A stretch of 41,076 bases of DNA from Deltaproteobacteria bacterium. GTDB lineage: Bacteria > Myxococcota_A > UBA9160 > UBA6930. Made by a program: the position numbers and the translations under genes. Where the stretch lies: the NCBI GenBank assembly GCA_002687015.1, contig NYZB01000269.1, positions 1 through 41,076 on the forward strand, read 5' to 3'. The notes under the pieces are model-generated. The model saw only the letters and a list, made by a program, of their open reading frames with translations, searched no databases and was not told the DNA's origin. Of the stretch, positions 1 to 41,076 are shown piece after piece; within the stretch, counting starts at the first letter, position 1; each line of letters begins with the position of its first letter.

Positions 1-131
1 ATCGCCGCGTGCAGGAGGAGCTGGGCTCCGAGCAGCGCGCCGCCGATCACGGCGATCTGGGCCCGGTGCAGCCGCGCCAGGCGCTCCTGGCCGAAGACGC
101 CGGTGAGGCGGGCCGCGATCAGATCGAGCAT
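1..131 (-). CDS. ThiF/MoeB/E1-like adenylyltransferase, N-terminal fragment
   Basis: Only the first 43 or so codons lie in the window; the gene runs off the left edge. The visible protein begins MLDLIAARLTGVFGQERL and continues into a hydrophobic beta strand followed by a glycine-rich turn (IGGALLGAQ). This matches the start of ThiF-fold proteins: an arginine/FGxERL helix, then the Rossmann strand and Gly-rich nucleotide loop that binds ATP. Such enzymes adenylate the C-terminus of ubiquitin-like or sulfur-carrier proteins. The ATG (131-129) lies inside the end of the zinc-finger gene, overlapping its TGA (121-119) by 13 bases, so the two are probably translationally coupled. The Gly loop is slightly unusual (GGALLG where GAGGLG is common). 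Family assignment rests on a short stretch; the adenylation and catalytic-Cys regions are not visible. Confidence 0.55.
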   Translation of the reverse strand, partial: MLDLIAARLTGVFGQERLARLHRAQIAVIGGALLGAQLLLHAA

Positions 132-433
132 CGTTCCTCCCCCTCCGGGCTCCAGGCGAAGTCCGGGCGATCGAGTCCGCAGCCGGGGCAGCCGCTGCGG
201 TGGCTGAAGCAGGCGCGCTCCCCTCCCTCCCGGAGGGCGCCCTCGTGGCTGACGGCGCCACAGCCCGAGCAGGTGATCGCCACGCAGCCGCCCGCGGGCT
301 CGCCGCACACGCCGCACTCCGCGTCGCCCTCGTAGGGCCGCGCTTCGAGGGGACGACGCTGGGTGAAGTAGAACCGGCGATCCCTCCACACGATCTCGCT
401 GCGTTCTTCGAGCACCGTTACCGGCAGAGGCAC
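119..433 (-). CDS. Small zinc-finger protein, C4HC3 (RING/PHD-like) pattern
   Basis: A 104-residue protein with eight well-spaced potential zinc ligands: C40-x2-C43, C55-x2-C58, H63, C75 and C82-x2-C85. This C4HC3 order is that of binuclear treble-clef fingers such as PHD, RING-CH and the prokaryotic RING families known from comparative genomics. An N-terminal segment rich in Arg and aromatics precedes the finger. The start is a GTG at 433; an in-frame stop lies about 19 codons upstream and no ATG is available, so the true start is uncertain. It overlaps the downstream ThiF-like gene by 13 bases, which suggests the two proteins act together, possibly in a ubiquitin-like modification pathway. 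That functional link is inference. It could instead be a simple zinc-ribbon chaperone or recruitment subunit. Confidence 0.55.
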   Translation of the reverse strand: MPLPVTVLEERSEIVWRDRRFYFTQRRPLEARPYEGDAECGVCGEPAGGCVAITCSGCGAVSHEGALREGGERACFSHRSGCPGCGLDRPDFAWSPEGEERCSI

Positions 434-477
434 GCTGCCCGCGATGCGCAGCCCCCTCGCGTCCGGACGGGCCAGCA

Positions 478-963
478 GTGCCGCCCTTCACGCCGGACAC
501 GAAGCTGCCAGATCCGGGGTTCCGGTACATCTGGTCAGTGGACGCGCGAAAACGGCGGAACAGCAGCTTCTCCGAAGCGCCGAAGCTCGAGCCGCGCCTG
601 GGCAAGAGAGACGGCAAGACCCTGGGCATTCGCATCGACGGGAAGCCCCACCTCACGATCTCGCGTCTCGACGACAACGGAAAGCGCTTGATCGAGGCGA
701 CCGCGATCGTCGCGGCACAACGCCGACGCAACCGTGGGCTCTGGGTGGTCTGTGCCGGCGCCTCGGGCCCCGCCACCCTGGGAGCGGCCACCTGGCTCAC
801 CGGACTTCCGCTCATCGTCCCCGACCTCGCCGAAGACGGGGACGGCAATGGCGAGGTGATCTGGCTCGCGCTGCACTGCAGCTACCGGGAAGACAGCGCA
901 GCCACGGGGGAGGTCAAAGTGCGCCCGCTCGGGGAGCCCTATCGGATCGCCGCAGCGGAGTGA
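478..963 (+). CDS. Protein of unknown function
   Basis: A 161-residue reading frame starting at a GTG, divergent from the zinc-finger gene with only 44 bases between them. I do not recognise the family. Residues 1-60 are basic and polar. From about residue 60 the protein looks well folded: a strand-rich part (KPHLTISRL), then a hydrophobic Gly/Ala-rich segment (LWVVCAGASGPATLGAA) and an acidic patch (DLAEDGDGNGE). There is no signal peptide or clear membrane segment. The regular second half, with no competing gene on the other strand, supports coding. The first 20 codons are less convincing and the start may be misplaced, or the gene may be the remnant of a longer one. It ends 19 bases before the convergent end of the acyl-CoA ligase. 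Confidence 0.5.
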   Translation: MPPFTPDTKLPDPGFRYIWSVDARKRRNSSFSEAPKLEPRLGKRDGKTLGIRIDGKPHLTISRLDDNGKRLIEATAIVAAQRRRNRGLWVVCAGASGPATLGAATWLTGLPLIVPDLAEDGDGNGEVIWLALHCSYREDSAATGEVKVRPLGEPYRIAAAE

Positions 964-981
964 AGCGCCGCGTCCGGGGGG

Positions 982-2526
982 TCAGCCCTCTCCACCGAAC
1001 TGCTTGCGCAGCTCGCGCTTCAGGATCTTGCCGCTCGGGTTGCGCGGCAGGGCCTCCAGGGTCTCGAGCCGCTCCGGGATCTTCTGCACCATCAGCTCCT
1101 TGCCGCGCAGGTACTCGACCATCTCCTCGAGGCTGAGCGGCTCGGTGGGCTCGCGAGGCACGACCACGGCGCAGACCATCTCGCCCCGCACCTCGTCGGG
1201 CACGCCGATCACGGTGGCGTCTGCGAGCTTCGGATGCTCGAGGAGGAGATCCTCCACCTCTTGCGCGCTGATGTTCTCGCCCTTGCGGATGATCACGTCC
1301 TTCAATCGACCCGAGATGGTGAGGCAGTCGTTCTCGTCGATGAAGCCGAGATCGCCGGTGCGATAGAAGCCCTCTTCGTCGAAGGCATCGGCATTCAGCG
1401 CTTCGTCCACGTAGCCGAGGAAGAGCTGCGGAGCGCGAACGCGAAGCTCTCCCTCCTCGCCGACACCGGCGAGCGAGCCATCCGCCTTGACCGTCTTGAG
1501 CTCGCTCTCCGGGATATTGAGCCTCCCCTCGGTGTTGGCGAGCTGCTCGTCGGGGTCGTCGAGACGACCGAGGGCCAGGACCGGGCACTCGGTCATTCCG
1601 TAGACCGAGAGGATGCCCGCACCGCACTCCTCCTTGAGCGCGTAGTGGAGAGGCGGCGGTTTCGGCGCTCCGCCTCCCTGGAAGACGCGGATCTTCGGAA
1701 AGATCGGCTGCCCGGGTTGCTGGCGTTGGGTCTCCAGGTACATGCGATGGAAGGCCGTCCCCGCGCCAGCGTGGGTGACTCCGTGCTTGGCGAGGAAGGG
1801 AATCGTCGTCGGGGGGTTGAAGCTCTCGACGATGAGGTGGCTCGCGCCGGTCGAGAGCGCGGCCACGAGCGAGTTCACGCCGCCGAGATGGGTCACCGGG
1901 AAGACCAGACCGATGCGATCCGAGGGCGAGAGGTCCATTCCCACGGCCAGGCCGAAGGAGGCGGCCAGGAAGCCCTTGTCCGTGTGGCGGGCGCCCTTCG
2001 GCTCCGACGTCGTGCCCGAGGTGTAGAAGATCCATCGCACCTCCTCCCCCGCCCTCGGCGCGGGCGGCGGCTCTGCGCTCGCCTCGGAGAGCTGATCCTC
2101 CCAGGGCTCGTCCTTGGCGACCAGCACCGAGAGGCCCTCGATCTTCCCGGCCAGCTCCTTGGCCATGGCTGCGTAGTCGAAGCCACGGAACTGGTCGATC
2201 ACGATGAGGAGCTGCGCACCCGTCTGACGCAGGCAGTGGGAGACCTCCCGCCCGCGATAGATCGGGATGATGGGGTTCTGGACGGCACCCAGCCGCGAGA
2301 GCGCCGCCAGCAGCACGACCGCGTTGAAGCCCGTCGGGAGGATCCAGCTGACCGCACTGCCCTCCCGCACGCCGCGCTCGTAGAGCGCGCCCGCGAGGCG
2401 CTCTGCGGCATCCCGGTAGCCTGCGAAGCTCATTTCGCGACCGGACTCGTCGAGCCCGAAGAGACCCTCCGGGGTCTCCTCCGCGCGCGCTTCCACCAGT
2501 GCCCACAGCGTGTCCGTTCTGATCAT
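982..2526 (-). CDS. AMP-forming acyl-CoA ligase (fatty/alicyclic acid type)
   Basis: A 514-residue ANL-superfamily enzyme that would activate a carboxylic acid with ATP to an acyl-adenylate and then to the CoA thioester in the cytoplasm. All core motifs are present: the phosphate loop TSGTTSEPKG (169-178), YGMTE (309-313), the adenosine-binding TGD (390-392), the hinge GRLKDVIIRKGENIS (406-420) and the C-terminal catalytic Lys500 in NPSGKILKREL. The length is normal for the family. The ATG at 2526 follows a short divergent spacer shared with the GFA gene. It stands alone on this strand, but its neighbours (transporter, ETF:quinone oxidoreductase) fit a catabolic role. The closest remembered relatives are long-chain or cyclohexanecarboxylate-CoA ligases; the substrate cannot be decided from sequence. 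Confidence 0.9.
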   Translation of the reverse strand: MIRTDTLWALVEARAEETPEGLFGLDESGREMSFAGYRDAAERLAGALYERGVREGSAVSWILPTGFNAVVLLAALSRLGAVQNPIIPIYRGREVSHCLRQTGAQLLIVIDQFRGFDYAAMAKELAGKIEGLSVLVAKDEPWEDQLSEASAEPPPAPRAGEEVRWIFYTSGTTSEPKGARHTDKGFLAASFGLAVGMDLSPSDRIGLVFPVTHLGGVNSLVAALSTGASHLIVESFNPPTTIPFLAKHGVTHAGAGTAFHRMYLETQRQQPGQPIFPKIRVFQGGGAPKPPPLHYALKEECGAGILSVYGMTECPVLALGRLDDPDEQLANTEGRLNIPESELKTVKADGSLAGVGEEGELRVRAPQLFLGYVDEALNADAFDEEGFYRTGDLGFIDENDCLTISGRLKDVIIRKGENISAQEVEDLLLEHPKLADATVIGVPDEVRGEMVCAVVVPREPTEPLSLEEMVEYLRGKELMVQKIPERLETLEALPRNPSGKILKRELRKQFGGEG

Positions 2527-2584
2527 GTTCGGCTCCTGTCGGGCTGGTAGGGTAGCCTGGAGCCCATCAGAGGGGAGCCCCTAC

Positions 2585-3001
2585 TTGGAGAAGTCGACGA
2601 CGACGGGTGGGTGCCTGTGCGGGGACGTGAAGTACGAGATCGATGGATCGATCTCTCCCATCTGGCTGTGCCACTGCTCGAAGTGCCGGCGCCGCACCGG
2701 ATCGGCCTTCCACGCCAGCGCGGTCTGCAGCCCCGACCTCTTCCGATGGGTCTCGGGCGAGGATTCGATCCAGGAGTACGAGGACACGCCCGGCTACAAG
2801 GTCCGTTTCTGCCCCCGCTGCGGGTCTCCGGTTCCCTCCTACCTCGAGCAGTTCGGGCTCGTCTTCCTGCACGTCGGCGCGCTCGACGGAGATCCGGGAC
2901 GGCAGATCGACCACCACATCTTCGTGGGCTCGAAGGCTCCCTGGTTCGCGATTACCGACGGGCATCCGCAGTACCACGAGCACAAGCCGCGACAGGGATG
3001 A
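2585..3001 (+). CDS. GFA/CENP-V family zinc protein
   Basis: A 138-residue protein of the GFA (glutathione-dependent formaldehyde-activating enzyme-like, formerly DUF636) family. The diagnostic cysteines are present: C10-x-C12 in GGCLCGDV, C29-x-C31-x2-C34 in CHCSKC and C76-x2-C79 in CPRC, which bind two zinc ions in the family's beta-sandwich. Members process S-(hydroxymethyl)glutathione-like adducts or are of unknown function. I chose the TTG at 2585 because the conserved fold starts immediately after it and a purine-rich AGAGGGGAG sits about 10 bases upstream. An in-frame ATG at 2525 exists but overlaps the start of the divergent ligase and would add an unrelated 20-residue leader. The physiological role here is unknown. 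Confidence 0.8.
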   Translation: MEKSTTTGGCLCGDVKYEIDGSISPIWLCHCSKCRRRTGSAFHASAVCSPDLFRWVSGEDSIQEYEDTPGYKVRFCPRCGSPVPSYLEQFGLVFLHVGALDGDPGRQIDHHIFVGSKAPWFAITDGHPQYHEHKPRQG

Positions 3002-3012
3002 GCGGCGCGCTT

Positions 3013-3031
3013 CGCGAGCCCTACACTCGCG
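3013..3031. promoter_or_regulatory. Short inverted repeat after the GFA gene
   Basis: CGCGAG (3013-3018) and CTCGCG (3026-3031) are perfect complements around a seven-base spacer, starting 12 bases after the GFA stop codon. The hairpin could help terminate or process the GFA transcript before the MFS gene. No T-run follows, and short GC-rich inverted repeats arise easily at this base composition. Confidence 0.25.
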
Positions 3032-3052
3032 GCGCGAAGTGCCAGTGCCCAG

Positions 3053-3066
3053 TCCGTCGCGACGGA
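3053..3066. promoter_or_regulatory. 14-bp perfect palindrome upstream of the MFS gene
   Basis: TCCGTCGCGACGGA is a perfect palindrome 35 bases before the MFS start codon. It could be an operator for a dimeric regulator of the transporter. I see no convincing promoter boxes next to it. Its position in the only sizeable gap in front of this gene is the main support. Confidence 0.3.
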
Positions 3067-3101
3067 ACGCGGTCTCGAGCTGGCAGGAGGTCGATCCGCA
3101 G

Positions 3102-4415
3102 ATGAGCTCGGCAGGACAGTCCGCCCAGGGGGCCCCCGTCTCGAACCGCTACTCGAGCTACGTCCTCGGGCTCCTCTTCGTCGTCTACGTCTTCAACTTC
3201 ATCGATCGCCAGGTGCTCTCGATCCTGCTCCCCTCCATCAAGGAGGAGATGGAGGTCTCGGACACCTACATGGGCTTCCTCACCGGTCCGGCCTTCGTTC
3301 TCTTCTACACCTTCGCGGGCATCCCCATCGCGCGCTTCGCGGATCGCACTTCGCGCCGTTCCGTGATCGCCCTGGGCCTGGTGGTCTGGACCGCCATGAC
3401 CGCGGCTTCCGGGCTCGTCCGGAGCTTCTGGCAGCTGGCTGCGGCGCGGGTCGGCGTGGGGATCGGGGAGGCCGCGGGAAGCCCGCCGGCTCATTCCCTG
3501 CTCGCCGACTACTTCCCGCCCGAACGGCGCGCCACGGCGCTCTCGATCTACGGTGCCGGGGTCTATCTCGGCGTCGCGGCGGCCTATCTCGGGGGTGGCT
3601 ACATCGGGCACCACTTCGGGTGGCGCACGGTCTACCTCGTGATCGGGCTGGCCGGCTTTCCGCTGGCGGCACTGGTCCGCTTCACCATCCGGGAGCTGCC
3701 GCGCGGCTACTCCGACGCGGGCGCCGCCGGGCGTGAAGAGGCCGTCTCCCTGGGGCAGGCGCTGCGCGCACTCGCGAGCAACCGCTCGTTCATCCTGGTG
3801 ATGCTCGCCACGTCGGTGATGTCCCTGTCGGGCTACGGCGTGCTCACCTGGGGCGCCACCTTTCTGATGCGTGTCCACGACATGGGGATGGTGGAGGTGG
3901 GCGTGTGGCTCGGCCTCGCCATCGGCATCACCGGAGGGCTGGGCGCCTACCTGGGCGGCCGCTGGGCTGACGCCATGGGGCGCCGCGACCGACGCTGGTA
4001 CGTCTGGCTGCCGGCTCTGGAGCTCGCGCTCGCCGTGCCCTTCGTGGCGGGCTTCGTCCTGCTCGAGAGCCGGATCGGCGCGCTGCTCTGCTTCGTTCCC
4101 TTCCATCTCCTGGCGAGCATGTACCTCGGGCCCATGCTCTCGACCATCCAGAACCTGGTCGTCCCGCGAATGCGGGCGACCGCCTCCGCGGTCAACCTCT
4201 TCGTCGTGAACCTGGTCGGTCTCGGAGTCGGGCCGCTCTTGATGGGCTTCCTGAACGATCGGCTCGCGGCCGACTACGGGCAGGAGGCCATCCGCTGGTC
4301 GATGCTCTTCGTTGGCATCGTCGGCGGCGGCTCGAGCTTCCTGTTCTACGCGGCCGGTCGGAACCTGCGCGAGGACCTGGACGCGGCGCTTCGGGCCGTC
4401 GATCAGGACTCCTGA
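3102..4415 (+). CDS. Major facilitator superfamily transporter (spinster-like)
   Basis: A 437-residue integral membrane protein with the twelve-helix MFS pattern. The N-terminal half carries the first-helix signature FNFIDRQVLSILLP and the loop-2 motif ARFADRTSRR; the second half repeats the layout after a charged central loop near residues 200-220. Proteins of this subfamily resemble spinster and hexuronate/aromatic acid transporters and move organic anions or sterol-like compounds using proton symport. The ATG at 3102 is preceded by AGGAGG eleven bases upstream. It ends by overlapping the convergent SnoaL-like gene. A role in uptake of the substrate of the surrounding catabolic genes is plausible but only inferred from position. 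Confidence 0.85.
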   Translation: MSSAGQSAQGAPVSNRYSSYVLGLLFVVYVFNFIDRQVLSILLPSIKEEMEVSDTYMGFLTGPAFVLFYTFAGIPIARFADRTSRRSVIALGLVVWTAMTAASGLVRSFWQLAAARVGVGIGEAAGSPPAHSLLADYFPPERRATALSIYGAGVYLGVAAAYLGGGYIGHHFGWRTVYLVIGLAGFPLAALVRFTIRELPRGYSDAGAAGREEAVSLGQALRALASNRSFILVMLATSVMSLSGYGVLTWGATFLMRVHDMGMVEVGVWLGLAIGITGGLGAYLGGRWADAMGRRDRRWYVWLPALELALAVPFVAGFVLLESRIGALLCFVPFHLLASMYLGPMLSTIQNLVVPRMRATASAVNLFVVNLVGLGVGPLLMGFLNDRLAADYGQEAIRWSMLFVGIVGGGSSFLFYAAGRNLREDLDAALRAVDQDS

Positions 4416-4417
4416 TC
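4401..4417. terminator. 17-bp palindrome containing two convergent stop codons
   Basis: GATCAGGA-C-TCCTGATC is a perfect inverted repeat with 8-base arms and a one-base centre. The MFS stop codon TGA (4413-4415) and the stop of the SnoaL-like gene (TGA on the minus strand, 4405-4403) both lie inside it. A long RNA hairpin cannot form with a one-base loop, so it is more likely a compact convergent gene end or a protein-binding site than an intrinsic terminator. Confidence 0.35.
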
Positions 4418-4852
4418 GGCCCAGCCCTCGTCGAGGGGGACGAGCCAGGACATGTGGAGCTTCCGCGCCCGGAACTTCCACTCGTCGTCCACCCGCTGGT
4501 AGCGGTCCTCGTAGTAGCCCGAGCCGATCATGCTCCGGCCGTCGGTGACGGCGCGCAGGTCGAGGTAGCAGGTCCCGCTCGCCTCGTCCCCGGCGAGCGA
4601 GATCACGTGATTCGTGACGAAGGGCTGGAAGGCGCCCTCGCCCAGCGCGCGCTCGTAGGTCTCGAGCAGCGCCGCCCGCCCTCGGAGCACGGGCGGCTCG
4701 CCCGTGTCCATCTCGCAGTCTTCGGTGAAGAGCGCGGCCGCGGCCGCCGCCTGCCTCTGCCAGACGTGGTGGGCGTAGCGGCGGACGAGGTCGCGGATCG
4801 CCTCCCGATCGACCAGCTCCTGCAGCAGCTCGTCGGGCGGAGGGCCGCTCAG
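4403..4852 (-). CDS. SnoaL-like (NTF2-fold) protein
   Basis: A 149-residue SnoaL-like protein, the usual size for the NTF2-fold family that includes polyketide cyclases, steroid delta-isomerases and small hydratases. Typical features are the N-terminal helix with a DREAIRDLVRRYAH motif (residues 15-28), the LFTEDCEMD turn (41-49), the RGRAAL segment (58-62) and the C-terminal strand ending WKFRARKLHMSW (125-136). No ATG, GTG or TTG is available near the conserved start. The best candidate is CTG at 4852, whose last two bases are the first two of the TGA of the upstream FeS oxidoreductase, giving a CTGA stop-start overlap. Longer in-frame extension into the upstream gene gives low-complexity Arg-rich sequence and is not credible. 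The reaction is unknown; isomerase or dehydratase activity would fit the neighbourhood. Confidence 0.7.
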   Translation of the reverse strand: MSGPPPDELLQELVDREAIRDLVRRYAHHVWQRQAAAAAALFTEDCEMDTGEPPVLRGRAALLETYERALGEGAFQPFVTNHVISLAGDEASGTCYLDLRAVTDGRSMIGSGYYEDRYQRVDDEWKFRARKLHMSWLVPLDEGWADQES

Positions 4853-6921
4853 GACGGATCCTCCAGGGCCTCGGCCACCAGCTCCGCGATGTCGGCCACC
4901 CGCAGACCGCCCTCGGGATCCACGGAGGCCACGGCCTCGTCGAGCATCTGCATGCAGAAGGGGCACGAGACGGCCGTCGTGTCGGCGCCGCAGGAGCGCA
5001 CCTGCTCGAGGCGTTGATGGTTGATCCGGCTCGGGGGGGCGTCGTCCATCCACGCGTAGCCCCCACCGGAGCCACAGCACAGCGCGCGGGACCGGCTTTG
5101 CTCCATGTCCCGGAAGGCTCCCGGTTTCGCCAGGCCCTCGAGGACCTCGCGGGGCTCGTCGAAGACCCCGTTGTGGCGGCCGAGGTAGCAGGGGTCGTGG
5201 TAGGTGAGCGAGGCCAGCTCTTCGCGCAGCTGGAGCCGCCCGCTGCGGACGAGGTCGGCGATCAGCTGGGTGTGGTGGATGACCTCGTAGCGCCCGCCGA
5301 ACTCCGGAAGCTCGTTCTTGAAGCTGTTCAGGCAGTGGGGACAGGTCGTGATGATCTTCTCCACGCCGTAGCGTTCGAGGGTTTCGACGTTCGTCTTGGC
5401 GCAGGTCTGGAAGCTCAGCTCCTCACCCACCCGGCGCGCCGGGTCCCCCGTGCAGCACTCCTCGGCGCCCAGCACGGCGAAGTCCACGCCCGCCGCCTGG
5501 AGAACGCGGACCATGGCGCGGGTGACCTCGATGTTCCGGTCGACCAGGGCGCCCGTGCAGCCGACCCAGAAGAGGTACTCCGCGGTGTCGCCTCGTCCCA
5601 GCACCTTGATGTCGAGATCGGCGAACCAGGCCTCGCGGTCGTGAGCCGTGCCCACCCAGGGGTGCATCCGGTCTTCGATGTTCTTCAGGAACTGCTGGGC
5701 TTCTTCGCCCATGCGCGCTTCGGTCATCACCAGGTTGCGTCGCATGTCGACGATGGTGGGGATGTGCTCGACGAAGACCGGGCACTCCGCCTGGCAGGCC
5801 CCGCAGGTGCGGCAGCCCCAGAGCTCCTCCTCCGTCACGGCTGCGCCCGGGGACTCCTCGCCGGCGGTCGCGACCAGGGGCGGCGCCTCGGAGGCCCCTG
5901 CTTCGGGCTCCGCTTCGGAGGAGGCGCCCAGCAGTGCGGGGCCCGCTTCGTGCATCTGCCGCTTCAGGTCCTGGACCAGCTTTCGGGGGCTGAGGGCGGC
6001 GCCGCTCAAGTGGGCCGGGCACACCTCCTCGCAGCGCCCGCAGTTCACGCACGTGTCCAGGTCGAGAAGCTGCTTCCACGTGAACTGGTCGATCCGCGCG
6101 ACACCCAGGTGCTCGAGGGTGTCCGGGTCGCTGTCGAGCACGGCCTCGATGTCCGGGTGCGAGAGCTTCCCGCTGCCGTCGAGGTCGCGCAGGAAGATGT
6201 TCAGGGGGCCGTAGAGGACGTGTCCGAGCTTCCCATGACTCAGGTACCCGATGAAGAAGAAGGCCGTCGCAGCGTGGACCCACCAGAGGGACGCGTGGGC
6301 CTCCGTCAGTCGGTCGGCGCCGAGATCCGCGAGCAGCAGCGCTACGGCGTAGCCACCGGGGGACCAGGGTGCGAGCTCGGGCTGCTGCTGCAGCTCGGTG
6401 ACGGCGATGCGCATGCCCTCGAGAGCGAAGCCCTGGACGAAGAGCAGCAGCAGCAGGCCCAGGCTGAACCAGTCGTCGAAGAAGGAGTGGAGATGGGCTG
6501 GGCGCAGGACCAGCCGCCGCCACAGGGCCATGCTCAGGCCGACGATCGCGAAGAGCCCGAACACGTCGCTCAGCAGCGAGAAGCCCAGGTAGAAGGAGCC
6601 GCGCAGGAAGTGCACGCCTGACCAATCCTGCAGCGAGACCAGCGAGGTCGCGACGAGCTGGGCGAGGAACCCGTAGAAGATGAGGAGATGGATGGCGGCC
6701 GGAAGGCTTCGCCGCCGGTGTCGCCGGTGGCCGATGATCTCCGCCAGGAGACCGCCGATCCGCTCCCCGATGCGGTCCAGGCGCACTTCGGGTGCGCCCA
6801 GCCGCCAGAGGCGGATCCGCCGGTAGAGGCCCCACGCGAAGAACCCCAGCGCAGCGGCGAAGAGCACGTACATCAGCGCGGGGCCGGCGACGTTCCAGAA
6901 GATCTCGCGCGTCGGCTCCAT
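4849..6921 (-). CDS. Membrane FeS oxidoreductase, FadF/EMO-type ETF:quinone oxidoreductase
   Basis: A 690-residue fused electron-transfer protein. Residues 8-245 hold about five membrane helices resembling the NarI haem-b subunit, with histidines placed as possible haem ligands. Two [4Fe-4S] motifs follow, C291-x2-C294-x2-C297-x3-C301 and C370-x2-C373-x2-C376-x3-C380, and then two CCG domains of heterodisulfide-reductase type (CC489-490 with C527/C530; CC615-616 with C653/C656). This architecture is that of Bacillus FadF and the EMO proteins shown to pass electrons from ETF to menaquinone during acyl-CoA oxidation. EtfA and EtfB lie near the other end of the window, a matching partner. I chose ATG 6921 because it directly precedes the first helix; the frame extends 29 codons further upstream with unlikely sequence. 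Confidence 0.85.
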   Translation of the reverse strand: MEPTREIFWNVAGPALMYVLFAAALGFFAWGLYRRIRLWRLGAPEVRLDRIGERIGGLLAEIIGHRRHRRRSLPAAIHLLIFYGFLAQLVATSLVSLQDWSGVHFLRGSFYLGFSLLSDVFGLFAIVGLSMALWRRLVLRPAHLHSFFDDWFSLGLLLLLFVQGFALEGMRIAVTELQQQPELAPWSPGGYAVALLLADLGADRLTEAHASLWWVHAATAFFFIGYLSHGKLGHVLYGPLNIFLRDLDGSGKLSHPDIEAVLDSDPDTLEHLGVARIDQFTWKQLLDLDTCVNCGRCEEVCPAHLSGAALSPRKLVQDLKRQMHEAGPALLGASSEAEPEAGASEAPPLVATAGEESPGAAVTEEELWGCRTCGACQAECPVFVEHIPTIVDMRRNLVMTEARMGEEAQQFLKNIEDRMHPWVGTAHDREAWFADLDIKVLGRGDTAEYLFWVGCTGALVDRNIEVTRAMVRVLQAAGVDFAVLGAEECCTGDPARRVGEELSFQTCAKTNVETLERYGVEKIITTCPHCLNSFKNELPEFGGRYEVIHHTQLIADLVRSGRLQLREELASLTYHDPCYLGRHNGVFDEPREVLEGLAKPGAFRDMEQSRSRALCCGSGGGYAWMDDAPPSRINHQRLEQVRSCGADTTAVSCPFCMQMLDEAVASVDPEGGLRVADIAELVAEALEDPS

Positions 6922-7063
6922 GGGGCGCGGCAGGCTACCAGTCCTGTCTCGGCACGGGCAACTCTCACGAGCTGGCGTCGGCCGGTGGTTGATCCCCCAG
7001 GGGAACAACCCGGCCGGAGACGCCCATTCCTCTACGGGCCTCCAGGCGGGCCTCGATGATGGC

Positions 7064-7108
7064 TTGACGCGTGCTAACTCTTGAGTAAGATACTTTCGTG
7101 TGAGTTAG
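7064..7108 (+). promoter_or_regulatory. Promoter with overlapping operator half-sites for the 7.1-30.1 kb gene run
   Basis: TTGACG (7064-7069) and TAAGAT (7086-7091), 16 bases apart, make a reasonable sigma-70-type promoter in an otherwise GC-rich region. The AT-rich stretch overlapping it holds CTAACTC (7074-7080) and its exact complement GAGTTAG (7102-7108), with a third, one-mismatch half-site GAGTAAG at 7083-7089. Three related half-sites spanning the -10 box are what a TetR- or FadR-like repressor controlling acyl-CoA catabolism would need. No regulator gene is in the window. The first gene begins 25 bases further on. The FeS oxidoreductase promoter on the other strand probably lies in the same 212-base gap. 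Confidence 0.55.
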
Positions 7109-7132
7109 TCGAGGAGCGGCGGTACCCCCCCG

Positions 7133-7714
7133 ATGTCGATCCAGATCGAGGAGACCTTCGAGATCGCGGTGCCCGTGGACACGGTCTGGCAGTTCCTGCT
7201 GGACCCCCACCGCGTCGTGACCAGCCTGCCGGGCGCCCAGCTCGAGGAGGTGGTCGACGACCGGACCTTCGACGGCGTCGTGAAGATCAAGCTGGGAGCC
7301 CTCACCGTGCGCTATCGCGGCCGGGTGCAGCTCACCGAGGTCGACGACCAGGCGCACCAGCTCTGCATGCTCGCCGAGGGCCGGGAGACGAGCGGCGGCA
7401 CCGCCCAGGCCACGGTCACGGCCGAGCTGCGCGCCCTCGCCGAGGCTCGAACCGAGGTGGTCACGAAGGCGCAGGTGGATCTGACGGGCAGGGTGATGCA
7501 GATTGGTCGCGGGATGATCGAGGGCGTGTCGAGCCAGCTCTTCGGACAGTTCGTGGCTCGGACGCAGGAGGCCCTGACGGAACCCGCATCGGAGACCGGG
7601 GAGGTGGCCCGCGCCCGGGACGAGCCGATCCCGCTTCTGAGCGTGATCCTCGGCGTCATCTGGGCACCCGTGGCACGCTTCTTCCAGAGGCTCTTCGGAC
7701 GGAAAGCCAGCTAG
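7133..7714 (+). CDS. CoxG-like SRPBCC-domain protein
   Basis: A 193-residue protein of the CoxG family (carbon monoxide dehydrogenase subunit G), a START/SRPBCC fold. The opening FEIAVPVDTVWQFLLDPHRV (9-28), the LPGAQLEEV segment (32-40) and the later VDLTGRVMQIGRGMIEG (116-132) are typical. The C-terminus (about 167-192) is a hydrophobic segment followed by basic residues, as in CoxG, which anchors molybdenum hydroxylases to the membrane. A xanthine-dehydrogenase-family trio encoded 5 kb downstream on the same strand is a likely partner. It is the first gene after the predicted promoter, with the ATG preceded by a moderate ribosome site (GAGGAGCGG). Confidence 0.8.
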   Translation: MSIQIEETFEIAVPVDTVWQFLLDPHRVVTSLPGAQLEEVVDDRTFDGVVKIKLGALTVRYRGRVQLTEVDDQAHQLCMLAEGRETSGGTAQATVTAELRALAEARTEVVTKAQVDLTGRVMQIGRGMIEGVSSQLFGQFVARTQEALTEPASETGEVARARDEPIPLLSVILGVIWAPVARFFQRLFGRKAS

Positions 7715-7747
7715 GGGAAGGGTCCCAACAGGGAGGATGAGGTCACC

Positions 7748-8968
7748 ATGAGCCAGGCGCTCGAGGGGATCGTGGTCGTCGATCTGACCCGTGAGTTCTA
7801 TGCCTCGCTAGCCGGCGCGCTGCTCGGCGACTTCGGCGCGACCGTGATCCGGGTCGAGGATCTGGCCGATCCCCACGAGGTCGACCACGACCGCAACGGG
7901 ATGCACCCACCGGAACGCTGGAACTCGCTCGACGAGCTGGCCCATCGCAACAAGCAGAGTCTCGCAGTGGATCTCGATCAGGCGGAGGGCCGGGAGATCC
8001 TCTCGAAGCTCGTCGAGGGGGCCGACGTCTTCCTGACCGATCTGCCTTCGGCGACCCTCGACGAGAAGGGTTGGAGCTACGAGGGCCTCTGCGAGCGGAA
8101 GTCGGACATCGTGCTCGCGCGCGGCTCCGGCTTCGGGCCCCGCGGGCCGGACCGCGACCTGCTCGCCCTCGACGAGCTGGCGGCGGCTCGCACCGGCGCC
8201 ATGCCCACACTCCCCGAGCCCGGGCAGCCTCCCGTCTACAGCGGCGTCGGCCAGATGCAGACCTCCGTGATGCTCGCCCTCGGCATCATGCTCGCGCTCC
8301 ATCACCGCGACGAGTGCGGGGAAGGGCAGGTCGTGGATGCGTCGCTCTTCGGCGGCAACATGTACTCCCAGAGCCTCGACCTGCAGGCCTACCTCGCGAT
8401 CCGCGACGACCGCTTCCTCGAGCCGCTCTCACGCCTGGATTCCGGCAACCCCATGAGCGGCCCGATGTACCCGAGCGACGACGGCCGCTGGGTCACGCTG
8501 GCCATGCCGGACACGGACAAGTACTGGCCGAGCTTCGCCGAGGTCGTGGGCCTGGAAGCCGACGACCCGCGCTTCGACAGCCACGAGAAGCGCTGCGGCG
8601 AGAATCGCCTCTTGATGATGCAGGTGCTCGACGAGCGCTTCCGGACCAAGCCCGGCTCCCACTGGAAGCGGGAGCTCGACGCGAGGCAGCTGCCCGCCGA
8701 CGTCATCGAGACCTACGACTACCCCGCCTCCGATTCCAACGCCGCAGCGAACCGCTACATCCTGGACCTCGAACACCCGACGCATGGCGCCATCCAGAGC
8801 CTGGGCTTCCCGATCCACATGAGTGAGGGCACGGCCCGCCTGCGCCGCATGGCCCCCTGCGTCGGTCAACACGGCGCCGAGATCCTGCAGGAGCGGTTGG
8901 GCTACGAGGACGACCGCATCCTGGAGCTCGAGGCCGAGGGGATCCTGGGCGCGGGGTCGCGCTCGTGA
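7748..8968 (+). CDS. CaiB/BaiF family III CoA-transferase (catalytic Asp not found)
   Basis: A 406-residue protein with the fold and length of type III CoA-transferases, which move CoA between carboxylic acids. The N-terminal LEGIVVVDLTREFYASLAG, the LGDFGATVIRVED strand, HRNKQSLAVDL and the late RDECGEGQVVDASL block (188-200) are all present. In family III the catalytic Asp lies in a GD motif just before the helix leading to the AL..R segment. Its two downstream neighbours have Asp there (residue 171 in each), but here the stretch reads GVGQMQTSVML and is two residues shorter, with no acidic residue. It may therefore be inactive alone and act as one subunit of a heteromer with the next gene, which it overlaps by four bases (GTGA). 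Confidence 0.85.
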   Translation: MSQALEGIVVVDLTREFYASLAGALLGDFGATVIRVEDLADPHEVDHDRNGMHPPERWNSLDELAHRNKQSLAVDLDQAEGREILSKLVEGADVFLTDLPSATLDEKGWSYEGLCERKSDIVLARGSGFGPRGPDRDLLALDELAAARTGAMPTLPEPGQPPVYSGVGQMQTSVMLALGIMLALHHRDECGEGQVVDASLFGGNMYSQSLDLQAYLAIRDDRFLEPLSRLDSGNPMSGPMYPSDDGRWVTLAMPDTDKYWPSFAEVVGLEADDPRFDSHEKRCGENRLLMMQVLDERFRTKPGSHWKRELDARQLPADVIETYDYPASDSNAAANRYILDLEHPTHGAIQSLGFPIHMSEGTARLRRMAPCVGQHGAEILQERLGYEDDRILELEAEGILGAGSRS

Positions 8969-10185
8969 CGAAGGCACTCGACGGCATCCGGGTCCTCGAC
9001 CTGACCCAGTGGCTGCAGGGGCCGGTCTGCGCCCAGTACCTGGCCGACTTCGGCGCCGAGGTCATCCACGTCGAGCGCCCCGTCTCCGGTGACGGCGCGC
9101 GCGGTGTGCGCTCCATCAAGGCTCTCGCGATCGGCGACTGGAACCAGTACTTCCAGGTGATCAATCGCAACAAGAAGAGTCTCGCGATCGACCTCAAGAA
9201 CCCGGAGGGTCAGGAGCTCTTCTACGAGCTGGTCGAGAAGTCGGACGTCCTCCTGTCGAACTTCGTGCCCGAGAACCTGAAGGCCTGGGGGCTCACCTGG
9301 GAGAAGCTCCGCGAGAGGAACCCGCGCCTCGTCTTCGCCACCAATACGGGCTACGGCCACGCCCGTGAGATCAACCGGCCCTCCTATGACATCAACGTGC
9401 AGGCGCTGACGGGCCTCATGACCCGGCAGGGCGAGCCCGGCGAGCCTCCGATCTATCTCGGCATGGGCTCCGGGGACACCTACGGAGGCCTGATGTCCGC
9501 CTTCGGGATCATGGTCGCGCTCCACCAGCGGCGCCGGACGGGCCGCGGCCAGTACCTCGACGCCTCCCTCTACGGCGCGCAGCTCTTCATGGCCGCCCCG
9601 ACCCTCCAGCCCTTCCTGGCCTCCCGCGCGCCCGAGCGGTCGCGCTACTCGATGCAGCAGTCGCGCAAGGGGGCCAGGAACCCGCTCTGGAACTGCTACA
9701 GGGCAGAGGACAAGTGGGTCTTCCTGTGCCTCGCGAACACGGACGACAACTGGTCGCTGCTGTGCCGGAGCCTCGAGGGATCGGAGCTGGCTTCCGACGC
9801 GCGCTTCGACAGCGCGGAGAAGCGGGCCGAGCACAACACGGAGCTGATCGCGCTCCTCGACGAGCTCCTCCTGGGTCGCCGTGCCGGAGAGTGGATCGAG
9901 AGCTGGAGAAGCCTCGGAATCGCCGCCGCTCCGATCCAGACGATGAAGGACCTTGCCGAGGACCCGCAGGCCTGGGAGAACGACTACTTCCTCAAGGCGC
10001 ACTGCGACGAAGTAAACCGGGAGGTCGAGATCCGCGGCCTGCCCATCACCCTGAGCAAGACGCCGGGAAGCGTGGAGAGCCTCGGCCCCGAGCTCGGGCA
10101 GGACACCGAGCTCATCCTTGCCGACGTGCTCGGCATGGATTGGGATCGCATCGGCGAGCTCAAGGAGCGGGGTGTCATCCCGTGA
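8965..10185 (+). CDS. CaiB/BaiF family III CoA-transferase
   Basis: A 406-residue type III CoA-transferase. It begins KALDGIRVLDLTQWLQGP and carries the expected nucleotide-binding segments NRNKKSLAIDL (67-77) and ADFGAEVIHVE (27-37). The likely catalytic aspartate is Asp171 in MGSGDTYGG, followed by the ALHQRRRTGRGQYLDASL block (185-201). It starts at a GTG overlapping the previous stop codon and itself ends in a GTGA overlap with the next gene, so all three CaiB genes are tightly coupled. It has exactly the same length as the preceding, apparently Asp-less paralogue, which suggests an obligate pair. Substrates are unknown. Confidence 0.9.
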   Translation: MTKALDGIRVLDLTQWLQGPVCAQYLADFGAEVIHVERPVSGDGARGVRSIKALAIGDWNQYFQVINRNKKSLAIDLKNPEGQELFYELVEKSDVLLSNFVPENLKAWGLTWEKLRERNPRLVFATNTGYGHAREINRPSYDINVQALTGLMTRQGEPGEPPIYLGMGSGDTYGGLMSAFGIMVALHQRRRTGRGQYLDASLYGAQLFMAAPTLQPFLASRAPERSRYSMQQSRKGARNPLWNCYRAEDKWVFLCLANTDDNWSLLCRSLEGSELASDARFDSAEKRAEHNTELIALLDELLLGRRAGEWIESWRSLGIAAAPIQTMKDLAEDPQAWENDYFLKAHCDEVNREVEIRGLPITLSKTPGSVESLGPELGQDTELILADVLGMDWDRIGELKERGVIP

Positions 10186-11411
10186 GCGACGCCGCGAAGG
10201 GCCCGCTCGCGGGAATCCGCGTGCTCGACATGGCCACCATGCTGGCGGGGCCCTACGGGGCGACCCTGATGGGCGACCTCGGAGCCGACGTCATCAAGGT
10301 GGAATCCCACCGGGGCGACGACAGCCGCCACCTCGGGCCCGAGCGCGGCGGGGGGCACTCGCCGTACTTGAGTCTCAACCGGAGCAAGCGGGCGATCGTC
10401 GTCGAGCTGAAGCGCGAAGCGGGCCGGGAGGTCTTCGGGCGCCTGGCCGCGACGACGGACGTCCTGATCACGAACATCCGGGAGCCGGCGCTCTCGAAGC
10501 TGGGCCTGAACTACGAGCAGGTCCGAGAGCACCGGCCGGACATCATCTGGATCGGCGTCACGGCCTTCGGCGCCGACGGGCCCTACGCGGGTCGGCCCGG
10601 CATCGACTTCCTGGCCCAGGGCTTCGGGGGGCTCCTGGCGTTGAACGGAGAGCCCGCGGGAGAGCCGGTGCGGGTGACCGTTCCGATGATCGACGTGATG
10701 ACCTCCCTGCTCGTCAGCACGGCGGCGCTCACGGCGTTGCGGACACGGGACGAGACCGGCGAGGGCCAGCGCATCGACATCTCGCTGCTCGACGCCTTGC
10801 TCCATGCCCAGGCCAGTGCCCTGGGCACCTATCTCGTCGCGGGTGAGGTGACGCCGCGTACCGGCAACCGCAGCCTCTACTTCGCGCCCTCGGGCATCTA
10901 CACCTGTGGCGACGGCCGGAAGGCCGTCATCACCTGTCCTTCCGAGAAGTTCTTCCGCAACCTCTGCATGGCCCTCGATGTCGAGTGGGCCGACGACGAA
11001 CGCTTCTGCAACATCGACCGCCGCCTCGCCAACGAGGACGAGCTGGATCGCCTGATCGACGCGCGCTGCAAGGACTTCGGGGTCGACGAGCTGCAGGAAC
11101 GGCTGGTGGCGGCGGACGTGCTCTGTGCGCCCGTCAACGGCGCGGCCGAGGTGGCCGAGGACCCCCAGATCAAGCACAACCGGATGATCGTGACCGTGGA
11201 CCATCCGAAGCTCGGGCCCCTGGATGTCACAGGCGTGCCGATCCACTTCCACGGGACGCCCTGCGAGGTGCGCCAGCCGCCGCCCCTCCAGGGCCAGCAC
11301 AGCGAGGAGCTGCTGCGCGAGCTCGGCTACGCCTCCGGCGAGATCGCGAACCTCGTCTCGAAGGAAGTGGTCGCAACCCACGCCGAGATCGAGGAGGCGC
11401 GAAGGCGTTGA
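10182..11411 (+). CDS. CaiB/BaiF family III CoA-transferase
   Basis: A 409-residue type III CoA-transferase, third in a row. The start GTG at 10182 overlaps the previous TGA; the frame is open further upstream but only as a shadow of the previous gene. Key segments are GIRVLDMATMLAGPYGA (11-27), GDLGADVIKVES (31-42), NRSKRAIVVELK (66-77), the probable catalytic Asp171 in VPMIDVMTS and the ALRTRDETGEGQRIDISLLD block (185-204). This copy is closer to formyl-CoA:oxalate and carnitine-type members than the two upstream copies. It is the last gene before the 85-bp palindromic element at 11450 and the convergent BadI-like gene. Confidence 0.9.
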   Translation: MSDAAKGPLAGIRVLDMATMLAGPYGATLMGDLGADVIKVESHRGDDSRHLGPERGGGHSPYLSLNRSKRAIVVELKREAGREVFGRLAATTDVLITNIREPALSKLGLNYEQVREHRPDIIWIGVTAFGADGPYAGRPGIDFLAQGFGGLLALNGEPAGEPVRVTVPMIDVMTSLLVSTAALTALRTRDETGEGQRIDISLLDALLHAQASALGTYLVAGEVTPRTGNRSLYFAPSGIYTCGDGRKAVITCPSEKFFRNLCMALDVEWADDERFCNIDRRLANEDELDRLIDARCKDFGVDELQERLVAADVLCAPVNGAAEVAEDPQIKHNRMIVTVDHPKLGPLDVTGVPIHFHGTPCEVRQPPPLQGQHSEELLRELGYASGEIANLVSKEVVATHAEIEEARRR

Positions 11412-11449
11412 GACGCTCCCCCGCCCGCGGTCGGCTCCACGCCTTCGGG

Positions 11450-11534
11450 CTAGAGCCCGTCTCAGAAATATCCAGCATGCCCGGCCCTCCGAGGAAGGCC
11501 GACACGCGTTTCACATTTCTGAGACCGGCTCTAG
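11450..11534 (+). repeat. 85-bp palindromic element, copy 1
   Basis: An element bounded by CTAG at both ends, with terminal arms CTAGAGCCCGTCTCAGAAAT (left) and ATTTCTGAGACCGGCTCTAG (right) that pair over 18 of 20 positions, and a GC-rich core with a second small palindrome around CCTCCGAGG. A second copy of exactly the same length occurs at 30163-30247 in opposite orientation; by hand alignment 67 of 85 positions match without gaps. It lies between the convergent ends of a CaiB gene (38 bases away) and the BadI-like gene. The last CTAG provides the TAG stop of the latter (11533-11531). It may act as a bidirectional terminator, a REP-like sequence or a miniature mobile element. Confidence 0.8.
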
Positions 11535-12412
11535 TCGCCCTCGCTCTCGTAGTCGTCGATGAGCTGCTGGCGCATCTGGCTCTCCTTGCTGCGAAGGCTC
11601 CAGAAGCGGGGCGGGCGCTTCTCGGTGAAGGAGGCTCCGCCCTCCTTTCCCTCGGGCATGTCGAACCAGTCCGGGTAGAACTGGCTGGAGATGACGCCCA
11701 TCTCGGCGTACCCGTCCATCTCCTGGTCGAAGCTCGCCTTCAGGATCTCGAGGCAGCCGGGGCTTACGGCGAGGAGTTCCTCGCACCACTGATCGATCTC
11801 CTGCTCCATGGCGTCGAGGGGGACCACCTTGTTGACCAGCCCCATCTGCAGGGCCTGCTCGGCGGGATAGCGGCGGCACAGCATCCACATCTCGCGCGCC
11901 CGCTTGGCGCCGATCACCTTGGTGAGATAGGGCACGAAGAACCCGTCGGCGGGGCTCGAGACCTTGGGTCCAGCCTGGCCGAACTTGGCGTTGTCCGCCG
12001 CGATGGTGAAGTCGCAGCAGTAGGCCATGTGGTTGTGCCCGCCCAGGCAGTAGCCCTGCACGGCGGCGAGGATCGGCTTTCGCGAGAGGCGGATCAGGCG
12101 GTTGTGGGGGTACCGGTTGTAGAAGGCCTCCCGCAGGCCCCACTTCTCCCACTCCACGTCGCCGCCGACCCCGAAGTGCTTTCCCTTGCCGGCCACCACG
12201 ATCAGGCCGATCGAGGTGTCGTGGTTGGCGTCGTAGAAGGCGCGGAACATCTCGTCGACCGTGGCGAGGGTCATGACGTTGTACTTCTCGGGCTTGTTGA
12301 TCGTGACCCGGGCCATGCCTCCCTCGAGCCCGTCGTGCCATTTCTTCTCGTAGAGGATCTCCTCGAAGTCGAGGCCCTCTCCCTGGACCGTCTGCCACTC
12401 GCTCCAACCCAT
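11531..12412 (-). CDS. BadI-like crotonase (2-ketocyclohexanecarboxyl-CoA hydrolase type)
   Basis: A 293-residue crotonase-fold protein. It resembles BadI and MenB more than ordinary enoyl-CoA hydratases: the opening FEEILYEKKW...ARVTINKPEKYN (16-45), the GGHNHMAYCCDFTIA segment (124-138), FGQAGPKV (144-151) and AKRAREMWMLCRRYPAEQALQMGLVNKVVP (169-198) follow the BadI pattern closely. BadI opens the six-membered ring of 2-ketocyclohexanecarboxyl-CoA by a reverse Claisen/Dieckmann hydrolysis. The protein is some 30 residues longer than BadI at its C-terminus. A GGAGG lies 14 bases before the ATG. It is the only minus-strand gene within the long plus-strand run and is divergent from the molybdenum hydroxylase genes. 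A ring-cleaving role is inferred; a related alicyclic beta-keto substrate is equally possible. Confidence 0.75.
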   Translation of the reverse strand: MGWSEWQTVQGEGLDFEEILYEKKWHDGLEGGMARVTINKPEKYNVMTLATVDEMFRAFYDANHDTSIGLIVVAGKGKHFGVGGDVEWEKWGLREAFYNRYPHNRLIRLSRKPILAAVQGYCLGGHNHMAYCCDFTIAADNAKFGQAGPKVSSPADGFFVPYLTKVIGAKRAREMWMLCRRYPAEQALQMGLVNKVVPLDAMEQEIDQWCEELLAVSPGCLEILKASFDQEMDGYAEMGVISSQFYPDWFDMPEGKEGGASFTEKRPPRFWSLRSKESQMRQQLIDDYESEGD

Positions 12413-12489
12413 CGGACATCACCCTCCTCGCCCCGTGTCCGCGACTTCCGGGCGCGCGGGGAGGACCATGATACGCAACTGGAGGGGGG

Positions 12490-12516
12490 GTGGGAGTCCG
12501 CTGGTCCCGCTCCCAC
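12490..12516. promoter_or_regulatory. Inverted repeat in the divergent spacer before the hydroxylase genes
   Basis: GTGGGAG (12490-12496) and CTCCCAC (12510-12516) are exact complements 13 bases apart, in the 122-base gap between the BadI-like gene and the flavoprotein subunit gene. It could be an operator or a leader hairpin. The GGAGG ribosome site of the downstream gene (12522-12526) lies just after it. No clear promoter boxes were found. Confidence 0.3.
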
Positions 12517-12534
12517 CGCGACGGAGGCGCCCGC

Positions 12535-13437
12535 ATGAAGCCCGCCCGTTTCGAATACGCCGCTCCCCACACACTGCACGAGGCCGTTTCGCTGCTCCAG
12601 CAGCACGAGGACGAGGACGTGAAGATCCTCGCAGGGGGCCAGAGCCTGGTCCCGCTGCTGAACATGCGGATGGCGCGCCCCGAGCTCCTGGTCGATCTCA
12701 ACCGGATCGGCGAGCTGCAGTACATCCGGGAAGAGGACGGTTGGCTGGCCATCGGCGCGATGACCCGCAAGCGCGCCGTCGAGGAGTCGGAGCTGGTGCG
12801 CCAGCGGCAGCCCGTCCTCTTCGAGGCGACCAAGCTGGTGGGGCACCCGCAGATCCGAAACCGTGGCACCGTGGGTGGCTCGATGGCCCATGCCGACCCC
12901 GCTGCGGAGTACCCGGCGCTCGCCCTGGTCCTGGGCGCCGAGATGCGGGCGGTGGGCCCCGGGGGTGAGCGGCGCATCGCGGCCGAGGACTTCTTCCAGA
13001 GTTACCTGATGACCGCACTCGAGCCCGTCGAGGTGCTGACCGAGGTGCGGGTGCCGGTCCTCGAAGCGGAGACGGGCTGGTCCTTCCTGGAGGTGGCACG
13101 CCGGCACGGCGACTTCGCCCTGGGCGGCGCGACGGCCCTCGTCCGGCTCGACGGCGGCGGGAGCATCTCCCAGGCCCGCATCGTGCTCTTCGGCCTGAGC
13201 GCCGGTTCGGTTCGCCTCGAGGAGGTGGAAGGGCTGCTGATCGGGCAACGGCCCGGCGACGCCCTCTACGAAGAAGCGGGGGCCCTGGCGAGCCGCGGGC
13301 TCGAGGATCCCCTCTCGGACACCCATGCCTCGGCGGAGTACCGCCGCCACCTGGCGGGGGTCCTGACGAAGCGCGCCCTCGGCGAAGCGGTCGGGCGGCT
13401 CGGAGCGGGCCAGCCGAGTGAGGAGGGAAGAGGATGA
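12535..13437 (+). CDS. Xanthine dehydrogenase family, FAD-binding (medium) subunit
   Basis: A 300-residue FAD subunit of a three-component molybdenum hydroxylase (CoxM/CutM/HbaD type). Both FAD motifs are clear: AGGQSLVPLLNMRMA (33-47) and NRGTVGGSMAHADPAAEYP (109-127). The C-terminal CoxM-type domain follows. It passes electrons from the 2Fe-2S subunit to an acceptor. The ATG at 12535 has GGAGG nine bases upstream; the frame is open earlier but without conserved sequence. It overlaps the 2Fe-2S subunit gene by four bases (ATGA). The order medium, small, large is that of many CO-dehydrogenase-like and aryl-CoA hydroxylase operons. Confidence 0.92.
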   Translation: MKPARFEYAAPHTLHEAVSLLQQHEDEDVKILAGGQSLVPLLNMRMARPELLVDLNRIGELQYIREEDGWLAIGAMTRKRAVEESELVRQRQPVLFEATKLVGHPQIRNRGTVGGSMAHADPAAEYPALALVLGAEMRAVGPGGERRIAAEDFFQSYLMTALEPVEVLTEVRVPVLEAETGWSFLEVARRHGDFALGGATALVRLDGGGSISQARIVLFGLSAGSVRLEEVEGLLIGQRPGDALYEEAGALASRGLEDPLSDTHASAEYRRHLAGVLTKRALGEAVGRLGAGQPSEEGRG

Positions 13438-13940
13438 CGACGCAGCAGACGATCTCCGTGACGGTCAACGGCACGACGCACGAGGCGCTGGTCGACCCGC
13501 GAACCACGCTCGCTGATTTCCTGCGCGGCGAGCTCGCCCTGACGGGCACCCACGTGGGTTGCGAGCACGGTGTCTGCGGGGCCTGCACGGTGCTGCTGGA
13601 GGGCCGATCGGTGCGCTCCTGCTTGATGCTGGCGGTGCAGGCGGATGGGACGAGTCTGACCACCGTCGAGGGCATGGAGGAGGACGGCAACCTGCATCCG
13701 ATCCAGCTGGCCTTCGTCGAGGAGCACGGGCTCCAGTGCGGCTTCTGCACCCCTGGCTTCCTGATGACCGTGCGAGAGCTGCTCGAGAACAGCCCGGATC
13801 CCAGCGACGAGGAGATCCGGGACGCGCTCGGGGGCCAGATCTGCCGCTGTACCGGCTACCAGTCGATCCTGCGCTCGGTGAAGCTCGCCGCCGCCAAGCT
13901 CCAGGGCGCTCCCCTCGCAGGTACCACCGAGAGCCCCTAG
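13434..13940 (+). CDS. Xanthine dehydrogenase family, 2Fe-2S (small) subunit
   Basis: A 168-residue iron-sulfur subunit with the two expected [2Fe-2S] clusters. The plant-ferredoxin-type cluster uses C43, C48, C51 and C63 (CEHGVCGAC...C). The second, four-helix-bundle cluster uses C102, C105, C137 and C139 (CGFC and CRC). These relay electrons from the molybdenum centre to FAD. Length is normal for the family. It starts inside the stop codon of the FAD subunit gene and is followed after 24 bases by the large subunit gene, so the three are one transcriptional unit. Confidence 0.95.
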   Translation: MTTQQTISVTVNGTTHEALVDPRTTLADFLRGELALTGTHVGCEHGVCGACTVLLEGRSVRSCLMLAVQADGTSLTTVEGMEEDGNLHPIQLAFVEEHGLQCGFCTPGFLMTVRELLENSPDPSDEEIRDALGGQICRCTGYQSILRSVKLAAAKLQGAPLAGTTESP

Positions 13941-13964
13941 ACCTCCTCCGACCCGGGAGACCGT

Positions 13965-16400
13965 ATGTCCATCGAAATCCCCAAGACCCTCGACGACCTT
14001 CCCAACAGCTCGCCCCGCTGGGTCGGCCGCGGCGTCCCGCGCGTGGAGGACCCGCACCTCGTCACCGGACGCACGGAGTTCATCGACAACGTGGTCCTGC
14101 CGGGGATGCTGCACGCGGCCATCCTGCGCAGCCCCATCGCTCACGCCCGCATCCGGTCGGTCGACACCAGTCAGGCCGAGAAGTTGGCCGGGGTGTTCGC
14201 CGTGGTGACCGGCGAGGACGCAAAGCGCTGGAGTCTCCCGAGTCCCACGATGCCCGAGGAGTGGGGCACCCATTGCATGGCCACCGACAAGGTGCGCTAC
14301 GTCGGTGAGCCCGTGGCCGCCGTGGCTGCGGTGAACCGCTACGTCGCCGAAGACGCCATCGAGCTCATCGCCGTCGACTACGAGCCCCTCGAGCCCGTGG
14401 CCGACGCGGTGAAGGCGGTGGGGCCGGACGGCCCGCTGGTGATGGAGGAGAAAGGCACCAACGTCATGCTCCAGCGGGTCTTCACCTGGGGCGAAGTGGA
14501 CGAGGCCTTCGCAGACGCGGATCGCGTCTTCACCGAGAAGTTCCGCTGGCATCGCCTTGGCGCCAACCCCATGGAGACCTTCGGCGTGATCGCCCAATGG
14601 GATCCCGTGGACGAGAGCCTGACCCTGCGGGCGAGCGTCCAGTCGGCCCTGCACTTCGGGCTGGGCCGCGCCGCCGTCCTGGGTCTCGCCTCCAACAAGG
14701 TGCGCGTGATCCCCCACCCCCACGGCGGGAGCTTCGGGGGCAAGGGCGGCACCCGCGGCTGCGACGTCGCGGCGCTCCTGACCCGCAAGGCCGGCGGAAG
14801 GCCGGTCAAGTGGATCGAGGATCGCTCGGAGTACCTGACCGGCGGCGGAAGCCAGTCCTGGGATCGCCACTACGAGGTATCCCTCGCGGTGAAGAACGAC
14901 GGCCGTGTCACGGGCCTCCACGTCAAGCTGCTCGACGACATGGGGGCCACGGGCGAGGCCTTCGGCGCCGTCAACACGGTCAAGCCGCTGGCCTGCTTCA
15001 CCGGGCCCTACGCGATCCCGGTGGCGCGTTACGACCTGACGCTCGTCGCCACGAACAAGCTGCCCCAGAGCCCCTATCGCGGGATGGGGCCGCCGCCGCA
15101 CAACTACGTGCTCGAGCAGATGATGGACATCGCGGCGCGTGGTCTCGACATGGATCTCGCCGAGATCCGGCGCGTGAACTTCATCCCGAAGGGTGCCTTC
15201 CCCTACACCATCCCCAGCGGCAACGAGTACGACAGCGGCGACTACGAGGCCGTGCTCGACAAGGCCCTCGAGCTGGCGGACTACCCGGCGCTTCGCGATC
15301 AGCAGGCCGCGGCGCGCGCCGAGGGCCGCTGCGTGGGCATTGGCGTCGTGAGCGCCATCGAGCCCGGCGTCTTCGACTGGAACGCCTACGCGGTCGTCGG
15401 TGCGCAGGGAACCGGAGTGCCCGAGGGCGCCACGGTCAGCATCGACGTCCTGGGCAAGATCACCATCCGTGTGGGCTTCGCCATGGAGGGCCAGGGCCAG
15501 TACACCCTCGCCACGCAGCTCGTAGCGGACTACTTCTGCGTGGGCTTCGAGGACATCAAGGTCGTCGTCCTCGACACGCACTCGGCGCCACCGGCCTTCG
15601 GCCCGGGTGGGAGCCGCCTGGGTGTGGCCCTCACCGGTGCCGTGCTCGGTGCCTGCGAGCGACTCAAGGCAAAGCTCGTCAAGGTGGCGGCTGGGCTCTT
15701 CCAGATGGACGCGTCACAGGTCGACCTGGTGGACGGCAATCTCGTCGCCAAGGACGTGCCCGGCGTCGAGATGCCGATGGCCGCCGTGGCCGGCACCATG
15801 CTGGGACGCAGCGACCTGCTGCCGCCCGGTGTGGATCCGCGCCCCGAGGCGACCTACGTCTGGACCGCCCCCGGACGCACCGAGGCCGACGAGCAGGGCA
15901 GGGCGAAGACCTACCTGACCGCCGCCCAGGCGGTGCACGTGGTGATGGTCGAGCTGGATGAAGAGACCGGGCTCGTCGAGATACTCGAGTACTGCGTCGT
16001 CGACGATTGCGGTACGCGTCTCAACCCCGCCACCGTGGAGGGGCAGACCGAGGGAAGCATCGCCCAGGGCATCGGTGCGGCACTGCTCGAGGAGTACGTC
16101 TACGACGACCAGGCGCAGATCCTCACGTCGAGCTTCATGGACTATCTGCTCCCGACCGTCAACGAGGTGCCGGCCATGAAGAAGGGGATCGTCGTGACGC
16201 CCTCGCCCTTCACGCCGCTCGGCGCCAAGGGTTGTGGAGAGGGCGCGATGCACACCACCCCGGCCGCCGTCCTCTCCGCGATCAACGACGCTCTTCTGCC
16301 CCTGGGCGTCCGAGCGAACGAGGTGCCGGCGAGCCCGAACCGCCTATGGACCCTGATCCACGACGCGAAACCCCAAGCTGCGGGCGAAGGCCCCAGGTAG
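13965..16400 (+). CDS. Xanthine dehydrogenase family, molybdopterin (large) subunit
   Basis: An 811-residue catalytic subunit that would hydroxylate its substrate with oxygen from water at a Mo-cytosine-dinucleotide-type centre. Visible landmarks are the opening RWVGRGVPRVEDPHLVTG (18-35), GGSFGGKGG (254-262), the active-site loop SPYRGMGPPPHN (369-380) and the C-terminal catalytic glutamate Glu759 in GAKGCGEGAM. The loop lacks the AYxCSFR cysteine of true aerobic CO dehydrogenases, so CO oxidation is unlikely. Family members with nearby CoA genes hydroxylate or reduce aromatic or alicyclic CoA thioesters, or oxidise N-heterocycles and aldehydes. The abundance of acyl-CoA genes favours a CoA thioester, by inference. 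Confidence 0.92.
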   Translation: MSIEIPKTLDDLPNSSPRWVGRGVPRVEDPHLVTGRTEFIDNVVLPGMLHAAILRSPIAHARIRSVDTSQAEKLAGVFAVVTGEDAKRWSLPSPTMPEEWGTHCMATDKVRYVGEPVAAVAAVNRYVAEDAIELIAVDYEPLEPVADAVKAVGPDGPLVMEEKGTNVMLQRVFTWGEVDEAFADADRVFTEKFRWHRLGANPMETFGVIAQWDPVDESLTLRASVQSALHFGLGRAAVLGLASNKVRVIPHPHGGSFGGKGGTRGCDVAALLTRKAGGRPVKWIEDRSEYLTGGGSQSWDRHYEVSLAVKNDGRVTGLHVKLLDDMGATGEAFGAVNTVKPLACFTGPYAIPVARYDLTLVATNKLPQSPYRGMGPPPHNYVLEQMMDIAARGLDMDLAEIRRVNFIPKGAFPYTIPSGNEYDSGDYEAVLDKALELADYPALRDQQAAARAEGRCVGIGVVSAIEPGVFDWNAYAVVGAQGTGVPEGATVSIDVLGKITIRVGFAMEGQGQYTLATQLVADYFCVGFEDIKVVVLDTHSAPPAFGPGGSRLGVALTGAVLGACERLKAKLVKVAAGLFQMDASQVDLVDGNLVAKDVPGVEMPMAAVAGTMLGRSDLLPPGVDPRPEATYVWTAPGRTEADEQGRAKTYLTAAQAVHVVMVELDEETGLVEILEYCVVDDCGTRLNPATVEGQTEGSIAQGIGAALLEEYVYDDQAQILTSSFMDYLLPTVNEVPAMKKGIVVTPSPFTPLGAKGCGEGAMHTTPAAVLSAINDALLPLGVRANEVPASPNRLWTLIHDAKPQAAGEGPR

Positions 16401-16412
16401 AAGGAGAACGAC

Positions 16413-17384
16413 ATGGCGAACAACGACCATTTCGTGGCGCTGTCCGAGTGCCACTTTATGAACCCGGTCACCATGGCCGAAATCAGCTACTACCCCAACA
16501 CCGAGCGATGGTGGGCGAGCGTCGACGGCGTGATGCGCGCCTGGTCGGGCCGGGATCTCTCGGGCGAGTGGCCCCATCCCATCGCCAGCGAGCTGATCAA
16601 GTACATGGACGAGGCGGGCGTCGACGTCTGCTTCGCCCTGCGCGAAGGGATGATGGACATCAGCGGCCACACCGTGTCGCTCTCCACCAACGCCTTCATG
16701 CTGCAGCAGATCGAGCCCTATCCCGATCGCATGTACCTCGAGGCGATGGTGGGCCCCATCATCCGACGCGGCCTCGACCACGCCATCTGGGAGCTCGAGC
16801 ACCTCGTCAAGGAGTGCAACGCCAAGCTCTGCAAGGTGTACCAGCCCGAAGACGACGGCCCCCTGGACGATAGGCGGATGTGGCCCTTCTACGAGAAGGC
16901 CTGCGAGCTCGACATCGCGCTGACCGTCCATACCGGCATGTCCTACGTGGTCCCGCAGCCGAACGCCCACACCATGCCCAACACGCTCGATCGGGTGCTG
17001 CTCGACTTCCCCGAGCTCAAGATGATCGCCTATCACATGGGCTGGCCGAACACCGAGGAGCTGATCGGGCTCGCGGGCAAGCACCAGAACCTCTACCTGA
17101 GCATGTCCGGTATCGCCGGCTGGTACGAGCGCTCGCGCTACCGCGGCTACCACGCGATCGGTACGGCGCTGCAGTGGGTGGACCCGAGCAAGATCGTGAT
17201 GGGCCTCGACCTGCCCTTCGACGACACCAAGCGGGTGGTCGACTGGGCGAGGAACCTGCAGATCCCCGAGGAGCTGCAGAAGAACTACGGCTACCCGGAG
17301 ATCACCGACGAGATGCGGGCGGGCTTCCTCGGCCTGAACCTGGCGCGGCTTGCGAAGATCGAGCCGACCAAGAGGGTCAAGTGA
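16413..17384 (+). CDS. Amidohydrolase family 2 (TIM-barrel metal-dependent hydrolase)
   Basis: A 323-residue protein of the amidohydrolase-2 group (ACMSD/gamma-resorcylate decarboxylase-like). Recognisable features are a first-strand His in SECHFMNP (12-19, where HxH is usual but the second His is Met), the His of ALTVHTGM, the His of IAYHMGWP and the late Asp of MGLDLPF. Members are metal-dependent decarboxylases, lactonases or hydrolases; the altered first motif may mean a changed or weaker metal site. AAGGAG precedes the ATG at 13 bases. It lies 12 bases after the molybdenum subunit gene and 16 bases before the thiolase-fold gene, so it is in the same operon. The reaction cannot be inferred further. 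Confidence 0.75.
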   Translation: MANNDHFVALSECHFMNPVTMAEISYYPNTERWWASVDGVMRAWSGRDLSGEWPHPIASELIKYMDEAGVDVCFALREGMMDISGHTVSLSTNAFMLQQIEPYPDRMYLEAMVGPIIRRGLDHAIWELEHLVKECNAKLCKVYQPEDDGPLDDRRMWPFYEKACELDIALTVHTGMSYVVPQPNAHTMPNTLDRVLLDFPELKMIAYHMGWPNTEELIGLAGKHQNLYLSMSGIAGWYERSRYRGYHAIGTALQWVDPSKIVMGLDLPFDDTKRVVDWARNLQIPEELQKNYGYPEITDEMRAGFLGLNLARLAKIEPTKRVK

Positions 17385-17400
17385 GGAGAGGATCCAGCGC

Positions 17401-18564
17401 GTGACGGACGAGGCCTGCATCGTCGGGATCGGCGAGACCGCCTACGTGCGGAAGCCGGGCTCGGGCTTGAGCCTGCTGGGGCTGCAGCTCCAGGCGGCGG
17501 TGCGCGCCATCGAGGATGCCGGGCTCACGGGAAGGCAGATCGACGGGATCATGCCCTTCCCCAACCTGGGCCACGCCGAGAGCTTCGCCGCCAACCTCGG
17601 CTGCGAGAACCTGCGCTTCCAGTCGATCGTCTGGATGGGCGGCGCCGCCCCCGTGGCTTCGCTGCGGGTCGCGGCCGCCGCTGTCCGGCAGGGGCTTGCC
17701 GACCACGTGCTGATCCCCGGCGGGTGGAACGGCTACTCGGGTGCCCGTGCGCGCCAGACCGTGGCCGAGGACGTCTCGTCGCTTCCCGGAGGCGCCATCG
17801 CGCGCGACTACTACCTGCCCTTCGGTTTCTCGGCTCCGCCCCAGTGGTATTCGGTGATGGCCCGCCGGCACATGCACGAGTTCGGGACCCGCGCCGAGCA
17901 GCTCGGCTGCATCGCGGTGGCCATGCGCAAGCATGCCCAGCTCAATCCGAATGCCGTGATGAAGGCGCGCCCGATGAGCATCGAGGACTACCTGGCCTCG
18001 CCGATGCTGGCGGATCCCTACCGCTTCTTCGACTGCTGCCTCGAGACCGATGGGGCTGCGGCGGTGGTGGTGACCACTCCCGAACGCGCACGGGACCTCG
18101 GCAAGGAGCCCGTCTTCATCATGAGTGCGGCGGCCGGCCAGCCCTGCCCGGCAGATGAGATCACCAATCGGAAGGACATCTTCCAGACCGGTCTGAGCCT
18201 GGCCGCACCCGAGGCCTTCGGTCGGGCCGGGATCTCGCCTGGGGACGTGGACTTCGCCCAGATCTACGATTGCTTCACCTTCGAAGTGCTCCAACAGCTG
18301 GAGGAGGCGGGCTTCTGCAAGCGCGGTGAGGGCGGCGCCTTCGTCGAGGGGGGCCGCATCGAGCTGGGTGGAGAGCTCCCCGTGAACACGCACGGCGGGC
18401 TCCTCTCCGAGGCTCACGTTCTCGGGTTGAACCACATCGTCGAGGCCGTCCGACAGCTTCGCGGCGATGCCGGCGAGCGCCAGGTGGCAGAGGCCGAGGT
18501 CGGCGTGGTGACGGGCTGGGGCGATTTCGGCGACGGCAGCATCGCCATCCTGCGCCGCGCGTGA
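17401..18564 (+). CDS. Thiolase-fold protein lacking the catalytic Cys (Ltp2-like aldolase candidate)
   Basis: A 387-residue protein of the SCP-x/lipid-transfer thiolase family. The position of the nucleophilic Cys (normally in a GCAxG or ACGSG segment) reads VWMGGAAPVAS (77-87), so it cannot be a normal thiolase. The segment IYDCFTFEVLQQLEEAGFC (288-306) followed by RGEGGAFVEGG is the hallmark of Ltp2-type proteins. These form a complex with a DUF35 partner and carry out a retro-aldol cleavage that releases a short side chain from a steroid CoA ester. A DUF35 gene lies 10 bases downstream, as expected. The His in SEAHVLGLNH (336-345) replaces the usual GHPxGATG. Start is the GTG at 17401. 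The substrate is unknown. Confidence 0.8.
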   Translation: MTDEACIVGIGETAYVRKPGSGLSLLGLQLQAAVRAIEDAGLTGRQIDGIMPFPNLGHAESFAANLGCENLRFQSIVWMGGAAPVASLRVAAAAVRQGLADHVLIPGGWNGYSGARARQTVAEDVSSLPGGAIARDYYLPFGFSAPPQWYSVMARRHMHEFGTRAEQLGCIAVAMRKHAQLNPNAVMKARPMSIEDYLASPMLADPYRFFDCCLETDGAAAVVVTTPERARDLGKEPVFIMSAAAGQPCPADEITNRKDIFQTGLSLAAPEAFGRAGISPGDVDFAQIYDCFTFEVLQQLEEAGFCKRGEGGAFVEGGRIELGGELPVNTHGGLLSEAHVLGLNHIVEAVRQLRGDAGERQVAEAEVGVVTGWGDFGDGSIAILRRA

Positions 18565-18574
18565 GTGGAGAGAG

Positions 18575-19003
18575 ATGGTGAACCAGGGCGAGACAGGAAT
18601 CCCCAGACCTCTTCCCGAGCTCGAGGGTCTCTCCGGGGACTTCTACGGGTATTGCAGGGATCGCGAGCTCCGCTTCCAACGCTGCAGCGACTGCGGACAG
18701 TGGCGGCACGTGCCGCGGGAGATGTGCGCCGAGTGCGGCTCCTGGAACTGGGAGGGGGAGCGCTCGAGCGGGCGGGGACGGGTCTTCACGTGGACGGTGG
18801 TCGCCCGGGCCCTTCACCCGGCCTTCCAGGATGCCTGCCCCTATGCGCCGGTCGTCATCGAGATGGAAGAAGGCGTGCGGGTCCTGAGCGAGATGACGGA
18901 CTGTGCGCCCGAGGAGCTGGAGATCGACCTACCCGTCGAGGTGGTCTTCGAGGACGTGAACGAGGACGTCACGCTGCCGAAGTTCCGGCGCACCGCGTCC
19001 TGA
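18575..19003 (+). CDS. DUF35 OB-fold / zinc-ribbon acyl-CoA-associated protein
   Basis: A 142-residue DUF35 protein. The rubredoxin-like zinc ribbon C37-x2-C40...C51-x2-C54 (CSDC and CAEC) is followed by an OB-fold domain with the typical VFTWTVV strand and PYAPVVIEMEEGVRVLSEM segment. DUF35 proteins bind acyl-CoA and pair with thiolase-fold enzymes; ChsH2-type members complete the Ltp2 retro-aldolase. The preceding Cys-less thiolase-fold gene is therefore its probable partner. The ATG at 18575 has a purine-rich GTGGAGAGAG just before it. A second DUF35 gene occurs at 36227. Confidence 0.88.
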   Translation: MVNQGETGIPRPLPELEGLSGDFYGYCRDRELRFQRCSDCGQWRHVPREMCAECGSWNWEGERSSGRGRVFTWTVVARALHPAFQDACPYAPVVIEMEEGVRVLSEMTDCAPEELEIDLPVEVVFEDVNEDVTLPKFRRTAS

Positions 19004-19050
19004 CCGACGCCGGACTTCGAGAGGTCCGCAACACCCAGGGAGCCGATCCA

Positions 19051-19824
19051 TTGGAACTACCCTCCACCGTTTCGTACGAGTGCAAGGACCACATCGCGGT
19101 CGTTACCATCGACCGACCCGATGCTCTGAACTCCCTCACGGCCGAGATGCTGACGGGGATCGAGGACGCCATGACGGCCTTCCAGGCCGACCCGGATCTC
19201 TGGGTGGCCATCCTCACCGCCGCGGGCGACAAGGCCTTCTCCTCCGGGCTCGACCTGAAGGAGGCGGCCCCCATGCTGACGGGCGGCGACAGCCTGGGCT
19301 TCGACGACACGACCAAGCGCCAGTTCTCCGACGTCTTCAAGCCGATCATCTGCGCGGTCAACGGCTTCTGCATCGCCGGCGGGATGGAGATGCTGCTCGG
19401 GACCGATCTCCGCATCGCCGCCGAGCACGCGACCTTCGGCCTGGGCGAGGTGCGCTGGGGCCTGGTGCCGCTCGGCGGGACCCACGTCCGGCTTCCGCGC
19501 CAGATCCCCTGGGCCATGTCGATGCAGCTGCTGCTGACGGGCAAGCCGATCAGCGCCCAGCGCGCCTACGAGGTGGGGCTGATCAACGAGGTCGTGTCCC
19601 CCGAGGAGCTCATGCCCACCGCGCGGAAATGGGCGGAGAACCTCTGCAAGAACGGCCCCCTCGCGATGCGCACGGCCAAGGAGATCGCGGTCCGCTCCCT
19701 CGAGCTCGAGTCGGGCTTCGTGCTCGAGAAGGCCCTGGGCGCCCGGGTCCTCGGCTCCCAGGACGCCAAGGAAGGGCCTGCGGCCTTCGCCGAGAAGCGA
19801 AAGCCGCGTTTCACGGGAAGCTGA
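19051..19824 (+). CDS. Enoyl-CoA hydratase (crotonase family)
   Basis: A 257-residue crotonase of normal size. Both catalytic glutamates are in place: Glu113 in GGMEMLLGTD and Glu133 in FGLGEVRWG, with the oxyanion-hole segments around AFSSGLDLK (62-70). It should hydrate a trans-2-enoyl-CoA to the 3-hydroxyacyl-CoA. The start is a TTG at 19051 with AGGGAG about eight bases upstream, 47 bases after the DUF35 stop; no ATG is closer to the conserved N-terminus (STVSYECKDHIAVVTIDRP). The following gene begins one base after its stop region. It is likely the hydration step acting between the dehydrogenase and the retro-aldolase. Confidence 0.88.
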   Translation: MELPSTVSYECKDHIAVVTIDRPDALNSLTAEMLTGIEDAMTAFQADPDLWVAILTAAGDKAFSSGLDLKEAAPMLTGGDSLGFDDTTKRQFSDVFKPIICAVNGFCIAGGMEMLLGTDLRIAAEHATFGLGEVRWGLVPLGGTHVRLPRQIPWAMSMQLLLTGKPISAQRAYEVGLINEVVSPEELMPTARKWAENLCKNGPLAMRTAKEIAVRSLELESGFVLEKALGARVLGSQDAKEGPAAFAEKRKPRFTGS

Positions 19825-19825
19825 G

Positions 19826-22756
19826 GTGGGAGTGGACGCCAATCGCACGGGAAGCGCCGGCATCAGCCGCCGGGACTTCCTCTGGGGCTCCGGAGCGACC
19901 GTCGTGCTCGCCCTGGGCCAGCTCCGGTGTCGGGATGCAGAGCAGGCCGCGTCGCTCCCTCCCCCGGCTCCCGGCATCCCGCCGGAGTACGGAGATTGGC
20001 GGGATCTCTATCGCCAGCGTTGGACCTGGGATCGCATCTCCAAGAGCACCCACTACGTCAACTGCGCCTACCAACGCGGCTGTGCCTGGAACGTCTACGT
20101 GAAGGACGGCGTGGTCTGGCGCGAGGAGCAGGTCGGCGACTATCCGCAGACCAACCCCGAAGTGCCCGACTTCAACCCGCGCGGCTGCCAGAAGGGTGCC
20201 TGCTACAGCGATCGCATGCACGACCCGTCGCGCCTGCTGCACCCCATGAAGCGGATCGGTGAGCGCGGTGAGGGGCGCTGGAAGCGCATCTCCTGGGAAG
20301 AGGGGCTGCGCGAGGTCGCCGATGCCGCCATCGACGCCATGGTCGAGGACGGACCGGGCTCGATCATCTGGGACATGGGAAGCGCGGTGACCAACGGCTG
20401 CCACGGTCTCGGGCTGACCCGCACGGTATCCGTGCTCGACACGCCGATGCTCGAGACGAACACCGAGATCGGCGACCACTATCCGGGCGCCACCGTCACG
20501 ACCGGGAAGATCTGCTTCACCGGCTCCTTCGACGATCTCTTCTACTCCGACCTGATCTTGATCTGGGGTGGCAACCCCAACTACACGCAGATCCCCAACG
20601 TCCACTTCATCAACGAGGCGCGCTATCACGGGGCCAGCGTGGTGGCGATCACGCCGGACTACAACGCCTCCTGCATCCATGCAGACGAGTGGGTGCCGGT
20701 GAAGATGGGAAGCGACGCGGCTCTGGGCCTGGCTCTGGCCCAGGTGATGGTCGAGGAGGAGATCTTCGACCGTCGCTTCGTCGTCGAGCAGTCCGATCTG
20801 CCCTTCCTGGTGCGCCAGGACAACGGCCTCTTCCTGCGCGAGAGCGACCTGGAGGAGGGCGGCCGGGAAGACGCCTTCTACGTCTTCGACCGGAAGGCCG
20901 CGAAGGTGGCTCCGGCCCCGCGATCGACCCTGGCTCTTGGCGGCCTCGACCCCAGCCTCGAAGGCGAGTACCGGGTGCAGACGCGCGACGGAGAGGTCGG
21001 CGTGACCCCGGTCTTCGCCCTGCTGAAGAGACGGCTCGCAGAGTACACCCCCGAGCAGGCTGCCGAGATCACGGGGACGCCCCCGAAGCAGATCCGGAAG
21101 CTCGCGCGGGCCCTGGCCAAGGCCAGGGCGGCCAGTGCCATCACCCAGACGAACTTCTCCAAGTACTACCACGGCATGGAGATGGAGCGGGGTCTGATCC
21201 TGGCCTTCACGCTGGCGGGCCAGATCGGGAAGAAGGGAGCCGGAATCGCGGCCTTCCCCTACCTCTCGATTGCGGGTCCCGATGCCCTGGCCGTCGCGAA
21301 CGGCAGCCTGCCTCCCAAGCTCGGTCTCGCCGCCCTCGGCATCCAGTCGCTTCCCGCGATGGCCACGATGAAGCTGGACGGGTACTCGGAGGAGATGATG
21401 ATCTCCGCCCTGAGTCGCCTGGAGTACAAGTCGGGGCGCTACCTCGCCACGCCGCTCTGGCTCTACATGTACGGCGGGCTCGAGGAGCTCTACGGGAGCG
21501 CCAGGCGTTGGGATCCCTCGCTGCCGCGCGAGTTCAAGGAGTACTTCGACGAGGCGGTGGCGAAGGGATGGCAGGTGGTTCCCACGACGCGCCCCCGCAT
21601 CGTCTTCGAGGTCGGTGGCAATCTCCTGCGAAGGGTGCGCGGCTACGACCGGATGATCGACGGGCTGCTCCCGAATCTCGATCTGCTCGTCACCGTCGAC
21701 TGGCGGATGAGCAACACGGCCCGCTTCAGCGACTACGTGTTCCCCGCCGCAGGCTGGTACGAGAAGGACGACCTCACCTGGGGATCGCCCATCACGCCCT
21801 TCTGCCACGTGACGACCCGCGCCGTCGAGCCCCTGGGCGAGTCGAAGCCCGACTGGGAGTTCCACTGCCTCTTCCTCAAGACCCTGCAGCAGCGTGCCAT
21901 CGAGCGGGGCATCACCGAATTCGTGGATCGAGCGGGAGAGACGCGGCGTCTGGATCGCGTGTACGACGAGTTCACCTTCGGCGGGCGTTTCACGGAGGAG
22001 AACACCGAGGAGTTCCTCGACGAGATGCTCTCCGTCACCACCAATCTCGGTGATGTGCGATGGGAGGAGATCAAGGAGAAGGGCTACGCCCGCTACACGG
22101 GTGTAGGCATGAGCCCCTCCCAGATCAACCACGCCACCGACATCGAGCCGGACCAGACGATCACGGCGAACACCTGGCAGGTGCAGAAGAAGCAGCCCTG
22201 GCCCACGCTGACCCGACGAATGCAGTTCTACATCGATCATCCCTACTTCCTGGAGATGAAGGAGGAGCTGCCCGTCCACAAGGACAACCCGAAGCTGGGC
22301 GGGGACTACCCCCTCGAGATGACGGGAGGCCACGACCGCTGGTCGATTCACGCTTCGTGGCGCGACAACGAGCCCCTTCTCCAGCTGCAGCGCGGCGAGC
22401 CGGTCGTCTTCATCGGCGAGGAGGATGCCGGCCTGCGCGGGATCGGGGACGGGGCCAAGGTGCGCCTCTACAACGACCTGGGCTCCTTCGAGATCCAGGC
22501 CAAGGTCACGCCCTCCCTGCATCCGGGACAGGTGGTCGTCTACCACGCCTGGGAGCCCTTCCAGTTCAAGGATGGCAAGTCCCATCAATCGCTGATTCCG
22601 AGCCCCATGAACCCGATCCACCTGGCGGGCGGCTACTTCCAGCTCCAACCGACGCTCCTGATGGGCGAACCCGGCTGCCCGGACCGCGGGACCCGGGTCG
22701 AGGTGGAGCTGCTGCAAGGGGCCGGGCGCTCGCAAAACCTAGGAGAAGCCACATGA
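19826..22756 (+). CDS. Exported DMSO-reductase family molybdoenzyme catalytic subunit (S25DH/EbdA-like)
   Basis: A 976-residue Mo-bis-MGD enzyme of the type II DMSO-reductase group. A twin-arginine signal is clear (SRRDFLWGSGA, 14-24). The N-terminal cluster motif has the class II His ligand: H76-x3-C80-x5-C86-x34-C121, followed by GCQKGAC. Asp217 in IGDHYPGATV is the probable Mo ligand. The string FNPRGCQKGACYSDRM and the overall layout are close to ethylbenzene dehydrogenase and steroid C25 dehydrogenase alpha subunits, which hydroxylate hydrocarbons with water in the periplasm. No iron-sulfur beta, haem gamma or chaperone gene is adjacent; the next gene, an acyl-CoA dehydrogenase, overlaps it by four bases (ATGA). 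The start is GTG 19826, or GTG 19832. Confidence 0.85.
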   Translation: MGVDANRTGSAGISRRDFLWGSGATVVLALGQLRCRDAEQAASLPPPAPGIPPEYGDWRDLYRQRWTWDRISKSTHYVNCAYQRGCAWNVYVKDGVVWREEQVGDYPQTNPEVPDFNPRGCQKGACYSDRMHDPSRLLHPMKRIGERGEGRWKRISWEEGLREVADAAIDAMVEDGPGSIIWDMGSAVTNGCHGLGLTRTVSVLDTPMLETNTEIGDHYPGATVTTGKICFTGSFDDLFYSDLILIWGGNPNYTQIPNVHFINEARYHGASVVAITPDYNASCIHADEWVPVKMGSDAALGLALAQVMVEEEIFDRRFVVEQSDLPFLVRQDNGLFLRESDLEEGGREDAFYVFDRKAAKVAPAPRSTLALGGLDPSLEGEYRVQTRDGEVGVTPVFALLKRRLAEYTPEQAAEITGTPPKQIRKLARALAKARAASAITQTNFSKYYHGMEMERGLILAFTLAGQIGKKGAGIAAFPYLSIAGPDALAVANGSLPPKLGLAALGIQSLPAMATMKLDGYSEEMMISALSRLEYKSGRYLATPLWLYMYGGLEELYGSARRWDPSLPREFKEYFDEAVAKGWQVVPTTRPRIVFEVGGNLLRRVRGYDRMIDGLLPNLDLLVTVDWRMSNTARFSDYVFPAAGWYEKDDLTWGSPITPFCHVTTRAVEPLGESKPDWEFHCLFLKTLQQRAIERGITEFVDRAGETRRLDRVYDEFTFGGRFTEENTEEFLDEMLSVTTNLGDVRWEEIKEKGYARYTGVGMSPSQINHATDIEPDQTITANTWQVQKKQPWPTLTRRMQFYIDHPYFLEMKEELPVHKDNPKLGGDYPLEMTGGHDRWSIHASWRDNEPLLQLQRGEPVVFIGEEDAGLRGIGDGAKVRLYNDLGSFEIQAKVTPSLHPGQVVVYHAWEPFQFKDGKSHQSLIPSPMNPIHLAGGYFQLQPTLLMGEPGCPDRGTRVEVELLQGAGRSQNLGEAT

Positions 22757-23958
22757 CGACCTATCACCTGGATTCCGCACTCAGTGACGACATGAAGCAG
22801 GTGCGGGACACCGTTCATCGCTTCGCCGTGGAGGTGATGCGGCCCGCCGCGGCGGAGCTCGATCGGATGTCCGATGCCTCGGACGTGGTCGCGCCCGACT
22901 CGGTGCTCTGGAAGGTCATGGATCGCTACAAGGAGCTGGGCATTGGCGACCCCAGCAAGTACGACCCGGACCTGAGCCCCGCGGAGCGCGCCCTGCTGCA
23001 CGCGGTGGTCCTGGAGGAGCTCAGCTGGGGGGATGTGGGGCTGGCCATCTCGGTCGGGCTCTGCGACACCATCGCGCCCTGGGCGCTGGGCTTCGGGAGG
23101 CAGGAGGCCTACGAGTACTTCAGCAAGCGGGAGGACATCGGCTGTCTGGCCCTGACGGAGCCCGACCATGGCAGCGATCACGTCGGGTTCACGGAGCCCA
23201 TCTTCAGTGATCCGGCGGTTCGGCCGAGCTGCCGCGCCCGCCGCGAGGGCAACGAGTACGTGATCAACGGGCAGAAGGCCGCCTGGGTCTCGAACGGCAC
23301 GATCGCGACGGCGGCCGCGCTCTTCTGCACGATGGAGGACTCGAAGGACGGCCTGAAGGGTGGGGCGGCCTTCCTGGTTCCTCTCGAGCTCCCCGGTGTC
23401 AGCCGCGGAAAGCCCCTCGACAAGATCGGACAGCGCTCCCTCAACCAGGGCGAGATCTTCTTCAGCGACGTGCGGGTCCCGGAGGCCTTCATGCTGATCG
23501 AGGGCCCCGACGCCTACGGGATGGTGTGGGAGATGGTGCTCAAGCAGGCCAACTCCGCCATGGGGCAGCAGTTCGTCGGGGTGGCCCGAGCGGCCCTGGA
23601 CCACGCGGTCGCCTACGCGAAGGAGCGCGTCCAGGGCGGGGTACCCATCATCCAACACCAGGGTGTGAAGGCGCGCCTGTTCCGGATGTTCTCCAAGGTC
23701 GAGGCGGCTCGCGCGCTCGCGCGACGCGTGGCCGTCGAGGCCGCGGTCGCCGACATCCCCTTCCAGCACGCCGCGGCGTCCAAGATCGTCTGCACGCAGA
23801 CCGCCTACGAAGTGGCGCACGATGCGGTCCAGATCTTCGGCGGAAACGGGCTGGCGCGCGAGTACCCGGTGGAGAAGCTCTTCCGGGATGCCCGCGCTTC
23901 GCTCATCGAGGACGGTGAGAACGATTTCCTGGGTCTGATGGCGGCTTCCCGCCTCTGA
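22753..23958 (+). CDS. Acyl-CoA dehydrogenase, catalytic Glu position occupied by Asp
   Basis: A 401-residue FAD enzyme that would introduce a double bond into an acyl-CoA and pass electrons to ETF. The signature stretches LALTEPDHGSDH, VINGQKAAWVSNG and FGGNGLAREYPVEKLFRDAR are present. In medium-chain enzymes the base is Glu in a YEGT motif near the C-terminus; here the aligned sequence is IEDGEN, placing Asp387 at that point. Asp at this position is known in alicyclic acyl-CoA dehydrogenases that do 1,4-elimination on cyclohexenecarboxyl-CoA, so a ring substrate is conceivable. The ATG overlaps the stop of the molybdoenzyme gene. The open frame upstream of this ATG is a shadow. Confidence 0.9.
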   Translation: MTTYHLDSALSDDMKQVRDTVHRFAVEVMRPAAAELDRMSDASDVVAPDSVLWKVMDRYKELGIGDPSKYDPDLSPAERALLHAVVLEELSWGDVGLAISVGLCDTIAPWALGFGRQEAYEYFSKREDIGCLALTEPDHGSDHVGFTEPIFSDPAVRPSCRARREGNEYVINGQKAAWVSNGTIATAAALFCTMEDSKDGLKGGAAFLVPLELPGVSRGKPLDKIGQRSLNQGEIFFSDVRVPEAFMLIEGPDAYGMVWEMVLKQANSAMGQQFVGVARAALDHAVAYAKERVQGGVPIIQHQGVKARLFRMFSKVEAARALARRVAVEAAVADIPFQHAAASKIVCTQTAYEVAHDAVQIFGGNGLAREYPVEKLFRDARASLIEDGENDFLGLMAASRL

Positions 23959-23986
23959 TCCGAACGCAAGCAGAGAGGCCAACGAG

Positions 23987-24775
23987 ATGGAACTGAGAGA
24001 AGCCATTGGGGACCGTCGCTCGATCCGATATCTGGATCCCGATCGTCCCGTGGAGCTGGAGAAGATCCAGCGCATGCTGGAGGCCGCGCGCATCGCCTCC
24101 CACTTCGGAAACAACAATGCGGTCCGCGCGTTGGTGGTCCACCGCGAGAGCGCCACCAGCGAGCAGATCGCATCCCTGCCCTCTCCTGTGGGCGGCTTCC
24201 AGATGCAGCTCGCCCCGGTGATCATCCTCTGGTACGTCGAGGGCAACGCCATGGACGAGGCCGGTCAGCGCCTGCGCGAGCTGGTCCATTGCGGCGCTCT
24301 GGGCTACGGCCCGGGCAAGCTCAAGGAGCTCGAAGAGACCCTGGTGCCGCTCTTCGACCGCATCGGCGAGGCCCTCAAGGGCCCGGGCATGGTGGACATG
24401 GACCTGGGTCAGGCCGTGGCGCAGGCAACGCTGGTGGCCGTGGAGCAGGGGCTCGGCACCTGCTGTCAGGGGTCCGCCGAATGGGCCAAGGTCGAGGCCG
24501 CGTTCGGGCTGCCGGAGAGCTGCCGCATCGTCGTGGCACAGACCGTGGGCTATCCCCTGGAGAGCCGGAATGCCGGAGGCCAGCGCCCGCGCCTGCCCTT
24601 CGAGGATCTCTTCCAGCTCAACTCCTGCGACCGTCCCTTCCCCCGCTCGCAGGAGGTGGTGGAGGAGCTGACCCGGGAGAAGCTGCTCCAAGCTCCGGCG
24701 CCCCTGCTGGGACGAGAGGAAGAGATCGAAGGCATCAGGGAGCGCTACAAGCTGCCCGGCTCGGGAATGATCTAG
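23987..24775 (+). CDS. Nitroreductase-family flavoprotein
   Basis: A 262-residue protein with the nitroreductase fold start: AIGDRRSIRYLDPDRPVELE (6-25), where the RRSxR motif contacts the FMN phosphate, and EAARIASHFGNNNAVR (32-47). The second FMN segment (AVAQATLVAVEQGLGTCCQG, 145-164) is also typical. Family members reduce nitro groups, quinones or enoyl bonds, or act as ring dehydrogenases on CoA esters. The C-terminal 50 residues are longer than in minimal nitroreductases and end in an amphipathic basic tail. It sits between the acyl-CoA dehydrogenase and a thiolase on the same strand, so a redox step on a CoA-bound intermediate is more likely than detoxification. Confidence 0.75.
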   Translation: MELREAIGDRRSIRYLDPDRPVELEKIQRMLEAARIASHFGNNNAVRALVVHRESATSEQIASLPSPVGGFQMQLAPVIILWYVEGNAMDEAGQRLRELVHCGALGYGPGKLKELEETLVPLFDRIGEALKGPGMVDMDLGQAVAQATLVAVEQGLGTCCQGSAEWAKVEAAFGLPESCRIVVAQTVGYPLESRNAGGQRPRLPFEDLFQLNSCDRPFPRSQEVVEELTREKLLQAPAPLLGREEEIEGIRERYKLPGSGMI

Positions 24776-24809
24776 AGCGGGTGGCGAACCCCGCCCAGGA
24801 GGTATTGAC

Positions 24810-26021
24810 GTGCGTGTGAACTCCGTGGTTGCGGGCGTCGCGATGACGCCCTTCGGCAAGCACTTCGACAAGAGCCTGAAGCAGCTCGGAGGCGAGCCGG
24901 TCCTGGCGGCCGTCAAGGACGCCGGAATCGAGCTCTCCGACATCGAGGCCGCCTACGTGGGCAACTGCGCCGCCGGCACGGTGACGGGCCAGGAGTCGAT
25001 TCGCGGCCAGGTGATCCTCAGCTCGGTGGGGCTGGGCAAGATTCCGATCGTGAACATCGAGAACGCCTGCGGGAGTGGCAGCACCGCTCTCAACCAGGCC
25101 TGCATGATGGTCTCCGCCGGCTACTACGACGTCGTGCTGGTTGTCGGGGTCGAGAAGCTCTACCACGAGAACAAGGCCGTCACCTACGCGGCCTTCTCGG
25201 GCGCCGTCGACATCGAAGAGCGGGACAAGATGATGGAGGAGATCACCGCCGGCCAGTCCGAAGGCTCCGGGACGAACCGCTCGATGTTCGCCGACTTCTA
25301 CGGCGTGATGGCCAGGGAGCACATGGAGAAGTACGGCTCCACTCCAGAGCACTTCGCGATGGTCTCCGCCAAGAACTCGTACCATGGCAGCCTGAATCCG
25401 AACGCCCAGTTCGCGAACGAGATGACGGTCGAGGAGGTCCTGGCGCAGCCGACGATCGTGGAGCCGCTGACCCGTCCCATGATCTGCCCCGTCGCAGACG
25501 GTGGCGCGGCGGCGATCATCGTGAGCGAGCGCAAGGCCCGCCAGCTCGGCATCGAGAACCCCGTTCGGGTGGTGTCGAGTGTCGTGCACTCCTTCTACGA
25601 CCATCCCGAGGACGCCGAAGAGAACGTCAGCAGCCTGTGCGTCGACGAGGGGTACTACGAAGCGGGGATCGGGCCCGAGGATCTGGACGTGGTCGAGCTG
25701 CACGACTCGTCGGCCGTGACGGAGATTCTCGTCTACGAGAGCCTGCATCTGTGCCCTCCCGGGGAGAGCGTCAAGCTGCTCGCGGACGGGGAGACGAAGC
25801 TCGGCGGGCGCATCCCCGTCAACACCTCCGGGGGGCTCCTCCGCAAGGGGCACCCCGTCGGGGCCACCGGCGTCGCGCAGATCCTGGAGCTCACTCGCCA
25901 GCTCCAGGGGCGCGCCGGCAAGCGGCAGGTCGAGGGAGCGCGGGTCGGACTCGCGCACAACGGCGGCGGCACCATCAAGGGCGAGGTCGCCGCCATGAAC
26001 ATCAACGTCTTGATGCGATGA
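24810..26021 (+). CDS. Thiolase / SCP-x family acetyl-CoA C-acyltransferase
   Basis: A 403-residue thiolase-fold enzyme with the main catalytic residues: nucleophile Cys87 in ENACGSGSTAL and His348 in RKGHPVGATG. The C-terminal Cys of classic thiolases (CxGGG) is replaced in AHNGGG, as is usual for the SCP-x type. It should cleave a 3-ketoacyl-CoA with CoA. The start is the GTG at 24810, decided by a perfect ribosome site AGGAGGT (24797-24803) six bases upstream. Unlike the two other thiolase-fold genes in the window it is not next to a DUF35 gene. A small intercistronic hairpin separates it from the following ligase gene. Confidence 0.9.
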   Translation: MRVNSVVAGVAMTPFGKHFDKSLKQLGGEPVLAAVKDAGIELSDIEAAYVGNCAAGTVTGQESIRGQVILSSVGLGKIPIVNIENACGSGSTALNQACMMVSAGYYDVVLVVGVEKLYHENKAVTYAAFSGAVDIEERDKMMEEITAGQSEGSGTNRSMFADFYGVMAREHMEKYGSTPEHFAMVSAKNSYHGSLNPNAQFANEMTVEEVLAQPTIVEPLTRPMICPVADGGAAAIIVSERKARQLGIENPVRVVSSVVHSFYDHPEDAEENVSSLCVDEGYYEAGIGPEDLDVVELHDSSAVTEILVYESLHLCPPGESVKLLADGETKLGGRIPVNTSGGLLRKGHPVGATGVAQILELTRQLQGRAGKRQVEGARVGLAHNGGGTIKGEVAAMNINVLMR

Positions 26022-26030
26022 AACGCCCAG

Positions 26031-26049
26031 GCGGAGCGCTTCGCTCCGC
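26031..26049 (+). promoter_or_regulatory. Intercistronic hairpin before the second ligase gene
   Basis: GCGGAGCGCTTCGCTCCGC forms a perfect 8-base-pair stem with a three-base loop, nine bases after the thiolase stop and 13 bases before the ligase ATG. No T-run follows, so it is not an intrinsic terminator. It may stabilise or process the mRNA between the two genes, or tune access to the CGGAGAAG ribosome site at 26051. Confidence 0.45.
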
Positions 26050-26062
26050 ACGGAGAAGATGA

Positions 26063-27682
26063 ATGCGGGATCGAAATCCGTTCATCCTGGCAGACCTCGT
26101 CCAGATCCGAGCCGACGAGAAGCCGGACCTAGACGTCCTGACCTTCGAGCACTGGAGCCTCGACGGCGGTGCAACGAAGGACGAGGTGCGCAGCTACGCG
26201 GATCTCCAGACCAACGCCAACCGGATCGCGGCGAGCCTGGTCGAGAGGGGGATGGAGCCGGGCGATCGCTTCGCGATCATGATGCGCAACCATCCGGAGT
26301 TCGCCGAGGCGATGATCGCGGCGTCGATCACCGGCTGCATCTTCGTTCCCATCGATCCCCGAACCCGGGGCGAGAAGCTGGCCTTCCTGCTGCGCAACTC
26401 GGGCTGCCGCGGCGTGTTCTGCGCGGACTACTGCGCAGCGGCGCTGCAAGAGGTTCGCGGGCAGACACCGGACCTCGAATGGCTGTTCGCGCTGGATTCC
26501 GGCGATGCGGCCGTGGAAGCGGCAGGGGATCCCGGAGCCCTGGCTTCGCTGAACGAGATCCTGTCCGCGCCGGCGGAGACCGTGAGGACCCGGGTGGAGG
26601 AGGTCACCCAGCCCCTCCAGATCATCTACACCTCGGGCACGACCGGGGATCCGAAGGGGATCGTGGGGGACCACATGCGCTTCGGTGGGACCGGCATGCT
26701 GGGCGCCATCTTCGGGTATCAGGACGACGAGCGCCCCTACACCGGCCTCTCCCTCACCCACAACAACGCCCAGGCCACGGCCCTGGCTCCGGCCCTGATG
26801 TCGGGCTATCGGGCGGTGTTCAGCCGGCGGTTCAGCAAGTCGAAGCTGTGGGAGGTCTGCCGCAGGTACGACTGCACCAGCTTCTCGCTGGTGGGCGGAA
26901 TGGCCACCGCGATCTACAGCGAGCCGCCCCGGGAGGACGACGCCGACAACCCGGTGCGCCTGGTCGTGAGCGGTGGCATGCCGGCCCCGATCTGGGAGGC
27001 CTTCGAGCGCCGCTTCGACGTCCAGATCTTCGAGTTCTACGGCGCGAGCGACGGCGGCGGCATGGCCTACAAGCCCCCGGGCGTCGGGCCGGTGGGCTCC
27101 TTCGGCAAGCCCATGAGCGGTCTCGACATGCGCATCCTCGACGAGGACGGCAAGGAGTGTCCCCCGGGTGTGGTCGGGGAGATCTGCTGTCGTCCCGAGG
27201 GTGCCGAAGAAGCGAGCGTCGAATACTTCGGGAACCCAGAGGCCTCGCGCAAGAAGATCCGGGGCGGTTGGAACCGCAGCGGAGACATGGGGCACCGGGA
27301 TGCGGAGGGCTGGCTCTACTTCGACTACCGGATCGGCGGTGGGATCCGCCACAACGGCGACTTCGTGAACCCCGGCTTCGTCGAGAAGGTGATCGCCGAG
27401 GATCGCCAGGTCTCGGACGTGTTCGTCTACGGGGTGCCCGCTGCGTCACAGGCCCCCGGCGAGAAGGACGTCGTCGCCGCGATCGTGCCGGAGGATCCCG
27501 CTGGCTTCGACCCGGGTGCGCTCTTCACCCACTGCCGCAAGGGCCTCGAGCCCAACTTCGTGCCCAGCTACCTGCAGCTCGTCGACGAGATCCCGAAGAC
27601 TGCATCCGAGAAGCCCCAGGAGCACCTGCTGCAGGGTCGTTTCGCGCCCGATGCACCCGGTGTCTGCGCCGAGGGATCCTGA
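26063..27682 (+). CDS. AMP-forming acyl-CoA ligase (CaiC-like) with divergent C-terminal motifs
   Basis: A 539-residue ANL-family ligase. The phosphate loop is intact (TSGTTGDPKG, 190-199). The later motifs are weaker: the YGxTE segment reads FYGASDGGG, the adenosine motif RSGDMGH is present, but the hinge is DYRIGGGIRHNGDFVNP and the usual PSGK lysine segment is TASEKPQ, with the lysine kept. The sequence resembles crotonobetaine/carnitine-CoA ligases and other CaiC-like enzymes that work with CaiB transferases. Start ATG 26063 follows CGGAGAAG. It probably activates an acid intermediate or the starting compound. Reduced second-half activity is possible given the divergent motifs. Confidence 0.82.
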   Translation: MRDRNPFILADLVQIRADEKPDLDVLTFEHWSLDGGATKDEVRSYADLQTNANRIAASLVERGMEPGDRFAIMMRNHPEFAEAMIAASITGCIFVPIDPRTRGEKLAFLLRNSGCRGVFCADYCAAALQEVRGQTPDLEWLFALDSGDAAVEAAGDPGALASLNEILSAPAETVRTRVEEVTQPLQIIYTSGTTGDPKGIVGDHMRFGGTGMLGAIFGYQDDERPYTGLSLTHNNAQATALAPALMSGYRAVFSRRFSKSKLWEVCRRYDCTSFSLVGGMATAIYSEPPREDDADNPVRLVVSGGMPAPIWEAFERRFDVQIFEFYGASDGGGMAYKPPGVGPVGSFGKPMSGLDMRILDEDGKECPPGVVGEICCRPEGAEEASVEYFGNPEASRKKIRGGWNRSGDMGHRDAEGWLYFDYRIGGGIRHNGDFVNPGFVEKVIAEDRQVSDVFVYGVPAASQAPGEKDVVAAIVPEDPAGFDPGALFTHCRKGLEPNFVPSYLQLVDEIPKTASEKPQEHLLQGRFAPDAPGVCAEGS

Positions 27683-27727
27683 AGAGGCCCGGGCGGGCCG
27701 CTGACTTTCACCATGAGGATTCGACCG

Positions 27728-28678
27728 ATGACCGATGTGAGAACGGAAACGGCGGCTCCGATCGCCGAAGCGCGCATGGAAGGGACGGTGGAGCTGGGTG
27801 ACGGCCGCTCGATCGGCGTGGCCGAGTACGGCGACCCGGATGGCGACGCCATCTTCTGGTTCCACGGCACGCCGGGCGGGCGCCGGCAGGTTCCGCCGCT
27901 GGCCCGCGAGCTCGCCGCCGAGCGCGGCGTGCGCCTGATCGGCGTCGAGCGTCCCGGGGTGGGCAGCTCCACCCCCCACCTCCACGACCGCGTGGCCGAT
28001 GGCGCCCGCGACATCGAGCACGTGGCCGACCGGCTCAATATCGGGCGCTTCGGCATCGTCGGTCTCTCGGGAGGCGGACCCTACGTGCTGGCCTGCGCGC
28101 ACGAGCTGCCGGAGCGGGTGGTCGCCGGGGCGGTGCTGGGCGGCGTCGCGCCTGTCTGCGGTGAGGAGGCCGCCTCCGGTGGGGCCGTGGCTCTCGCCGG
28201 GCGTTTCGGCCCTCTCCTCGAGATGCTCTACCAGCCGCTGGGACACTTCGTCTGGGCCACCGTCTTCGCCCTCCGGCCGCTGGCCTCCCAGGCCTTCGAC
28301 CTCTTCATCGGCACGATGCCCGAAGGTGATCAGGAGGTGATGAACCGCCCCGAGATGAAGGAGATGTTCATTGACGACATGCTCCGCGCCGGCCGTTCGC
28401 AGCTGCACGCGCCGATCTACGACGCGGTGCTCTTCGCGAGGCCGTGGGGCTTCTCGCTGCGGGACATCCGGGTCCCGATCCGCTTCTGGCACGGAGATTC
28501 CGACCACATCGTGCCGTTGGATCACGGCGAGCACCAGGCCAAGCTGGTTCCGGATTCCGATCTCAAGGTGAGGCCGCGCGAGGGGCACATGGGCAGCCTC
28601 GACGCCGCCGAGGAGATCCTCGACACGATCCTGGGCCTCTGGCCGGGTCGCGAGACGGGCCGGCCGGATCCGGCCTAG
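27728..28678 (+). CDS. Alpha/beta-fold hydrolase
   Basis: A 316-residue alpha/beta hydrolase with a complete triad: Ser114 in the nucleophile elbow GLSGGGPY, an Asp in HGDSDHIVP and the His in REGHMG near the C-terminus. The oxyanion motif FHGTPGG precedes the triad. I chose ATG 27728 because GAGGA lies eight bases upstream; an ATG at 27713 would add five residues without a ribosome site. A lid of about 100 residues with hydrophobic helices (FGPLLEMLYQPLGHF) separates Ser and Asp, suggesting a bulky, hydrophobic substrate. It could be an esterase, lactonase or C-C hydrolase in the pathway. Confidence 0.85.
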   Translation: MTDVRTETAAPIAEARMEGTVELGDGRSIGVAEYGDPDGDAIFWFHGTPGGRRQVPPLARELAAERGVRLIGVERPGVGSSTPHLHDRVADGARDIEHVADRLNIGRFGIVGLSGGGPYVLACAHELPERVVAGAVLGGVAPVCGEEAASGGAVALAGRFGPLLEMLYQPLGHFVWATVFALRPLASQAFDLFIGTMPEGDQEVMNRPEMKEMFIDDMLRAGRSQLHAPIYDAVLFARPWGFSLRDIRVPIRFWHGDSDHIVPLDHGEHQAKLVPDSDLKVRPREGHMGSLDAAEEILDTILGLWPGRETGRPDPA

Positions 28679-28685
28679 GGATCCC

Positions 28686-30149
28686 GTGAGTCGACGACGC
28701 GACATGGGGCGCGCCGCAGCCATCAAGCCGCTGCGGGAGGTCCAGGGATGGGAGGACGAGGCCGACGTCATCGTGGTCGGGCTCGGTGCCGCCGGGGCCT
28801 GCGCGGCGCTGGAAGCCACGAGCGCCGGCGCCGATACGCTGGTGCTCGAACGCGCCAGCGGCGGCGGGGGCACATCGGCCCTCTCCACGGGCCAGATCTA
28901 CCTGGGCGGCGGCACGCCGATCCAGGAGAAGTGCGGCTTCGAGGACTCGCCGGAGGAGATGTACAAGTACCTGATGGCGTCGTGCGGGCCCGGTGTCGAC
29001 GAGCCGAAGATCCGACTCTTCTGCGACCACTGCGTCGAGCACTTTCACTGGCTCGTGGCCCAGGGCGTCCCCTTCAAGGAGACCTACTACGGCGACGGGT
29101 CCTACACCCCCACCGACGACTGCCTGAGCTACTCGGGAAGCGAGCTGGCGCACCCCTACCGGGACGTCGCGAAGCCGGCGCCCCGGGGCCACACGGTGCA
29201 GCAGGAGACCATCGAGGCCGGGGCCATGCTGATGCGGCGATTGCTCGAGTCGGTGGACGGCTGCGGCGCCCGAATCCAGGTGGACACCCTGTGCGAGACC
29301 CTGGTGGTGGACGAGCAACGCCGGGTCGTCGGTGTGGTGGCCCGCGTGGACGGCAGCACACGCCACCTCCGCGCTCGCGGTGGCGTGATCCTCACCGCCG
29401 GGGGCTTCATCAACAACACCGAGATGGTCGAGCGCTACGCGCCGATGCTTCGCAAGTGCAAGATGCGCCTTGCCTGCGACGGCGACGACGGGCGGGGCAT
29501 CCGTATGGGCATGGGTGCCGGAGGGGAAGCCGTCCGCATGGAGACGGCCAGCATCGTGCTGCCCTTCACGGTCCCCAAGACCCTGATCCAGGGCGTGATG
29601 GTGAACCGCCAGGGTCAGCGCTTCATCAACGAAGATGCCTACCAGACGGTGGTCGGCGAGGCCGCCCTGCACGGTCAGGACGGGCAGGTCTACCTGATCG
29701 TCGACGACGCCATCTACGAGCAGCCCTTTCCACCGACGGAGATTGCCGCCGTGGGCGAGACCTTCGAGGAGCTCGAGCGGGAGCTGGGCTTCGCCGAGGG
29801 GAGCCTCCAGAGCACTCTCGAGCTCTACAATCGCAATGCCGAGCGGGGGGAGGACCCCGTCTTCCACAAGGCCTCTCCCTTCCTGGTTCCCCTGGTCCGC
29901 CCGCCCTTCGCGGCGCTGGACTACACGACCGATACGGCGATCTGGGCCGTCTTCACGATGGGGGGCCTGCGGACCGCGCCCGACGGAGCCGTCCTCACCC
30001 CGGACGGTGACGTGATCCCCGGGCTCTTTGCTGCGGGTCGGACCACGTCGGGCCTGGCGGCGCAGGGCTACAGCAGCGGGCTGTCCCTGGCCGACGGCAC
30101 CTTCTTCGGTCGCCGGGCCGGTCGCGCGGCGGCAGCGCCGGTCGTGTGA
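28686..30149 (+). CDS. FAD-dependent dehydrogenase, fumarate reductase/KstD-like
   Basis: A 487-residue flavoprotein of the fumarate reductase/3-ketosteroid dehydrogenase superfamily. The dinucleotide fold is at the start (VIVVGLGAAGACAALEA, 28-44), followed by the SALSTGQIYLGGGTP segment and a C-terminal FAD segment (LFAAGRTTSGLAAQGYSS). The layout and length are like 3-ketosteroid delta-1 and related 4-ene dehydrogenases, which desaturate a ring next to a ketone. It starts at GTG 28686, seven bases after the hydrolase stop, and is the last gene of the long plus-strand run, 13 bases before palindromic element copy 2. The ring substrate is inferred, not shown. Confidence 0.82.
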   Translation: MSRRRDMGRAAAIKPLREVQGWEDEADVIVVGLGAAGACAALEATSAGADTLVLERASGGGGTSALSTGQIYLGGGTPIQEKCGFEDSPEEMYKYLMASCGPGVDEPKIRLFCDHCVEHFHWLVAQGVPFKETYYGDGSYTPTDDCLSYSGSELAHPYRDVAKPAPRGHTVQQETIEAGAMLMRRLLESVDGCGARIQVDTLCETLVVDEQRRVVGVVARVDGSTRHLRARGGVILTAGGFINNTEMVERYAPMLRKCKMRLACDGDDGRGIRMGMGAGGEAVRMETASIVLPFTVPKTLIQGVMVNRQGQRFINEDAYQTVVGEAALHGQDGQVYLIVDDAIYEQPFPPTEIAAVGETFEELERELGFAEGSLQSTLELYNRNAERGEDPVFHKASPFLVPLVRPPFAALDYTTDTAIWAVFTMGGLRTAPDGAVLTPDGDVIPGLFAAGRTTSGLAAQGYSSGLSLADGTFFGRRAGRAAAAPVV

Positions 30150-30162
30150 TCGGCGGGAGCCT

Positions 30163-30247
30163 CTAGAGCCCGTCTCACAAATATCGAGCGCGCAACGGCC
30201 TTCCTCGGTGGGAGGGGCACGCAGGGCATTTGTGAGATGGGCTCTAG
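30163..30247 (-). repeat. 85-bp palindromic element, copy 2
   Basis: Same length as copy 1 (85 bases) and bounded by CTAG on both sides. In reverse-complement orientation it aligns without gaps to copy 1, with 67 identical positions; the shared core includes CCGAGGAAGGCCG. The arms (CTAGAGCCCGTCTCACAAAT and ATTTGTGAGATGGGCTCTAG) still pair although both sides differ from copy 1 at the same stem position, a paired C/G swap that keeps the stem. It lies 13 bases after the KstD-like stop, and its last CTAG supplies the TAG stop of the convergent nnrS-like gene (30246-30244). Confidence 0.8.
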
Positions 30248-31446
30248 CCCGAGCGGCCGTCCACGCGCGGTGCGACGAGGATCGGCAGGTAGACCCAGGT
30301 GAAGATGGCGTAGCCCCCGGCCCAGGCCGCGCCGCTGGCCAGGAGCAGCTCGCGGTAGAAGCCAGCCGCAAAGGAGGCGGCGAAGACCCGCACCAACGCG
30401 CCCACCACCACGAGGCCGTAGGCCCAGGTGAGGATGGGCCGCAGCACGAGCGGACGCCCCGTGTGCCCTAGGCTGGCACGGCTCATGACGGCGAGCACCA
30501 TCGTGCCGATGGTGCCCGCCGTGAAGGCGTGGAAGGCGGCGGTCGCGGGGAGCAGGCCCGTGAGGTCGGCGATTCCCTTGCAGAGCAGCGCGAGGACCAG
30601 GAAGGCGTGGCCCGCGTGCAGGATCCAGACGATGGGATCGCGCAGGATCTGGAGGGTCCGCCAGCCGCGCATCCGCAGCGCGAACAGGATGGCCGAGAGC
30701 AGGGCGCTCGCTCCCTGGAAGCGCGCATCCACCCCGAGCACCGAGGCGGCGAGTGCGACGAAGAGCGAGCCCTTCGCGGCCCATTCGACGACCTGAGGCG
30801 GCCGGATCTCCGACGGCTCCCCCCGACGCCGGAGCGTGTTGCTCGTGAACTCCGGAACGATGCGCCCTGCCAGGATGGCGACGATGCCGACCAACCCGTA
30901 GGTGCCCAGATGCAGGCCCCGCTGCATCTGGTCCTGCATCCAGCCAAGCACGCTGAGGTGGCAGAGCAGGTTTCCGATCCACATCGCGGTGAGAAGCAGG
31001 GGGAAGACGAGGTTCTTGGTCTTGCCGCCGCGCATCATGGGCAGGGTCACCGTGGCGACGAGCACCGGCAGGTAGGACAGGTCGATGAGGGCGAGGGCGG
31101 CGGGAGTCGGCCCCACCAGGAATGCGAGACGCCCGGAGACCCAGAGCAGGAAGAGCAGCCCCACCCGTGCCCCGGAGAGAGGGCTGGAGCCCGTCCATTG
31201 GGGCACGGCCGTCAGCAGGAAGCCCGAGATGGCCGCGGTGCCGAAGCCGAAGACCATCTCGTGTCCGTGCCACCAGATCGACGGCCAGGCGGTTGGCAGG
31301 GGCAGCCGCCCCCAGAGAAACCCCACCCACCAGCCAACGCCCAGGGCCGCGTAGAGGCCAGCGCCCAGGAAGAAGGGCCGCAGGCCCGCCTCCAGGAGGA
31401 CGAACCCGCCGCGGGCGACGGGCTCGGCTGTCGTTTCGCGTTTCAG
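30244..31446 (-). CDS. nnrS: NnrS-family integral membrane protein
   Basis: A 400-residue, mostly hydrophobic protein with about twelve membrane helices. The NnrS hallmark WWHGHEMVFGFGTAAISGFLLTAVPQWTG region is present near residues 45-73, with the conserved His residues thought to bind haem or copper. NnrS proteins are linked to nitric oxide stress and denitrification but occur widely without those pathways. No ATG, GTG or TTG precedes the conserved part. The only sensible start is CTG at 31446, forming a CTGA overlap with the stop of the CaiB-fusion gene. The long open frame further upstream is a shadow of that gene. Its stop codon lies in palindromic element copy 2. Last gene of the minus-strand operon. 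Confidence 0.82.
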   Translation of the reverse strand: MKRETTAEPVARGGFVLLEAGLRPFFLGAGLYAALGVGWWVGFLWGRLPLPTAWPSIWWHGHEMVFGFGTAAISGFLLTAVPQWTGSSPLSGARVGLLFLLWVSGRLAFLVGPTPAALALIDLSYLPVLVATVTLPMMRGGKTKNLVFPLLLTAMWIGNLLCHLSVLGWMQDQMQRGLHLGTYGLVGIVAILAGRIVPEFTSNTLRRRGEPSEIRPPQVVEWAAKGSLFVALAASVLGVDARFQGASALLSAILFALRMRGWRTLQILRDPIVWILHAGHAFLVLALLCKGIADLTGLLPATAAFHAFTAGTIGTMVLAVMSRASLGHTGRPLVLRPILTWAYGLVVVGALVRVFAASFAAGFYRELLLASGAAWAGGYAIFTWVYLPILVAPRVDGRSG

Positions 31447-33860
31447 TAGATGACCTTGTCCTCGACGAGCGCCCGATAGCGCTCCTCCGAGAGGCCGAGG
31501 AGTTCCTTGAACACGAAGTCGTTGTCCCTTCCGAGGGCCGGGCCGGGATCCACGCGCGCAGGCGTGCGGCTCATCTTGACGTAGCCGCCGTAGATGGTCT
31601 CGTCGAATCCGAGGGGGTGCCGGACCTCGATGAAGGTGCCACGGGCGCGATAGTGGGGATCTTCGAGGAGGTCGGCCACGTTCAGCACGGGAGCCGCCGG
31701 AACGCCCTCCCGCTGGAGTCGCTCCGCCAGCTCGCGATCGTCGAAGCCGCGGGTCCAGGCCGCCAGCTTCTCGTGGATCTCGTCGAGGCACTCGACCCGC
31801 CTCGCGCCGTCTTCGAGCGCGGAGGCCGCGGCCCAGGCCGGCCCCTCCATGGCGCGGACCAGCCCGCGCCACTCGTCGTCCGCGAGCACCGCGATGCTGA
31901 TCCAGCGATCCTCGCCCGCGCAGGGGAAGACGCCGTGAGGGGCGCCCGCCGCGAGGGGATGCCGGTTGCCCAGGGGGCCCGCCACCCTGCCATTCAGCTC
32001 GTAGTCCATGAAGGCCGGACCGGCCATCTGCATCACGGCTTCCTGCTGGGAGTAGTCCACGTGCTGGCCCCGGCCGGTCCGGTCGCGGTGCTGCAGCGCA
32101 GTGAGGACCGCGAAGGTCCCCATGATGCCGTTGTAGGGGTCCGCGAAGGCGTTCTCCACCGGCACCGGCGGTCCGGCGAAGTAGCCGGTCAAGCTGTCGA
32201 GCCCGGTCGTGCTGGTCAGGCTCAGGCCGTAGGTGCGGATGTCCTTGAGCGGACCGAAGAGGCCGGCTGCCGGCATCGAGAGCATCACGAGGTCGGGCTT
32301 GACGTCGCGCAGGTCGTCGTAGCCGAGTCCCCAGCGGCTCATCACGCCGGGGCCGAAGTTCTCGATCACGACGTCCGACTCTGCGACCAGCCGCCTGGCG
32401 AGATCGCGCGCCTCTTCGCGTTTCAGGTCGAGGGTGAGGCCGCCGTTGCCGGCCCAGCACGCGTGGTTGGAGAGGCTGCGGCTCGGGTCGCGCACACCGC
32501 CTGCAAAGGGCGGGAGGTTTCGCATGAAGTCCACCCGGCTTCGGGACTCGATCTTGTAGACCTCGGCGCCCAGGAAGGCCAGGGTCTGACCGGTCACCGG
32601 CCCGGCCCACACCCACCCGAAGTTCGCGACGCGGATTCCCTCCAGGGGAAGGGACCCGCCGGCCGTGTTCGGGGGTGCCGAGCCCTGCGGGGTGGTCGCG
32701 CTCTCGGTGCCCAGCACCTCGGCGTCGTGCTGACCGATCAGGGGGGCCGCCCGGGACGGGCCGCCGGGGCTGTCCAGCAGCTTGAAGGGAGGCCCCAGAT
32801 CGCGGAAGCGACCCAGCTCGGCGTGCTCCAGGTGGGTGAGGTAGCCGCGTTCGGCCAGATGCGGATGCTCGAAGGCTTCGGCCACGTCGTAGACTGCGGT
32901 GACCGGGCATCCCTCCGCCTGACACCGATCCATGATCTCCTGCTTGCCGAGCCCGGCGGCCCACTCTGCGAGCAGGGGGTTGATCGCATCGATGTTCTGG
33001 GCGCGCGAGAACATGTCCTGGAAGAGCTCCAGCTGCATCCAGTCGGGGTCGCCCATGGCGCGGGCCAGCCCCTGCCACTGCCCCGGCTCCAGCGCCAGCA
33101 TCCAGACGTGGCCGTCCTTGCAGGGCATGATGGTGGCGGGCGCACCCAGCGACATCCCGACGCCGGTCCGGCGATCGAAGACCCCGTCCTGGGCGTAGGC
33201 GCCGATGTTCTGTGCGCCGACGAAGGTGGCCGCGATCGCCTCGGCGCAAGACACGTCGACCTGCTGGCCGCCGCCCGCTCGCCCCCGGCCGTAGTACGCC
33301 GCCAGCCCCCACGCCGAAGCCGCGACCGCGCCGAAGAAGTCGGCCGCGAAGGTCCCGTGCTCGAGGGGCGCCTCCCCCGGGTTTCCGCAGTAGCGGCTGC
33401 TGGAGCCGGTCAGGGGGTAGGCGTTCAGGTCGTGGCCCTTCCAGCCGGCGTAGGGGCCGGTCTGGCCGAAGGGCGTGATCGAGATCATCACCAGATCGGG
33501 GTTTGCGGCGCAGAGGGAGCCGTAGTCGAGGCCCCATTCCCTCATCTGCGCGGGTGCGTGGTTCTCGACCAGGATGTCGGCCGCGGCGACCAGCCCGCGC
33601 AGGCGATCGCGGTCGCCCGGAAGGCGGAGGTCGAGGCAGATGCCCCGCTTGTTGGTGTTGAGGAAGTGGAAGAGGCCGCTCTTCTCGGGGTGCGGCTCGT
33701 CGCCCGGAAAGGGGCCCCAACGCCGGGCCGGGTCGCCGCCCGGAGGCTCGACCTTGACGACATCGGCTCCGTAGTCCGCGAGGAGCTTCGCGCAATAGGG
33801 CGCCGAGACCATCTGGCCGAGCTCGACGACCTTGATCCCCTGGAGCGCCCCTTCGTCCAT
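31443..33860 (-). CDS. Tandem fusion of two CaiB/BaiF CoA-transferase domains
   Basis: An 805-residue protein of two full type III CoA-transferase domains in one chain, roughly 6-385 and 404-800, joined by a Pro/Ser/Thr-rich linker (about 386-403). Domain 1 opens LQGIKVVELGQMVSAPYCA and has a probable catalytic Asp174 in GTFAADFFG. Domain 2 opens LEGIRVANFGWVWAGPVTG and has Asp574 in NAFADPYNG. Type III enzymes are interlocked dimers, so the fusion may form the equivalent of a heterodimer within one polypeptide. The ATG at 33860 directly precedes domain 1. The flanking NPD gene ends 17 bases upstream and the nnrS-like gene overlaps its stop. Confidence 0.9.
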   Translation of the reverse strand: MDEGALQGIKVVELGQMVSAPYCAKLLADYGADVVKVEPPGGDPARRWGPFPGDEPHPEKSGLFHFLNTNKRGICLDLRLPGDRDRLRGLVAAADILVENHAPAQMREWGLDYGSLCAANPDLVMISITPFGQTGPYAGWKGHDLNAYPLTGSSSRYCGNPGEAPLEHGTFAADFFGAVAASAWGLAAYYGRGRAGGGQQVDVSCAEAIAATFVGAQNIGAYAQDGVFDRRTGVGMSLGAPATIMPCKDGHVWMLALEPGQWQGLARAMGDPDWMQLELFQDMFSRAQNIDAINPLLAEWAAGLGKQEIMDRCQAEGCPVTAVYDVAEAFEHPHLAERGYLTHLEHAELGRFRDLGPPFKLLDSPGGPSRAAPLIGQHDAEVLGTESATTPQGSAPPNTAGGSLPLEGIRVANFGWVWAGPVTGQTLAFLGAEVYKIESRSRVDFMRNLPPFAGGVRDPSRSLSNHACWAGNGGLTLDLKREEARDLARRLVAESDVVIENFGPGVMSRWGLGYDDLRDVKPDLVMLSMPAAGLFGPLKDIRTYGLSLTSTTGLDSLTGYFAGPPVPVENAFADPYNGIMGTFAVLTALQHRDRTGRGQHVDYSQQEAVMQMAGPAFMDYELNGRVAGPLGNRHPLAAGAPHGVFPCAGEDRWISIAVLADDEWRGLVRAMEGPAWAAASALEDGARRVECLDEIHEKLAAWTRGFDDRELAERLQREGVPAAPVLNVADLLEDPHYRARGTFIEVRHPLGFDETIYGGYVKMSRTPARVDPGPALGRDNDFVFKELLGLSEERYRALVEDKVIY

Positions 33861-33877
33861 TGCGCCTCGGTCCCGGC

Positions 33878-34978
33878 TCAATCCACCTCGCCCGTCACAC
33901 CCTCGAAGGCCGTGAGGGCCTCCTCGACGATGTCGAAGACGATCTGGCGGGCGGGCTTCATCGCGGTGACGAAGCCCACGCCCTGGCCGGCCGCCTCGGT
34001 CATCAGGTCCGCACGGCGGTTGTCGTTGGCGCCCTGGATGTAGTCCGAGCTGAGGAGCATCTGATAGGGAGGCGGAAGCACCTGCGGCGCCTCGGGCTTC
34101 ATCCACTCGTCCGTCCACGGGCACTTGAGGGTGCGCATGGTCATGCCCGAGATGCTCCGCGAGTAGGAGGTGTCCTCCGCGGTGGCGGCGAGCAGCTTCT
34201 CCTTGACGATCATGTCCACGTCGGACTCGCGGGAGGCCAGCCAGAGGGTTCCCGTCCACACGCCGGAAGCGCCCAGGCACAGGGCCGCCGCCAGGTGGCG
34301 CCCGGTGGTGACCCCACCCGCTGCGATGATGGGAGTGTCCCCAGCGATGGAGGCGACCTCCGGGACGATCGAGAAGGTCCCCATCGCTCCCGTGTGTCCG
34401 GCCGCGTCGTACCCCTGCGCGATGATCGCGTCCACGCCGGCCTCGAGCTGGCGCTTGGCCTGTCGGGTCTTGCCGATGAGCCCGAAGACCTTGATGTCGC
34501 GCTCGTGGGCGGCGTCCAGAAGGAAGGCGGGGCTTCCGAGGCCTGAGCAGATCACGGGCACCCGCTCGTCGAGCAGCACCTCGAGCTGCGCCCGGGCCAT
34601 GTCCTGATTCAGTCCCCCCCACTGGTGGAGGGCGATGGGGCCCTTGGGATCGGGGACGTCGTACTTCTCCTTGATCTGCTGGGCGAACTCCTTCTGGACC
34701 TCGGGGATCTTCGCGATCAGCTGTTCCAGCGTGTCGGAGGGCGGCACCGAGGCCGGCAGCACGAGGTCGATGCCGAAGGGCTTGCCGTCGACCCGTTCGC
34801 GAATCCACTGGATGTCGGCGGCGATCTCGTCCCTCGTGTGCATCGCTTCGCCCAGCACCGCAAAGGCGCCGGAGTTGATGACGGATACGGCGACGTCCTT
34901 GCAGTGGGTGAAAGAGATGATGGGGAACTCGATCCCCAACATGTCACAGAGCTTGGTTCGGAGCGGGTCGTGGGCCAA
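33878..34978 (-). CDS. NPD/nitronate monooxygenase-family flavoprotein
   Basis: A 366-residue FMN-dependent TIM-barrel protein of the 2-nitropropane dioxygenase family. It shows the opening LRTKLCDMLGIEFPII, the FMN segments GYDAAGHTG and GGVTTGRHLAAALCLGASGVWTGT, and a normal length. Members include nitronate monooxygenases, enoyl reductases (FabK) and IpdC-like enzymes of steroid ring degradation. Co-occurrence with CaiB, thiolase and EtfAB genes favours a reductase or dehydrogenase acting on a CoA ester over nitronate detoxification. The start is the TTG at 34978, supported by an AGGAGG about nine bases upstream on this strand. Confidence 0.85.
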   Translation of the reverse strand: MAHDPLRTKLCDMLGIEFPIISFTHCKDVAVSVINSGAFAVLGEAMHTRDEIAADIQWIRERVDGKPFGIDLVLPASVPPSDTLEQLIAKIPEVQKEFAQQIKEKYDVPDPKGPIALHQWGGLNQDMARAQLEVLLDERVPVICSGLGSPAFLLDAAHERDIKVFGLIGKTRQAKRQLEAGVDAIIAQGYDAAGHTGAMGTFSIVPEVASIAGDTPIIAAGGVTTGRHLAAALCLGASGVWTGTLWLASRESDVDMIVKEKLLAATAEDTSYSRSISGMTMRTLKCPWTDEWMKPEAPQVLPPPYQMLLSSDYIQGANDNRRADLMTEAAGQGVGFVTAMKPARQIVFDIVEEALTAFEGVTGEVD

Positions 34979-35004
34979 CGCTGATTCCTCCTCGATCCCG
35001 TGCG

Positions 35005-36186
35005 CTACGTCTTGAGCACGACGGCTGTACCGTTACCGCCGAGGCCCAGGGTCTGTCCGAGCCCCAGCCTCGCCCCGGGGACCTGCCTGGCCCCCGCTTC
35101 GCCTCGCAGCTGCCAGGCCAGCTCGCAGACCTGGAAGACACCCATGGCCGTGGTCGCCTCTCCGAAGGAGAGGAAGCCGCCACTCGGGTTGATGGGAAGC
35201 CTGCCCGTCGGGAGGGTCTCGCCCTTCTCGACGAGTCGCTCGGCTTCGCCCGGCTGGCACAGGCCCCAGTCTTCGGGGAAGGCGAGCTCGTAGAAGACGG
35301 TGTTGTCCTGCAGCTCGACCAGATCGAGCTCGCCGGGCGCGACACCCGCCGATTCGAGGGCGCGACTCACCGCGACCGACGCTTCGCTGTGGAGGGTCCT
35401 GTCTGCGGGAGGGACGACGGTGCCGAGGCCGTTCGGACAGCCGTCGTCGAAGCCGGCCGTCGCGACGGCGCTCGAAGCGACCCACACGGGCTTCGTCGTG
35501 TGCTTGCGCGCCATCTCGGCGGAGCAGAGCACGGCAGCGGCCGCGCCATCGCTGACCGGGCAGATCTCGTAGAGGTGGAGGGGGTCACTCACCATCGGGG
35601 AGGCGAGCACCTCCTCCAGGGTGAACTCGTTCCGGAAGCGGGCGTTGGGGTTGTGGGCGGAGAGCTGGTGAGCCTTGACGGCGATGCGCGCCAGGTCTTC
35701 GTCGGTGGTGCCGAAGTCCTCCATGCGGCGCCGGCAAAGAGCTGCCCAGAAGGCCGGGCCAGGCATCCCCACGCAGAGCTGGCGCAGGTACTCGAGGTCG
35801 GTCTCCTCGTCGACGCCGGAGGTCTGGATGAAGCCCTTGGGCATCTTCTCGCCGCCGACGACCAGGACGCAGTCGTGAAGGCCACTGGCGACCAGGGTCC
35901 AGCCGATGTTGAAGGCGTTGCCGCCCGCCGCGCATCCGGCGGAGAGGTTGAAGACGGGGATGCCGGTCCGTCCCATGTCGTCGACGACGTCGTTTCCGTT
36001 GAGACCCCAGCCCTTGCCACCGGAGAAGCGGGAGCTGGCCGCCGAGATCGCCTGCACGTCGGTCCATGCCAGCCCCGCGTCGCCGAGGGCGGCTTCGGTC
36101 GCCTCTCGACACAGCTGGGTGACGGACTTGTCTTCGAACTTGCCAAAGGGGTGCAACCCCACGCCCAGTACCGCGACATCTCGCAT
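35005..36186 (-). CDS. Thiolase-fold protein with Cys but without the GHP histidine
   Basis: A 393-residue SCP-x/thiolase-like protein. The nucleophile Cys85 is present in LSAGCAAGGN. The usual NxxGGxxxxGHPxGATG segment reads NPSGGFLSFGEATTAMG, so the catalytic histidine is missing. It starts at ATG 36186 (a GTG three bases upstream is also in frame). A DUF35 gene lies immediately upstream on the same strand, 41 bases away, repeating the thiolase-fold/DUF35 pairing seen at 17.4-19.0 kb. The intact Cys but altered His suggests acyl transfer, condensation or decarboxylation rather than ordinary thiolysis. The function is inferred. Confidence 0.85.
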   Translation of the reverse strand: MRDVAVLGVGLHPFGKFEDKSVTQLCREATEAALGDAGLAWTDVQAISAASSRFSGGKGWGLNGNDVVDDMGRTGIPVFNLSAGCAAGGNAFNIGWTLVASGLHDCVLVVGGEKMPKGFIQTSGVDEETDLEYLRQLCVGMPGPAFWAALCRRRMEDFGTTDEDLARIAVKAHQLSAHNPNARFRNEFTLEEVLASPMVSDPLHLYEICPVSDGAAAAVLCSAEMARKHTTKPVWVASSAVATAGFDDGCPNGLGTVVPPADRTLHSEASVAVSRALESAGVAPGELDLVELQDNTVFYELAFPEDWGLCQPGEAERLVEKGETLPTGRLPINPSGGFLSFGEATTAMGVFQVCELAWQLRGEAGARQVPGARLGLGQTLGLGGNGTAVVLKT

Positions 36187-36226
36187 CACGTGTCCTCTCG
36201 TCGTCCGGCCGATCTTCCGCGGCCCA

Positions 36227-36652
36227 TCAGAGGGGCCTGAAGGCCCAGCTCATCACCTCGCGCCCCTGCTCGTCGTGACAGAGGGGCTCGATCGCAAGCT
36301 CGACCTCCACTCCCGCTCGCAGCGACTTCGCGTCGTCCACGCTCATGCGTCCCACCACGCGGAGACCGTCCTCGAGGTCGACGACACCGACGGTATAGGG
36401 GACGTAGGGCTCATCGAAGCGCGCCGGAGGCGGGGGCGGGTAGTTCTGGACGGCCCAGCTCCAGAGCTTGCCCCGGGGTCCGAAGGCCGTGTCGTCGACC
36501 TCGCTCCGGGTGCACACGGGGTGGTGGCAGGCCGGAGACCTGGGGAAGTAGGGCGTGTTGCAGCTCCTGCAGCGCGAGCCGAGCAGGCGCGGCCCCGCCG
36601 CCGTCTCGGCGAAGAGCCCTTCGACCACCGGGATCTGCTCGTTGGAACTCAT
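36227..36652 (-). CDS. DUF35 OB-fold / zinc-ribbon protein
   Basis: A 141-residue DUF35 protein. The zinc ribbon is C28-x2-C31...C42-x4-C47 (RCRSC and CHHPVC), with a slightly wider second pair than in the other copy. The OB-fold part carries KLWSWAVQNYPPPP, PYTVGVVDLEDGLRVVGRM and a C-terminal strand. It is followed on the same strand by a thiolase-fold gene, its likely partner in an acyl-CoA-binding complex. The ATG at 36652 is 22 bases after the EtfA stop. Confidence in family is high; the reaction depends on its thiolase-fold partner. Confidence 0.88.
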   Translation of the reverse strand: MSSNEQIPVVEGLFAETAAGPRLLGSRCRSCNTPYFPRSPACHHPVCTRSEVDDTAFGPRGKLWSWAVQNYPPPPPARFDEPYVPYTVGVVDLEDGLRVVGRMSVDDAKSLRAGVEVELAIEPLCHDEQGREVMSWAFRPL

Positions 36653-36674
36653 CGCGGGTACCTCGCTGTGCCGC

Positions 36675-37658
36675 TCACTGCCTCGCCGCCCGGATCAGCT
36701 CGGGGAGGATCTCCAGGCAGTCCCCGACCAGGCCGTAGCGGGCGTAGCGGAAGATCGCTGCGTCCGGGTCGCGGTTGATCGCGACGATCGTCTTGGCCGC
36801 CGAGCAGCCGGCCATGTGCTGGCTTGCACCCGAGATCCCCGCGGCCAGATAGAGGGCGGGTCGGGTGATCTTCCCCGTGAGGCCCACCTGCTGCGAGGAG
36901 TCCACCCAGCCCTCGTCCACGATCGGGCGGGAGGCGCCGGCCAGCCCGCCCAACGCCTCGGCGAGCTGCTCGATCAGCTTGTAGTTCTCGGGTCCGCCGA
37001 GGCCGCGTCCGCCGGACACGATGATCTCGGCGTCCTCCAGCCGCGGGCCCTCCGTGCGGGCCTGCTCGACCACGCGGACCCTCTCCTCGACGCCCGCGAG
37101 GTCCGGCGAGATCGAGCGGCACCCGGGCTGGGTCGGGCCCCCTTCCGCGGGCTCGGGGAGCAGCGCGTTGGCCGCGAGGGCCACCACGTAGGACGGCGCC
37201 CCGGACAGCTCGTAGACCATCTGGGTGTCGCCGCCGTAGGCCGAGGCCGTGGCCTCGAGGCCGCCGCCTTCGCCCACGGCGACGCCGACGCCGTTCATCA
37301 CGACTCCGGCGCCCAGGCGCCCGGCCAGGCGCGGAGCCACGACGCGGGTGTCGGCGGCCTGGCTGAAGATCACGAGCGCCGGCGACTCCTGCTGGCAATA
37401 GCCGGCGAGCGCGGCCACGTAGGCGTCTGGAGAGAAGCTCTCGAGCGCGGCGTCCTCGAGCTGATCGACGCCATCGGCACCGAAGCGCCCGGCCGTCTCG
37501 AGGGCGCCTTCGGGGAGCGGCCCCGGCACCAACCAACGGAGCGGGGCTTCCGTGGCGCTGGCCACCCTGCGGCCCAGTGTGAGGGCTTCTTCCGCACCGA
37601 CCGGGATCCCATCCTGGCTCCCGCTCCACGTGCATACGACTACCGGATTCGCTGCCAT
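36675..37658 (-). CDS. etfA: Electron transfer flavoprotein alpha subunit
   Basis: A 327-residue EtfA. The C-terminal FAD domain is unmistakable: SGGRGLGGPENYKLIEQLA (from residue 215), then RPIVDEGWVDSSQQVGLTG, LYLAAGISGASQHMAG and IVAINRDPDAAIFRYARYGLVGD. EtfA holds the FAD that accepts electrons from acyl-CoA dehydrogenases and passes them to a membrane oxidoreductase. The FadF/EMO-like gene at 4849-6921 is the natural acceptor. It lies 51 bases downstream of etfB in the usual order and upstream of the DUF35/thiolase pair. Confidence 0.95.
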   Translation of the reverse strand: MAANPVVVCTWSGSQDGIPVGAEEALTLGRRVASATEAPLRWLVPGPLPEGALETAGRFGADGVDQLEDAALESFSPDAYVAALAGYCQQESPALVIFSQAADTRVVAPRLAGRLGAGVVMNGVGVAVGEGGGLEATASAYGGDTQMVYELSGAPSYVVALAANALLPEPAEGGPTQPGCRSISPDLAGVEERVRVVEQARTEGPRLEDAEIIVSGGRGLGGPENYKLIEQLAEALGGLAGASRPIVDEGWVDSSQQVGLTGKITRPALYLAAGISGASQHMAGCSAAKTIVAINRDPDAAIFRYARYGLVGDCLEILPELIRAARQ

Positions 37659-37709
37659 GACCTTCTTCTCTTCCTCGCCGCGCTGGCGTTTCGCTCGGGT
37701 TCTCTCGCC

Positions 37710-38519
37710 TCAGCCGATCACGCTGTCCTGTCGCAAGCGTGCGACCAGGGCATCGGCCAGCTCGGCCGGTGTCTCGCCACTCAGGAACTCGCAGTTGCCC
37801 GACACCGTGGGGACGAACTGCCGCTGGGCCACGACCCGGGGGCGCAGCGCCTCGGCGGAAAGGGAGAGGGCCTCCGGCGTGACGATCTCGGGCTTCATCC
37901 GCCTCGCCGCGATCTTCTTGGCCGCCGTCGGGTAGCGGGGCTCTCCCAGCTCGTTGCTCACGGTGACGACCGCGGGGCAGCTCACCTCCACCACTTCGTC
38001 TCCATCCGGGGTGACGCGTGTGACGCGGATCGTCGAGCCACCCTCCGCGAGCTCCACCGCGCGGGCATTGGTCACGAGCGGCATTCCGAGGGTCTCGCAG
38101 ACCAGGGCCGGGACCACACCCTGGTCGTCGTCCGAGGCCTGTCTTCCGCACAGGACGAGGTCGGCGCCACCACTGGAGCTGACGTAGGTGGCCAGCAGGG
38201 AGGCGACGACATGGTAGTCGGGGGAGGCCTCCTCCATCGGAACCGCCGCGATCTCGTCCGCGCCCAGGGCTGCGGCGTGCTTCAGGATCGTCGCGGGATC
38301 GGTGCCGACCGAGACCACGCCGATGCGGCACTCCGCACCGGCGTCGCGCAGCCGCAGCGCGGCCTCCAGCGCCTGCTCGTCGAAGCCATTCATCAGGCGC
38401 GGAATCGTGGTCTGGGTCAGCGACTTCCCGTCGTCGCCGATCTCCAGGCGCCCCGCCAGCGCATAGTTGTTGACCGCATCGGGGTCCAGCACTTCCTTCA
38501 CACAGACGACGATTCGCAT
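37710..38519 (-). CDS. etfB: Electron transfer flavoprotein beta subunit
   Basis: A 269-residue EtfB, the AMP-binding partner of EtfA. The family pattern is clear: MRIVVCVKEVLDP at the start, MNGFDEQALEAALRLRD (43-59), the VGTDPATILKHAAALGADEI stretch, GRQASDDDQGVVPALVCETLG and the late KPEIVTPEALSL near the recognition loop. It interacts directly with acyl-CoA dehydrogenases. Start ATG 38519; a small unknown gene ends just before it on the same strand. Confidence 0.95.
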   Translation of the reverse strand: MRIVVCVKEVLDPDAVNNYALAGRLEIGDDGKSLTQTTIPRLMNGFDEQALEAALRLRDAGAECRIGVVSVGTDPATILKHAAALGADEIAAVPMEEASPDYHVVASLLATYVSSSGGADLVLCGRQASDDDQGVVPALVCETLGMPLVTNARAVELAEGGSTIRVTRVTPDGDEVVEVSCPAVVTVSNELGEPRYPTAAKKIAARRMKPEIVTPEALSLSAEALRPRVVAQRQFVPTVSGNCEFLSGETPAELADALVARLRQDSVIG

Positions 38520-38520
38520 C

Positions 38521-38841
38521 TCACTTCCTTCGCTGCCGGGCCGGGGGGGTGTTCCGTTGCGCCGGGAGGGTGTCCGGCAGCGTCCTGCCCTCGGCGTCGA
38601 TCAGGAAGAGGCTCTCGGATTCGCACCACACGGAATCCGCCGGATAGCCCGGAGGCTTCCGGGAGAGGTCGGTCAAGAGATACCACCGCCAGGGCGGATC
38701 GCCGTGATCGACGTAGTCGCCCGTCAAGTCGCCCGCGAAGTCCTCGCGGCCGGCGAAGCGCGTGCCGGGGATCGCTCCACCGCCATCGCACTCTGCGCGC
38801 CGGCCCGTCAGTGACGGGTCGACGCCGTGACGCCTGGGCAT
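38521..38841 (-). CDS. Small protein of unknown function
   Basis: A 106-residue frame fitting neatly between the crotonase and etfB genes on the same strand, ending one base before etfB begins. I do not recognise it. The central part looks folded and acidic/aromatic (DLTGDYVDHGDPPWRWYLLTDLSRKP), followed by WCESESLFLIDAEGRTLPD; the two ends are basic and low in complexity. No signal peptide or membrane segment is seen. The start could be ATG 38841 or GTG 38847. Position and tight spacing support a real gene, but the evidence for translation is indirect. Confidence 0.5.
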   Translation of the reverse strand: MPRRHGVDPSLTGRRAECDGGGAIPGTRFAGREDFAGDLTGDYVDHGDPPWRWYLLTDLSRKPPGYPADSVWCESESLFLIDAEGRTLPDTLPAQRNTPPARQRRK

Positions 38842-38892
38842 CGTCACTCGTCTCGTCCTCTCGTTTCGCGCCGGCCCTGGGGGGCCCCGGCG

Positions 38893-39717
38893 TCAGTGAC
38901 CCTTGAATGCCGCCTTGCGCTTCTCCAGGAAGGCGCTGGTACCCTCTCGCGCGTCGTCCGTATGCGCGGACATCGTCGCGGCCACCGCCTCGTAGTCGAT
39001 CATCTCTTCCAGCGTCGAATTCAGCGACTTGTAGATGAAGCGGCGCGCGAGGTCGACGGCGACGCTCGGCCCCTTGGCGAGCTCCGTCGCGTACTCCATG
39101 GCCTTGGGCAGCGCCTGCCCCTCCTCGACGAGCTCGTCGATCAGACCCTCGCGATGCGCCTCTTCGGCCTTCAGGGTGCGACCCGTCTCGACCATCATGA
39201 GCGCCGTCGAGAGCCGCGTGACCCGCGGGAGGAAGTAGGTGATGCCGCAGTCCGGGGCGAAGCCCAGCCGCACCATCGCAGCGCACCACTTCGTCGTGGT
39301 GTCGGCGATGCGTCGGTCGCAGGCGAGCGCAAAGGCGAGCCCGGCGCCCATCACGGGCCCTGTGATCGCCGCGATCACCGGCTTGTCCACCTCGACGATC
39401 ATGCGGGTGAACTCGCCGATGGGGCCCGCCGGCGTCTTGCGCTGGTACCGCTCGAGCTGCAGGTCCGAGAGCCCGGGCAGGCCGCGCTCCTCCGAGCCTC
39501 CGCTGATCCACTCGGCGTCGCCGCCCGAGCAGAAGGCCCGCCCGGCGCCCGTCAGCACGATGACCCGCACCTCGTCCTGGTGTCGGAGCTTCCGGAAGAG
39601 CTCGACCAGATCCGTGGCCAGATCCCAGTTGATGGCGTTCAGGCGTTCCGGGCGATTGAGCGTCACGATGCCGACGCCGTCCTTGACCTCGAAGAGGATG
39701 TGTTCCTCGGATGCCAT
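38893..39717 (-). CDS. Crotonase-family protein, isomerase-like
   Basis: A 274-residue crotonase fold protein. The hydratase glutamates are replaced (Ala128 in GAGLAFALACD and Met149 in WCAAMVRLG), but Asp156 in LGFAPDCGITYFLPR is the residue used by PaaG-type and delta3,delta2-enoyl-CoA isomerases, and the FAPDxG block is typical of that group. It therefore probably moves a double bond in an enoyl-CoA rather than hydrating it. The oxyanion-hole segment AFCSGGDAEW (61-70) is normal. The ATG at 39717 is followed directly by the conserved ILFEVKDGVGIVTLNRPERLNA start. Confidence 0.85.
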   Translation of the reverse strand: MASEEHILFEVKDGVGIVTLNRPERLNAINWDLATDLVELFRKLRHQDEVRVIVLTGAGRAFCSGGDAEWISGGSEERGLPGLSDLQLERYQRKTPAGPIGEFTRMIVEVDKPVIAAITGPVMGAGLAFALACDRRIADTTTKWCAAMVRLGFAPDCGITYFLPRVTRLSTALMMVETGRTLKAEEAHREGLIDELVEEGQALPKAMEYATELAKGPSVAVDLARRFIYKSLNSTLEEMIDYEAVAATMSAHTDDAREGTSAFLEKRKAAFKGH

Positions 39718-39743
39718 GATCTCTTCCTCCGCTCTTGCGATGT

Positions 39744-40400
39744 CTAGGCGCGGTGCAGCGCGTCGACGGTCTCGGCCACCCAGGCCTCGTCGCGCCGCAA
39801 CGCGGGCGGGAGGTCCAGGAGGACCGTCGAGAAGATGCCCGCGCAGCGTTCCTGCACCTGACTGGCCAGCTGGTCCTGGGTACCGACGATGGCCCACTCG
39901 TCGAGCATCTCGTCGCTGATCTGGTTCGGCATCTCCTTCCAGCCCCCCGTGCGGGAGAGCCGGTGGAGTTCCTGGCCCACCTCCTGCCAGCCGTGGAACT
40001 CGAGCACGGCGTGATAGGTGGGGGTGGAGGCGTAGAAGGCGATGTGCTGCTTGAGCGCCTGCTTGGCGGCCTCGACACCCGCCTCGTCCGCAGCGACTGC
40101 GAGGAAGGGCGCGCCGATCAGGTCGATCTCCGCGGGTTGGCGCCCCGCCTTCTTGGCACCGGCCTCGATCGCGGGCAGGACCACCTCGCGCGAGTAGCGG
40201 AAGGTGGCGATGGGGTGCAGGCGCAGCCCATCACCCAGCTCGCCCGCCAACCGCGCCATGTAGGGGTTGACCGCAGCCAGGTGGATCGGAACCTCCGGAT
40301 GCTCGATGGGGCCCGGGTTGAAGAAGGGGTTCATCAGCGTAAAGTGGTAGTGCTCGCCGTCGAAGTCCGGCTTCGCGCCCGTCTGGAAGGTCTCGAAGAT
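39744..40400 (-). pseudogene. Luciferase-like (LLM, F420-type) monooxygenase, N-terminus lost at junction
   Basis: About 218 codons of a luciferase-like flavin/F420-dependent enzyme, read on the minus strand and ending at a TAG (39746-39744). The visible part starts around IFETFQTGAKPDFDGEHY and continues PFFNPGPIEH...VPIHLAAVNPYMARLAGELGDGLRLHP, typical of F420-dependent LLM proteins of about 320-340 residues. Roughly the first 100 residues are missing: homology breaks off near 40400, where DNA of different composition begins. It would be the first gene of the minus-strand operon. The truncation is most likely an artefact of the junction rather than a natural pseudogene. The upstream limit is approximate. 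Confidence 0.75.
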
Positions 40401-40407
40401 CGAAAAT
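40385..40407. other. Chimeric junction between two unrelated DNA sources
   Basis: Left of about 40400 the DNA is very GC-rich like the rest of the window; right of it the composition drops markedly and A/T-ending codons become common. Two genes are cut here head to head: the LLM gene on the minus strand and the NrfA gene on the plus strand both lose their 5-prime parts. No insertion sequence, tRNA or direct repeat marks the site. An assembly join is the simplest explanation. Confidence 0.7.
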
Positions 40408-40956
40408 ATGCTTGCCTACTACGACGAAGTGGGTTTCAAAGATTGGACGCACGCCGAAACCGGGGCACCGATGCTCAAAGCCCAGCACCCTGAGTTTGAA
40501 ATGTGGTCCCAGGGAATCCACAGCCAGGCGGGCGTTTCCTGCGCCGATTGCCATATGCCATACAAGCGTGTGGGCGCCATGAAAATCAGCGATCACCATG
40601 TCCGCAGCCCCCTGCTCAATATCAACAACGCCTGCCAGACCTGCCATAAAGTACCCGAAGATGAATTGAAAGATAGAGCGGAAACCATCCAAGCCCGCAC
40701 GTCACACTTGCGGGACCTGGCGCTGGACGCCCTGGTCGACCTAATCGAAGAGATCAAGGGCGCCCGGGAAAATGGAGCAACCGACGACCAACTGGCCGCT
40801 GTGTTGGATTTCCAGCGAAAGGCGAGCTTTTATGTGGATTTTGTCGAAGCAGAGAATTCCGCAGGGTTTCATGCGGACCAGGAGTCAGCCCGTATTTTGG
40901 CGGAATCCATCAATTTTTCCCGCCAGGGCCAAGTTGCCTTGCGAAAATTGCCGTAA
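40396..40956 (+). pseudogene. nrfA: NrfA ammonia-forming cytochrome c nitrite reductase, C-terminal part
   Basis: About 185 codons of the C-terminal half of a pentahaem nitrite reductase, ending at TAA 40956. Two haem-binding CxxCH motifs are visible, CADCHMPY and CQTCHKV, together with QHPEFEMWSQGIHSQAGVSC and the HHVRSPLL histidine region, all characteristic of NrfA around haems 4 and 5. The C-terminal helical part (FQRKASFYVDFVEAENS, FHADQESARILAES) matches the dimer-forming helices. The first 250 or so residues, including the signal peptide and the CxxCK active-site haem, are absent because the gene begins at the chimeric junction. An internal ATG at 40408 is not a real start. It should not be used to assign nitrite respiration to the organism of the main window. 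Confidence 0.85.
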
Positions 40957-40982
40957 CAACTCCATGGTTACAGTCGGTCTTA

Positions 40983-41076
40983 TTATTGAATCAAGCGGGT
41001 GGGGTCGTCGCTGTCGGGTTCGTTCGGGTCGTAGCCGAAGAGTTCCAGCCATTGGTCGAGTTGGCCTTCGGGGACG
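40983..41076 (-). CDS. C-terminal end of an unidentified protein
   Basis: Thirty codons and a TAA stop (40985-40983) are visible on the minus strand before the window ends. The peptide is acidic and ends DPNEPDSDDPTRLIQ, preceded by QLDQWLELFGY. It converges on nrfA with a 26-base gap and shares its lower-GC composition. Codon pattern and the clean convergent arrangement suggest a real gene end. The family cannot be recognised from so short a piece. Confidence 0.5.
   Translation of the reverse strand, partial: VPEGQLDQWLELFGYDPNEPDSDDPTRLIQ

Follow-up and report, generated by a model that had tools for sequence, protein, structure and literature searches.

How does a molybdenum hydroxylase subunit work, and on what substrate, when no genes for its electron-transfer partners lie beside it? 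The question is raised by a catalytic alpha subunit of the type II dimethyl sulfoxide (DMSO) reductase family encoded in the 41,076-nucleotide stretch of DNA analyzed here, referred to below as the window (contig NYZB01000269.1 of the deltaproteobacterial assembly GCA_002687015.1). The initial annotation of this protein described an orphan, Tat-exported enzyme of the EbdA/S25DH type. The lack of an adjacent beta, gamma, or chaperone gene was borne out for the whole window, and genome-wide family searches for such genes matched other contigs only. The orphan status itself did not survive, as contig C233 of the same genome carries a complete gamma-beta-alpha-delta set and contig C168 a second delta chaperone gene. 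This protein is probably the alpha subunit of a new steroid hydroxylase subfamily, likely acting on the side chain, that borrows a shared beta-gamma pair encoded elsewhere.

Enzymes of this group hydroxylate unactivated carbons without oxygen, and they have been characterized in few organisms. Neither the enzyme type nor shared beta-gamma is new in itself; as far as the literature was searched, what is new is the clade described here, its association with a steroid locus in Myxococcota-type genomes, and the extent of the alpha expansion. This uncharacterized clade is widespread in such genomes, which have as many as 27 alphas per 4 betas, and it is linked to a steroid locus. Two questions become testable: whether interchangeable alphas all rely on beta-gamma as a universal electron module, and which carbon is oxidized by the clade. 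The clade also points to anaerobic sterol breakdown beyond the well-studied betaproteobacteria.

The catalytic subunit and its clade

The alpha gene (Table 1) is a genuine open reading frame with a GTG start. Its product matches the TIGR03479 profile over the entire length (1 to 913 of 913) with a score of 932.9 bits, below the curated cut-off of 984.75. The C233 alpha, although encoded in a beta-gamma operon, scores 923.9 bits, and nearly all alphas of the relatives are below the cut-off too, so this cut-off appears to be strict for this branch. The top solved structure is EbdA (PDB 2ivf; 677 bits, with PcrA at 463), and the initial assignment to an intact EbdA/S25DH-type alpha is upheld. The EbDH equivalog profile NF042978 gives only 697 bits versus the required score of at least 2000. 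Comparison with the 90% orthologue (dN/dS 0.11) and the 80% orthologue (dN/dS 0.13) indicates that the gene is under purifying selection. A scan for promoters and terminators yielded nothing above chance, and a search of the plasmid collection for named relatives recovered only ClrA, NarG-type, and haloarchaeal homologues.

The predicted Tat export is supported by the twin-arginine motif S14-RRDFL. The FS0-coordinating His and three Cys residues and the Asp ligand of Mo align with those of EbdA and PcrA. H76 and Asp217, initially listed as intact, do not vary among clade sequences that are complete at these positions, and neither do C80, C86, and C121. The C80-x5-C86 spacing had been singled out as unusual; this idea was rejected, as EbdA itself reads CWPQGSC and the same spacing is found in the sister clade and in most of the window clade. 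The position of Lys446 is occupied by Lys in the window, C233, S25DH-like, and EbdA groups and by Arg in the S26DH-like group, whereas His192 of EbdA has no conserved equivalent. In-frame TGA (selenocysteine) codons in alpha paralogues were also considered and rejected: the family-profile search gave no internal stops, only C-terminal read-through.

Table 1. Features of the window discussed in the text
Feature	Positions	Strand	Basis
FAD subunit of xanthine-oxidase-family enzyme (AtcABC-like)	12490..13437	+	Family match
[2Fe-2S] subunit of AtcABC-like xanthine-oxidase-family enzyme	13434..13940	+	Family match
Mo large subunit, AtcA-like (1-testosterone hydratase/dehydrogenase family)	13965..16400	+	Sterolibacterium matches, atcA primer sites
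Amidohydrolase	16413..17384	+	Family match; conserved in G002 and G003
Ltp2-like thiolase-fold (retro-aldolase-type) protein	17401..18564	+	Best PDB match 6ok1 (lipid-transfer protein); 93% in L089
DUF35/ChsH2-type OB-fold partner protein	18575..19003	+	PF12172 and PF01796
Enoyl-CoA hydratase, 1 base upstream of alpha	19048..19824	+	Family match
Catalytic alpha subunit, type II DMSO reductase family, 976 aa	19826..22756	+	Profile and structure-library matches, dN/dS
Twin-arginine motif S-R-R-D-F-L, residues 14-19	19865..19882	+	Read in translation; same motif type in EbdA and other alphas
FS0 [4Fe-4S] ligand region H76, C80-x5-C86, C121	20051..20188	+	Alignment; C-x5-C spacing as in EbdA (2ivf)
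Asp217, aligned with EbdA Asp223 (Mo ligand)	20474..20476	+	Invariant across all clades compared
Lys446, aligned with EbdA Lys450	21161..21163	+	Alignment of clades
Acyl-CoA dehydrogenase, ATGA overlap with alpha at 22753-22756	22753..23958	+	Family match, neighborhood comparison
Nitroreductase-family flavoprotein, conserved module	23987..24775	+	Family match, neighborhood comparison
SCP2-type thiolase, conserved module	24810..26021	+	Best PDB matches 6hsj/6hrv (SCP2-thiolase type-1)
AMP-forming acyl-CoA ligase	26063..27682	+	Family match, neighborhood comparison
Alpha/beta hydrolase	27713..28678	+	Family match, neighborhood comparison
FAD-binding protein, PRK07121 subfamily	28686..30149	+	Score above curated cut-off
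97-base stretch shared without differences with the beginning of C168, the continuation of the locus	40306..40402		Contig comparison
Chimeric contig tail with cytochrome c552 (NrfA-type) fragment	40403..41076		GC 0.55 versus 0.686

In trees of 101 and 41 alphas (AhyA from Hxd3 and CmdA were not among them), the window alpha belongs to a fully supported clade (100/100), whose sister group, also at 100/100, consists of the C233-type alphas of gamma-beta operons. Three other groups are separate from it: EbdA with sequences from Chloroflexota, an S25DH-like group that includes Sterolibacterium and the second alpha of Myxococcota operons, and an S26DH-like group of Sterolibacterium and HdN1, the latter two names being assigned to the Sterolibacterium groups from published identity ranges. 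Joining the window alpha with the S25DH-like group in one clade is rejected by the AU test (p 1.8e-5); the deepest branch order is unsure, owing to long outgroup branches and, in the AU-test tree, to an outgroup that no single branch sets apart. In congeners and relatives, alphas of the window type coexist with S25DH-like and S26DH-like ones. The initial annotation had proposed that a deep branch with a conserved gene neighborhood would support a new enzyme type, and placement inside a characterized clade would speak against one. The alpha lies outside the EbdA, S25DH-like, and S26DH-like groups on a separate, well-supported branch, but its neighborhood is only partly conserved.

The steroid-type locus

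The alpha gene is adjoined by acyl-CoA genes, as initially described, including the four-base overlap with the acyl-CoA dehydrogenase gene, but the locus is more specifically steroid-like than a generic set of CoA ester genes. The same acyl-CoA dehydrogenase adjoins the orthologous alpha in G002, G042, and G052, and in G038 it adjoins a clade member of 61% identity. The module is not universal: G003 lacks the acyl-CoA dehydrogenase, nitroreductase, and thiolase genes beside its alpha, and G047 lacks the module. Electron transfer flavoprotein (ETF) and flavoprotein genes are also present in the window. Several class III CoA-transferase genes (31443-34805, 7748-10182, and 9714-11408) flank the steroid-type genes, and one pair of them is apparently arranged in tandem in a single frame.

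Upstream of the alpha gene, the Ltp2-like protein and its DUF35 partner form what we take to be a pair of the type that cleaves steroid side chains. The AtcA-like large subunit is 60 to 62% identical to the single strong match in each of three genomes of Sterolibacterium, a known steroid degrader, and its gene carries both sites of the published atcA-specific primers (no mismatches for the reverse primer and four for the forward one), spanning 1173 bp. AtcABC, the hydratase of the 2,3-seco pathway (PMC5554518), is likewise a three-subunit enzyme of the xanthine oxidase family (PMC5554518, PMC6208644), and positions 12490 to 16400 would encode a putative counterpart. The adjoining contig C168 encodes an AcmB-like protein that resembles 3-ketosteroid-delta-1-dehydrogenases (top PDB match 7p18, 586 bits versus 283 for the next). 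With its AtcABC-like enzyme, Ltp2-DUF35 aldolase, SCP2-thiolase, and AcmB-like dehydrogenase, the locus looks like one for anaerobic steroid degradation.

Among 60 relatives, an AtcA-like gene is found in 11 of the 12 genomes that have a window-clade alpha and in 13 of the 48 that do not (within-family permutation, p 0.0002). AtcA-like matches (65% and up) are separated by a clear gap from other homologues (42% and below). G038, which is 85% complete, has a clade alpha and the module with no AtcA-like gene at the threshold used, and the link of the clade to steroids may therefore not be strict. The whole trait also looks patchy within the genus, since the 93%-complete congener G001 has no alpha or AtcA-like match at an E value of 1e-100 and no beta match at 1e-60.

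Sources of beta and gamma subunits

The window comes from an 82%-complete assembly of 279 contigs. The search for EbdB, EbdC, and EbdD homologues suggested in the initial annotation did find beta, gamma, and delta elsewhere in this genome, with EbdB and EbdC candidates scoring below the equivalog cut-offs of the curated profiles. The C233 beta (529 bits) is above its family cut-off, and the gamma-beta-alpha gene order on C233 is the one published for S25DH4 (PMC6016249). A Tat-exported alpha, a beta with four Fe-S clusters, a heme b gamma, and a chaperone are thus available genome-wide from non-adjacent genes. In the region that carries FS0, the window and C233 alphas share 71% identity, versus 36 to 56% elsewhere, which fits a common partner. 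The C233 set is a different, paralogous one, because its alpha is 67% identical to the operon alpha of the congeners, versus approximately 90% for the window neighbors; C233 is tied to the window by binning only, with no physical link.

Other alphas in this genome are encoded on C161 (58% identity, truncated at the contig end), C233 (49%), and C4 (a 106-residue N-terminal piece). The C4 and C161 pieces are not halves of one gene, as their sequences differ in the overlap. The C4 fragment, a partial clade-like alpha at the contig edge (L017 1-1682), is divergent from a gene for a NapC/NirT-type multiheme cytochrome. Neither an S25DH-like nor an S26DH-like alpha turned up in this 82%-complete genome, which leaves the pathway logic incomplete here.

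The window ends in a low-GC chimeric tail of 674 bases, and C168, not C233, is its physical continuation. C168 is collinear with both congeners at approximately 82% identity for 5.5 kb and then reaches the delta chaperone gene within approximately 90 bases, bypassing the approximately 8.4-kb gamma-beta-alpha-alpha segment of the congeners (junction region L019 5519-5640). This arrangement suggests that the gamma-beta-alpha-alpha block was deleted here and delta was left behind, although, with the junction seen in one contig, it could be a misjoin. Past the lone chaperone gene, C168 encodes DUF455-like and phytanoyl-CoA dioxygenase-like proteins (L019 7080-9548).

Clade members do occur next to beta-gamma genes in other genomes. 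The 80% orthologue from Myxococcota bacterium Arabian9_MAG_39 (L021, the same contig as G042:C126) comes third and last among the alphas of a gamma-beta-alpha-alpha-alpha array. Acyl-CoA dehydrogenase, nitroreductase, SCP2-thiolase, and ligase genes follow, as in the window, and the entire series is encoded on a single strand. Clade members also adjoin beta-gamma in L023 and L024. In congeners G002 and G003, a gamma-beta-alpha-alpha-delta set is located on the same contig 34 kb and 19 kb, respectively, from the 90% orthologue, whose immediate neighbors are likewise without beta-gamma. Of 10 clade loci whose flanks are long, about 7 lack a beta in the surrounding 10 kb or so. At the same time, a beta was found in 16 of the 17 genomes searched, the exception being G001, which has no alpha either.

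Many alphas per few beta-gamma pairs are the norm in these genomes. Very large type II alpha families with few beta genes were seen in G047 (27 alphas to 4 betas by profile count), G021 (12 to 1 in a 99%-complete genome), G042 (15 to 7), and G002 (approximately 19 to 6, with gene fragments among the alphas); the ratio in G003 is 5 to 3. Alphas also outnumber beta-gamma in Sterolibacterium denitrificans, where S25DH1 is composed of alpha1-beta3-gamma3 and sharing of beta-gamma among alphas has been proposed and used (PMC6016249).

Proposed function and its alternatives

From the gene content, conservation, clade membership, and operon context in relatives described above, we infer complex formation, substrate, and regiospecificity as follows. 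The alpha would be the catalytic part of a periplasmic Mo hydroxylase with an alpha-beta-gamma composition like that of S25DH and EbDH. Judging by the family mechanism, it would use its Mo(VI)=O group to remove hydride from an alkyl carbon, which would then receive a hydroxyl derived from water. Electrons would exit through its own FS0 cluster to beta (Fe-S) and gamma (heme b), which are encoded elsewhere and shared with other alphas; with the nearby gamma-beta-alpha-alpha block apparently deleted, this role would fall to the beta-gamma pair of C233 or to a set missing from the assembly. A steroid is the most likely substrate, with hydroxylation probably in the side chain. The ligase encoded nearby would activate the product, and the neighboring acyl-CoA dehydrogenase, enoyl-CoA hydratase, SCP2-thiolase, and Ltp2-DUF35 aldolase would shorten it by beta-oxidation.

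Of the two routes for electrons raised by the initial annotation, the evidence favors distant subunits, given the clade members in gamma-beta operons of other families; a different acceptor, linked there to the orphan status, is weakened by the same operons and by the beta, gamma, and delta genes of this genome. Independence of the alpha from beta-gamma, or electron transfer from it to a flavoprotein, ETF, or multiheme cytochrome instead, is very unlikely: the frequent lack of a beta nearby, the ETF and flavoprotein genes in the window, and the cytochrome gene next to the C4 alpha are consistent with it, but the FS0 ligands are intact, the FS0 region is most similar to that of an operon alpha, and every alpha-bearing genome examined has at least one beta. 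The Tat signal of the alpha, moreover, points to export, and ETF is cytoplasmic. There is even less reason to see a mere assembly or binning gap in the missing beta-gamma, a highly improbable explanation despite the incomplete, fragmented assembly and the chimeric tail of the window, since the immediate neighbors of the orthologue in two congeners also lack beta-gamma and C168 runs through the expected site without them.

With regard to the substrate, an EbdA-like hydroxylase of alkylbenzenes or alkanes with steroid genes as incidental neighbors is unlikely. It would agree with EbdA being the closest solved relative and sharing the C-x5-C spacing and with the gene content of G038, and we know of no characterized steroid enzyme in the window clade. 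However, identity to EbdA is only 37.5%, the alpha falls outside the EbdA group and lacks a conserved counterpart of His192, steroid-type genes surround it, and the co-occurrence with AtcA-like genes holds within families. A plain S25DH or S26DH orthologue catalyzing the same reaction would explain the common fold, the shared beta-gamma arrangement, the steroid locus, and the Lys446 found in S25DH-like alphas; nevertheless, this is quite unlikely in view of identities of 38 to 41% to the S25DH-like and 35 to 36% to the S26DH-like Sterolibacterium alphas, the AU test result, and the presence of all three alpha types in congeners and relatives. A broader version of the preferred reading, a steroid hydroxylase alpha with borrowed beta-gamma, is offered tentatively: the clade may represent a third functional class of Mo steroid hydroxylases, acting at neither C25, the S25DH position, nor the allylic C26 oxidized by S26DH, with many alphas plugged into few common beta-gamma modules.

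The closest parallels are S25DH1-4 of S. denitrificans, which also have type II alphas with a Tat signal and active-site Asp and Lys, several alphas per fewer beta-gamma pairs, and a steroid-degrading gene context (PMC6016249). In contrast to the window alpha, the S25DH-like alphas have a C-x3-C spacing, and the operon of the window alpha also packs acyl-CoA genes. S26DH1-3 share the enzyme architecture and pathway type (PMC7411048, PMC11061730), whereas the putative S26DH-like alphas differ in the Arg residue noted above and, often, in an alpha-beta-gamma gene order. EbdABCD (PDB 2ivf) has the same FS0 spacing and equivalent Asp223 and Lys450 residues, but the window alpha, unlike EbdA, has no adjacent beta-gamma-delta genes and is found in a different gene context.
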